This document shows, one piece after another, positions 1 through 64,000 of a stretch of 64,000 nt of DNA. The DNA is from Thelonectria olida (lineage: Eukaryota; Ascomycota; Sordariomycetes; Hypocreales; Nectriaceae). Within the stretch, counting starts at the first letter, position 1, and the number at the start of each line of letters is the position of its first letter. Position numbers and translations under genes: made by a program. The DNA is taken from the NCBI GenBank assembly GCA_020736575.1, contig JAGPYM010000093.1, forward strand, positions 1 to 64,000. The letters are read 5' to 3'. The notes under the pieces were generated by a model. That model was not told where the DNA came from. It saw only the letters and a list, made by a program, of their open reading frames with translations, and made no database searches.

Positions 1-2558
1 AGGAAAGACACCAGGAACTCCTACAACCAATCATAGAGAAGGAACCTATGAAAACCCTCCTAGCCTATTCGCCTGTTCCAATCCCGGAAAAACGGCTGCA
101 CGCACGGCATATCCAAACCTTCACCCAAGCAGCCAATCGAACAGCCGAAGCCTTCCTTAAACAACCTTCCGAAAAGGCCCTCCTAGACTTCCTTCTCCTC
201 CCTAGGGTTCTAGGAATAGCCTATAAGAATAGCCAGATCCCAGCTACCTTAAAGGCCTATCCTAGAACCCGCCCTGACCCCCCGGCCCCCCTGCCCCCCC
301 AAGCAAACCCTAGCCTCCCTCGCCCAATAGAGCCCATCCAGCAGGCTACTAAGTGGCTGGAAAAGGGCTATGTGGGAAAGGCAGCAAGGGCCCTATACGA
401 TTCGGCCCCCCTAGCCCCCGAGAACCAGGCCACCTGGGACATCCTTAGGGAAAAACACCCTATAGGCCAGGAAGACCCCTTCCGGGGGGCTAGGCCGGCA
501 GCCGGCCAACCAGTAGCTAAAGAAGCCATCCAAGACGCCATCTCCTCAACAAATAAGGAGACTGCCCCAGGCCTCTCCGGCTGGACTAGACCCCTGCTAG
601 ACCTAGCTACCCGGGAACCGTCTGTCATATCCTTCCTACGCCTCCTAGCGGATATGATACGCCAAGGAACAGCCCCCGGCCCGGACCTCCTCCGGGCAGC
701 CCGCCTAATAGGCCTCCAGAAAGACGACGGCGGGGTCCGACCTATTGCAGTAGGAGACTTAGTCTATAGGGTAGCTATGAAAGCTATCCTAAAGACCTCC
801 TATAGGTCAGACATGCTCCTGCCCTGGCAGCTAGGGGTAAACACCCCTGGAGGCGTTGAACCTGCTATTTTCATCCTAGAAGAAGCCATTCAGGGAGAGA
901 ATAAGGGCGGCTACACTAGCCTAACTACCCTAGACCTCTCAAATGCTTTTAACTCGATAGAAAGGGCTAGTATAGCTGCAGCTGTAGCTAAGCATGCCTC
1001 CATCCTCTACCGAGCTACAGCCTGGGCCTATAACAAGCCCAGCCTGCTAGTCACAGCAGGCGGCACCTCTATAGCCTCTGCTAATGGTGTCCGTCAGGGA
1101 GACCCGTTCGGGCCCCTCCTTTTCTCCCTAGCTATCCGACCTACCCTAGAGGCCCTAGCGGCTAAGCTGCCCAATGCACTCATAGTGGCCTACCTAGATG
1201 ACATTTTCATCCTCGATAAGGGCCCTGCGGGAAACGCCCTAGCAGCTGCCAATCAGGTCTTCCGGAATTCCCCTCTTACCCTTAACACAAGGAAGAGTAA
1301 GGAATGTAGCATCCAAGACCTAAGGAAAGACGGCCTAGCCGCCCTAGGGACCTTCATTGGCCCCCTAGAGGCTAGGAAGGCTTTCCTAGCAGCCAAAATA
1401 GCCCAACTGCAAGGGGCTATCAAGGCTATGATTGGCCTGCCTAAGCAGCACTTCCTGCTACTGCTACGGGGCAGCATCCACCTCCTCCTCCGGCACCTGC
1501 TGCGGCAGCTGGAACCTAGGGGCCTATTAGCCCTATGGGATACAGCTGACAAGGCTATCCAGTCAGCCCTGCAGGACCTAGCCTCGAGGGGCCCTGGAGA
1601 CCACTCCCTAGACATTCCAAGAGAGCTTATTGGTCTGCCGGCTAGGGAAGGCGGCTTTGGAATCCCTATACATATGGACCTGGCCCCGGGCCTATACCAG
1701 GCAGCCAAAGAGGCAGCTAGAGGGATAATCTCCCAAATAGCCCCCCTCTCAGTGGCTAACCCGGCCCCAGGACCCTATGTGGAAGGGACTGGCCCTAGCG
1801 CTGTGCCCACAGCCCAAGAGGTCCTAGCCAACCATAACAAGGAACACCTCGAGAGCCTCCAGGCATCCCTACAACCCCCGCAGCTACGATCCCTACAGGA
1901 AAACGCCTCCTATCTCGGCCGTAAGTGGCTACAAGTCTTGCCCACTCAAAAATCCCTCCTTTTTGCAGACTTGGAAGCTACTGAGGCTATTAGGACCCGT
2001 TTCCTCCTGCCAATCAAACCCCTAGGATCAACCTGCAGCCACTGCGGAGACCTAGTCTCGACCAACCACGAAGACACCTGTAAGGCAGCTGCCCGCAGGT
2101 GGATCAGTCGCCATAACCAACTAGTCTATGCTTTTCGAAACACTCTCTCTACTAAGACTAGCTTGGAAGTGGAAATCGAGCCCCTAATTGGTCCAAATAC
2201 TAGCCTGCGAGCCGACTTTTCAGCTATCCTAGGCACTAGCCGCTATTTTTATGACGTCAAGGTTGTAGCAATAAATGCTAATTCGTCTAAGGAAGAAGCC
2301 CTTGAGACCCTAGCGAAAGCTGCAGACAACAAGAGGAGGAAATACGCAGCCCTAGGCCCCTTTTTCCATCCAATTGTCATCTCTGCCGGCGGCCTAATGG
2401 AACAGTCAACTGCACAGACCTATAAGAGCCTTCAAAAGCTAGTAGGGCCGGCAGCAGCCTCTTGGCTAGATACAACTATCGGGCTTGCCCTAACGAAGTC
2501 TAGAGCTGCAGCTGCAGCCTCTATTACTAAGTCTAGGCCTAGCCAATCACACCCCTAG
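1..2558 (+). CDS. LINE reverse transcriptase/endonuclease, N-terminus outside the window
   Basis: The frame is open from the window edge (codons start at base 3); the ATG at 48 is internal to the longer protein seen in copy 2. The encoded part contains the reverse transcriptase with the catalytic YLDD box (bases 1191-1202). A CCHC knuckle (C-x2-C-x7-H-x3-C) starts at 2034. A restriction-like endonuclease motif, D-x12-D-x-K, starts at 2214. As far as the two copies overlap, the protein is identical to that of copy 2. It would nick target DNA and prime reverse transcription there. There is no internal stop and no RIP signature, so the copy is recent. A type R2/CRE/MoTeR-like LINE is inferred from the domain order. 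Confidence 0.88.
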   Translation, partial: ERHQELLQPIIEKEPMKTLLAYSPVPIPEKRLHARHIQTFTQAANRTAEAFLKQPSEKALLDFLLLPRVLGIAYKNSQIPATLKAYPRTRPDPPAPLPPQANPSLPRPIEPIQQATKWLEKGYVGKAARALYDSAPLAPENQATWDILREKHPIGQEDPFRGARPAAGQPVAKEAIQDAISSTNKETAPGLSGWTRPLLDLATREPSVISFLRLLADMIRQGTAPGPDLLRAARLIGLQKDDGGVRPIAVGDLVYRVAMKAILKTSYRSDMLLPWQLGVNTPGGVEPAIFILEEAIQGENKGGYTSLTTLDLSNAFNSIERASIAAAVAKHASILYRATAWAYNKPSLLVTAGGTSIASANGVRQGDPFGPLLFSLAIRPTLEALAAKLPNALIVAYLDDIFILDKGPAGNALAAANQVFRNSPLTLNTRKSKECSIQDLRKDGLAALGTFIGPLEARKAFLAAKIAQLQGAIKAMIGLPKQHFLLLLRGSIHLLLRHLLRQLEPRGLLALWDTADKAIQSALQDLASRGPGDHSLDIPRELIGLPAREGGFGIPIHMDLAPGLYQAAKEAARGIISQIAPLSVANPAPGPYVEGTGPSAVPTAQEVLANHNKEHLESLQASLQPPQLRSLQENASYLGRKWLQVLPTQKSLLFADLEATEAIRTRFLLPIKPLGSTCSHCGDLVSTNHEDTCKAAARRWISRHNQLVYAFRNTLSTKTSLEVEIEPLIGPNTSLRADFSAILGTSRYFYDVKVVAINANSSKEEALETLAKAADNKRRKYAALGPFFHPIVISAGGLMEQSTAQTYKSLQKLVGPAAASWLDTTIGLALTKSRAAAAASITKSRPSQSHP

Positions 2559-2966
2559 AGCCCTTTTTCTATTTTAGCCCTTTTATCTCTTTTTTCTCTT
2601 TTTATCTCTTTTTATTCCTTTTATCTCTTTTTATCTCTTTTCATCCTATTTATCTCTTTTTATCTCTTTCTACCTCTCTTATTTCTTTCTATCTTTCTAA
2701 CTTCTTTCTATCTTTTCTATCTCTTTCTATCTCTCTAATCTCTTTCTATCTTTTGAATTTCTTTCTATCTCTTTCTAGCCCTTTCTATCTCATTTTATTC
2801 CCTTTTTATTTTCTTTTATCTCTCCCTATCTCTCCTATTTCTATATATCTCTTTTATTTTTATTTTCTCTTATTACTATTTCTATTACCCTTAATATGTT
2901 TTTTAGTATAAAATAAGTAGGCAAATAGCTAGTTATAGCCCTAAATAAACCCTATCCCAACCCTAA
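1..2966 (+). mobile_element. Telomere-associated LINE (REL-type non-LTR retrotransposon), copy 1, 5' part outside the window
   Basis: The first base matches position 4521 of the complete copy that follows, so this copy is cut by the window edge and need not be truncated itself. It holds the reverse transcriptase and endonuclease part of the ORF and a 3' UTR (2559-2966) of pyrimidine-rich TCTCTTTTTA-like repeats. It ends in AACCCTAA, the telomere repeat motif. All three LINE copies in the window share this terminus, which suggests that the element's 3' end meets telomeric DNA. Confidence 0.9.
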
Positions 2967-3008
2967 GATATAAGTGTTGCTCTTATATAGTGTTTATTTA
3001 ATTGAAAG

Positions 3009-3029
3009 AGATATCCCTTCGGGATATCT
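3009..3029. other. Perfect 9-bp hairpin in the LINE 5' region
   Basis: AGATATCCC, loop TTC, GGGATATCT. It lies about 40 bases inside the presumed 5' end of copy 2. It might be an RNA structure at the 5' end of the element transcript, but no function can be shown from one copy. Confidence 0.6.
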
Positions 3030-3084
3030 AGAGATTCTAGAGATCTTTTATTAAAACTTTCTAATAGATGTTTTTCAAGTCTTA

Positions 3085-3253
3085 GGTCAGGTCTAGGGTC
3101 AGGTCTTGGGTCACATTTAGGGTCAGGTCTTGGGTCAGGTCTTGGGTCAGGTCTTGGGTCAGGTCTAGGGTCAGGTCTAGGGTTAATCTTCTAATAGATG
3201 TTTTTTAAGTCTAGGGTCAGGTCTAGGGTCAGGTCTAGGGTCAGGTCTTGGGT
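3085..3253 (+). repeat. 12-bp G-rich tandem repeats (TAGGGTCAGGTC and TTGGGTCAGGTC variants)
   Basis: There are about twelve units in two blocks, separated by a unique stretch (ATAGATGTTTTT-like) that itself occurs at the start of each block (near 3065 and 3193). The units contain TAGGG and TTGGG and so resemble telomere repeats in the G-rich orientation. That is opposite to the C-rich repeats found after the 3' ends of the LINEs. Confidence 0.85.
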
Positions 3254-3600
3254 TTTTTTTTTCTTTTTTTTTATTATTTTATTTCTCCCTTTCTTTTTTT
3301 CTTTTTTTTATTATTTTATTTCCCTTTTTTTTTCTTTTTTTTTTATTATTTTATTTCCCCCTTTTATTTTCTTTTTTTATTTTCTCCTTTTTTTCTTTTA
3401 TATAATATCTCTCTTTTTTCTATTTTTCTATTCTTCTCCCTATCTTACTATCTTTTTTCTCCTATTTTACTATCTTTTTTCTCCCTACCCTACTATCTTT
3501 TTTCTATTTTTTTATCTTTTTTCTATCTTTTTATTTTCTTTCTACTTTTTATCTTTCTTTTTATTTTTAAAAATTATTATTCTTTTACTCCTTCTAGCCT
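3254..3600 (+). repeat. Long pyrimidine (T-rich) tract in the LINE 5' region
   Basis: About 350 bases consist almost wholly of T and C with some A. Open frames here code only for runs of F, L, Y and S and are not taken as genes. The tract lies between the 12-bp repeats and the ORF. Confidence 0.85.
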
Positions 3601-3817
3601 CTAGCTACTAGCTAGTAGCTCTTTTTACCTAGCTTTACTTTTACTTAAAAGCCTGCCTACCCTAGACCCCTCTAGCTAAGAGACTGCCTCTTGCTTAGAC
3701 TGCTACCCTAGACCTAGGTCTTTCTAGCTCTTCTAGCTAGGACTTAGGTCTCCCTACCCTAGACCTCCTACCTTTAGGCACAGCTTGCTGCTGCCCTTGC
3801 TACCGTCCTTGCCTAGC

Positions 3818-6800
3818 ATGCCCTCCCAAGCCTGCCCTAGCTGCAGCGGCTGCTATAGGGATATGCTAGACCACATCCGGAAGAAACACCCCTCCGAGCC
3901 ATTCACAGCCCTCCAACTACAGCCCTTTGGCCTAGTCGACTGCCCAACCTGTCACACGGCCTGCAAAGGCACCCACGGCATCAGGGTCCACCAATCAAGG
4001 GTCCACGGCATCGAGGGCACCTCTAGGGTCTCGACCCTGCCTAGGCTAAGGGATGTTCCTGCTCCCTCGGCAGCCCCTGCCCAACTTACAGCCTCCAACC
4101 CCTTCCTTGCTAGGAGGCAGCAGCCCCCTCCAGCCAATAGGGGCCGCAAGAGGGCTGCTAACACCCCTAGCCCAGCCACCCAGAGACCCCCCCTAAGACC
4201 TAGGGCCGCCTCGAGCAGCTCTCTTGACTCTGACTCGAACGACCCTGCCCTAGAGCCCTGGAACCGCTCTCACGCCCGAGCCCGCAGGCCCGCTAGCCCG
4301 GGCCCGGCCCCCTCGAGCCCCCTAGCTGCCCGAGCCAACCAGAGGCCTAGGTCTATTTCCTCCATTTCCTCAAGCTCCCTACCCTCTATCTCTAGCCTAG
4401 CTAGGAACCCCGAGCCTGCTAGCCCTAGGGACCCCGAGCCGGCTAGGAACCCCAAGCCGCCTAGGAACCCCGAGCCTGCTTGGAACCCCAAGCCTGCTAG
4501 CCCTAGGGACCCTACCCTAGAGGAAAGACACCAGGAACTCCTACAACCAATCATAGAGAAGGAACCTATGAAAACCCTCCTAGCCTATTCGCCTGTTCCA
4601 ATCCCGGAAAAACGGCTGCACGCACGGCATATCCAAACCTTCACCCAAGCAGCCAATCGAACAGCCGAAGCCTTCCTTAAACAACCTTCCGAAAAGGCCC
4701 TCCTAGACTTCCTTCTCCTCCCTAGGGTTCTAGGAATAGCCTATAAGAATAGCCAGATCCCAGCTACCTTAAAGGCCTATCCTAGAACCCGCCCTGACCC
4801 CCCGGCCCCCCTGCCCCCCCAAGCAAACCCTAGCCTCCCTCGCCCAATAGAGCCCATCCAGCAGGCTACTAAGTGGCTGGAAAAGGGCTATGTGGGAAAG
4901 GCAGCAAGGGCCCTATACGATTCGGCCCCCCTAGCCCCCGAGAACCAGGCCACCTGGGACATCCTTAGGGAAAAACACCCTATAGGCCAGGAAGACCCCT
5001 TCCGGGGGGCTAGGCCGGCAGCCGGCCAACCAGTAGCTAAAGAAGCCATCCAAGACGCCATCTCCTCAACAAATAAGGAGACTGCCCCAGGCCTCTCCGG
5101 CTGGACTAGACCCCTGCTAGACCTAGCTACCCGGGAACCGTCTGTCATATCCTTCCTACGCCTCCTAGCGGATATGATACGCCAAGGAACAGCCCCCGGC
5201 CCGGACCTCCTCCGGGCAGCCCGCCTAATAGGCCTCCAGAAAGACGACGGCGGGGTCCGACCTATTGCAGTAGGAGACTTAGTCTATAGGGTAGCTATGA
5301 AAGCTATCCTAAAGACCTCCTATAGGTCAGACATGCTCCTGCCCTGGCAGCTAGGGGTAAACACCCCTGGAGGCGTTGAACCTGCTATTTTCATCCTAGA
5401 AGAAGCCATTCAGGGAGAGAATAAGGGCGGCTACACTAGCCTAACTACCCTAGACCTCTCAAATGCTTTTAACTCGATAGAAAGGGCTAGTATAGCTGCA
5501 GCTGTAGCTAAGCATGCCTCCATCCTCTACCGAGCTACAGCCTGGGCCTATAACAAGCCCAGCCTGCTAGTCACAGCAGGCGGCACCTCTATAGCCTCTG
5601 CTAATGGTGTCCGTCAGGGAGACCCGTTCGGGCCCCTCCTTTTCTCCCTAGCTATCCGACCTACCCTAGAGGCCCTAGCGGCTAAGCTGCCCAATGCACT
5701 CATAGTGGCCTACCTAGATGACATTTTCATCCTCGATAAGGGCCCTGCGGGAAACGCCCTAGCAGCTGCCAATCAGGTCTTCCGGAATTCCCCTCTTACC
5801 CTTAACACAAGGAAGAGTAAGGAATGTAGCATCCAAGACCTAAGGAAAGACGGCCTAGCCGCCCTAGGGACCTTCATTGGCCCCCTAGAGGCTAGGAAGG
5901 CTTTCCTAGCAGCCAAAATAGCCCAACTGCAAGGGGCTATCAAGGCTATGATTGGCCTGCCTAAGCAGCACTTCCTGCTACTGCTACGGGGCAGCATCCA
6001 CCTCCTCCTCCGGCACCTGCTGCGGCAGCTGGAACCTAGGGGCCTATTAGCCCTATGGGATACAGCTGACAAGGCTATCCAGTCAGCCCTGCAGGACCTA
6101 GCCTCGAGGGGCCCTGGAGACCACTCCCTAGACATTCCAAGAGAGCTTATTGGTCTGCCGGCTAGGGAAGGCGGCTTTGGAATCCCTATACATATGGACC
6201 TGGCCCCGGGCCTATACCAGGCAGCCAAAGAGGCAGCTAGAGGGATAATCTCCCAAATAGCCCCCCTCTCAGTGGCTAACCCGGCCCCAGGACCCTATGT
6301 GGAAGGGACTGGCCCTAGCGCTGTGCCCACAGCCCAAGAGGTCCTAGCCAACCATAACAAGGAACACCTCGAGAGCCTCCAGGCATCCCTACAACCCCCG
6401 CAGCTACGATCCCTACAGGAAAACGCCTCCTATCTCGGCCGTAAGTGGCTACAAGTCTTGCCCACTCAAAAATCCCTCCTTTTTGCAGACTTGGAAGCTA
6501 CTGAGGCTATTAGGACCCGTTTCCTCCTGCCAATCAAACCCCTAGGATCAACCTGCAGCCACTGCGGAGACCTAGTCTCGACCAACCACGAAGACACCTG
6601 TAAGGCAGCTGCCCGCAGGTGGATCAGTCGCCATAACCAACTAGTCTATGCTTTTCGAAACACTCTCTCTACTAAGACTAGCTTGGAAGTGGAAATCGAG
6701 CCCCTAATTGGTCCAAATACTAGCCTGCGAGCCGACTTTTCAGCTATCCTAGGCACTAGCCGCTATTTTTATGACGTCAAGGTTGTAGCAATAAATGCTA

Positions 6801-7078
6801 ATTCGTCTAAGGAAGAAGCCCTTGAGACCCTAGCGAAAGCTGCAGACAACAAGAGGAGGAAATACGCAGCCCTAGGCCCCTTTTTCCATCCAATTGTCAT
6901 CTCTGCCGGCGGCCTAATGGAACAGTCAACTGCACAGACCTATAAGAGCCTTCAAAAGCTAGTAGGGCCGGCAGCAGCCTCTTGGCTAGATACAACTATC
7001 GGGCTTGCCCTAACGAAGTCTAGAGCTGCAGCTGCAGCCTCTATTACTAAGTCTAGGCCTAGCCAATCACACCCCTAG
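3818..7078 (+). CDS. LINE ORF: zinc fingers, reverse transcriptase, CCHC and restriction-like endonuclease (1086 aa)
   Basis: The frame is open from a TTG at 3785, but the first ATG is at 3818, and I use it because the zinc fingers begin right after it. Two C2H2 fingers are C6-C9-H19-H24 and C42-C45-H58-H63; in R2-type elements such fingers bind the target. A low-complexity Pro/Ser/Arg linker (residues 85-240) contains NPEPA and NPKPA repeats. The reverse transcriptase covers roughly residues 420-720, with Y632-L-D634-D635 as active site. A CCHC knuckle is C913-C916-H924-C928. D973-x12-D986-x-K988 fits the PD-(D/E)XK restriction-like endonuclease. There is no APE-type endonuclease and no RNase H that I can see. 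The order matches site-specific early LINE clades (R2, CRE, MoTeR). Telomere specificity is inferred from the flanks. The protein looks functional. Confidence 0.92.
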   Translation: MPSQACPSCSGCYRDMLDHIRKKHPSEPFTALQLQPFGLVDCPTCHTACKGTHGIRVHQSRVHGIEGTSRVSTLPRLRDVPAPSAAPAQLTASNPFLARRQQPPPANRGRKRAANTPSPATQRPPLRPRAASSSSLDSDSNDPALEPWNRSHARARRPASPGPAPSSPLAARANQRPRSISSISSSSLPSISSLARNPEPASPRDPEPARNPKPPRNPEPAWNPKPASPRDPTLEERHQELLQPIIEKEPMKTLLAYSPVPIPEKRLHARHIQTFTQAANRTAEAFLKQPSEKALLDFLLLPRVLGIAYKNSQIPATLKAYPRTRPDPPAPLPPQANPSLPRPIEPIQQATKWLEKGYVGKAARALYDSAPLAPENQATWDILREKHPIGQEDPFRGARPAAGQPVAKEAIQDAISSTNKETAPGLSGWTRPLLDLATREPSVISFLRLLADMIRQGTAPGPDLLRAARLIGLQKDDGGVRPIAVGDLVYRVAMKAILKTSYRSDMLLPWQLGVNTPGGVEPAIFILEEAIQGENKGGYTSLTTLDLSNAFNSIERASIAAAVAKHASILYRATAWAYNKPSLLVTAGGTSIASANGVRQGDPFGPLLFSLAIRPTLEALAAKLPNALIVAYLDDIFILDKGPAGNALAAANQVFRNSPLTLNTRKSKECSIQDLRKDGLAALGTFIGPLEARKAFLAAKIAQLQGAIKAMIGLPKQHFLLLLRGSIHLLLRHLLRQLEPRGLLALWDTADKAIQSALQDLASRGPGDHSLDIPRELIGLPAREGGFGIPIHMDLAPGLYQAAKEAARGIISQIAPLSVANPAPGPYVEGTGPSAVPTAQEVLANHNKEHLESLQASLQPPQLRSLQENASYLGRKWLQVLPTQKSLLFADLEATEAIRTRFLLPIKPLGSTCSHCGDLVSTNHEDTCKAAARRWISRHNQLVYAFRNTLSTKTSLEVEIEPLIGPNTSLRADFSAILGTSRYFYDVKVVAINANSSKEEALETLAKAADNKRRKYAALGPFFHPIVISAGGLMEQSTAQTYKSLQKLVGPAAASWLDTTIGLALTKSRAAAAASITKSRPSQSHP

Positions 7079-7459
7079 AGCCCTTTTTCTATTTTAGCCC
7101 TTTTATCTCTTTTTTCTCTTTTTATCTCTTTTTATTCTTTTATCTCTTTTTATCTCTTTTCATCCTATTTATCTCTTTTTATTCTTTCTACTTCTTTTTT
7201 TTCTTCTTTTCTTCTTTCTATCTTTTCTATCTTTTCTATCTCTCTATCTCTTTCTATCTTTTGAATTTTTTCTATCTCTTTCTCCTTTCTATCTCATTTT
7301 ATTCCTTTTTATTTTCTTTTATCTCTCCCTATTTCTATATATCTCTTTTATTTTTATTTTCTCTTATTACTATTTCTATTACCCTTAATATGTTTTTTAG
7401 TATAAAATAAGTAGGCAAATAGCTAGTTATAGCCCTAAATAAACCCTATCCCAACCCTA

Positions 7460-7860
7460 CCTAACCTTCACCCAACCCTCACCCCCTAACCCCTCTCACC
7501 CTAACCCCCTCACCCTAACCCTTCACCCTAACCCTCACCCTAACCTTCACCCAACCCTCACCCTAACCCTCAAAACCCAACTCTCACCTACCTTCACCTC
7601 CTCACCCTAACCTTCACCCAACCCTCACCCTAACCCTTAAATCCTCACCCTAACCCTCACCCTAACCTTCACCCAACCCTCACCCTAACCCTCAAAACCC
7701 AACCTACTCTACCACCTCCCTAACCTTCACCCAATCCCTCACCCCCTCACCCCTCAAACCCTCACCCTAACCAATCCTCACCCTAACCCTCAAAACCCAA
7801 CTCTCACCCTAACCCTCAAATCCCAACCCTCACCCAATCTATTACCCTAACCCTTATATA
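7460..7860 (+). repeat. Degenerate telomere-like repeats (CCCTAA, CCCTCA, CCTTCACCCAA variants)
   Basis: About 400 bases of imperfect C-rich repeats follow the LINE 3' end directly. Many exact CCCTAA hexamers are mixed with CCCTCA and CCTTCACCCAA. The orientation (C-rich on the + strand) puts the chromosome end on the left. The repeats are too divergent for an active telomere and are best read as an interstitial relic or a telomere-adjacent tract into which the LINE inserted. Confidence 0.88.
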
Positions 7861-10800
7861 CACCTCCCTCTCTCCTTAAATATCTTCTTCTTCCCTCTTT
7901 TTCCTTTCTCTCATTCTTTCCCTTAACCCTTATATTTATACCTACTTACCACTTTTTACTATCACTCCTACTACCTTTCCTAACTCTCCTTTATACTCTC
8001 TCTATCCTCTTTCTCTTTTCTTACTTTTTATTTAACTATTTTTACCCTCTTTTACCTCTCTCCTTCCTCTTTATTATCTCCTTTAACCTTTACTATCTCT
8101 TTTAACCTTCCCTATCTATCTTACCTTATTAAAAACTTCCACTTCTACCCTAATCTTCTAAAATACCTTTAACCCTTATTATAAACCACTACCCTTAACC
8201 CTTATATGCCTACTCTCCTTAAACCCCTATACTACCCTTCTTAACCTAATATTATATATTAACTCCTGTTAATAAACTACTTCCCTTTCCTTCTTTTAAC
8301 TTTTAAACTTTTAACTCTTATAAACTTAACTAACCTCCTTTTAATACCCTTTCTACTCTTTTTTTTTTCTTTTTCCTTTCTTTTCTCTTCTTTCCTACTT
8401 CCTTTCCCTCTTTTTAATTCCTTTTCCTCTTTAAACCCCTTCTGTTTTCCTCTTTTTCCCTTTCTATCTATTAACTCTACTAACTATACCTAACTTTACT
8501 ACCTTTCTTACCTTTTTTCTTACTACTTCCCCGAACCCTTTTATAAACCCTCTATCTTTTCTTTTTTAATTTATACTCTATTATAATTTTACTCTTTCTT
8601 CTTACTCTTTTATTATTATACTTTTAAATATATTAAACTTATAACCTCTACTTTTAACTTTACCCTTTTACCCTTCTATACCTTGCCTTTAAAATATACT
8701 AACCCTAACTTTTTACAACTAACCAACCCCTAAACCTTTACTATAATCCATCTTTCTTCCTTTTATTCTCTCTAATTTGATTTTACTTTCTTACTCTCTC
8801 TCCTCTCCTTTCTAACTCTTTCCTAACCCCCTCTTCCTTTCCTACTCTACCTTTTTACTTAACTATACCTTTTACTTTTCCCTTCTTACTCTCTTACTTA
8901 CTTTTTTTCTTTTTGCCTTTCTTTTTCCTTACTTCCTTCTATTACTTTTCCTCCTTATACTCTCTCTCTCCTCCCTTTAAAACCCTTATGCTCTTATTAA
9001 AACTTTTTTAATACTTTTATAATCTTACTTTTTTAAAACCTGCCTTTTTTATAACCTGCCTTTTTTATAACCTGCCTTTTTTATAACCTGCCTTTTTTAT
9101 AACCTGCCTTTTTTATAACCTGCCTTTTTTATAACCTGCCTTTTTTATAACCTGCCTTTTTTATAACCTGCCTTTTTTATAACCTGCCTTTTTTATAACC
9201 TTTTTACTTTTATAAAAATCCCTCTTTTTCTTACCCTTCTCTTATAACTACTACCCTCTTTTAACTTTTACTTTTACTTCCGCCCTATCTTCTCTTTCTA
9301 CTTTATATAATTAAACTCTCCCCTTACCTCTGCTTGCTAATGCTCTAATTTCTCTTTTCTTTTTTTCCTAATTTTATACTATTAACTTACTATAAATAAC
9401 TTATTTTAAAATAACCTAACTTTAACTAACCTTCCTACCCTATATTTAATAACCATTTTCTTTACCACTTACTTCCCTCCCTTTTATAACCATAAACTAA
9501 TTGCAAATAAACTTTCTTATTCTACTACTACCCTATTAATAATTACTTCCACCCCCCTAATTATTTTAACTATTACTAACCCTAACCTTTATAACTGCCA
9601 TACTGGCACCCTATCTTCCTACTCGCCCCCTTGCTACTACTTCTTACTTGTCCTTTCGCCCTTTTCGCTCTTTCTTCTCACTATTCTAACTCTTTTATAC
9701 TCCTGCTTATTACTTTAACTCTCGCCCTTGCAAATACCTCAAAACTCTTTATAAATAACTTACTAACTTCCTATACCCATCCCGCTCCCTTTTCTTGCCT
9801 CCCTCCCTTCCTCCCTCTTTCCTTCCTTCCCCTTACCTAACCTAACCCTATACCTTCTTCTACTCTTCCTAACTAATATCCTACTCTTTTTAACCCTCTT
9901 CTTATTACTTTCCTTTTATTCACTTTATGCCCTAATAAACTACCATACTTTCTTACTTTTCCTCCACTACCTCCCTCCCCTCTAATAACTTCTCTTTAAA
10001 CTGCACTCTTCCATATATACCTACTTTTCTATAACCCCCCTCTTCTTTTAAATACTCACCCTATAATACCCTTTCCCTACTATTAAAACTCGTCAAACTC
10101 ATCCTCTCTACTTGACTAAACCTTTTATTTTAATACTATTACGCCTTCTCCTCTCTTTTATCTGTTCGCACTTTGTAAATATATCCTCCTTTAATTCCAC
10201 CCCTTAACTTAAATTTAACTCTTTGTTTCCTTACCTCCGAAAACTGCTTATAACTCAAATAATAATAATGATCCTTTTAAATAATTCTCTCTTTTGCTGT
10301 CCTAACCTCCCTCCGCCCCTAACCCTAATAATAAATATAACTCGTCCTAACCTTAATAACTATTTCTTCTGCTTATTTTTTATATATTCGCCTGTCTTTA
10401 CCGCCCACCTTGCCCTTCCTGCCCTATGCCCATCCATATTAAACCAATCTTCCATTCTCCCAAAACTTCCACTGCTCTCAATAACCCCTCTTGCCCTCTT
10501 GCCCTCTTACCGCTTTCTCTTTTACTTTCCAAAACTCTATCTCCCTCCTTCTTCCGCTACCGCCGTTCTTCTTCCCCGACCCGTTTACATACTTACCCTC
10601 TTCCACACCCTCTTCTGTCCCAACTGATCATCCAAACTATCTGTCTACCCAATAATACTATCCCGCTCTATATTCCTCGTCTAACTCGCCTTCTTCCCTT
10701 TACACCTCCTATTACCTACCTAACTTATAATAACTACTCCCCCTACCCAATCTACCCCACAACTCTACTCATTCTCTACGCATCCTTCCTACTTTCCCAC

Positions 10801-12728
10801 CTGATCCGAAACCCTTTTCCTATAACAATTCTCACTCCTCTTTAACCTCTCTCCTCTCTGTTTCTGGCCCTAAACTACTAACCTTTTCCTTTCCCTTCCC
10901 TACACCTCCTAAAACCGTCCCTATAATATCCTTTTTTTTTTTTTTTTTTCTTGCCTTATTCCTTCCTCTCTCTGCCCCTCTACCTCTTACCAACCTTGCT
11001 ACCCCGTCTACAACCACTATCACCACACGTGCTCCTTTTCTTGTCCTTCTCTGCCCCTTTCACCCTTCCCCTTCCCTTCTAATAACGTTTTGCTTATAAT
11101 CCCTCTTAATACTCAAATTCTTCTTACCCTTTAACTGTCATTATTCTCTCGCTGATATTCCTATCGTCTGTTCATGACCCTACACTCAACTACTCACCAT
11201 ACCCCTTCTAAAAATCCCTAACCCTAACCACAAACACACTTGCCCTTTCATAACCTCCTATATAACTACCGTTATTTCGAAAAACCCTCTTTTAACTAAC
11301 CGTGCACAACTACCGGGAAACTACCCACCTCATAATTATATATATTGCTTTCCAATCTTTATATAATCTTATATCATTTCTTTTTAACCCCCTATTACTA
11401 TATTTCCTCTTGCCTATTAACAATACATTACTCTCTTTACTCATGTAATAACTCCTTTCCTGCCTGCGCCTCTGCAAACCATAACTGACCACCTGCTTAT
11501 ATTTGTTACTTTATACCCTTTCCTTACCCTGTACTAATATACCCGTACCATTAATGCGACCCTATATACTAACCTAAACCTATACCCCTATACTATACGA
11601 TCTCGCAATATTAAATATTATGTTTAATTTCATTATAACGGTTCCTATACTTGTTTCCTAATCTAATATATACTCTAATTACCCAGCGCGTAAATAAACA
11701 ACCTATGTTTAAATAAACCTCGCTTAATTTAAACCTCCCCCAACCCGACTTATTTTAAACAACCCCACACACACACCCGGCCCCATGATTGCCCCCATGT
11801 GCCACCTCCCGACCTATATTTAATATAAACCCATTCTAATATTCACCCCTACTTATAACTCACTACCCTAATCATCCATATATTATTATTGTCTATATCC
11901 TCCCTTTAAAATCGAAACTACTTTAACCCCCCGCAACTTTCCCAATCTATTTTACCCTATCCCAATTCTCCTCTCTTAATCCCATCTCTTCCACTATTTT
12001 ATAAAAATAATAACACATCCGACATAACCTATTCGTCCCTAACCCTACCTACTTAATATATCCTCCTAACCATATATACAACATCTCATCATCTCTGCCC
12101 TATATACACCCGTCCTCCTTCATTAACTTCCTTCTCCAACTTTACCTTCGCTTCGCCCGTATACATTATAAATACTCCCGAAATACCCTTGCTAACATCC
12201 TGTCATATTAACATTCCCCTCCGCTCACCCGCACAAACCGACCTCCATCATTATCCTTTGCTCGCCATCGACTGCATATCCGCTGCGACAACCCACAATC
12301 GAAACATGCTGCAAAATTATTAAATCCCCCCTTCCTGCACATCCCCTTATCCCTCTCTTTGATCCCAACCTGCGCTGCCCACCGTTCCTCATCCTCATCT
12401 CGCCTTGGACACGATTCGGACTTATGTTCCTACTGTTCTCGCCCCTTTCGGTCGACACAACTCCCCGTCTACATTTCTAACTGCTCGATGTAATATTCCA
12501 CTTCATCTGCTTGCTTTATTCGAATTGTGCCGCCTATTACTGCGTCCCGAACCACTTTTTTTATTCTCCCCTATTATCTCGCCGTTCTCTATCTTTTCCT
12601 CACCCTCCATGCTCTCTATCTCTACCTCCTCATATAATGCATTCTCTATATGCTTTCATGCTTATTTAATTCCTAATTGTCGGGACTTATAACTTTATCT
12701 TGCGTGGAACCCTAACCCTTTAAAATTC
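7861..12728. other. Gene-poor subtelomeric tract with a G-depleted + strand
   Basis: The + strand is made of C, T and A, and G is very rare between about 7460 and 9590; whole 60-base lines contain none. G becomes more common towards 12 kb. Several long open frames exist on both strands, but their translations are low-complexity Leu/Pro/Thr/Ser or Arg/Glu strings expected from composition. I see no domain, no convincing splice pattern and no RNA gene. Apart from one 16-bp tandem array the tract holds nothing I can name. Confidence 0.7.
9039..9198 (+). repeat. 16-bp tandem repeat, exactly ten units
   Basis: The unit is CCTGCCTTTTTTATAA. Starts are at 9039 plus multiples of 16 up to 9183. The units are perfect apart from one base at the end of the first, where ATAA reads AAAA in the preceding half unit. 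Each unit supplies the only G in this region. The uniformity suggests recent expansion. Confidence 0.95.
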
Positions 12729-13644
12729 CTACCGACCGTTTAACCGGGTGACTACTTGACATATCCGGCTTGCCTGTATCCCTCCTCCTGCCCTTCCTCC
12801 CCATTCTACTAACCCCCCCAACCACTCATACAACTTGGCCATCTGGTTGCCTTTATATATATCAATCCCATCCCTCTCCATCATCTTTCCAACCTTCTCT
12901 GCCCATGAATCAACTGCCTGCACCCTCTGCGCCACGAATATACGGACTAATAACCCGTTATACTGACAACGCCCCCCCCTTACCCTCTTGAACAACCTCC
13001 CATCGTCGCTTGCGGCCTCCCACTGCTTGCAAATGGCTTGCGGCAACCCGCACTCATAACATGCCGAAAACTTCGCAAACTGTTTCTTCGCAAACATCTC
13101 GTCCTGCACGGCCTCAATGCCCTGCTTCATATTGTCCCATATCTTCAACCCCTTTTGTGGACACTCGTCCATACTGTGGTATGCCTCATCCCGACCATCG
13201 ATCCTGCATACCATACAACATCCATCCCATTCTGCCAATATATCCTCAAACTCGCTTACCTCTCGGGACTCCCGCATCACCTGCAATATCCTCTCCGTTT
13301 CGACTTGTCGGATTATCCGCTGGCTCCGTTGATAATCCGCCTCGGCCGCCTCCTCTTCTTCTTGCTCTCCTCGTATTCCCTCTTTCTCCTCATCGTCAAA
13401 CTCGAATCCGTCCATCTCGGCCAATTCTCGTACATCCCTCTCGACCTGTTGCTGATAACATACATCACACACCTCCTCTCCCTCTATGCACCCGAATCGT
13501 TCCATGCTACCATCCATCTCTCGATCCAACACCTCTCGCCGACAACACTTTCCCTCTGCAAACTCCACTACATCATCGTCCCACGCCCACTGCGCCTCTT
13601 CCCTCTCTCTCTCATGCTGCCGCTGCCGCTGCTGCTTTGTCGTT

Positions 13645-13702
<58 letters not shown>

Positions 13703-16004
13703 TATCGGCCGCATTCGTCTCCCGGGCCTTCTTGGCCCTTGCCTCCAACTGCTGATCCAACCACGAACGGCGTATGACCACGATCGACTCGCTCCTTTGC
13801 CCGTCCCTCCCTCCTCGCCCGCTCTCCTGTGACAAATTCACCAACTGTCGCGGTATTCCGGCATGAACGACCAACCGGACGTTGGGATCGTCAATTCCCA
13901 TCCCTAACGCATTCGTGGCCGCGATCCATCCCGACTCGCCTCCCTCGCTGCTCCTCCACGCCTCGATCCGTCGGGCCTTTTCGTCTGCATTGCCGGCCCC
14001 TCGCCAATATGCCATGCATCCCAATATCGCACCGATCCTCTCCACTCGCTTGATCGTGCCGCCGTATATTATGACCTTGCCGTGCTCGTGTGCGGCCGTC
14101 CACGCCCGGACGATCTCGCACACCCGCTGCTCCACGGCATCGTCTTCCTCGCCTTCCTCCTCTCCCTCCTGGTTAACCCTGACCCTGTATTCTCTCTTTC
14201 GGCCGGTCTTTGTTGTCTTCTTTGCCGTCGGGCCGCCCTGGTTCCCGTCCTCGATGATGTCTACCCTGTATTGGATATTTCGCCGTGTTGTTGCCTCGCG
14301 GAACATCCGCACCCGGTCCGGGTTGAACTTCAATTCCTTGAATAACGCCTTCTCCTGCGTCGGCTTCAACGTGGCCGTCAAACACACCACTGGCACGCCA
14401 AAATCCTGCAACGTCTCCCCTAACCGGCCGATTTGTGGTCGGAATGTCTTGCTGTACTGCAATATTGTATGACACTCGTCCACCACGACCCGGTCCAACC
14501 TCTGCTGCCCGTGCATGCGCTCGACGAATATCCGGAACCCCTTGGTGACGGCCGACTCGGGCGTTACGAACACTAACGATGCCGCTCGCTGGACCCCTCG
14601 GCTGGTCCATACGTATGCGTCGATGCCCATCTTGGCACACCGCGCATCCATGTCGTTCTGCAACGCTACCAACGGCGTGATCACAATCGTCATGCCGTCG
14701 GGCACGCAAAACGCCGGCAACATGAACGTTAAACTCTTGCCGCCCCCCGTTGGTGTGATTTGGACAATCGGCCACTCCCCTCGTGCCACCGCCCGGATCA
14801 CGGGCTCCTGCAACCCACGGAACTCGGCCGCGGGCCCCATCATCTGCTTCAACTGACCCCGGACGTCCATGCGGTGCAACTTACCGAACCGCTTGCGCTG
14901 CATCTCCTCCCGCTCGGCATCAAAAATGGACCGGACCCGCTTGACGCCGGCCCCTAACCCTCGCTCGATCCGGTCCTCCGCCCCGAACCCGAAAAACCGG
15001 TGCCACTGCATGCTGACCTTGCGGAATTGCTCTCGGCTGCGCATTGTGCCCAACTCCCCCTGTCCAAATAACCGCGCGTAAATCAACCCGGCAATGTGTG
15101 ACCCGTGCCCGGCCTGCAAATCGTGAATGCTGTCGACTAAACTGCTGTCCCCATTGTCATCATCGTCGAATTCGTCGCCGCTGTCGCTGCCGTTGGGTCC
15201 GAACACCTTGTTGAAATATCGATTGGAAATCCCAATCGCGATGTGCCTCCACGCACTGATGTTCAACTCTTGACCCGAAAACTGCGTGCTGTACTGCTGC
15301 ATCACTCGTCGTGCTCGATCGCTCGTCCATTTGCATTCTCGAAACCACTCCATGAATGCGGCTTCCTCCTCCCTTTCTTGTTCTTCATCTGTCTCTTCCT
15401 TCGTGCCAGTCTTCTCCTGTTCCTTCTTGACCCGGATCTGTCGGATTTTCTTCTCCTTTCCTCCATCGCCGCTCACCACCTCGTCCGCCCATAAAAATGC
15501 ACTCCTGCTCCGTTTCTGTTTGATCCTACCTTGAACGGCCTGCCAAATTGGCAATACCAACCACATGTACCACACCAACAACTCCCCTACCTTTCGCGGC
15601 AAATATCGGTGGATGATCTTGATATTGCCGGACTTGCGGAAACCCTTGTGGTACATGGTGACGAAACACACCATCCCCTCGTGGATAAAAATGTTCCGCA
15701 CTCCGGCGTTCATCGTGTTCCACATTCGCAATCCCAAAATCTCGCTGGATCGCGCCGGTTGGCCCCCTGTCATGTGCATCAACATGAATAACCGCTCCAT
15801 GAACTGGTTGGCCGTCTGCCCGTATGACTGCACCGCCCTGGTCTGGAATAGTTTCCCGTCCGCCCTCTCGTTGTCGATCCAAACCTTGCGCCGTGCCTGC
15901 CCCTGCCCCTGGGCCTGGGTGTCACCGATCCGTCGCATCACCCAACTCTGCCCAGTCTTCACCCACTCGCGGTTGCGCTCGTCGGCCAAAAACGAATAAT
16001 TCAT
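12729..16004 (-). CDS. Telomere-linked RecQ-family helicase with an N-terminal tyrosine-recombinase-like domain (1091 aa from this ATG)
   Basis: Residues 395-745 form a RecQ-type DNA helicase. They show Walker A GGGKS (421-424, K423), DECH (509-512), a TAT motif (543-545) and motif VI QESGRGGRDG (726-735). A RecQ zinc site follows (C820, C821, C839, C846, C849). Residues 70-312 resemble a tyrosine recombinase: box I TGGQPARSSEILGL (R85, E88), K120 after a YH pair, WRHIAI (R253, H254) and GH-x8-Y (H300, Y309). An acidic insert (273-288) separates the last two boxes. A Thr run (768-789) and a C-terminal Cys/His module (930-992, RCQY at 1012-1015) follow. Subtelomeric position and helicase type match fungal telomere-linked helicases (TLH). 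No OrsD domain precedes it. The frame stays open upstream to a stop at 16188 without another ATG, so the start may be an internal Met after an unseen splice. The recombinase assignment is my inference. Confidence 0.87.
13638..13703 (-). repeat. Trinucleotide repeat (ACN on the coding strand) coding for polythreonine
   Basis: On the + strand this reads as GTC/GTT/GCC-type triplets. In the helicase it encodes a run of Thr with a few Ala between the motor and its zinc site (residues 768-789). Its length is likely to vary between strains. Confidence 0.85.
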
Positions 16005-16301
16005 CCGGTCCTCGCTGCGACCTAACCTGTCGGTTGTTGACGCTTGAATGAACGGGATCGGGTCGATTGTGGGCGGCGGCTTCGGCCATACAGCTCTTTC
16101 TAGTTCTAAATTATCCCCGGGATATTCTGGACTTGCTTGGCAATCTCTCTCCTCGCTGTCGCCTTCATATCTATAGAGGTCGTTATTTTATCTGCCCCCT
16201 TTTCTTTCTGTATGTCAAGGCCATTGGATCCACAACTGCATTCGCATGCAGCTAGGATGGATTTGCTTCTATATCTGCTGCCTAGCTACCGTAGTATCAC
16301 C
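16005..16301. other. Spacer between the two TLH-like genes, with open frame leading into the helicase
   Basis: On the minus strand the helicase frame is open from the TAA at 16188-16190 to the ATG at 16004 but has no ATG. This stretch encodes DPIPFIQAS about 17 codons before the ATG, which resembles the start of the neighbouring protein (MDPIPIASAK). It may be a remnant of a shared N-terminus or an unrecognised exon. The OrsD gene stop is at 16302-16304. Confidence 0.5.
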
Positions 16302-19300
16302 TTAGCCTCTCATATCATCCCAAACCATTCGCGACCACCATCTTAACTGCCTCATTATTTCGGAAGCCTCCATACCGCCTACTATAATCTTCTCCCCCAG
16401 CCACACAGCTACCCCCTCTCCGTCAAAATCGTTCAAACCCTCATCCGCCATACTCTCCATCAGCTCTATCCGAAACTTGGAATTCTTACAGTGGAAGAAA
16501 CCGATGGCGGTATCGTAAGCTTGTCGTCCATACTGGCAGCGGACCCTTGCATCTCGCTCCCATTCCCCAGATGCGCTCTGTGCCCATGCCTCGCAAACTT
16601 CCCGGGGAAGAGCACAACCTTGACAGCCCCCACGAGCCCGCATGCCTTCTTCGTATATAGCTTCTGCCAACTCTGTCTTTAGGGTCTGCTTCCCACCAAA
16701 CGGGCATTGCCGCAGAGTATGCTCAATTTGTGGCCCTCTTACCCCTCGACCTGCACAGAGGCTACATTTGCCCGCCCACCAGTCCATCACAGTCCTCCAC
16801 TCCGCGGCCTCATTACTATCGCCCCAGGACATTTCCAGGCTGGGAATGCCGGAAGGTTGCTCTTCACTAGGACCAGAGGAAATGGCATGGTCCTGATCGG
16901 CTCGTCGATCTGCCTGCTGAGGACTACGGAGATGTAGCTCAAACGCAGTCACAAGTACGTCAAAGACTACAAGGAGCTGTGGTACCCAGGTCTCTCCATG
17001 GGGAACCTTGCGTTCGAACCATTCGACAGCCTGACTCCCTATAGTCAGATCCACGTCATTCTTTCTGGATATGAAAGTGGTCAATGCCTTGCCGAGGATT
17101 TGCTCGTCAAACGCACAAAGAGCGGCAATCGCCCTTCGTATGGCTGGCTTATTACCGCAGAGGCCGTCCGAATCGGTTGCTGACGTGTATGTCTGTCTCC
17201 AACGATCCTTCTCTTCCTCGGTGCTCGCAGAAGATACCCGAAGTCCTATGGCCACGTCCTCGCATATCTGATCGGTCTCAATGCAGAGGCTACAGTTACC
17301 GCGGGCCCGTATAAATCGGTCAAGACGCAGAGTCTCTAGCCAACCGAGTAGTCGCTGAGCCACTTCGGAACCCACAGTGGTGCAATCGTCGAGGTTGTGA
17401 TCCAAGCCCATACCGCCGCGGACGTAACAAAGCTGACAACCAACGGTACCCCATTTCTCTAATTGTTCACCTAAACTCCACAACTTGGTCTTCGCTCGAA
17501 GTAGGTTCTTATCATCGCTGAACCCAACCCGAATGCCAAGGTGGTCGAGTACGGCCTGTCGCCTAACCATCGCGCTGGAGGTGGCAATGTCACCGGGGTG
17601 CCCAAACAGTGGCCGGTGACTCCAATCATCATCGTTGAGAGACTGATCTCGCACGTCTTGACTTGTAAAGTTTACCGGGAGAGTTCGCCTTCGCTTTGGA
17701 GGTGGCACTGTATCTTTCGATCCACGCAGTTGATAATTTGACCTCTTCGTGGAGCCGTTGTGGCGATGTCTGACTTCATCCTGAGCGTTCTGTTCCTGAT
17801 ATTGCCGCCGAGGCTCGCGCTCGAACGCTTCTATATCGTCTTGATGGATTATGCTGAGATATTCAGCCCGTTCCCCTCTCTCTCTTGCTTCTGTTTCACT
17901 CTGTCTGTTTTCATCCTCAGGTGGATCTTGACTACTCGACCGTGGCTGTCGTTGTTGTACCGGTATCGCCCACCCAGGCCTAGGTTGACTAGAGCTCAGT
18001 GGTACAGATGGTTCCGCGAGGGAACGGCCCGGAGTGTTTTCTGTAGCCTCCGGGGCCGGAGTTCGGTCTGGAGAAGTCGATGAAGAGGACACCACTACTG
18101 GTGTGCTTACCACTCTGTCTCTGTCCCGCTTCTGACTAGGGGTTGCCTGTATTTCGGATACTGGCATTTCTGCAGTTAGGATCTCTTCCGCCCCCCTGGA
18201 GGTGAGTCTGGGTTGGTGCCCTAGGATTCGCTCGCGGTCGCTATGAACCTGGGCGTTCATTCTCGGTCTAAGTTTGCTGGGCAAGTGGAGAAACTCGTGC
18301 CACCGGAGGGATGCCCATTCATACAGGTCCAGAAGCTGAGGCTGCATCGTGGTTGGGAACGCTCCGTCAAGACCGTAAGTTGACCCACGCTGCAAGGGAC
18401 GATGTCCGCTCTGCCAAGCGAAGACGACGTTTCGATGGGCGTCCTTGCTTCGATCATCGAATCGATTAAACGGCTGGTATACCTCACGCACGTGCTTTTC
18501 GGTTACACCGATGCAGATCTGCCGAAGAAGTCGAGAGTTTACTGCAAACCCCCAGGCCTCTGTCGTTACCTTTCGAATCACATTGGTGAAGCGGCTGGTG
18601 CGCCATGCCTTGCTATTGGAAGATACGGTCTGGGTTCGGAAGAGCAGCGGCGAGGAACTCTGACCCGCCTCGCTTGGGCTGACAATACCGCGCTCCCTGT
18701 CTAACAAATTGATGAAGGGACGGATATAGGCACAATACTTGAAGACGGCTAACGCAAGCTCGGCTGGAAGGAAACGAACGACGACGAATTCTCGGTTGGT
18801 GGAGCTTTTGGCCTTGTGGTGACGGACCACATAGATAATGTAGCCTTTATAGACGTAGAGACCTCTGGGTCCGAGTTCGTCGTTCTCAACCCAGAGGCTG
18901 GAGAGTTCTGGCCATCGTGGCAGCTGGCCGCCAGTCAAGGACATCCCCGTTCCCAAGAGCTCGCGAAAGTCCTCCTCCTTTTTCAGGTATTGGTTGACCT
19001 CTGACCAGTTCCAAGAATTCCCTCGCGAGAGACACCCACTCCGAGCTGTACAAGCACTCCTGAATAAATCGAGATAGGCCGAGGTAAGTTCGTTCTTGGG
19101 GTCCGTCACGAAAGAGTATCCCTTGTCACAGTTGGCCATGTTGTCTTTGATCTTGAGCAGGTCGATGTCAGGCTCGAGCCCGAACATCAAATCGTTACAC
19201 AGGCGATTGGCCTCTCTGATGAGATATGCGGTCAGGGACCTGAACTGCCCCATAGAGACCTCTGCCCCTTGCCCCCAGCTTACCCTCTGGCCGTCGTCGC

Positions 19301-21149
19301 TCCAGTACAGGAAAAAGGAAGGCGTATCGTTGCGGGCTGCCACGCACCCGTAGGCACGAAGACTTACAAATTCTTCAAACGTCGATTGGGATCCCATGAC
19401 CATGTACCGCCTATGCACCTGCTTGAACCGCTCAAGCTGTTTGAACCGCGGCCGGCGTTCGATTCCTAGAAGAGCATACGGCCGCAGGGGGAGAGCTCGC
19501 TCAAGGAAAAGGAGTCGCTGGATGTATATGAGTCCAGAAAGGTAAGGTGTGTAGGAACGCGCGTTGTGGAAGCTGTTGGTTGCTCCCGAGAATGCAAGTA
19601 TACCGCTGAAGTACACAAGCACCGTCGAGCTTGGTTGGCCATCCGTCAACCGTTCCGTACATAGCGCGAGACTCAGGCCGAAGACGAGCTCGGCAAGGGA
19701 GACAAGGGACTCAACTCTCTCGGGCCTTTTGGCGAAGTCCCCTACTCCATTCTCATCGTCATCGCTAGGTATGTAAACATCATCATCACTGTCCTCATCG
19801 ATGGTGCTGTACAGGTCGCTGTCGTCGTCATCGTCGTCTTCCCTGTCGAGGCCTCCGTAAACATTTCCATCCATATCCATATCCTCATACTCGACTCGCA
19901 TTTCATCCCCACCCGCCTCTTCAGCCCGCTCTTCCGCCTGAGCCACATCCTCGGTATCCAAAGGTAGATTGGCCAGGTCTTCATGATGCCAAATTTCATT
20001 AAGGAAACGATCCAGCTTCTTGTTAAAATGCACGCCAATAAGCCGCTCTCGTTGCTTCGCGTCCATGCGGTATACCCGAAAACAGAAGGCTAATGCTTTT
20101 TTTAGTAGTAAGCGGTATCTGGTGGTTGATGAGGCATGTTTGACCAGTGTGAACGGCTTGGTATAAGGCATATGGGGATGGTTGCTTTTCAGCCAGCAAA
20201 GGAGATTGCGACTCGTCCTGTGAACGGTCTCTTCACAGCGGTCCATAACCACATCCACGACCTTCAAGATTCCATCGATCTTAATCTCATCTTCGCGCGG
20301 GCTAACTAGATCGGTGGAGAGACCAGGGACTCGGGCTGCGCTAGCCAGGAGGTACGGCGGCGCATCTGGCCGCCCATAGAAACTTAGATAGGGTGTCTGG
20401 ATAAGGCAACGGTGCAGGCTTCGGTCCCTATTCCTGTACGTGATGTCCCACCTCGTTCTCTCCAGCCATGGCCGCTGCTCGGCGTACATGGTCGCCGAGC
20501 CGGCCGCTGAGCTTTGCATATCGGCTGCAAGGCCGTGGTTGCGCTGGTGCTCGCGCTCCTGCACAGATCTGATCAAGTCCTGTTGTTCTTGACCAGTCCT
20601 GTCTCGGCGGCTCAAAGCTGACCCACTCATGTGGCCCACAGGCACCGTCGGTCGGGTCAGTTGGCCATCGCGCTCAACAATCCAGTAGACTCGAGACGAG
20701 CCAGAGGCCCAAGCTTGCAAGTAAACGTACTCGAAATATGCCTCCATGTCCGCCCGCCTGGTAGATCTCCGCGGGTGTTGGGGATACTCGGGTAGGTCTT
20801 GGCTATAGTGTTGCATGATGAGAGTGAGGTTGATGGTGCGATAGCTGCAATGCAGACAGGAAAATCCATCGTAAGACCGGAGCCTTTGCTCTTCAGGCGA
20901 GCCGTCAACAAGAGGCGCAGCTCCACCTGAACTTTTCAGCTCTAGTTTAGCCAATACCTTAGAGAGACCTCTCCGCCGAGGTAGGGGGATGCCGTGTTCA
21001 TCACGTAGATGATTGGTAGGGTTAGACCCAACGGGGGAAATGGCGTGTCTGCATTTCTTGTCGAAACAGATCAACAGTCGTGACTTGGGATGGACCCATA
21101 AAGAAAGTGACTCGAGAAACTTAGCGGAGGCAATAGGTATTGGGTCCAT
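16302..21149 (-). CDS. OrsD-domain, TLH-like protein without helicase motor (1615 aa)
   Basis: Residues 20-160 match the fungal OrsD (DUF3505) pattern: C28, C33, H47, H52, then GFSCLHC (C98, C101) with H114. The function of OrsD is unknown. Residues 735-930 correspond to the recombinase-like region of the helicase next door: LTGGQLPRWPEL (R745, E748), HHK (K779), R876 and QSGH-x8-Y (H916, Y925). R-to-K spacing is 34 against 35, and H-to-Y spacing is 9 in both. Acidic stretches cover 421-465 and a basic KRRR lies at 1152-1155, fitting a nuclear protein. Two Cys/His modules end the protein (C1238 to C1296 and C1462 to C1519, the second followed by RCQY at 1537-1540). No Walker A or DECH motif is present. 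The 4.8-kb frame needs no intron. It lies upstream of the helicase on the same strand, 297 bases apart. The ATG at 21149 is the first in frame. Confidence 0.82.
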   Translation of the reverse strand: MDPIPIASAKFLESLSLWVHPKSRLLICFDKKCRHAISPVGSNPTNHLRDEHGIPLPRRRGLSKVLAKLELKSSGGAAPLVDGSPEEQRLRSYDGFSCLHCSYRTINLTLIMQHYSQDLPEYPQHPRRSTRRADMEAYFEYVYLQAWASGSSRVYWIVERDGQLTRPTVPVGHMSGSALSRRDRTGQEQQDLIRSVQEREHQRNHGLAADMQSSAAGSATMYAEQRPWLERTRWDITYRNRDRSLHRCLIQTPYLSFYGRPDAPPYLLASAARVPGLSTDLVSPREDEIKIDGILKVVDVVMDRCEETVHRTSRNLLCWLKSNHPHMPYTKPFTLVKHASSTTRYRLLLKKALAFCFRVYRMDAKQRERLIGVHFNKKLDRFLNEIWHHEDLANLPLDTEDVAQAEERAEEAGGDEMRVEYEDMDMDGNVYGGLDREDDDDDDSDLYSTIDEDSDDDVYIPSDDDENGVGDFAKRPERVESLVSLAELVFGLSLALCTERLTDGQPSSTVLVYFSGILAFSGATNSFHNARSYTPYLSGLIYIQRLLFLERALPLRPYALLGIERRPRFKQLERFKQVHRRYMVMGSQSTFEEFVSLRAYGCVAARNDTPSFFLYWSDDGQRVSWGQGAEVSMGQFRSLTAYLIREANRLCNDLMFGLEPDIDLLKIKDNMANCDKGYSFVTDPKNELTSAYLDLFRSACTARSGCLSRGNSWNWSEVNQYLKKEEDFRELLGTGMSLTGGQLPRWPELSSLWVENDELGPRGLYVYKGYIIYVVRHHKAKSSTNREFVVVRFLPAELALAVFKYCAYIRPFINLLDRERGIVSPSEAGQSSSPLLFRTQTVSSNSKAWRTSRFTNVIRKVTTEAWGFAVNSRLLRQICIGVTEKHVREVYQPFNRFDDRSKDAHRNVVFAWQSGHRPLQRGSTYGLDGAFPTTMQPQLLDLYEWASLRWHEFLHLPSKLRPRMNAQVHSDRERILGHQPRLTSRGAEEILTAEMPVSEIQATPSQKRDRDRVVSTPVVVSSSSTSPDRTPAPEATENTPGRSLAEPSVPLSSSQPRPGWAIPVQQRQPRSSSQDPPEDENRQSETEARERGERAEYLSIIHQDDIEAFEREPRRQYQEQNAQDEVRHRHNGSTKRSNYQLRGSKDTVPPPKRRRTLPVNFTSQDVRDQSLNDDDWSHRPLFGHPGDIATSSAMVRRQAVLDHLGIRVGFSDDKNLLRAKTKLWSLGEQLEKWGTVGCQLCYVRGGMGLDHNLDDCTTVGSEVAQRLLGWLETLRLDRFIRARGNCSLCIETDQICEDVAIGLRVSSASTEEEKDRWRQTYTSATDSDGLCGNKPAIRRAIAALCAFDEQILGKALTTFISRKNDVDLTIGSQAVEWFERKVPHGETWVPQLLVVFDVLVTAFELHLRSPQQADRRADQDHAISSGPSEEQPSGIPSLEMSWGDSNEAAEWRTVMDWWAGKCSLCAGRGVRGPQIEHTLRQCPFGGKQTLKTELAEAIYEEGMRARGGCQGCALPREVCEAWAQSASGEWERDARVRCQYGRQAYDTAIGFFHCKNSKFRIELMESMADEGLNDFDGEGVAVWLGEKIIVGGMEASEIMRQLRWWSRMVWDDMRG

Positions 21150-21509
21150 GATGTCAACCGTTGCTTTTGCCGCTACTACTTTTCGATGTTCTTCTTCTAT
21201 TCCTCTTCTCTTTAATATTAGGCGGAAGACTAAAAGGCGGGAGATAGTAGTATACTACGTAGTAAAGTGGATAGTTGGAACGGGAAGTGGAAGTGGTGGA
21301 GTAGTGAAAGGAACGAGTGCACGGATAGAAAATAGATAAACAACAGGTTGTTTTTGTCGAACCTTGTTACTGTGTCAACGTGCACGGACAAAAAGTGTAG
21401 AATCTAAGGGTGGTTTTTCGGGAAAACACCGGGGAATTTCATGGTAGTCCGGGTTGGCACGGACGAAAAGTAGATAATGCGGCGCGATTTGGATAAACAT
21501 TCGTACAGT
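21150..21509. promoter_or_regulatory. Upstream region of the OrsD-type gene
   Basis: This is ordinary-composition sequence between the gene start and the sharp drop to AT-rich DNA at about 21510. It should hold the promoter of the minus-strand gene. No TATA box can be assigned with confidence. It contains the three related short repeats listed separately. Confidence 0.4.
21317..21479. repeat. Three copies of a GCACGGA-centred motif
   Basis: Copies lie at 21317-21341, 21380-21404 and 21455-21479. Each has the form (T)GCACGGA, two to three variable bases, AAAA, then GTAGA or ATAGA. All are in the same orientation, spaced 63 and 75 bases apart, about 170-330 bases upstream of the OrsD-type start codon. 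They could be protein-binding sites or sub-terminal repeats of an element. Confidence 0.65.
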
Positions 21510-22807
21510 AAGATCCTTCTTATTATAATATAAGTTATTACTAGCAAGGATAACTTTATTAAAAGGGCTAGATTCTATCTAATTGTAACTATTTTATACT
21601 ATTACTAGTATTTTCCTATATTTCTATTTATTAATATTACTTAAGTATTTCTTACTTTTAGGGATGGGTTTAAACTTTTAGTTAGTTTTATTAGAGTTTT
21701 AATACTTACTTTTAAAATATTCCTTTTTTTTATAATTCTAATAGAAAACTTACAAATAATTGCATTTAATAGTGCCAAGTTCTATTAGGCCTAAATTGAT
21801 ATTATAAAAAGTATTTCCTTATTACTATCTTCCTTAATTAGTATTATACTAGGGTTGCTTATTTTAGTTATTATTTCCAGTAGTTAGGTTCTACTTTTTA
21901 TATTATAAGAATTATTTATTATTAATTTTAATAGCTTATCTAATATATTTAATAAGTGTTATTAGTCTTTTATACTTATATAGCTCTTTTTAGACTATTT
22001 ATTTTAATCTATTAAAAAAGAGTAATATAAGGGCGTCTTATCCCTAATAGGATAGCTTAACTGCCAATTAGGTAAATAAAGTTCTATAGTCTAATACTAA
22101 TTTGAGTTATTTAAGTAATTTAATTTAGTTTTTAGCTTTAGACTTTTTATTAATTGTTTTAAAAGCTTATTTAAGTTCTTATTTAAAAATAGTATAACTT
22201 TTATAAATATATTAAATGCATTTGTCTTATTTAGTAGTTTGCTTATTATTATAATTTCTTATAATAGGTTTAAACTAAAGTCCTGTATTACTAGTAAATT
22301 GTCCGGCTGTATAATAGACTTTAGAAAAATTATTATAAAACTAAATAGAATAGTATAAGAAGAATGTATTTATATTAGTAATAAATATCTAGAGGTTGTA
22401 TATATTACTATTAAACTTTTTAAGTGTAATAAGCTTAAGGATTTCTCTAGAGTTACATTTAATAGTAGTAGTAGTAGTAAGGTTATTAAAATTATTAGTT
22501 TAATTTTATTATAAGGCTTATTAGTCTTATTAGATTATAAGGATTCTAATAATCTTATTTTATATTATTTTAATCTTTATATTAAAAGTGCGGACTTCAC
22601 TCTTATACTAGACTTACATTTTACACATATTAAGTTAGAATTGCTTGCAATTGTTATTAGATATTATACTCTAATCTTCTATTTTAATATTTATAGGAGG
22701 AGTAATATAAGCTATATTATTACCTTACTAATACTAGGTAGCTATAATAATAATTCTTAATATTACTTAGGGTAATATAGTAACCTTTTAAATAAGAGCT
22801 TTTAATA
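21510..22807 (-). mobile_element. RIP-degraded internal fragment of a gypsy element (A2), 5' (gag-side) part
   Basis: The stretch 21660-21900 is clearly homologous to 29618-29860 inside element A, in the same orientation, so this is the gag-side interior of a related element read on the minus strand. The bases just left of 22808 match the sequence just inside the 5' LTR of A (30640-30687). The left boundary is the shift in composition at about 21510. The rest of A2, including its 3' LTR, is missing. Confidence 0.75.
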
Positions 22808-22967
22808 TATAATAATCTAGTTAATTTCTAATAAATAAGACTAGAGGGTTCTAGGTTTATATTAGTAGAAAGATTAGGGTATTAAGGTTTAAATAATATA
22901 GTAGGTTATTATATTTAATAATATACTTAAAGTAGATAAGTGTAATTAAATTGTATTAAAAGCTAAA
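22808..22967 (-). repeat. LTR of A2, first piece (interrupted by element A)
   Basis: The 160 bases match the first 160 bases of the 413-bp LTRs of element A as read on the + strand. It breaks at CTAAA (22963-22967), and the remainder continues at 31101 with TTAAA. This is a 5-bp target duplication one transition apart. Confidence 0.82.
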
Positions 22968-23380
22968 TGTAATAATTTAGTTAGTTTTCTAATAGATAAA
23001 AACTAGAGGGTTTTAGGTTTATATTAGTAGAGAGATTAGAGTGTTAAGGTCTAAGTGGTATATAAGAAGTAGTAGGTTATTATATTTAGTAATATATTTA
23101 AAATAAATAAGTATAATTAAATTATATTAAAAGCTAAAGTAGTTATATCTATTTAATATATTAAAAGAATATATTTATATACTAGCTATTTTTATAAGTT
23201 AATTGTAATTAACTTAAGTTAAACTGACCTAGTTTAACTTATATAGTTAAGTTATATTAAACTGACCTAGTTTAATATATATGTGGTATTTTATATTTAT
23301 AAGGTAGTTTTTATAAGTTTACTAGTTTTACTATAGCTAACTGCCTAGTCCCTTATAGGGTTATAATATAAGCTGTAATA
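22968..23380 (-). repeat. 3' LTR of element A (413 bp)
   Basis: As read on +, it starts TGTAATAATTTAG and ends GCTGTAATA, the mutated form of a TGTTACGG...CGTTACA LTR read in reverse. It has the same length as the partner LTR at 30688-31100. Confidence 0.88.
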
Positions 23381-23399
23381 TAATATCTTTCCTTTATTA

Positions 23400-26300
23400 G
23401 TCTTATTTTTAAGACTATATAAGTAGGCTATAGTCCTATAAGTTAGTTCTCTAATTAACTTACTTTTATTTTTTTACTTTTCTAGCTAATAATATGTTAG
23501 GTTGTATTATTAAAACTATTTTATATTTGAAAATTATAGTTAAAAGATATGGCAATCTTATTAAAATAATTAAGAAGTTTAGTTTTAAAATATTATACTA
23601 TTCCGCTTATTTTAAAGCTAATTATTATCCTTATATAATAGCAGAGGGTAAATAGTAATATAACTTCTATATAGAGAAAAAGTATACTTAATATAATTTT
23701 AATAGTATTACTTTTTAAGTATATTTATAAAAAAATAAATATTTGTTTTATTTTTTACTAATAGGTTGCAGTTACTTATATTTTATATAAGAAAAATTGT
23801 TTAAAGGAGTAAAAGGAGTAGGTAAAGGCTAACTTATTAGAGGCTTTAGTTTGGTTGTAATAGTTATATTATTAGGAGAAATATTTATAAGAGAAAGTAG
23901 TAGAAATAGTTCGTTAGGGTTATAAGGATTTAAATAAGTTAGAGGAGTTAGAATATTAGGATAAGGAGGAGCGCTATTCTACTAAGGTAGGAGCTCTTTT
24001 TAAGATTTAGCTTTTAAAAGATTATAGGGTTATTAACTGGAGTGCGGTTCCTTTTAAGGCTTTATTTACTTTTAATACTTCTAGTAGAAGTCCTTTAATA
24101 GGCACTATATATAGGTAAGGTATTCTAATAGTTTCTATATATTTTCTAATATATTATATTCTTTCTATTTAATAAAGTATTTAATTTATCTATCTTTTTT
24201 TATTATTTTAAGGATTTCTTTTATTTTATATTTTTTAAGATTTTTAATTTTAGTTTCTAGTCTGTTCCCTATTTTAATAATAATTATTCCTTTTATTAGT
24301 TTAAATAAGAAGATATAAAAGATTAGGTAGTGTTTTAATTTTAAGTCCAGTTTATAATTATTTTCTAAGATTTTTTCTAAAATTTTATAAGGTCTAATAT
24401 ATTTATAATTAAGTTTTTTATTTAGTCTTTTTATATTAATATTTTTTATAGTAAGGAATACTATATTTCCCTTTAAGAAGGTTAGTCCTTTTAACCTTTT
24501 CTAGTTATAGTATTTTTTATACATTTTCTAAATAAAAGAAAGTTTTATATGCATTTCTTTATATAAATTCTTAAGTTAATCTAATATAAGGATAGCTACT
24601 AGTGCAAGTAGTCCATTCCTTAAATCTTTATAAGTATTAAGGGTAAATTTAAAATTTATATAACTTAGTATAATTTTAGTACTTTTATTAATAGCTATAT
24701 TATAGGCTAATTGTACTATTAGTAGCTTTTTAACCTAATTATTCTAAATATAATTAATATAATAATAAAGGTAGGTTTTTAAGATTTAATTTATTTATTT
24801 AGTCTATTTATTAACTTATAGTTTTTAAGTAGTAGTTAACTTATAGTTTAATTTGATTCTTATTATAAGGTATTATTAAAAGTTTAAAAAAAAGGGTAGT
24901 CCTCTATTTAAAATAATTATATTAGGTAGTCTATATATGCTAATAATATTTTATAAGAAAATATAGGAAAATTCTTTTATATTGGTTGCTTTTTAATATA
25001 GAATAAAATAAGAAAATTTAGTAAGTCTATTAATAATAATTAGAATGCTATTATAGGCCGTGCTTATTATAGGGTCTAATAATAGGGGTAATTTTATAAT
25101 AAAGTTTATAGTAATTAAATTCTATAGTTGTTCCGCAACTAGTATAGGTTATAGCTTTCTATATAGTTTATATTATCTTACTTTTATTTTATTATAAATA
25201 AGGTACTATTTGATAATTTTCTTAATTGTTTTTTTAATTTTAAGAAATGAAAATGTTATTTTAACTTATTTAAGGGTTTTATTAATTCCTTAGTATTTAT
25301 AGAGCGGGTGTTTATAGATTTTTTATATAAGGTCCTTTTATAAGTATTCTAGTACCTATTATTTATCTATCTTTTACTTGCTTAGTAGTTATTTATTATA
25401 TTTTAGGATTTATTTAAATAGTAGATTTCCCTATTTTACTATATGTACTATTGCAAGGGTCTTTCTTTTATATTATTAGTATTAATTGTAATAGAGGTAG
25501 TTATTTAGTCCTTCTCCCTCCTATTAAAAGTTATTATTAAAAAACATTTAAAATTATTAGTTGTTTTATTTTTTATAATATTTAATAGTTTTATAATAGT
25601 ATTTAATAAATTTGTTTTTTAGTTTCTAGGGTAGGTAGATTATTTTTTAATAGGTAATTATTCCTAATATTAAATTAATCTAGTCCGCTTGTTTAATAAT
25701 AAGTTATTTAAGCTTATTTTTAGTAATTAACTGTCTAATATAAGTCTTTTATTATTTTATTAAATATTTAAGGATATATTATATAATAGTAGTTATAATA
25801 TATTTTTATTTTAAATGTCTTTTAGGCGTGAAAGTTAGTAGTTATTTTTCTATTTTAATTTTGCTTATATTAAAATTAGATTGTTAGCTAATAGTGTTAG
25901 TTTTACTATTTTCTAATCCTTTCTTATATTTAATAATATAGTTAAATTCTAATAGGTATTTAGTATATTTGAGTTATTATCTGTTAAGTTATTATATAAT
26001 AGTGAAGTGTGAGATATTTTTATAGTTTGTATAGATTATAACTTAATAGTAGCTTTCTAGTAGGTATTATTAAAACTCTTTAAAAGCTTAAACTATTATA
26101 AGGAATTCTTTATTATAAATAGGGTAATTAAGTTTTACTCTATATAACTTATAGGAGTAAAATGCAATTAGATGTAACTTTCTATTATTATTATATTATC
26201 TAATCTGGGCTCCTAGGGTAAAGTTTAAAAAGTCCATTTCTAATTTAATAGGTTATATAAGGTTAAATATTTTAAATATTAGTTTGCTAAAAATAAGATT

Positions 26301-29300
26301 TTTAATTTTATTAAAGGCTTTTTAAATATTAGGTTTTTAAATAAATAGTCGATCCTTCTTTATTAACTTAGTAAGTAGTGCGGCTAGTTTCCTAAAATTT
26401 TTAAGGAACTTATAATAGTAGTTTGCAAATTTTAGGAAGGCTTATACTTCCTTAACTAACTCTAGTTTCTTCTAGTCCTTAATTATTAAAAGTTTCTTTA
26501 GGTCTATTTATATCTTATTATAAGAGATAATATATTTTAGAAATTTTACTTTTAAAGTGTGGAAATAACTTTTCTCCAGTTTAACTAGTAGTTTAGCATT
26601 TTTAAAAGCTTATAATACCTTATAAATATATTCTATATATTCTTATTCCGTTCTAAAGAAGATAAGGATATTATTAAGGTAGTATATTATAAATATATTT
26701 AAATATTCTTATAATATATTATTAATTATTTATTAAAATATTACTAGTATATTAGTAAGATTAAAAGGTATAATAAAATATTTATATAATTTAAACTTTA
26801 TTCTAAAGGCAGTTTTCCATTTATATTCTTTTTAATATAAATAAGGTTATAAGCTCCCTTTAGATCTAATATAGTAAAGTATTTCATTTTATAGAGTTAG
26901 TCCTTTAGTTTATTAATTAAAAGTAAGGGTGTTTTATTTTTAATAGTAATATTATTAAGCTTATAATAGTTTATAATAAGTTGGAGCTTTTTATTCTTTT
27001 TAGGAATAAATATAACTGGATAGCCTGCTTCTAACTTGGAAATCCTAATATATCTTTTCCTTAATATTTCTTTAAGGTAGTTTTTAAGCTTATGCAGCTA
27101 TACTTTATTAAAATTATAAATAGGGTGGAATATAATTAATATTCCATTTTTAAGCTAAATCTTATAATCCTATTAAAAATGCTTTAATAGACCTATTTCC
27201 AGTTTTTTAGCAAATAGTTTTTTATAAACTTAGTATTATACTAGTATATTTTTAAGTCTATTATTAGTTAGTGCCTTATTTTATTACTTAAGGTCTTTAT
27301 TTATTTATATAAATATTTTCTTAAGGAATGCAATTATTTATTATATTTATTATATTTACTCTTTTTTATATTTATATTATATTCCTTTTAGAGGTTATAC
27401 TTTCTCTATAAGTTAGGGAGTATTTTTATTATTACTCTACTATACTTTTTTATCCTTTTTAATAGAAGTTTAAAATCTTATATTATTTGAATTATTATTT
27501 ATATTATTAGTTATATTACTTTAAAAGGTTTGCACTTAGCTAATATACTAACTAATAAAAGGGTTATATTAATAAAACTATAAGTAACTTAAAAGTAGGT
27601 TATATTTTTAAAAAGGTATAATATTAAAATTAACTCCCTAATTCTTTCCTTTAATAAATATTTTAAAATAATCAATTTTATAAGTAATTTATCTATTTTT
27701 ATATTTAAATAGTTTTCCTTCTATATTAAATATCTTATAAGGTATATTCTTATCCTTTTATAATAGCTTAAAATAGTTAACTATTTATAAATTAACTCTA
27801 TTTATTTCTACTTTACTATCTACTAATATAGTAAACTATTATCCCTTAATTTGTACTTATAGTATTATCTATTATTATAGTAATATATTATTAGGTCTTT
27901 ATATTATATATAGAGCTCTTTTTAAAGGTTCTGCAAATTCCTCCTATTTTAGCCAGTTTTATAGCTCTATTATAGGCAGCTTTTATTATTTTTTAACTAT
28001 TTATATACATCCTTAACCTATTATTCTACAGTTTTATTTTATAAAGTGCATATATTATAAGGTTATATAGGTTATCTCTAATATGTTTAGTACTAATTTG
28101 CTATTTTAGCTTGTTTATATATAAGGTATTTTTAATACTAATATTTAAGTGCATTATGCATCCTATTTATATATTTCTTAGGCAGAAGATATATATAGTT
28201 TATAAAAATAGTAATATTTAAGTATAGTAACCAGCTTGCATTTTTTTAATTTATAAGGTTAGTAGCTTAATACTATTATTCTATAGGGTATAGCCCTATT
28301 TATATTAGATAGTAGTTATTTTAGGCTTTATATAGTAAGTGCTATATATATATATAATTATAGTATAATACTTATAAAATTATATAATAGTTAGGGTGTA
28401 TTAGATTTAAAATAGGTATATTATTATTATAAAATTAGTAGGGTTTATAGTTTCTTATTTAAATTATTTATTAGTTTGCATTATAAATATAAAAGTTTTT
28501 AATAGTAACCCTTTATTTTTTAATAATTAACTTATAAATTAGGTGAACTTATTATAATTCTATTTTAATATCTTCTTTTAAGCTAGTATTATTAGTTTTA
28601 GGAATTATTTCTTTTTTAAGTAACTTATAAATTTATATTTATTATATTAGAATACTATTAGTAAGCGAGTTTAGAAATATATACTAGGTAGTAATAGGTA
28701 GTTTTAGTTTTTAAGCTTATTTATAATTTAATATTATAAAAAATAGTTTAGAAATATTATTTCCTACTTAGATTATAAGTTCTTATTTAACTAGGTTAAC
28801 AAGGTCTTAATCTGCTAGGCTTAAGTTAAGGTTTTTAATAATTATTCTATTTCTAGCATGCCGGGTTAACTATAGACTTGTTAGTTAACTATTAGGTAGT
28901 GTATGCTATAATCTTATTACTTAGTTAGGCGCTTGCACATATCCTATTATTTCCTTATTATTCTTTCTAATTATTTTGTTTTTTCGGACTATTACTAGTA
29001 TCTTTATATTATCTTAGTTAGTAAAATCGGTTTTTTATAGCGTTAGGACTGGTCTTTATATAGTATATTTAGTAATATCTTATTTATATATACTACTTTA
29101 AGCATTTAGTAAGGCGTTTGTATTAATATTATTACACTCTACTTCTTCTTATTCCTTATATAAGTTTTATAATACTAGGAGTATAATACTACTAGGAATT
29201 CCTCTATTATTATAACTGCTTTATACTATTACTAAGGTTTTTCTTAGGATATTTTAACTAGGTCTTTTATTTTTAAGTGTGCTAATTAATACTTTTACCT

Positions 29301-30600
29301 ATTTCTTATCTTTATAAACCTAGCAATCTCTTAGGCAGGTTTCTTTATATATTATAAGTTGCATTTTCTATTTTCCTTTCTACTAAGGCTTATAGGGGTA
29401 GTATCTATTATTCTTACTATTTTTATAAATATAGTAGTTATTATTATAGCATACTGTTTAGTATATTAGGGCATACTTGCGTTATTTATTATAACCTATT
29501 AGGTTAGTTATAACTATAGCAGTTACTGCTAGAGTTTTAATAGCTATCCTAACTACTATTTATAGTTTATTCTATTAGTTAGTATTATTTAAGCATCTCT
29601 TACCTTTTAGTATAAGTTTAAACTTCTAATTGGTTTTATTAGGGTTTTAATACTTACTTTTAAAATATCCCTTCTTTTTACAATTTTAATAAGTAACTTA
29701 TAAGTAATCTTACTAAATGGCTCCAAGTTCTATTAGACTTAAACTTATACTATAAGAGGTGTTTCCTTAGTAGCTTCTTCCTTTTCCTTTGCCCTTATTA
29801 TTTCCTTAATACTTATTAGGGTAGTAAGGGTTATAAGTAGTATTTCGCCTAATGCAGCATTCTTGGGCCTTCTTTTTCTTACATTTATACTACTATTTAT
29901 TAATTTTAATAGCTATAATAATATACTCTATAAGGGTCTTAAGTCGTTCTGCTTTATAAAGCTTATTCCTAACCTTATTTTTAAGACTCTTATAGAAAAT
30001 TTTAATAAGTATATTATTATTCTATTTAAGTTTAACTGCAATTTATTAAAATATAATAGTATGGGCGGTAGTAGACTTAATTTATTTAATCTTATAGATT
30101 TTAATAGCTGCTTGCCATTTTTTATTAACTATTCTAAAGGTATTTTTAAGTGCAGTTTTAAAGTTATTCCATTTTAAGAAGATATTAACTATATTTTAAT
30201 TTTAACTAATATTATTATTATACTTAAGATAGTCTTTTATAATAGGTTCGAACCAAATAGCTACAGTTCCCTCTATATAACTATAGGCATATATAACCCT
30301 TCCTTTAGCTAAGGCAAGTCTTTATAAGAACTAGTGGAAATAAGTCCTAAAATATATAAGAAAAGGTATAATATCTTTAAAGCTTCTATTAAAAGGTTCC
30401 AGTTAAGGTAGCTTAACTGCTTTACTAGAATTATATTTTCTATTCTATTAAACTATTAGGGCTTGCTATCCTTAATTCTATATTTAAGTATAGAGTTAGT
30501 TAATTAAATTTTAAAATTACTAGACTTTAATAGTAACCTCCATATTACTAGGTAGAGTATTATAAGCTAGGGGTAAGTTATTTAATATAGGGTTAGGAGT
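23400..30600 (-). pseudogene. gag-pol of element A, destroyed
   Basis: No reading frame of useful length remains. Comparison with element B on the opposite strand gives the expected order from right to left: gag, protease, reverse transcriptase (about 27100-26450), RNase H, integrase and chromodomain. Frames that stay open inside it, such as 29863-30177 on the + strand, are antisense chance frames. Confidence 0.75.
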
Positions 30601-30687
30601 ATTAGTAGGTTAACTTCTAGATATAATTATAGTAGTATAATATTACTTAGGGTAATATAATAACTTTTTAAATAAAAGCTTTTAATA

Positions 30688-31100
30688 TATAATAATCTAG
30701 TTAGTTTCCTAATAGATAAAAACTAGAGGGTTTTAGGTTTATATTAGTAGAGAGATTAGGGCGTTAAAGTCTAAGTAGTATATAAAAAGTAGTAAGTTAT
30801 TATATTTAGTAATATGCTTAAAATAGATAAGTATAACTAAATTGTATTAAAAGCTAAAATAGCTATATCTATTTAATATACTAAAGGAATATATTTATAT
30901 ACTAGCTACTTTTATAAGTTAATTGTAATTAACTTGAGTTAAACTAACCTAGTTTAACTTATATAATTAAGTTATATTAAACCGACCTAGTTTAATATAT
31001 ATATAGTGCTTTATATTTATAAGGTAGTTTTTATAAGTCTACTAGTTTTATTATAGCTAACTGCCTGGTCCCCCATAGGGTTATAACATGGGCTATAATA
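30688..31100 (-). repeat. 5' LTR of element A (413 bp)
   Basis: Matches 22968-23380 over the full length with transition differences. As read on +, it ends in GGGCTATAATA. Confidence 0.88.
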
Positions 31101-31333
31101 TTAAAGTAGCTATATCTATCTAGTATGCTAAATAAATATAGTTATATATTAAAAGTATTTTCCTTAAATTATAGTTAAGGTTATAAGCCTTCCCTTAGAT
31201 TATAATTAAGAGGGTAATCTAGTTGTTTAAATTATACTTTAGAAGGTAATCTTCTAACAATTAGGTAGTAAAAGTGGGGCAAGTTGGGGCTGGTTTCTAG
31301 CATGTGATAGGGTGTTTGTTACGGACTATAACA
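31101..31333 (-). repeat. LTR of A2, second piece
   Basis: It resumes the A2 LTR after the insertion of A: TTAAAGTAGCTATATC matches the A LTR interior, then the sequence diverges into a subfamily-specific part. It ends in TGTTACGGACTATAACA, consistent with an LTR end, and is followed directly by LINE sequence from 31334. Confidence 0.72.
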
Positions 31334-31606
31334 TTGCCCATTTAAAAATCCCTCCTTTTTATAAACTTGGAAGCTATTAAGGCTATTAGGACCTAGTTCC
31401 TCCTGCTAATTAAACCCCTAGGATTAACCTGCAGCTACTATAAAGACTTAGTCTTAACTAATTATAAAAACACTTATAAGGCAGCTGCCTGCAGGTAAAT
31501 TAGTTGCTATAATTAACTAGTCTATACTTTTTAAAACACTTTCTCTATTAAGACTAGTTTAAAAGTGGAAATTAAGCCCCTAATTGGTTTAAATACTAGC
31601 TTATAA
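31334..31606 (+). mobile_element. LINE copy 3, left piece, RIP-degraded
   Basis: Matches bases 1942-2213 of copy 1 (CCHC region and start of the endonuclease) with many C-to-T and G-to-A changes. It is bounded by the A2 LTR on the left and by element B on the right. It continues at 39796. Confidence 0.9.
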
Positions 31607-32008
31607 TATTATAGCCTATATTATAACCCTATGGGGGACTAGGCGGTTAGCTATGGTAGAACTAGTAGACTTATAAAAACTACCTTATAAATATAAAGCA
31701 CTATATATATATTAAACCAGATTGGTTTAACTTAACTTAACTATATAAGTTAAACTAAATTAGTTTAACTTAAGTTAATTATAATTAACTTATAAAAATA
31801 GCTAGTATATAAATATATTCTTTTAATATATTAAATAGATATAGCTATTTTAGCTTTTAATATAACTTAATTATACTTATTTATTTTAAATATATTACTA
31901 GATATAATAATCTATTATATTATTTAAACCTTAACGCCCTAATCTTTCTACTAATATAAACCTAGAACCCTCTAGTCTTATTTATTAGGAATTAACTAGA
32001 TTATTATA
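31607..32008 (+). repeat. 5' LTR of element B (402 bp)
   Basis: Starts TATTATAGCCTATATT (originally TGTTACGGCCCATACT) and ends ATTATTATA. Equal in length to the 3' LTR, with many transition differences. Confidence 0.9.
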
Positions 32009-32049
32009 TATTAAAAGCTCTTATTTAAAAGGTTATTATATTACCTTAA

Positions 32050-35000
32050 GTAATACTATACTACTATAATTATATTTAGAAGTTAACTTACTAATACTCC
32101 CAATCTTATATTAAATAATTTGCCCCTAGTTTATAATATTTTACCTAATAATATAAAGGTTGCTATTAAGGTCTAGTAACTTTAGAACTTAATTAACTAA
32201 CTTTATATTTAGGTATAAAACTAGGGATAATAAGCCCTAGCTATTTAATAGAATGGAGGATATAATTTTAATAAAGTAATTAAGCTATTTTAATTAGAAC
32301 TTTTTAATAGAACTTTTAAAAATATTATATCTTTTTTTATATATTTTAAAACTTACTTCTAATAGTTTTTATATAAACTTACCTTAGTTAAAAAAGGGTT
32401 ATATATATATATAGTTATATAAAAGAAACTGCAGCCACTTAATTTAAACCTATTATAAAAGACTACCTTAAGTATAATAATAATATTAATTAAGATTAAA
32501 ATATAATTAATATCTTTTTAAAATAGGATAATTTTAAAACTGCACTTAAGAATATATTTAGAATAGTTAATAAAGAATAATAAGCAGCTACTAATATTTA
32601 TTAAATTAAATAACTTAAGTTTACTACTAGTTACTCTATTGCATTTTAATAAGTTGCAGCTAAATTTAAATAGGATAATAATATACTTATAGAAATCTAC
32701 TACTAAAAACTTAAAAAAGAAGTTAAGGATAAAATCTATAAGGCAGAATGTCTTAAAACCCTTATAGAGTTTATTATTATAGCTATTAAAATTAATAAGA
32801 AATAGTATAAATATAAAAGAAAGAAGGCCTGAGAATGCTATATAGGATAAAATACCTCTTATAACCCTTACTACCCTAATTAGTATTAAGTAAAAAATAA
32901 TAAGGGAAAAGGAAGAGCTTATTAAGGTAATACCTCCTATAGTATAAACTTAGAACTTATAGAGCTTAAAGCCACTTAATAAGACCACTTGTAAGTTACT
33001 TATTAAAACTATAAAAAGAAGGGACATTTTAAAAGCAAGTATTAAAACCCTAATAAAATAAACTAAAAGTTTAAACCTATTTTAGAAGGTAAGAGATGCT
33101 TAAATAATACTAACTAATAGAATAAACTATAAATAGCAGTTAGAATAGCTACTAGAACCCTAGTAGTAACTATTATAGCTATAATTAACCTAGTGGATTA
33201 TAATAAATAATATAAGTACGCCCTATAGTATTAAGTAATATATATAAATAAAGACTATTATATTTATACTAATAGTAAAATTAATAAGTACTTTAAACCT
33301 TAGGAGCATATACTAATATACTAAATAGCATGCTATAATAATAACTGCTATATTTATAAAAATAGTAAAAATAATAGATACTACTCTTATAAGCCTTAGT
33401 GGAAGGAAGGATAGAAAATGCAACTTACTATATATAATAAAACCTATTTAAGAGATTGCTAAATTTGTAAAAATAAGGAATAGGTAAAGGTACTAATTAA
33501 TATACCTAAAGATAATATATCTAATTAGGATATTTTAAAGAAAACCCTTATAATAGTATAAAGTGGTTATAATAATAGAGGAATTCCTAGTAATATTATA
33601 CTATTAGTATTATAGAGTTTATATAAAAATAAAAAGAAGCTAAGTATAATAATATTAATATAATAATTTAACTAGATGCTTGAACCAACCTATATAAATA
33701 AAGTGTTACTAAATATATTATATAGAGACCAGTCCTTAAACTATTAAAAACTAGATATATTAGTTAAAATAATATAAAGACTCTTATAATAGTTTGTAAG
33801 AATAAGGCAGTAAGCTTGGAAGGAAGTAATATTATTTATAATAAAGAGGAAAAATAATATACTAAGGCTAGGAACCTATAGTTAAAATGTTAATAAGTTA
33901 ATAAATTTAACAATCTTAACCTAAGTTTAGCTAATACTAAACTTATTAATCTTATAAAATAAGAACTTATAATTTAAAGTAAAAACAATATCCTGTAACC
34001 TTTTTTAATACTATTAGACTTGGATAGGGCCTGAGAATTAGGACTATTAGTTAATATATAGTATGTATTTCCTAACTCGCTTAATAATATGCAGTTAACT
34101 AGACAGTTATAAACTGAAGAATTAATTATTTATAAAATACTTAATAAAGAATTGGAAGATATTATAAAAGAAAGAGAAATAAGATAAGTCTATTTAATTT
34201 ATAAATAAATTAGATAAAAATAGAAAATTAATACTAAAGAACTTTATATTTATAATATAATATAACAAGTAATATAATCCGGAAGATATAAACTTTATTA
34301 GTCTTATAAAAATAATATACCTATTTTTAGTATAATATACTAGAATTACTATATAATCTTATAAGTATTTTACTACTATTATAATTATATATACTACCTA
34401 AATGAAAAAGTTAAAAATAACTATTACCTATTACAATTAGAACTATATTTAATTAGATAATAGTATTAAACTACTAATCTAATATTATAAAGGAATATAA
34501 TCTAGTTATACTATTTGAATATTATTATCCTAGTGGAGTATATATATAAACTCCTAAAAAAATATATAAATGGAATATATAATAAAGTTAGATGCTTGCA
34601 CCCTAAGTGCCTTATATTTAAACAAGCTAAAATAGCAGATTAGTATAGGAAGCATTTAGTATAATACATATGACCTTATAATATACTACTTAAAAAGAAT
34701 AATATAATAGAAAACTGGGTTAAGAAAGTGTATTAAAAGTTAAAAAATAATAAATGCTACTTATAATAGAGCTATAGGGCCGGCTAAAATAGGAGGAATT
34801 TATAAAACCTTTAAGGAGAGCTTTATATATAATATAAAGACCTAATAATATATTATTATAATAATAGATAATATTATAAGTACAAATTAAGGGATAATAG
34901 TTTACTATATTAATAGATAGTAGAGTAGAAATAAATAGAATTAATTTATAAGTAGTTAATTATTTTAAACTATTATAAAAAGATAAGGATATATTTTATA

Positions 35001-38000
35001 AAATATTTAATATAGAAGGAAAACTATTTAAGTATAAAAATGGATAAATTACTTGTAAGATTAATTACCTTAAGGTATTTATTAAAAGAAGGAATTAGGG
35101 AGTTAATTTTAATATTATACCTCTCTAAAAATATAACCTACTCCTAGGTTACTTATAGCTTTACTAATATAACCCTTTTATTAGTTAGTATACTAGCTAG
35201 GTACAAACCTTTTAAGGTAATATAACTAATAATATAAATAATAATTTAAATAACACAAGATTTTAAACTTCTATTAAAAAGAATGAAAAAGTATAGTAGA
35301 ATAATAATAAAAACACTCCCCAACTTATAGAAAAAGCATAACCTTTAAAAGGAATATAATATAAATATAAGAAAGGGCAAGTATAATAAATATAATAAAT
35401 AATTATATTTTTTAAAAAGATATTTATATAAATAAATAAAGACTTTAAATAATAGAAGGAGGCATTACCTAATAATAGACTTAAAAACATACTAATATAA
35501 TATTAAGTTTATAAGAAACTATTTACTAAAAAACTAGAAATAGAACTATTAGAACACAGCTAATAGGACTATAAAATTTAGCTAAAGGATAGAATAAATA
35601 CTACATTCTATAAGATTTACAATTTTAATAAAGTATAATTGCAAATGCTTAAGGAATACCTTAAAGATATATTAAGGAAAGAATATATTAGAGTTTTTAA
35701 GTTATTTACTAAATATTTAATTATATTTGTCCTAAAACCTTATTTAAATAAACTCCAACTTATTATAGATTTTCATAAGCTTAATAATATTACTATTAAA
35801 AATAGAACGCTCTTACTTTTAATTAGTAAACTGAAAGATTGCTTATAAGGTAAGAAGATCTTTATTACACTTAACCTAAAGGGAGCTTATAATCTAATTT
35901 GTATTAAAAAAGGATATAAATAGAAAACCGCTTTTAAAATAAAGTTTGGACTTTATAAATACCTTATTATACCCTTTAGTCTTACTAATATACTAGCTAT
36001 ATTCTAATAAATAATTAATAATATATTATAAGAATACTTAAATATATTTATAGTATATTATTTAAATAATATTCTAATCTTTTTAAATAATAAAAATAAA
36101 CATATGGAATATATTTATAAGGTATTATAAATATTATAAAATATTAAGCTTTTAGTTAAACCTATTAAAAGCAAGTTTTATATATAGGAAGTTACCTTTT
36201 TAAGCTATAAAATCTTACTAGAAGAAATTAAAATAAATAGATAAAAGATCTCGGCTATTAAGGATTAGCTAATACTAATAATAGTTAAAGAAGTACAAGC
36301 CTTCCTAGGATTTGCAAACTATTACTATAAGTTCCTAAAGAACTTTAAAAGACTAGCCACACCCCTTATTAAATTAATAAAAAAGAATTAACTATTTATT
36401 TGGAAACCTAATATTTAAAAAGCTTTTAATAAAATTAAAAACCTTATTTTTAGTAAACTAGTACTTAAAATATTTAACCCTATATAACCTATTAAACTAG
36501 AAATAGACTCCTTAGACTTTGCCTTAAAAGCCTAGATTGGATAATATAATAATAATAGGAAGTTATACCTAATTGCATTTTACTCTTATAAGCTATATAG
36601 AGTAGAACTTAACTATTCCATTTATAATAAGAAATTTCTTATAATTATTAATACTTTTAAAGAGTTTTAATAATACTTATTAGAAAGCTACTATTAGATT
36701 ATAATTTATATAAATTATAAGAATATCTTATATTTTACTACTACTTAATAATTTAGTAGATAATAATTTAAATATATTAAATACTTATTTAAATTTAATT
36801 ATATTATTAAATATAAGAAAGAATTAGAAAATGGTAGAGCTAATACTATTAGCTAATAACTAGACTTTAATATAAGTAAAGTTAAAATAGAAGAATAACT
36901 ATTAACTTTTACGCCTAAAGGATACTTTAAATAGAAATATATTATAATTACTATTGCCTAATGCATTTTTAAATGCTTAATAGAATAATAGAAGAAATAT
37001 ATCTAATAGTTAATTACTAGAGATAAGCTTAAATAACTTATTATTAAATAAGCAGATTAGATTAATTTAATATTAGGAATGATTACCTATTGAGGAACAA
37101 TCTACTTACCTTGGAAAATATAAAATGAATTTATTAAATACTATTATTAAACTATTAAATATTATAAGAAATAAAATAACTTATAATTTTAGAATTTCTT
37201 TAATAAAAATTTCTAGTAGGAAGGAGTAGGACTAAATAACTACCTTTATTATAATTAGTATTTAAAGAATAAAGGCCTTACCTTAAAGATAATAGGAAGA
37301 ACTCCTATTAATAATACCCTTATAGTAATATATATAATAGAATAGGGAAATCTACTATTTAAATAGATCCTAGAGTATAATAAATAGTTATTAAGTAATA
37401 AAAAGACAGATAAATAATAAGTATTAAAATACTTATAAGAGGACCTTATATAGGAGATCTATAAACACCCGCTTTATAAATATTAAGAAATTAATAAAAC
37501 CTTTAAATAAGTTAAAATAATATTCTTATTTCCTAAAATTAAAAAAACAGTTAAGAAAATTATTAAATAATACCTTATTTGCAATAAAATAAAAGCATAA
37601 TAATATAAACCTTATAAAAAACTGCAGCCTATACTAGTTGCGGAATAACTATAGGATTTAATTATTATAGATTTTATTATAAAACTACCCCTATTATTAG
37701 ACCCTATTATAAGCACAGCCTATAATAGCATTCTAATTATTATTAATAGACTTATAAAATTTTCTTATTTTATTTTATATTAAAAAGTAATAAATATAGA
37801 AGAATTTTCTTATATCTTCTTATAAAATATTATTAGCATATATAGACTATTTAATATAATTATCTTAAATAGAGGACTACCCTTTTTCTTGAACTTTTAG
37901 TAATGCCTTATAATAAGGATTAGACTAAACTATAAGTTAACTACTATTTGGAGATTATAAGTTAATAGATAGATTAAATGAATAAATTAAGTTTTAAAAA

Positions 38001-38760
38001 CCTACTTTTATTATTATATTAATTATATTTAGAACGATTAGGTTAAAAAGTTACTAATAGTATAACTAGTATATAATATAGCAACTAATAAAAGTACTAA
38101 GATTATATTAAGTTATATAAACTTTAGATTTACTCCTAATGCTTATAGAGATTTAAGGAATGGACCACTTGCACTAGTAGCTATTCTTATAGTAAATTAA
38201 CTTAAGAATTTATATAAAGAAATGCGCATAAAACTTTCTTTTATTTAGAAAATATATAAAAAATACTATAACTAGAAAAGGTTAAAGGGACTAACCTTTT
38301 TAAAAGGAAATATAGTGCTTCTTGCTATAAAAAATATTAAAATAAAAAGACTAAATAAAAAACTTAATTATAAATATATTAGATTATATAAAATTTTAAA
38401 AAAAATCTTAAAAAATAATTATAAATTGGACTTAAAATTAAAATACTATCTAATCTTTTATATTTCCTTACTTAAACTAACTAAAGGAATAATTATAATT
38501 AAAATAGGAAATAAACTGGAAATTAAAATCGAGGATCTTAAAAAATATAAAGTAGAAGAAATCCTTAAAATAATAAAAAAAGACAGATAAGTTAAATATC
38601 TTATTAAATAGAAAGAATATAATATATTAGAAAATATATAGAAACTATTAGAATACCTTACTTATATATAGTGCCTATTAAAGAATTTCTATTAAAAGTG
38701 TTAAAAGTAAATAAAGCCTTGGAAGGAACTGCACTCTAGTTAATAATCTTATAATCTTTT
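32050..38760 (+). pseudogene. gag-pol of element B with chromodomain, destroyed by RIP-like mutation
   Basis: Remnants in order: a zinc knuckle near 32990-33050, with KKKGHFKSK readable and Cys codons lost; a protease near 34880-34970 (VDSG-like box mutated); a reverse transcriptase from about 35640, with KLNNITIKNR at 35789-35818 and TLNLKGAYNLI just after 35849; RNase H about 36480-36900; integrase about 37400-38200, with the first core Asp in IIIDFIIKLPLLLDP; and a C-terminal part from 38315 whose YKVEEILKI with a following KEYN motif fits a chromodomain. This identifies a chromovirus-type element. Stops are mostly TAA and TAG at former CAA, CAG and TGG codons. Confidence 0.85.
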
Positions 38761-39393
38761 AAAAGTTAAATTTTAAAAAAAGCCCCTATTTTAATAAAAT
38801 AGCACTCCTTCTTATTTTAATACTCTAGCTCTTTTAACTTACTTAAATCCTTATAATCCTAATAAACTATTTCTACTGCCTTCTCTTATAAATATTTCTC
38901 CTAATAATATAACTATTATAATTAAACTAAAGCCTCTAATAAATTAGCCTCCGCCTACTCCTTTTACTCCTTTAAATAATCTTTCTTATATAAGATATAA
39001 GTAACTGCAACCTATTAGTAAAAAATAAACCAAATACTTATTTTTATAAACACACTTAAAAAGTAATACTATTAAAATTATATTAGGTATACTTTTTCTT
39101 TATATAGAAGTTATATTACTATTTACCCTCTGCTATTATATAAAAATAATAATTAGTGTTAAAATAAATAGAATAGTATAGCATTTTAAAACTGAACTTC
39201 TTAATTATTTTAATAAGATTGCTATATCTTTTAGTTATAATTTTCAGATATAAAATAGTTTTAGTAATATAACCTAATATATTATTAGCTAGAAAAGTAA
39301 GGAAATAAGGGTAAATTAGTTAGGGAACTAACTTATAAAACTATAGCCTACTTATATAGTCTTAAGGATAAGACTAATAGAGGGAAGATATTG

Positions 39394-39795
39394 TGTTACG
39401 GCCCATACTATAACCCTATAGGGGACTAGGCAGTTAGCTATAGTAGAACTAGTAGACTTATAAAAACTACCCTATAAATATAAAGTATTATATGTATGTT
39501 AAACTAGGTCGGTTCGATTTAACTTAATTATATAAGTTGAACTAGGTCAGTTCGACTTAAATTAATTATAATTAACTTATAGAAGTAGCTAGTATATAAA
39601 TATATTCTTTTAGTATATTAAATAGATATAGCTATTTTAGCTTTTAATACAATTTAGTTACACTTATCTACTTTAAGCATATTACCAGATGTAATAACCT
39701 ATTATATTACTTAGACCTTAATGCCCTAATCTCTCTACTAATATAAACCTAGAACCCTTTAGTCTTATTAGTTAGGAATTAACTAGATCGTTATA
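39394..39795 (+). repeat. 3' LTR of element B (402 bp)
   Basis: Starts TGTTACGGCCCATACT and ends GATCGTTATA. It is less mutated than the 5' LTR at its start. Confidence 0.92.
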
Positions 39796-40510
39796 TACAA
39801 GCTGACTTTTTAGCTATTCTAGGCACTAGCTGCTATTTTTATAATGTTAAGGTTATAATAATAAATGCTAATTTATTTAAGGAAGAAGCCCTCGAGACCC
39901 TAGCAAAAGCTGCAGACAATAAGAGGAGGAAATATGCTGCCCTAGGCCCCTTTTTTCATCCAATTGTCATTTCTGCCGGCGGCCTAATAGAATAGTTAAC
40001 TGTATAGACCTATAAGAGCCTTTAAAAGCTAGTAGGGCCGGCAGTAGCCTTTTAGCTAGATATAACTATCGGGCTGGCCTTAATAAAGTCTAGAGCTGCA
40101 GCTATAGCCTCTATTACTAAGTCTAGGCCTAGCTAATTATACCCTTAGAGCCCTTTTTCTATTTTAGCCCCTCTATCTCTTTTATCTCTTTTATCTCTTT
40201 TATCTCTTTTATCTCTTTTATTTCTTTTATCTCTTTTATTTCTTTTATCTCTTTTATTTCTTTTATTTCTTTTATCTTACCCTAACCCTTCCTATCTCTC
40301 CTATCTCGCCCTATCTCTTCCTAGCTCTTTTTATCTCTTTTTACCTTTTTAATCTCTTTCTAGCCCTCCCTATCCCTTCTATCTCTTTTTATCTCTTTTA
40401 CCTTTATTTTCTCTTATTACTATTTCTATTACTCTTAATATGTTCTTTAATATAAAATAAGTAGGCAGATAGCTAGTTAGAACTCTAAATAAACCCTATC
40501 CCAACCCTAA
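39796..40510 (+). mobile_element. LINE copy 3, right piece with 3' UTR, RIP-degraded
   Basis: Matches the C-terminal coding part (endonuclease onward) and the TCTCTTTTA-type 3' UTR of copies 1 and 2, and ends in the same CCCAACCCTAA. Several codons are converted to stops. It gives the element's 3' terminus away from the telomere tract. Confidence 0.92.
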
Positions 40511-41227
40511 AAGAAATATATAATTAGAATTATATATTTAAAGTTAGTATTTTTATTAAATTTTAAATTTACTAAATTTTAAATAGTTAAAAAATAGCTA
40601 ATTACTACCTATTTAATAAGTTAATTAATAGTTACCTTATATTATACTAGTGCGTTTTAGTTTTCTATTAAAATTTAATTAACATTTACTAAATATTAAA
40701 ATATATACTATTAAGCTATAAGCTATTATTAGTAAATATACTAGTAAAATGCGTATTCTATTTTACTTTAGCTAGTAATATAATAAAAGCTATTTTTTAA
40801 AGTTTTATACTTTTTAAAAGTTATTATACAATTAGTATTTAAGCTAGCTATAGCTATATAATAAGTTTAGCTTTATAAATAAAAATATATTAAAAAGGCT
40901 AGCTAGTAAGCTAATTAAAAGGGAATTATAAATTAGAAATTTAACTACTAGTTACTAATACAATTAATAGAAGAAGTACAAGTTAAAAAGCCAGCTAATA
41001 TAACTTTTATAACTATAGCCCTAGTAACTATTTTAACACTCCTAGCTATAATTAGAATATTAGTAAGGTAGTAGCAATTAATTCCCTGCGGCTACTATCT
41101 CTAGTTTGTGCAATCTGGCTAGAATAATTCTTAAGAGCATATTTAAGGATATTTAGGCAGAGGTCGATCGGCCTAGCTGCAAGCCCAAATCCTACTAACC
41201 ACTCTATTAAGCTTGACAATTTTACTT
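40511..41227. other. AT-rich sequence without recognisable gene
   Basis: RIP-like composition up to about 41060, then normal. It may be an old transposon remnant, but I see no terminal repeats or domain. Confidence 0.5.
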
Positions 41228-42036
41228 TTATATAACTCTTAAACTTAATATATTCAAATCTAGATAGATTCGCTTGTTATTAAAATAACCTAGGTAGTGG
41301 GCGTACTCAAGTGTACCATCCATATAACAAATCCGCATAATTAAGCTCTTTTTAAAAGCTTCGTGCCATGCGCGGAGTACAACCACGGACCAACAGGTCC
41401 GGAGCGTTGCCACTGAAGCAGTCCAAATGTAGCCGACTCCTCACCTGGGTTCTCCAGGACATACCTCCTACCCAACTTGCCCGTCCGGACCAAAACCTCC
41501 GTTTTCGCCATCGTCACTGTTTTACAATACATGTTGATTAAGGGTGCGTTGTGTTAATGCAATGCTAAGTCACTCTCTAAAATTCTTCTGTTATATTATC
41601 CAGTTGCTTAAGGAGAATCAGTATCATGCACTCCGGCCTGCTGTTGGTGGGTAGCACCAGGTCATGCCCATGATGAAGGTTGTCTAGTAACAGCTGATGC
41701 AATGATAACCCCTAGGGAGAGGATAAGGCAGATTCTGACCTGAATGGAATCACGGAAGCCCAAGTACACACTCACAGAAAGTGTCGGCGATGAAGACCGC
41801 CTGCTTAGCGTCATTGGCATGTCAGCTCCGGGTTGCCATTGGCCTATCCACATTACGATGAGGCTGCTGAGGAACTGGGAACATCAGTCCACTGCCATCT
41901 TGCGACGGTATATACTTGAGCTCACATATATAAAGCGAGCCCCTGCGGAATTCTCAATCGCCTCCCACGTTGTATAACGGAATGCCAAAACAATAACCTC
42001 GATTCAATAGACCAGGAATCCTCTTGAACTGTCAAC
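41228..42036. other. No supported gene
   Basis: Composition is normal. Several overlapping frames of 60-90 codons exist on both strands (for example minus 41341-41532), but none has a recognisable domain or coherent splice pattern. The right end should hold the promoter of the RING-H2 gene. Confidence 0.5.
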
Positions 42037-42643
42037 ATGACCACCGACACCACTTCTCCGGACGAGGGAATCTCGCCTGGACAGCTGGAGTATATTTCTC
42101 TGCTCATCTTGTTTACCGCATTATCGGTTATAGCCCTAATGGTCTTCTTTTCTTGGTCTGTTTCCCCTCGCATACCAATGGGCTCCACAGGTGGTTTTCC
42201 CCACTCGACAGTTAACAGAGGCCACAGGTATCTAGTACGGCGACTGGAATGCGACCGGGTGGGCGTTCATGCGGATGATCTAGAGGCTGGTAGACATCCC
42301 TTTTCAATTGAAAACTTAGACCAAGCAATTCCAGCTCGAACATACAGGACATGGAAAGCCGAAACCGAAGTTGCAGGGAACTCCGCTGAACAGCCCAGCG
42401 CCTTTCTCCTCTGGTAGGCGCTTCCAAAAACCGACGCACCGGTGTTTAAGCTCTAACTCCACTCCTAGCGTTATTTGTTTGCAGATGTTGCAGGAAACGG
42501 ATATGGTCCGTCAGTTACCGTGCGGCCATATATTCCATTCGGATTGCATCACGAAGTGGTTCCTAAAACAGCACGACACTTGTCCGCTTTGCAAATTTTG
42601 CTACATGCTGCGCACAACCAGTGCTCGAGGTAGCCGCCTGTAG
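42037..42643 (+). CDS. Membrane-anchored RING-H2 E3 ubiquitin ligase, two exons (183 aa)
   Basis: Exons are 42037-42413 and 42469-42643. The intron (55 bases) starts GTAGGC, has CTCTAAC before the end and closes in CCTAG. The splice creates a TG|C codon that supplies the first zinc ligand. The RING is C126-x2-C129-x14-C144-x-H146-x2-H149-x2-C152-x11-C164-x2-C167, a canonical RING-H2 with CPLC at the end. A hydrophobic stretch at residues 19-40 is a single transmembrane helix. Such proteins pass ubiquitin from an E2 to membrane or endomembrane substrates; the substrate cannot be told. Without splicing, the first Cys position would read Ser (AGC), which argues for this intron. The protein is short and compact, with no sign of damage. 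Confidence 0.85.
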
Positions 42644-42976
42644 TGGCAAGGCGCAATCCATCTAGGGTCAGAGAATCCAGAGCCCCATAAACGGGCTTCT
42701 TCCACTATAGAGAGCATCAGCTCCTTGCCTCTCACAGCCCAAAGGACTTGAAATATGGTTTTCTACGGGAACAAGGGCTATATGCCGCTACAACTAGAGC
42801 TATTAGCGCGGATATAGACTCAGACAAATTTATCAGATTTAATAGTATAGTATATAGGAAATATAACAATCTATTTAATTTCTAATAGTAAAAACTAAAG
42901 AGTTTTTATTGGACAGAAGGTGTCACGGCCTGGTCCACTGTGCAGGGCTTAAAAGAGCTGTTGTGTGCTACTGTAA
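42644..42976. other. Intergenic, with a short gypsy-LTR-like fragment at about 42840-42905
   Basis: ATATAACAATCTATTTAATT and the following 40 bases resemble the end region of the LTRs of elements A and B (AATCTAGTTAATTTCTAATA and so on). This would be a partial LTR. Otherwise nothing is seen. Confidence 0.45.
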
Positions 42977-43231
42977 TTGCAACCAATGCGGATTGAGCTG
43001 TGCACACGATCTTTCCCGCCTAGATTACGTGGCGTGGAAGATATGGCCAACCAACTGCTTCGCACACGCGACGCGTCGGCTGTTGGCAAGAACTGTGCCT
43101 CCAACTTCATTAGACGCCGGCCAGAGCTCCGTATGCATTTTTCTCGGAAATATGATTATCAGAGAGCCAAATGCGAAGATCCAAAGATTATTTCTGAGTG
43201 GTTTGCACTCATATGCCGTTGCTATTATCAT
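42977..43231 (+). pseudogene. Fot/pogo-family transposase fragment (N-terminal DNA-binding part)
   Basis: The translation includes MANQLLRTRDASAVGKN, RRRPELRMHFSRKYDYQRAK and CEDPKIISEWFAL. This is the CENP-B-like helix-turn-helix and linker region typical of fungal Fot1/pogo transposases. The DDE catalytic domain is absent: similarity ends at about 43231. I see no terminal inverted repeats. It is a truncated relic without RIP-type stops in this part. Confidence 0.8.
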
Positions 43232-43598
43232 GTGAGTTTCAGAAAGTGGGTGAGATGTCGATAGGTCAGTTCCAAGTCGATGGACATACGTACCACATCA
43301 GGTGTCCTTTTCTGACTATGAAGTTCGAGACGTGGTCGTTGTGGGTAGAAACTGTCGGGAATGTGCTGGATTGTCGTTGAGTGTCTCAATATTTCTGGCT
43401 TTGGTGGTTCGTTGGTGGTCAAGCCGGTATCTCATCTTGTTGAACTCGCGGCGCAGTGCAAGGCATGACCAGGCTGCCTCTTTCCGCCGGGTCTGTTCAA
43501 CGTAGCATTGGTTAGAAACTGTAGAGAGAATCTCTGGGTGCGATGATGGTTGCGAGGAAGTCCAATTAAGAAGGCCAAGGTGTGAAGACGATAGATGG
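43232..43598. other. No supported gene
   Basis: Downstream flank of the PD-(D/E)XK gene. Overlapping short frames on both strands show no recognisable domain. Confidence 0.5.
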
Positions 43599-45025
43599 TC
43601 AAACTCCAAGAACATTCTTCTTGAACCAAGGCCAGTAGTCGCATTCAGCCCACCGAGCTATTCGCTGCAGACCCCAAGCGATTTTGTATACACCCATCGC
43701 ACTCGTCGTCGAGCCAAAGTTCTTCTCTAGCCATAAGATCGTCCTCGAGCCTTCTCTCGTGGTGGCGACAAAACTCCATTCGTGTCCTTGGACGACGATG
43801 CCGGGCAAAAAGGGCAGCCCATCGAGAGATCCGCCTGCGTCCGTGACCAGATGGGAGAGGAACCTCCACTGAGCAGCATGCCAGGTGCCAATCTGCACCT
43901 CGGCTTCCTGTTGGGCTCCACCGCGCTTCTTTGTTTCTATGCTGACAACGACGGGTCGATTCCGCAGGGGGAAGAAGTCGGTGTGGTTGATGACGCCGCA
44001 TGGCAAGACTTGACGCAACGAGTTGATGGCGTCAGATATGATCTTGGTTTCGGTGGGTGAAGGGTCGGCCCCTGGACTGATGTAGAGGCTGAAGTCGACC
44101 ATTTTAGACGGTGTCTCATTCGAGAGATACTCCTTGATCACTCTAGCCGTTGTACTAGCTGCTACGCCAATCAACTGTTTCTGACGTCGTTGGCCGTAGA
44201 TTGCTTTGTGCAAAAGCGGGAAGTGCACGCCCATGTTCCAGCCCGACTCGGATTGCATCGTGTCCTGGCATTCTCTGGCTTCTTCGAGTATCCATGCGAC
44301 ATCGGCGGTCGTGGGCGTAGGACCAATCGCATCTCGGGTGGTCGGATCGGCGTACATGACGTCTCGGACGAGGGAGAAGGATCGGTCAGTTCGTGCATGT
44401 TCCGTGATGTCGTCCTAGATACTGCGGTTAAGACGTGTTATAGCTTTGGGAAAGAGATAACGAGGCTCACCTTGCATCTCCTAGAGACAACACCGAACCC
44501 ATTACTACAATCCTCCAACTCAGAGAGTATTTCGGCGAGGGTGTCGGGCAAGAGGGGATTCGTTAGGGAGAGCACCCGCGTCTCGATGCCATCAGGATCG
44601 AGCTCAAGGGCGGCGATACGCTTCGAGGGCGATGAGCGACCAGATGCTTGAGACTGCGATTCGGATCGAGAGGACAGAGAAGGGATTGGAGACGCCGTCT
44701 GGATTCGTCGACGTTGGCCTTGTCGTTTGCTGGGCGACGCTGCGCCATCATCGTCGCGTCGCTCGAGACGACTCCCATGCGCCCTCGGTGTCTCTTCGAC
44801 ATCTCTGTCATCGTTGTACCCTCCTACTTTTTTCCTCTTAGGCGTTGGGAGCAGTACATCCTCGGACATGGATCGTCGTTTTCCGCGGCAGGGACCGTCT
44901 GATGAAGGCGGGGATAGAGGCTGTTGGCGAGCATCAGTTGTGTCGGTTGTAGCTGTGTCGCGTCCTAGAACGCCGCAATTGGAGTCGAGCTGCGATAACC
45001 AAGCATCAATCTCTTCTCCTCGCAT
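43599..45025 (-). CDS. Fungal PD-(D/E)XK nuclease-like protein, two exons (456 aa)
   Basis: Exon 1 is 45025-44471 and exon 2 is 44414-43599. The 56-base intron begins GTGAGC and ends ATCTAG and is phase 0. The N-terminal 120 residues are Ser/Arg/Asp-rich and disordered, with a likely nuclear signal (TPKRKKV near residues 61-67). The conserved domain runs from about residue 145 to the end. It contains VDFSLYI with D292 and PVVVSIETKKRG with E345-T-K347, the PD-(D/E)XK signature, and then QIGTWHAAQW. This matches a fungal PD-(D/E)XK-like family (PDDEXK_12 in Pfam as I recall) often found near transposons. Activity and target are unknown. No stop or frameshift is seen. Confidence 0.82.
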
Positions 45026-46044
45026 GGTCTTTAATCATTGTTGGTGTATTGTCACTAGCATCGTGGATGTAAAAGACTGCTGATGGACTCGGTTGAGACG
45101 ACCAAGTTAATTGCGACATTATGCCGTCTCCGCAGCAACCATGGCTGACTAAGCTTCTCGCCAAGCATGCACATCCTAGCCTTGGCCAGGCGGTCTAGGC
45201 TGGCAGAATCCCAATGCGCCACAGCAGAACGGGATTACAGGGGGCAGTTTTATTGGGTCAGTTTTATTGGGGTTGCTTCACGTGACAACCACACTGCGAA
45301 ATAGGCTTCCCGCCTCGGAGGGCTTACTGGGGGGTTCTTCTCTCCTGCAACGGCCTGACGGGAGTCAATTGCTCGCCTCAGCAAGTAGCTCGTCATCTCT
45401 CACGCAGTCACGGACGGGGCCCTCTCTGACGCTACGGCTAACGCGTTTGCATATAAGACCGCAGCGACAGGTGACCCGTTGCGGCCAAACCATACATACT
45501 CCGTCCCTCTTGACTGCGCGAGGTCACCAATAAAAGGAAGTAATTTACTAAAAATACAGGAAGCAAGTATTAAGGGCACGGACAAAATAGGTGTGTGTAC
45601 TTTATTAAAATACAAGCGACCCTTGGGTACAGATACCGCAGAGGTCACAGGGGGCCTGGCGAGGTTGAGCGGGCCCCAAGCCACTCGTTAGATCGAAGAA
45701 ATTAAGAGCTTTCCAATAACTTCTTTTGCAACCTACTATTAAATGTGGCACACTCGTCGTGATGACCTACTGTGAAAGTTGCAATAAACCTTTTACTCCG
45801 AGGCGGCACTTAAGCAACACATGGCGATTCAAGCCGTCACGTTACTACGCAAGATGTAAAGGCAATTTGGCGAGAGCGAGAGGCTATAGCAACATGTTCG
45901 TGACTCTTCGAGTCACCGTATCTGACCTGACTGCTCAACTAGCGCCGACTTTTCTACAAGCGACGACTTAGAGGAGCATCGAGAACGGTTCATCACTCTT
46001 GCACCACAGGCCTGTTGGCAACTATGTGTCTGAGGAGGCTCCAG

Positions 46045-46150
46045 ATGCTGTCACCACGGATATCGAGGCAACTTTCGTCGCAACAGTAGCACCAACCATA
46101 GACTACGCCTCCAGTGTGTGGTCACATGCATGCGGAGCAGAGAAGGTGGA
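46045..46150 (+). pseudogene. LINE (Tad-like) reverse transcriptase C-terminal fragment
   Basis: The translation TFVATVAPTIDYASSVWSHA resembles the region after the reverse transcriptase in fungal Tad-type LINEs (ATVAP.VDYAS.VW). It is about 35 codons long and unconnected to a longer frame. Confidence 0.6.
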
Positions 46151-46284
46151 GGCAGAACTCGATTATTTTGGGAGCACATGTTCGATCTGAAAGGAGAAGG
46201 CCCCGGAAAACCGGAAACAGGTAAGCATCACTTTAAGTAGAAGCCTGCGAAAGTGCAGGCGGATCGATGAGGTCTTGATCAAAG

Positions 46285-46413
46285 ATGGGCATTGACAAGT
46301 GCGAGTTCGAAACGCAGACTGTCAACTATTTGGGATTTGTCATAACCGCAGGGAAGGGTATCGAAGTTGACCCAGCAAAGGTCGAATCTTTATTCCACCG
46401 CCCCTCTCACACA
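46285..46413 (+). pseudogene. Ty3/gypsy reverse transcriptase fragment
   Basis: IDKCEFETQTVNYLGFVITA and GKGIEVDPAKVES match the thumb-side end of fungal gypsy reverse transcriptases. The neighbouring palm and RNase H parts are missing. It is not RIP-degraded, unlike elements A and B. Confidence 0.75.
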
Positions 46414-47887
46414 CAGTATATGTGTGCTGGCCGTGCTTCGCTTATTACTGCGTCTTGCCCCGCCAACCCGAGCCGACCGCGCGGCCTTTGTGCTGACTGG
46501 TTGGCAATGTGCGACCAGTCTCTTAGGCGGTCAAATTTATTGTTCAAGTGATAGCGAATTCCTGATCAGGTTAAGAATAAAGCCCGCGGCAACGTCCCGG
46601 AGATTTATAGACTTGGAGAAAATACGAGCACCGGAATTCTGAAGATCTGATGTCATTGATTACCAAAGCAGATGGCTCGCGAAGCTTCTTCACGAATAGT
46701 TGTGCACGGCTCGATGAGGTCATAGACGAAGCGGATGTATTGGAGAGCAAAATAATCTTTAAACCATCCATACAACGTATCTTTAAGCAATAGTTTTTAG
46801 AACATTCTTGTTTTGGCGGTTACGCATGGCATTACAAGTTTGGGTTGATCTATTAGGAATAGCCGGATCTAGCGACCCAGCGACCCAACCATGCCACCGC
46901 AACAACACAATATCCTTGCATTTCCGTACCTATGGCTGCAGCAGCGATGGGTTTCCATCTCCTTCTCTTTCTACACCACCTTGACTGGATTATGCGGAGT
47001 GTGATGTGTCATTCGCGGTTGTGATCACCCAGTCTTTCAGATCGTCGATTCGACTTGAGATGGTCCCGTCTGATATGACCTTCGAAATATCTGGGATTAT
47101 CGAGGGGCCGTGATCAAGGAAATCATATCTGGAGCCGTTGTGGACAAGACACGGTGTATCCTCGGAAATCAGGGTTAAAGACGGTTAAAGTCCCCAAGGG
47201 TATCACGAGTGGGCAAGATCGCAATCTCCAGCCGAAGTAGTGCCATCGATGTTCGGACACGATGGGGCGTCGTAGGAGGTGGCCATAAGTGGTGCAACGC
47301 CTTCCACCTCTTCATCCTGTGTACGTCTTGTCTCCTCGCTCTGAATCTCCTCTTGGCCAGTGGTGGAGGCGGGTTGCAGTTTGGTGGGCTCACACATCTG
47401 ATGTTCATACATTTCTCTATCTCGCCCTTGAGTATATCCTTGAGCTTTACCCAGGGCAGTACGAGCTTTCTCTTAATGTGTGACTTCCTGTGTTTCTTGT
47501 TGTGTGCCTTGCTCTGTTCCTTGCTCTATCGATCAGTCTTTTCTAGTTCTATCTCGTCACATTGTAGTCCAATCCTGTTTTGGACATGCCTGATGCTTCG
47601 AGGGCGGAACTGGTCCTTGGGAATGTGCTCAGAATAGATACTCATCCCAAGTAACTATCAAAACCAGAAATAGCTCGAATTGATTGATGGCGAAGGGTGG
47701 CTGGGGACGGATTATCACAACCTGGAACTCTTCTCGCCTATGCGGCTTCGCTCACCCTACCTAAACCAGAAGAACAAATCTTTAGAGTCGCTAACTGACA
47801 TTCTCCTAGAAGTAAGTTATTAATAATAAATAGAAGGAGTGAAAGGCGATATATATTCCCTTATAGACTAGATCACAGAGAGGTGTT

Positions 47888-47954
47888 TTCGGCAACCAAC
47901 CTTCGGCAACCAACCGTCCGAAATCAACCTTCGGAGATCAACCCTCGACAACCA
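47888..47954 (+). repeat. Short degenerate tandem repeat, 14-bp unit, about five copies
   Basis: The unit is TTCGGCAACCAACC: two exact copies, then GTCCGAAATCAACC, TTCGGAGATCAACC and a partial CTCGACAACCA. Confidence 0.85.
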
Positions 47955-48179
47955 AAACTAGCTTTAAAATGAAATGATTCCAGCAGGGAATAGTCAGCAT
48001 AATGTACTCCAAGAGAATGAAAAGAGAAGAAATCAAGCTTTGTGCAGTGTGCTGCGCTTTCCAACTCTTGTCATCTTCTGCCGCTTTGAATTTAGCGCAA
48101 GAGTGTCTGCGTAGGATGGGCCCTCACTGACCCGTTTGTTATCAATCTGAAGCATGGTCGGATAGACAGAGCAGCAGAT

Positions 48180-48584
48180 TAACGAAGTCGCCACTTATTT
48201 CAAGCAAGTCCAAGGTGAAGAGTTAGATGCCCAATTTTATCACTTACTAAATGACAGTCGCGACAAACTGGAACAACGAAACAAGCGGAAGCAACACCTC
48301 CTTCGCACCTTGGCTTGCAATTGGGATGTTACAACATAATCCCTGATTTTTTCGAAGACCCATCCCGAGAGGATCTCGAGAAAGCGAAAAAATTATCATC
48401 AAATTGGACTTGGAATGATTGTCAGGACGCGCTGGGAAGAGCCCGGGACGAACGCAAGACCAGCATAGGGCGAGGCATACGCAAGGGAGGGGGCTGGTTG
48501 GCTAGAGATATTAATCGAGCTAAAGAATTATTAGAGGTGGGAGCACATAATATTTCAAGTTGTTTTCCGATGCTCACGCTGTAG
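48180..48584 (+). pseudogene. Fragment resembling the DUF7708 region of fungal NACHT-type proteins
   Basis: Residues such as DFFEDPSREDLEKAKKL, NWTWNDCQDALGRARDE and the following Lys/Gly-rich stretch with a LLEV ending resemble the DUF7708 region that precedes NACHT in many fungal NLR-like proteins (WTW.DC.DAL pattern). It stops at 48584, with no NTPase domain downstream. No start codon can be placed (upstream open sequence begins around 48300 without ATG). Identification rests on pattern memory only and is tentative. Confidence 0.4.
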
Positions 48585-49396
48585 ATAGGGAGAGAACAAG
48601 CCTCGAGACGCGCCCGCATCCCCAATAGAAATCGACAGCTCTCCTGACAGCGATCAGATGTCTGCCGCGGGAAATGATACCTCTAGTGTCGATAGCCCAT
48701 TTAGCCGAGCCGAGTTTATTCCAATACAGACCAGAGGCAGGAAGCGCAAAGCATCTACCCATCTCGCTCATAGAGTTCCGGGAAAATGCTCCGGGCCATA
48801 CTAGGAGAGCGGAAGACACCTTGACCGAGAAGATACTGCAGAATTTCAACAAGCTTTTGTTCTGAGAAGCGGGCGATGTGCAGAAGTGAGACCGCACAAC
48901 AGCCCGAATAACTTTCTGTTTACGCAGGTAATCGTGTCCGTGCTTACTGAACACCCGCTTACAGGATGGATCCAAATAGACGGCTTTTATGTGTGCCCTG
49001 GGATGGTTCATTAGGTGTTGTAAACGACTGGTTAGCTGACACTGGGCGAGATCATCCCGGTAAAGGGCTAGCACGGTTTCACGAATGCGCGGTATGCCAG
49101 AGTGATGGAATATCTGAGCGAGGAGCGATGTTTACTTAATGGTTATGCGGAGGCGAGCGTCGATGCGGTCAGAGCTGCCGTATCTTGTCTGAACGCGGCT
49201 CAGAGTTCAGGCAACAAGGCAGCCCTGCAGATTCACTCTTTTCCCTCCGTACAACAGAACATTTTAGCATGTATTCACCTCGCTTTTCATCAACCATTTT
49301 GTCAATTCATCCTTAAATAGTCACGGATTCCATTACAGACTACGCTAATACGCCAACGCCAGAACAGCAGGCTCTCTTCTCTATCTTTTCCACGAG
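48585..49396. other. No intact gene; possible broken coding remnants
   Basis: On + a stretch at about 48630-48800 reads as a Ser/Asp-rich segment followed by a basic RGRKRKAS, and 49102-49320 is open for 72 codons from an ATG. These may be exons or remnants of the preceding fragment, but no frame links them. Confidence 0.35.
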
Positions 49397-50110
49397 ATGG
49401 CGCACCCAACGATCGGTTTTCGTGTCGAGTGCCACAACCCAGGCCTGGATTGCTACAACGCTCGCTTGTTCGACGGAAGCATTCTACCCCGTAGCGCGCC
49501 AATCGACCAAACGTGGAGCGAAGCGGTTAATACGCATCTATCGTGGACTCATCAACCCACTCCCTTCGTTTCCTTCTTTGTCTCGTGGCAGCGAGCTATG
49601 GGATGGAGGAGATGGCTGATACGGTCGAAGAACGCAACTAATATTGTGGTCATCGCCGTTTGGTTGAGGGACAAACCCGGAGTCTACGATGCGTTTGAGC
49701 TGGCTATAGACCTCGGCTATTCGAGCCAGTCGGGCTCAAGACGACGTCCCGCCAACCATGAAGGCGAGGTACTCGTATATGGGGGTATAGCCGCAGATGA
49801 ATACAGGATCCTTGCTTGCTTCCGGGGAGATTCAGCGTCGACTCGCACGATCTCACTTCGTCCTCTCCTATCGATAGGAGACTCGGACGGAACTGATACT
49901 GAAGTACCGGCCGACTGCTTCTTAGAAGGCGACGATCAGCTGGAACTGGAGTTGCGCAGTCTCTGTGGCGTCCGGAACGATCTCAAGTTTTGTACATTAG
50001 TGCTTTCATTATGCAACTACAACTACACCCTGCAAACAGCCGGCAAAATCGTAAGGGTCAGGTCACGTTTACCATTTGGTATCCATTTTTTTCGATTTAG
50101 GATTATCTAG
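49397..50110 (+). CDS. Hypothetical fungal protein, DUF7587-like (237 aa)
   Basis: The single open frame begins at an ATG and shows protein-like composition throughout. The core is a pattern of TPFVSFFVSWQRAMGWRRW, then NIVVIAVWLRDKPGVYDAFE, and EGEVLVYGGIAADEYRILACF about 45 residues later. This resembles the fungal DUF7587 domain, where a residue-specific SPF(I/V)S box is followed by an aliphatic strand and a final V-G-I strand. The function of that domain is unknown; its fold has been compared to ADP-ribosyltransferase-like folds, which I cannot verify here. The C-terminal 80 residues are acidic and then basic. An upstream exon is possible. Confidence 0.55.
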   Translation: MAHPTIGFRVECHNPGLDCYNARLFDGSILPRSAPIDQTWSEAVNTHLSWTHQPTPFVSFFVSWQRAMGWRRWLIRSKNATNIVVIAVWLRDKPGVYDAFELAIDLGYSSQSGSRRRPANHEGEVLVYGGIAADEYRILACFRGDSASTRTISLRPLLSIGDSDGTDTEVPADCFLEGDDQLELELRSLCGVRNDLKFCTLVLSLCNYNYTLQTAGKIVRVRSRLPFGIHFFRFRII

Positions 50111-50500
50111 TATAGCTATATTCTCCCTAGTGCGCAAGCTGTCTTATCTCGATCGGAAGAAACTATCGCCGTTGGATTTGCTATTATTGAAATCGAGACC
50201 GTAAATAGTCTAAAAATTGTCGCAATGGCCTTTCTTGCACGTCCTTGTTATATGTAGATAATGCCAAGAAACAACCAGCAGGTAGTAGCAGCCACGGAGA
50301 TATTAGAGAACTCAACTCTTACAGAAAAGAATATACTCTATCTGCTATTAGGAAAATAAGAATAGCTAATGATAAGAATAAATATGTTAAAAAAATCATT
50401 AACTGAAGAATGAAATCGTGCGCGGACATCTACCCTTGAGTCTGGAGGTAGGTTACTATGAGTTGGGCAGTGATTGAGTTGGAATTTTAAGGGCCCACAC
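50111..50500. other. No supported gene
   Basis: Intergenic sequence, moderately AT-rich. It should include the promoter and lost start of the following secreted-protein relic. Confidence 0.45.
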
Positions 50501-50875
50501 TCTTTCTTCTCTACTATTCTCCCCGTTCTCGCCGTTGCCCTTGGAGCAGCCAACGCCGTCCCCGTCGACCATGATTTGGTCGAACCTCGCGCGCCTCACT
50601 GCTCGTAGGGAATTGACCTGATCAAGATCACCGGACTCCGAAATAACGGTGTGTTCATTAGAGTTGGCGTCCCTGGCGAGTTTCAACAGCTCCCACCCAA
50701 CATCCAGGTTTTTAAGACCAATACAAACGTCGAGCTGGTGCTAAAGTGCTTCGAATGCACTGTCTTCAAGAAAAAGGACTGCACGGGAACCAGGTTCACC
50801 GTTACCAAGGAGGCCTTCTAAAAGAATAAGACTCCAAAGTGGAAGAGCTGGTCGTGCGACTGTAAGGACGACTGA
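50501..50875 (+). pseudogene. Small secreted cysteine-rich protein, broken by two nonsense mutations
   Basis: One frame gives a signal-peptide-like start (FFSTILPVLAVALGAANA) and about 100 residues with a mature part ending in SWSCDCKDD. Cys residues fall in PHCS, LKCFEC, KKDC and SWSCDC. Two in-frame stops lie at 50606-50608 (TAG) and 50819-50821 (TAA). Each is one transition from a sense codon in a RIP-type context (TGG to TAG, CAA to TAA). No ATG is present in this frame near the signal peptide, so the start is lost or on another exon. Size and Cys content resemble secreted effector-like proteins; no family is recognised. Confidence 0.72.
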
Positions 50876-51592
50876 AGGCATGGCATGGTATTTGCTTTAG
50901 GAGTGAGAATGAAGGATTTAGGGAAAAGGGGTTAATAGAGAGAAGAAATACACTCAATTAGGAATTAGTAACATCTATCGAGTCTTGTCAATATTTAAGA
51001 CACTGTCACTCGTTATTATATATCACAAGACGCTTTATTGAATAATAGGTAGGAAAATGCCCGTCGATTTGAACGAGGGACGGGCGTGATTAAGGCCTCT
51101 AAATACCACTTTCTGCGAGAAACCACACCTATCCTTCTTGTATTGCACATAGCGGCCCGGCCCGAGCAGCTCCCGACGCCGCTAAAAACTCGTGAGAAGA
51201 TATCTTCCGAGCTGTATTTGCTAGTTAACCAGTTAAGCCTTTACATCTAAAAGTAAACTAACTACCCATACTACTAATAGCCCCAACTGCCATGCCTAGC
51301 AGATTCCCATCCTTGTTTACATATCTAGTAGTTATATTTAGGTTGTATATTATTTTAAACTAAAAAAAACTCAAATCCCGCTATTTAGCACAAGCAATTA
51401 AATAGTAAAATAGCGCTTATTTAAATATTTATTAAAAGTATTAACTTAAATAGTAACTTTCTTATAAAAAGGGTATTTAAAGTTGCCTTAAGGGTTAAAA
51501 AAGTCTTTTAGCTAAGTTAGCTAAGAATTAAAACTAGTTAATTTAATTACTTACTTAAGCTAATTTATAACTAGTAGTAAAAGATTTAAAAG
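50876..51592. other. Intergenic, becoming AT-rich from about 51300
   Basis: No gene seen. 51050-51130 has a tRNA-like look on the minus strand but does not fold into a cloverleaf. The last 300 bases are RIP-like sequence that continues on the other side of the copia element at 59468. Confidence 0.5.
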
Positions 51593-52264
51593 TATAAAAG
51601 CTAGTTTTTATATAAGCTTAAATATATAAAATAGAATAACTTAAATATACTTTACCTATTAAAAAAATAAAATTCATTATTAAATTTATAAAAATATAAG
51701 AATTATAATAATATATTTTTTACCTTATATACCTTATTAATTACATTTTTATCTAGGATATTTTACTTATTTCTAAATTAGAAAGGCGGACTTACTAGTA
51801 TATACTATCCTTACCTTAATAGGTAATATCTGCCCTAATAAGGCATATAATTCTAAATAGGAAAGTATATTAAAATATATAATAATTTAATACACTTTTT
51901 AAATCTTTTACTTTTAACTAACTATTTAAATAAAAAGAAATACACTTATATAAGCATTTTAAATACTATTAAATAGAGGAATAATAGAGTTTTTATTTAA
52001 TATATATATTTTTACCTAGGGCTAATAGGACCTAACTTATTATATATAAAAAATAAGGGTTTTCCTTCCCTTATCTAACCTAATCTAATTATTAATATTT
52101 ATAATAAATATTTAACTAATTAAAACCTTCTTTATATTTTTATAACTGCTTTAATTTGCTAATTTTAAATATCTAATTAGAATTTAAATATTTTTACTCC
52201 CTATTCTTCCATCTGCTCCTAAAGCTTCTAACTTTTATTTTTTACTATAGCTTTAGCTTTTATA
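51593..52264 (+). repeat. 5' LTR of element C (672 bp)
   Basis: Starts TATAAAAGCTAG and ends TTTAGCTTTTATA. Same length as the 3' LTR and differs mostly by transitions. Confidence 0.92.
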
Positions 52265-52739
52265 AGTTATAAGCCTGGGTTTTGCACTTAATAGCTTATA
52301 AGGAGCATTTTAATACTCTTTTCTCTAATTTTTATTAGCTAAATCCTAAGATAATATAATTTCTCTAATTTTACTATTATTTTACCTTTTTCTTACTATT
52401 TACTATTAGAAACTTTTATTAATACTTTTCAATTTCTTAATAACTACTTAACTAATTATATTTAACTTTTTACTTAATAACCTCCTTATATTACCTTTCT
52501 AATAGTTATATTATTTTATAATCCTTAATTATAGCCCGAATAATCCTCCTTAATATATTATACTCCTCAACTTTTATATTAATATTAATATCTCTCTTAA
52601 TTCTTAATATTTCAATTAAAGACTTATACTATTAGAAAGCCTATTTTTTAAGCTATCTAATTATACTATTTAATCCTACTAGATTAATATACTAGCTTTT
52701 TAAGCATCCTCTTCTAATGAAAAATACTAATAAAAACCC

Positions 52740-55700
52740 TATTCTAGTGTTTTTTTAGCTAACTAATTATAATAGGATCTAGAAATAAGCTTAAAATCCC
52801 TAAACTAAAGGGTAGTAAAAATTATATTATTTAAGCTATTTAAGTTAAAGCTTTCCTAATTAAGGAAAAGCTTATAAGTGCTATTTTTACTAAAAATCAT
52901 ATAAAATTAGCAGAAGTATTAGCAAATATTAACCTTCTATTAGAGGATGGACCTATACTATAAATTAAGCATATTAAGGATGCTAAATTAGCTTGGGATT
53001 TGTTAAAAACCTTTATAATTCCTCTAGTTTTATAAGTAAATTCCTTTTAATTAGGGAATTCTTTAATATATACTTTTAAAATCAGTTAATAAAAGAATTT
53101 CTTAATAAAATTAAAGAACTTTCTAATAAATTGACTTCTAGGGATATAAAAATCCCTAAAAAAGTTATTATAACTTAGATTTTACACAGTCTAAATAAAA
53201 GCTTCTCTAGCTATATAACTAATATCTTTTAAACTTTAAGAAATAACCCTAATACTTATACTTTAGAATTTCTATCTTTTTTACTAGTTAATAAGGCTAA
53301 AAGAATAAAGAACTAATTAGAGACTTTAGCATTTATATAGTTTAAAAAACTATAGAAAGCTAAGAAAATTAGTATAAAATGTATTAATTATAAAAAGAAA
53401 GGGCATATTTCTAAGGACTGTTTTTTCCTTTATCTAACTAAAGCTTTAAAAAATTGGATTTCTAATTTAAGAGCTAAAAAGGAAAAAGCTAAAGCAGTTA
53501 AGAACTCCCTTCCTAATAAGGTAAGAGGAAATAGGGATAAAAAGTAGGAAAAACTGCTCCTAGCTACTAGGAACTCTAATACTAATTCTAGCTTGCTAGA
53601 TAAACTAATAAGAGAAGTTATAAAGCTTAAAAATAAAAAATTAACCCTTTTAAAAGCTTCTAACCTTATAAATATAAATATAAAAGATATAAAGGTAAAT
53701 AACCCCTTATATATACATTTTTTATATAATACTAATATTCCTATAGGAATTATAAAAAAGGATTTAAAAGATATTATTTCTATTTCTAAGTAGAATAATA
53801 TATATATAACTAAGGAAAATAATAAAAATAAGGATTTAATTCACTTTATATATAATATAGGTGCTATAATTTATAATATAAAAAATAAAGAGGAAAACTC
53901 TAATAAATATAAAACTATAATTATAAAATTATATAATTAGCATTTAAAACTAAATTACTTAAATATAAAAACTTTAAAAAAATATCTTATAAGATTATAT
54001 AATAAAAAATACCCTAAAAACTATAAATTAATATTCCTAAGGAAGATATTCTTAAAATAAAATAATATAATAGTTATATATAAGGAAAATTAATAAATAA
54101 AATAAATAAAATATCTAATAAAAGGGATTATAAATTTCTAAATAAGGTAGTTATAAATATATATAGCCCTATAAGTCTAATAGCTTATAATAAATATAGA
54201 TATTTTATAACTTTTTTAAATAAAGGCTTTAAGTGGTTAAAAATAGATAAATTAAAATATAAAAGTAATACTTTAAATAGCTTTAAGCTATATAAGTTAA
54301 TTATAAAAAATAATCTTAAAAAAATAACTATAAAGTAACTATTTTTAAATAATACAAAAGAATATAAACATTTTTTAACTAAATATTATAAAAAAAAAGA
54401 AATATTATATAATTTTTCACTTTTTTATATAAAAGAGCTTAATAGAGCTACTAAAAGAATAAATAAATATATTTTAAATATATTAAAAACTATACTTATT
54501 TATATTAAGCTTCCTAAATACTTTTAGGTAAATATATTAAAAACTATAAAATATATATATAATAGAACACTCTTTTCTTTACTAGGATTTTTATATTCTA
54601 TAGAAAAGAAAAATAATATTATATTAAGTTTAAAAAACTTAAAAAATATAATATATATAATAAGCGAGCTAGTTAGACAAGCGAACTAGTTAAAAATTCT
54701 AACCTTTAAAATAGAATTTTAAATAAAAATATAATAAAGCATTTAGTTAATTAAATTTAATTACTATCCTTTTTACTAGATATATAAATAACAATTTAAT
54801 AGATTTTTAAGTTATAACTAGCCTTTCCGCAAGTTTTATAGTGCCTTTCCCTTACTAGTACTAACCTTTCCTAACTACTACTTTTTAATAATTTAGCTAC
54901 TACCTATATATTAATATCTATCTAATTAATTACTTCCCTTGCCTTATTTATAATTATTTTCCCTCTATTTTATAAGCAGGTCCTTTTTACTTTATACTAC
55001 TTACTAAAGGTCTTATTTAACTATTAAAAGTTCTAGACCTTAGACTCTAATAAGGTTATCTTATATATTATTACCTTTATTCCTTTAGTTAATAACTTAA
55101 GAGCCTTAAAAATAGATACTAGAGAGCTGTTTTAATGCCTTTTAATTTATCTTTTAAGGTATTTAAACTAAAAGCTAGCCTTAAAAACTATCTTTAGGGT
55201 CTTTAAGACCCAAGGGTTAGGCAGGCTGGCCTCCTCTTTAGCAGGTATTAGGGTCCATAGCTATATATTAAGCTTTAAAATAACACTTTCTAGGTCTAAA
55301 GGAACAATCCCAGCGCTTCTAAAACTCCCCCTAATATTATTTTCCATTATAGCAGTTTAGTAGGCAGTATAAAAGGCCGGAAGGAAGTTAGTCTTAAAAA
55401 TATAAGTTATTAAGCATCTAATTAACTATTTAATTTCTTAACTATATGCATTTTTAAAAGGCCTAAAGTACCTAATATTAAAAGGCTAAAATAAGTAAAA
55501 TAAATAAAATAGTATATATAATATAATAATATAGTTATTTTTATAATATTTCTTAAAATTAATTAAGTGGTAATTTTTATACCTATTAATAATTAGGAAA
55601 TAATAGCAGCCAGTTAATTAATTCTTTATATACTAATTAAAATACTTAAGCCACTCTAGACCTATCTTATTATTAGTCTAGCTATTTTAGGTTATAATAA

Positions 55701-58500
55701 TAGCCTAATCGCTCGGAAGGTCGCTTTTTTAATACTAGCTAATAAGGTAATATTAGCCTGTAATTATAATAAATAGCATAACCGCCCAGCCTTCCATATT
55801 AATAGCCTAAATAATTATAACCTATTTCCAGTTTCCAGGCTATACTAATTTTACCTTTTTATATCTTTTTACACTTATAATAACTATTCCGCTTATAATT
55901 AGGCCTATTATAAAACTAGTCTTATTAAAATTATAAATATTAATTAGGTTAATATTATATTTTATAATTATATTCTCCATAAGCTTAAACTAATTGCAAA
56001 TAATAATTAGATCTTTATATTTAGCTTTTTAATAATTATATTTATAAAAAAAACATATTTTAAAGTCTAGTTATTATCTAATAAAGTTAGAAGCCTAGCA
56101 CTTACTAATAAGTAATATATTATAATTAGCAAGCAGTTAATTAGCTATTTCTTTAATATTATACAATTTTAAGGGAAACCCTTATAAATTTAAGTTAAGA
56201 ATAAATTAAATTATAATCTATTCTTTTAAATTGGATAGTTTCCGCAAGTTAGGTGTAATATTATATTAAGTAGGGATACTATTCTCTCGGTTGAAGAGAG
56301 TATTATAATAGACTTGATAGATCTTTACAGCCTATTAGAGGTTTAATTTTAGGTTATTCTAATAGGCTTAAAGTGTAAGAAGAATATTTGCCTTATTATT
56401 TAATTATAGTATGTTATATAATTAAGGAGCATTTAATTAAATAAGAAGATAAAAAGTTAAGGGATTTTTAACTGGTTTGCTTGTCTAACTGCCTTGCTTA
56501 TTATGCATATTAAAGATATTTAGGTTTATAGTTTATTATATAAATAAAACTATTATAAGTAAATTGGAACCTAGAGTTAAAAATAGTATTATAATAGGTT
56601 TTTAAAATAATTCTTATAAAATCTAAAATAATAAAAAATATAAAATTATTATATTTAGAAATATAACAGTTTTAAAAAATGTTTTCTAGAATATAAAGCT
56701 TGAAAATCCTATAAAAGCTATAAATAATAAGGAAAATTTTAATTTTAATAATTTAAATAAAAATACAAAGGTTAAAATTTCAGTTAAAATTCCTAAAAAG
56801 CTAACTAAATATTATAAGAACTTTAAAAAAATTCCTTTTATATATAATATTATTATAAAAAATATAAATAATAATCTTATAAAACTTATAAACTATAATC
56901 AAGCTATATTAAATAAAAAATGGGTTATTTTTATAAAAATGGAGATAATAAAATTATTAAAATAAGAAACTTAAAATATAAGCCTACTTCTTATAGGAAG
57001 AAAAGCCTTAAAAGGGCGTTAGGTTTATAAAATAAAAACTAATTTAGAAAATAATATATTAAAATATAAATCTAAATGGGTTATATAAGGTTTTAATTAA
57101 CTAGAAAATATAAATTATAATAAAACCTTTACTATAACTTACAGACTTAAAAATATAAAATTATTTCTTATAATAGCTATAAGCTAAGGCTGGAATATAT
57201 TATAATTTAATATAAAAAATGCCTTTATATATTCTTTTATAAATAAAGAAATATATATAATTTTTCTAGCTAGTTTTAAAAAATATATACTTAAAAAGCT
57301 TTCTAAAAACTTTAAAAATAAAATAAAAAAAATTAAAAATTATATTTAAAACTTAATAAAGCCTTATATAATTTAAAATAAAGTCCTAGACTTTAGTATA
57401 AATCTTTATTTAATAATTTATAAAAAATAGGATTTTTTCCTATACTTTATAATAAAGGAATATTTATAAGTAAAGATTTACAATCTTTTATATTATATTA
57501 TATTAATAGTTTAATAGTAGCGGGCCCAAATAAAGAAAAAATATTAAATAAAATGCATTTATTATTTTCTATTATAAAACTCTAATTTTTAAGAGAAATA
57601 AAAGACTTTTTAAATATATAAATAATTATAAATAAAAAGAATAAAAGGCTATATATAAATTAAATAAAATATATAAGAAATAAACTTTTAAAATATAATA
57701 AAACTAATATAAAAACTTTTAAAGTTTCTTTTATAAATGGGTAAAAGTTAATAAAAGCTATAATAAAACATTTTAAAAAAGATATATTATATTTTTAATA
57801 AGAAATAGGATTTTTATTATATCTAGCTTTAAAAACTAGGCCTAATATATTATATATAGTTATAAATTTATTTAAATTTATATTTAAACTAGATAATACT
57901 TATAAAAAAGCTTTAAATTTACTATAAAAATATATAAATACCTACCCAAATATAGGCCTATTATATAACTGTAATATAAATCTAGGATTTTTAAATTTAA
58001 TTATAAGAGGCTATACTAATTTTAACTGGGGAGCTAGTTTTATAAATAGAAAATTTATAAGTAAATACTACTTTTTTATAAATAAAAATATCCTAAGTTG
58101 GAATAGCTATAAGTAGAAATGTGTTGCAAATTTAACTATAAAAGCAGAATATATAGCCCTTAGAGAAGTAGTTAAAAAAGCTAAAAGTTTAAATAATATA
58201 TATAATTATCTATTAGAAAATTTCTCTTTAAATAAAAATAATATTATACCTCCTATATTAATAGATAATAAGGCTGCTAAAACCTTAGTTAAGAATTCTT
58301 CTTATTATAAAAAAGTTAAGCATATAAATATAGCCTATTATTTCTCTAGAAAAGAGATTAAATAAGGAAATATAAAGATTTTCTATATAAGATCTAAAAA
58401 TAATATAGCAGATTTTTTTATAAAAGATCTAGGACTAATAGAATTCCATAAATTATTAAAAGATTTATTTTTAAATAATTATATTCTAGAAAATAAATAA
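52740..58500 (+). pseudogene. copia gag-pol, destroyed and split by a DNA transposon
   Basis: Remnants in order: gag (about 52850-53400) with a zinc knuckle at 53377-53425 whose second Cys is Tyr; an integrase core about 54130-54560, where an SPISLIAYNKYRYFITF-like stretch is readable; the insertion 54663-56498; a reverse transcriptase about 56930-57530, with KSKWVI and NIKNAFIYSFINKEIYI readable and the catalytic YVDD lost (INSLIVAGP remains); and RNase H about 57990-58500, with KAEYIAL and KNNIADFFIKDL. Only a few frames exceed 60 codons. Confidence 0.87.
54663..56498 (-). mobile_element. pogo/Fot-like DNA transposon nested in element C (1836 bp), RIP-degraded
   Basis: Imperfect terminal inverted repeats of about 38 bp begin AGCGAGCTAGTTAGACAAGC on the left and, read inward, AGCAAGGCAGTTAGACAAGC on the right. 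The flanks are TA at 54661-54662 and 56499-56500, as for Tc1/mariner-pogo insertions. Length fits Fot1-type elements. On the minus strand near 55390-55270 a remnant of GGVLEALGLFL followed by KVLF fits the C-terminal end of such transposases. No intact frame is left. Confidence 0.85.
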
Positions 58501-58795
58501 TAAATAAGTTTTTTATCCTATTTCCTTAAGGATTTTCTTTATATAACTAAGGTTTTTATCTTATATTTTCCTCAAATAATATTTTTTAATTTTTTAACTA
58601 TAAAGGGTTTTAAAAATATTCCCTTAAAAATCTTATAACTAAAGAGTTTTAAACACTTTCTTTTTAATAAAACATATGTTTAACTATAAATACTTAGGTT
58701 TATTAAAGTTATATAAAAAGACTTTTATCCTAGAATTTATAATATATCTAGTAATATATTTATAAAAGACTAGATATAATATAGCTTTAGGGGGC

Positions 58796-59467
58796 TATAA
58801 AAGCTAGTCTTTATATAAGCTTAAATATATAAAATAGAATAACTTAAATATATTTACCTATTAAAAGAATAAAATTTATTATTAAATCCATAAAAATATA
58901 AGGATTATAATAATATATTTTTTACCCTATATACTTTATTAGTTACATTTTTATCTAGGATATTTCACTTATTTCTAAATTAGAAAGGCGGACCCACTAG
59001 TATATACCGTCCTTACCCTAATAGGCAATATCCGCCCTAATAAGGCATATAATCCCAAATAGAAAAGCGCATTAAAATATATAATAATTTAATATACTTT
59101 TTAAGTCTTTTACTTTTAACTAACTATTTAAATAAAAAGAAATATACTTATATAAGCATTCTAAATACTATTAGATAGAGAAATAATAAAGTTTTTATCT
59201 AATATATATATTTTTTACCTAGGGCTAATAGGACCCAACTTATTATATATAAAAAATAAGGGTTTTTCTTCCCTTATTTAACCTAATCTAATTATTAATA
59301 TCTATAATAAATATTTAACTAATTAGAACCTTCTCTATATCTTTATAACTGCCTTAATTTGCTAATTTTAAATATTTAATTAGAATTTAAATATCTTTAC
59401 TCCCTATTCTTCCATTTGCTCCTAAAGCTTCTAACCTTTATTTTCCATTATAGCTCTAGCTTTTATA
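58796..59467 (+). repeat. 3' LTR of element C (672 bp)
   Basis: Matches 51593-52264 over the full length. It is slightly less mutated (for example CGGACCCACTAG against CGGACTTACTAG). Confidence 0.92.
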
Positions 59468-60850
59468 AAAAGCTATATATTCTTTTAAAAAGGTATTATA
59501 CTAACTAGAGCCTGTTATATTAAAATAGTTAAAAATATAATTACTATTAAAGTTAATAGTAGCTTAATATATAATAAAAATAGTTATAAGTTAGTTAATA
59601 TACTAGTTAAATAATTAGAGCTATTTATTAAAAAGATAAATATTATATTTAGCTAATAATAAACTTATTTAGCTAGTAAATTATATGTTATAAGGAAATA
59701 AATAGAAAGTAATAAATTATTAAATATTAAGTATTAGTACTTATTAAAACTAGGTTTAATAAGATTTAAAATAAATAAATGCATTTAATTTTAAGTTACT
59801 AAACTAGTATTTATATTTATTTAAAATATACCCTTAGGGTATAAGTTCTAACTATTTAAAATAGTGGAAGTCTATTTTAAATTAGTAATTAGTATGTTTT
59901 AAAATATTATTAGCTCCTATTATATTTCTAAAATAATATATTTTATAAGTTATTAACCTAGTTAATTAGAGGCCTTTTAATTATAAAAGGGCAGCAGTTA
60001 TATTATAAAATAATAATTAAATAAGCCAGCTACCTTATTAGTATAAGTTAGTAATATATTACTTTAAAATTGGGTATTTTATCTCTTAATTATTTATAAA
60101 GTGTAGCTTATAAATTAATATAAATAGAAAAGATAATAAAGATTTAAAAGGGGTAAAAGCCTTAGTATAGCATTTTATTAGAGTTCCTAAAAGCAAGAAA
60201 TATAGTTAGCTAGATAAAACTATAACACTTAAGCTAGGTAGTATTTAGGGCGGGTACAAATTCCCTATATAAGAGGGTATTACTAGATCCTACAACTGGC
60301 CCAGTGGACAATTATATATAGTATGGAAATAGTATTTATTAGAAATAGGCACCTGGACTTATATAAGTAGTAAGAGCTTGCACCCTTTTAAACCTTTAAG
60401 TACTAGTTATAAGTATTAGTTATATTAGGCTTTTTTTATTCCTTTTTTTCTCTTTTTTTTTAAAAAAAATTAGCTACTACTTATAAGATTATATTTAAAG
60501 CTAAAGCTTGGTTTTAAATTTGGAACTAGTGCCTAGAAAGTGGCTAAAGAAATTATAATAACTAGACTAAAAATAAATTAAGGGAATTTTACATTTTTCC
60601 ATATATATTATTAGGCCCTACGCTAGAAATTTCAATATTTATTACTAATATAAACATACTTAAAATTGTAAACCCTATAGAAAAGCTTATTATAATAGAT
60701 GCAAGGCCGGGTTTTGCCTGTATCGACCTTTATTATGTGCCAGTACCAGGCTTATTTTAACGAATAATAAACATACTTAAAAACAAGCAAACTTATATCA
60801 AGCTTCTATAGAGCCGTAACGAGCCCCCAAAACCTACGCCTATAGATACG
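59468..60850. other. AT-rich, RIP-like sequence, unidentified
   Basis: Continues the host sequence of element C. 60240-60840 is less degraded and could be part of another LTR (CCCTATATAAGAGGG as a possible TATA region), but no partner was found. No gene. Confidence 0.45.
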
Positions 60851-60887
60851 GAAATCGCTCGGTATCAAGGGTCTTCTGTCGCCATTG

Positions 60888-61413
60888 AAGCAACTCAAGA
60901 AAGGATGCAAGCCTCCAAAGCCTAGCCAGCCATCATGTTCATTCTCTCTGCCAATGATTGCTGCCAAGGTCGGCATGACTAGAGCTCTCCTCCGTTCAGC
61001 CTTCGAGACCCCAAGATCTCAACTCGCCTTAGTCCTCGCCGAGCTAGGCGGGAGTGTAGATCAATACCCAAACTTGCTAGAAAGACGTTCTCCATCCCGC
61101 CCCTACGACACAGACGACGGACCTTGCGTCTGCTGGATGCACGCCCACGAAGCCTCTCCAGCCCGTGAATTGATTGCGGGATTGCGGGAGCAGGCTTACG
61201 TTTTCTAGGACATGGACCGCATTATCCGGGATGCTTGAGATCTTTCACAAGACGCCGATGGATGCGAGTCAGATGGCTTCGGAAGTGGAGATAAAGGCAA
61301 TGGAAGAGTCGTTTGCGGAGAGGAGCGAGATTTGGCTAAACGGGGGGAGCGGCTATTGGGTCAAGGGCGATCCTAGTAGGGTTGTGTTGCGAGGGAGGCT
61401 TATGAGGACCTGA
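60888..61413 (+). pseudogene. Unidentified fungal gene remnant with a nonsense mutation and a frameshift
   Basis: The upper part is open without ATG until 60953 and reads through LALVLAELGGSVDQYPNLLE and ARELIAGLREQAYVF to a TAG at 61207. The same frame continues DMDRIIRDA up to a TGA at 61238. From there a one-base shift gives a good frame, KTPMDASQMASEVEIKAMEE to GDPSRVVLRGRLMRT, with a stop at 61411. The TAG is one CpA-to-TpA change from CAG. No family is recognised. The 5' end may be lost at the transposon border on the left. Confidence 0.5.
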
Positions 61414-61610
61414 GTTTGGAATGTTATAGTTGTCAGTATGATGAGAGCGAATACTTCTGCTCCGGCTCATTCTTCCGCCATGAAATTTCTACGCCCTGCA
61501 GAATATCATCAATTGCTTTGCCCTGCAGAATATTATCAAACTGCTATATCATACGCCAATGACCAAGATAGGGTGCTATTAGGTGCCCTCAATACAAACC
61601 AACGCCAACT
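61414..61610. other. Spacer downstream of the rhodopsin-domain gene
   Basis: A + strand frame of 127 codons (61438-61821) overlaps the last exon of the minus-strand gene and has no recognised domain. I do not count it as a gene. Confidence 0.5.
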
Positions 61611-62932
61611 CTACTTTCTCTCGATCGGTATTCGAATCAACTCCACGACGCTCGACTGGCTCCTCTTCCCGTCATCTAACGACCCAGCGTCAAACGCACC
61701 AGACGCATTTACTATATTATCTGGTCCAAGTTCCCGTGCATACGGATCACAGGTAACTCTACGCCCTGCTTCAGCCGCTCCTAGATCTGTTCCTCGATAT
61801 CGGTCTGGACCTGACCCATAATAGTCTCTGCTCTCTTTCCTACGAAAGAATGGCCGAAGGGCAGGCAAGCATGCAATCACTAGGCCGATGTTTTGGTCTA
61901 GAGCAGACCAGAGTGCTAGAAAGAAGACGCGGGATTAGCTCACTTACTATAGTCATGCTGTTTTCGAATGTGGCGCTTACCGATTAGGCTTAAGGGAACG
62001 GAACTGCCCACGGTGGATATCTGGACGTGGATGAACCGAACGAGACAAAACACTATATTAATAATACCGAGGAGAAAGGTGCAGAAGACTCCCGTCTTCA
62101 TCGACCGGCCCATCTGCAGGTTCGTGACTATAGACCAGGGTAGCGCAAAAACTGCATCTCGGTTAGCGGTCTCGTCGCCTGGGTGAAGGTGGTTATTCAC
62201 TCATCAAGTCTCCAGCAAAGTGAAGAGCCCAACCAAGTTGGAAGATTTGCTCGCCCTTGGATGGGGTACAGGCCTTTATTGGATCGAGTGACCTGATAGA
62301 CACGTTAGCCAAGAGCAGGGGCAAAGAGACAAGTGACCGACCAGCTTGTCTGAACAGGCCAGCAGTAAAACAACGCCATGGCGACACTGACGATGTACGA
62401 TACGATAACGTAGCCAATTACTGCCCAGAGTATTATCCTTCGCTTCCTCATGAATGGTGGAAAGATTTGCAAGTAGACTGTCAAGAGTGCGGCCTTGCAC
62501 AGGTAAAAGGTAGTGAAGAAGGGCAAGTTGGCGGCCCAAAACAGCTGCCCTTGCCCATCAGCTCGAGATCCTGCAACCCCGTGATAGCACTCACCTTGAG
62601 TATTTGAACAATCTGGTCTGGCCCGCCCGTATAGCCCGCCAGATTCGACATGACCTGCTTCTCGAGAGCACCCAGCTGAGCAAGTCGTATGTCGACGCAC
62701 GCCGACGCCACCGCGGCGCACCACGCGAGAAACATGAAGATGTCGCTGCTGATGATCTGGCGCTGAATCCGGAGCCGGAGGTAGCCTCTCGCGAGGATGA
62801 CGGCGGTGGCAAGGGCGATTAAAACCCATCGAGTGGCCTGGGCAGTCAGTTGGCGAGGGAGTCTTTCGACAAGAGCATAAGACTCACGAGGACGACGACC
62901 GGCCCGGGGGCGTTTGGTCTGGACGAAGTCAT
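61611..62932 (-). CDS. Fungal rhodopsin-domain integral membrane protein, six exons (352 aa)
   Basis: Exons: 62932-62888, 62837-62595, 62544-62342, 62292-62201, 62151-61981 and 61915-61611. All phases agree and give one open protein. Introns are 49-65 bases and begin GTGAGT, GTGAGT, GTCGGT, GTGAAT and GTAAGC; the third and fourth have GCTAAC branch sites. Diagnostic pieces are RWVLIALATAVILARGYLRL, FFTTFYLCKAALLTVYLQIF and TSWSLDPIKACTPS across the third intron. They continue with GWALHFAGDL, LPWSIVTNLQM and LWSALDQNIGLVIACLPALR. This is the fungal rhodopsin family, seven-helix membrane proteins related to PTH11-type receptors, here without a CFEM domain. Helices fall at about residues 18-35, 45-62, 95-115, 125-150 and three more before residue 270. 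The C-terminal 85 residues are cytoplasmic-type. A role in sensing is inferred from the family. Confidence 0.85.
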
Positions 62933-63199
62933 GGTGTTCCAGACGGAGATGCAACGTTGAAAGGAAGGGGAGGATCAAAGTATCCTTCAATGGCTCTAGA
63001 AAAAGAAAAAGACTCGGATTGCCTGACCCTGATCCTGGAACAAGGTTGCAGAAGCACCAGAAAGTGTTTGATGAGCGGGGATGATCCCTGATTTAGGTCG
63101 CCTCCAGACTCCTCGATTTTGGCGGACCCGCATGGGCGGCTGATCTCCCGCAGGAACGGAGCTGGGGGGAAGCCCGTGGCGCCTTGGTGATGAAACCTA
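62933..63199. promoter_or_regulatory. Upstream region of the rhodopsin-domain gene
   Basis: Expected promoter and 5' UTR of the minus-strand gene. No clear TATA or repeat. The MITE lies at its far end, 268 bases from the start codon. Confidence 0.35.
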
Positions 63200-63438
63200 C
63201 TATGGTCCCCCCTTGAAATAATGTTAGCTCGACCCACGGGACCAGGTCTCCTCTACAAGTCTCTCTACAGTGCTATCAAAAGGAGCCGTATCAGTAATCC
63301 TATTAAAAATAGAATAAATAACAGCTTCTACGCCTAAAAACGTATTATCAAGTGATCTTCATACTGTCTAAATACTCGTGCAGGGGACCTGGCCCCATGG
63401 GTCGAGCTAACGTTATTTCAAGGGGGAACGAACCATAG
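63200..63438. mobile_element. MITE with long terminal inverted repeats (239 bp)
   Basis: The left end CTATGGTCCCCCCTTGAAAT and the right end, read in reverse, CTATGGTTCGTTCCCCCTTG pair as inverted repeats of about 50 bp. The pairing continues through TAGCTCGACCCA and GGACCAGGTC. A 4-base insertion distinguishes the right arm. TA flanks both sides (63198-63199, 63439-63440), as for Tc1/mariner-type MITEs. The centre is AT-rich and non-coding. Confidence 0.85.
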
Positions 63439-64000
63439 TAAAAGCGCAGCTCTTTACTCGAGGATGCTAACAAGCATTGGCTCGGGCGCCACGAGGCTTA
63501 GGAGCCTTGGTACCAATCGGAATCTACGGGGGCATCGCCCGAGGCATGTGCGCTTTGACCTGCAGGGAGCCATTGGTATCAAAGCGGCTCTGGAGTGCTC
63601 CACTCGGCGCCACGGACCGCTCCTTCTGGTCTGGGCCTGGGGATCTCGGATGACTCCGTCATCTCTCCTCGTGAACGTCCCGTTGGCACGGTCCGCTTGG
63701 GAGATGGTGTTCCTAGGTGTCACGGATGCCCGTGCGAGTGGCGTCTGGGGGCCTTGGGAGGAGGCTGAGACATGAGGAGGTAACAGTAGATACGCTGGCC
63801 GTGCGACGTCAGCCGTTCTTCTTGGCATTCCCCTGAGGATTTGAAGTTATGAATAATTATTCATCGTAAATGGGCAATTTCAGTGCCGGGAACCCGGATG
63901 CGCCAACAATGTGGCTTGATTGGAGGTGGATAGATCTCGACCGTATGTTCTGGAGTAATTGAGATGCGTCCAGTGTTGGAAGAATCCAACGGTAGTATAA
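63439..64000. other. No supported gene
   Basis: Frames of 103 codons (+, 63464-63775) and 124 codons (-, 63828-63454) overlap on opposite strands. Neither has a recognisable domain, and both look like chance frames in GC-rich sequence. Confidence 0.45.

What the first reader, a model, noticed from the sequence alone, without database searches (positions are those of the whole stretch)
12729..16004. RecQ helicase fused to a tyrosine-recombinase-like domain
Seen: upstream of the motor, the protein has TGGQPARSSEILGL, then a K in YHKG, WRHIAI, and GH-x8-Y, in that order. Known: tyrosine recombinases (XerD: TGLRVSEL, GKG, HxLRHxxAT, GHS-x7-Y) carry R, K, HxxR, H and Y in the same order. The first His of HxxR is Ser here, and an acidic insert of 16 residues lies between the last boxes. 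Inferred: a subtelomeric helicase that can, or once could, cut and rejoin DNA through Tyr309. That would make it a candidate mobile-element enzyme or telomere recombination factor. I do not know of a description of this fusion in telomere-linked helicases.
Basis: partly seen in the sequence, partly recalled or inferred. Interest (0 to 1): 0.9.

Follow-up and report, generated by a model that had tools for sequence, protein, structure and literature searches.

The report
Tyrosine recombinase hidden in telomere helicases
A helicase gene found near the chromosome ends of many fungi also appears to carry a DNA cut-and-rejoin (tyrosine recombinase) domain, and in this fungus it sits in a block of DNA with one fixed end that is joined to unrelated sequence at seven places.

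Summary

ORF2 (16302-21149, -) is a helicase-free paralogue with the same five residues. 361 bp upstream of its ATG, at 21510, is an exact element end: seven contigs carry it with unrelated flanks, an eighth has a diverged remnant, and one copy interrupts a hAT-type gene whose 75%-identical paralogue is uninterrupted. The other end is unseen. I read this as a recombinase-led mobile block at chromosome ends; cutting and spreading are inferred.

The parts
12729..16004 (-). ORF1: telomere-linked RecQ helicase with tyrosine-recombinase-like domain, 1091 aa; 5'-truncated relative to full-length TLHs
14970..15857 (-). tyrosine-recombinase catalytic domain of ORF1 (residues 50-345); R85 at 15750-15752, K120 at 15645-15647, R253 at 15246-15248, H300 at 15105-15107, Y309 at 15078-15080
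   Evidence: conservation; fold
13800..14813 (-). RecQ-type motor (DEAD 398-550, Helicase_C 629-735)
16302..21149 (-). ORF2: 1615-aa helicase-free paralogue, zinc-finger-like N-terminus, recombinase domain in the middle, C-terminal part related to that of ORF1
18255..19040 (-). recombinase domain of ORF2 with R745, K779, R876, H916, Y925
21491..21510 (-). inner end of the element (TACTGTACGAATGTTTATCC reading inward), 361 bp upstream of the ORF2 ATG; identical at seven loci with unrelated flanks
12010..12567 (-). degenerate second copy of the C-terminal part of ORF1, with stops
7443..7834 (.). degenerate telomere-like repeat tract (CCCTAA variants), outward of the element genes
3785..7078 (+). 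LINE resembling telomeric FoTeR/MoTeR elements (my reading), 5' end outward; a 97% identical copy lies close to TTAGGG repeats at the end of contig C18
48..2558 (+). second copy of the same LINE (cut by the contig start)

Best explanation
TLH helicases of this family are tyrosine recombinases with a RecQ motor attached. In this fungus ORF2 (recombinase without helicase) and ORF1 (recombinase plus RecQ) are the two genes of a mobile block at chromosome ends, with ORF2 as the first gene inside a fixed inner end. Shown here: the complete R-K-R-H-Y set in both ORFs, its near-invariance in relatives, the recombinase fold predicted for ORF1, the exact repeated inner end with unrelated flanks, and one interrupted hAT-type gene beside its uninterrupted paralogue. 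Inferred: the conserved tyrosine attacks DNA at the element end and at a short C-rich target and exchanges strands through a Holliday junction; the RecQ motor opens or migrates that junction or the adjoining end; copying or translocation then runs out to the telomere, so the new chromosome end carries the block and the distal arm is lost.
Confidence: 0.65

Rival explanations
1. The recombinase domain is an old, structurally kept DNA-binding domain without strand-cutting activity (as recalled for Ndc10 of yeast), and the block spreads only by ordinary homologous recombination and break-induced replication between chromosome ends.
Against: A pure binding domain would not need all five catalytic residues, including Tyr, kept in three subfamilies. 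Homologous recombination does not make one exact border against seven unrelated flanks.
Confidence: 0.15
2. ORF2 is the enzyme that moves the block (captain-like); the domain in ORF1 is a passenger or a regulatory, possibly dominant-negative, copy because ORF1 lacks the N-terminal zinc finger and helical region. This overlaps with the best explanation and differs in which gene acts.
For: ORF2 is first at the inner end and reads inward, 361 bp from the edge; a Starship captain lies about 350 bp from the edge in the Sanctuary element (PMC12506042, passage seen). A truncated TLH follows a recombinase-only frame in C92 and C110 as well.
Against: The truncated TLH frame in C92/C110 is under stronger purifying selection (dN/dS 0.096) than the recombinase-only frame upstream of it (0.49). 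Full-length TLHs elsewhere keep both parts in one protein.
Confidence: 0.3
3. The fixed inner end arose by end-joining of a free linear, telomere-capped DNA (for example a linear plasmid-like form) to broken chromosomes, with no recombinase at the junction.
For: Flanks are unrelated, no target duplication can be scored, and distal sequence seems lost in C101.
Against: End-joining usually nibbles ends, yet the end is identical to the base in seven copies, and the base before it is C in 7 of 8 junctions including the C77 remnant.
Confidence: 0.15

Closest known systems
Telomere-linked helicases (TLH; Pyricularia TLH5, Fusarium TLH regions, Ustilago UTASa/UTASb)
   Same: Same helicase (TLH5 = P0104, 43% over 68% of ORF1), OrsD N-terminus in full-length forms (P0104: OrsD and helicase), position near telomeric LINEs as in F. 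oxysporum (passages). In U. maydis UTASb (core or OrsD) can lie 5' of UTASa (RecQ) (PMC10532341, passage), like ORF2 before ORF1.
   Different: None of the passages read describes a recombinase domain; PMC10532341 reports UTASb as a possible truncated segment of a homing-endonuclease gene. Whether Ustilago and fission-yeast TLHs have the five residues was not tested.
Starship elements with DUF3435 captain tyrosine recombinases
   Same: Recombinase as first gene at one edge, transcribed inward, about 350 bp from it; recombinase fold similar to Cre (passages).
   Different: ORF1 and ORF2 do not match DUF3435 (the whole-genome search lists 35 DUF3435 matches, none at ORF1 or ORF2). RecQ fusion, no known cargo set, far end unseen.
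Cre, XerH, XerA, integron integrase (IntI), type IB topoisomerase
   Same: Predicted fold of the catalytic core and the R-K-R-H-Y order with His to Tyr spacing of nine (the spacing in the known enzymes is recalled).
   Different: No detectable sequence similarity; HxxR histidine replaced; acidic inserts; RecQ motor attached.
Cryptons and Ndc10
   Different: Not compared by sequence here; the Crypton relation is recalled knowledge.

Membership tests
Tyrosine recombinase / type IB topoisomerase superfamily | Catalytic-core fold | tested here: met
   [not shown]
Tyrosine recombinase / type IB topoisomerase superfamily | R, K, R, H/W and nucleophilic Y in order, conserved | tested here: met
Tyrosine recombinase / type IB topoisomerase superfamily | His at the first position of HxxR (not universal in the superfamily: recalled, vaccinia-type topoisomerase does without it) | tested here: not met
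   Ser in 109 of 122 rows
Tyrosine recombinase / type IB topoisomerase superfamily | Sequence-profile match | tested here: inconclusive
   none in Pfam, PHROGs, NCBIfam, hhalign to six recombinases, PDB profile search; in PDB only the best 60 of 225 rows, all helicases, were shown
Tyrosine recombinase / type IB topoisomerase superfamily | Covalent DNA cleavage and strand exchange | not testable with these tools
   needs biochemistry
Telomere-linked helicase | RecQ motor related to TLH genes and subtelomeric position | tested here: met
   TLH5 (P0104) 43% identity; telomere-type LINE and repeats outward
Telomere-linked helicase | OrsD N-terminal zinc finger (in full-length members) | tested here: not met
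   absent from ORF1, present in full-length relatives
Starship element | DUF3435 captain | tested here: not met
Starship element | Recombinase gene first at one edge, reading inward | tested here: met
   ORF2 361 bp from the edge
Starship element | Both ends with short direct repeats | tested here: inconclusive
   only one end seen
RecQ helicase | DEAD and Helicase_C motor related to RecQ | tested here: met

The most novel reading that the evidence does not exclude
Telomere-linked helicases are the enzymes of a new class of recombinase-led elements that live at chromosome ends: a fixed inner end, a recombinase gene reading outward, a recombinase-RecQ fusion next, and the telomere itself as the other end. 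They spread by cutting into a chromosome arm and replacing everything distal to the cut.
Probability: 0.4. Interest if true: 0.95.

Novelty: new variant of a known kind. Interest (0 to 1): 0.86.

Why it matters
TLH genes occupy chromosome ends in many fungi, yet why they stay there and spread is open; the passages read describe them as RecQ helicases. A conserved recombinase active site would turn them from helicases of unclear role into candidate DNA breaking-and-joining enzymes, could explain sharp borders of subtelomeric blocks, and makes the question testable with a single Tyr to Phe change. A recombinase fused to RecQ would also parallel the known RecQ-topoisomerase III partnership (recalled) in one chain.

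Tried and rejected
Chance resemblance of motifs: rejected on conservation and fold. A motif match confined to one gene: rejected, since ORF2 and the C83 subfamily share it. Membership in DUF3435 captains: tested, not met. Sequence links: Pfam, PHROGs, NCBIfam, hhalign to Cre, lambda Int, XerC, XerD, FimB, FimE (a first run used a wrong option and was redone: best probability 1.4%), PDB profile searches. Of the latter, one search showed the best 60 of 225 rows, all helicases, so weaker rows were not seen; one search showed all 21 rows, none a recombinase, the best being mTERF proteins (4.7e-4) at profile positions 338-418, apparently an acidic stretch, not pursued. Foldseek on the two models: no hit at E 0.001 or below in PDB or, for the ORF1 model, in viral models. 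The 900-residue model showed no recombinase; the tool warns that domains in models above about 400 residues can be missed; both folding jobs were then spent. The C83/C101 and C110/C92 pairs were tried for element borders: their homology ends inside or beside coding sequence and gives no clean element. The interrupted C101 frame has no Pfam match of its own; its hAT label rests on the paralogue. In one search, 120 of 143 hits were listed; 59 (P0138-P0196) were used and 61 (P0197-P0257, carrying the domains of ordinary RecQ) were dropped. ORF2 hits (15) are a lower bound because only the candidates sharing most words were scored. Fission-yeast and Ustilago TLHs could not be tested. Literature: ten searches, read as listings. 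The one paper holding both 'telomere-linked helicase' and 'recombinase' (PMC6070336) uses them apart, Cre as a tool and a reference title (passages). Most subscription papers, including the 2002 Magnaporthe TLH paper, are not held. In one search the C77 locus was compared whole because its junction was not found on that strand; its junction was read. On re-check I lowered the main confidence from 0.68 to 0.65 for the helical-model caution and the weak model around H300 and Y309.

Full report
What was checked. The ORF at 12729-16004 on the minus strand is open for 1091 codons. Pfam sees the helicase, DEAD 398-550 and Helicase_C 629-735, and otherwise only sub-threshold rows; the best PDB sequences are BLM, RecQ5, RecQ1 and bacterial RecQ (best 60 of 79 shown). 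The region before the motor has no Pfam, PHROGs or NCBIfam match above threshold.

Where it is. The window is contig C159 (67,746 bp) of a 52.5-Mb assembly. One close relative, P0005, is named a RecQ helicase of Thelonectria olida and lies on a contig of exactly 67,746 bp, so the organism is very probably that species (Nectriaceae). The left side of the window is the chromosome-end side: two tandem LINE copies with their 5' ends to the left, resembling elements that F. oxysporum and Magnaporthe carry at telomeres with 5' end outward (passages of PMC12857005; the assignment is my reading), and degenerate CCCTAA-type repeats at 7443-7834. On contig C18 a 97% identical LINE lies close to a TTAGGG array at the contig end.

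The family. A protein search returned 1513 relatives, of which 120 were listed and kept. They include Fusarium, Trichoderma, Colletotrichum and Pyricularia TLH5. Those with an OrsD zinc finger at the N-terminus (PF12013) are mostly about 1450-1750 residues long. Against five such relatives, ORF1 aligns from 16019-16115 on, so it is a short form without their first 544-645 residues. Its catalytic-type domain is whole.

Conservation. In 122 rows the five residues are kept in all but at most one row that has a letter there. E88, three after R85, is E in 115 rows, D in 1 and a gap in 6. Restricting the test to R, K, H and Y residues of ORF1 1-345, 13 of 69 are at least 98% conserved and all five are among them. 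ORF2, the next gene upstream, is 20% identical to ORF1 over the same region (blastp E 4e-9). In its own family (ORF2 plus 15 hits) R745 and K779 are kept in 15 of 16 rows, R876 in 14 (K in P0137, gap in P0132), H916 in 16; P0137 is a chimera and P0123 is disrupted after the His. A third subfamily around the C83 gene keeps them too. Aligning the three subfamilies (113 of 121, 14 of 16 and 47 of 61 rows; the rest were outside the length limits or were P0137 and P0123), 15 of 296 ORF1 positions carry the same residue at 85% or more in all three: G81, R85, R103, K120, R133, P136, Y146, W226, R253, Q297, H300, Y309, S331, W334, H335.

Selection. Two intact C83-type copies (C83, C101) have dN/dS 0.145 overall, 0.156 in the recombinase part, 0.217 before it and 0.072 in the helicase part; the TLH frame shared by C110 and C92 has 0.096 overall and 0.141 in the recombinase part, while the recombinase-only frame in front of it has 0.49 (my own Nei-Gojobori script; numbers of differences are small). 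So the domain is being kept, at least in these copies.

Gene order. A recombinase-only frame or an ORF2-like sequence lies directly upstream of the TLH on the same strand in the window/C93, at C83, and at C92; C110 has the recombinase-only frame, and at C101 the TLH lies beside ORF2-like fragments. The TLH copies at C106 (two) and C108 have no ORF2 match nearby. In U. maydis the helicase-free repeat UTASb, with a core or OrsD, can lie 5' of UTASa (passage of PMC10532341), so the pairing may be old.

The element end. C93 repeats window 12962-21510 at 99.98% identity and then stops. The ORF2 start also occurs, 100% identical, at the ends of five more contigs. Fetching these showed that all seven share the sequence to the same base, 361 bp upstream of the ORF2 ATG, and nothing beyond. 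The other contigs match the window inward without a difference for 549, 568, 710, 812 (of 814), 821 and 8374 (of 8547) bp (C15, C160, C51, C149, C101, C93). Flanks of 1.5 kb are unrelated (28 pairs, three matches of 17-46 bp; the C77 locus was used whole there). An eighth, diverged end lies at C77:716023-716105 (88% over 83 bp), without the genes beside it in the stretch read. The base before the end is C in 7 of 8 junctions. The C101 copy interrupts a 476-residue frame; a paralogue at C92, 75% identical over 1.67 kb and bearing the hAT dimerisation domain (1.7e-17), runs straight through the site. The missing half of the C101 gene was not found elsewhere; only the C92 and C87 paralogues and short pieces matched. 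This fits loss of the distal arm, but an unassembled stretch would look the same. ORF1 and ORF2 have 54-57% GC while the flank beyond 21510 has 21%, so the element itself is not RIP-like.

Reading. A fixed edge, unrelated flanks and a recombinase gene as first gene reading inward is the plan of Starship elements, where the captain lies about 350 bp from the edge (passage of PMC12506042). Yet neither ORF1 nor ORF2 is a DUF3435 protein, and here the outer side runs to telomere-like repeats rather than to a second edge. I therefore propose a chromosome-end element moved by its own recombinases, with the RecQ motor acting on the junction or the end. Shown: residues, conservation, predicted fold, selection, edge. 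Inferred: cleavage, which of the two enzymes acts, target, and copying to the telomere. Not seen: the far end, read support, any activity.

Novelty. Searches of the open library for TLH, OrsD or RecQ together with recombinase, Crypton or Starship terms listed no paper that, by title, abstract start or the passages read, makes this link; the fungal screen for TE fusions was read only in passages, which treat helicases and not this domain (PMC10799480). Most subscription papers are not held, so this is a limited statement.

Noticed in passing
window 48-2558 and 3785-7078: Two tandem copies (4520 bp apart) of a LINE with a C-terminal CxxC-x7-H-x3-C, RHN and RAD motif like the REL endonuclease described for FoTeR/MoTeR1 and SLACS/CRE (my reading).
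   Followed up: partly
[not shown]
   Followed up: no
G000:C92:15992-21010 and C110:89886-94598: A recombinase-only frame ends in a stop directly before a TLH frame that begins just before its own R box; the sequence before it (GCTAATCGTAG) resembles an intron acceptor.
   Followed up: no
window 23037-39737: Large AT-rich (about 20% GC) inverted duplication, arms up to 1736 bp at 89%, looking like RIP-mutated repeats, while the adjoining element is not RIP-like.
   Followed up: no
G000:C77:716023-716105: Diverged copy of the element edge without ORF2 or ORF1 next to it in the stretch read; an ORF2-like frame about 2.3 kb inward points the other way.
   Followed up: partly
genome-wide: 35 matches to DUF3435 (Starship captain family), several without internal stops, in the same genome.
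   Followed up: no
ORF1 S331, W334, H335 (window 15000-15014): A S-x2-WH motif some 25 residues after the Tyr is shared by all three subfamilies; role unknown.
   Followed up: no
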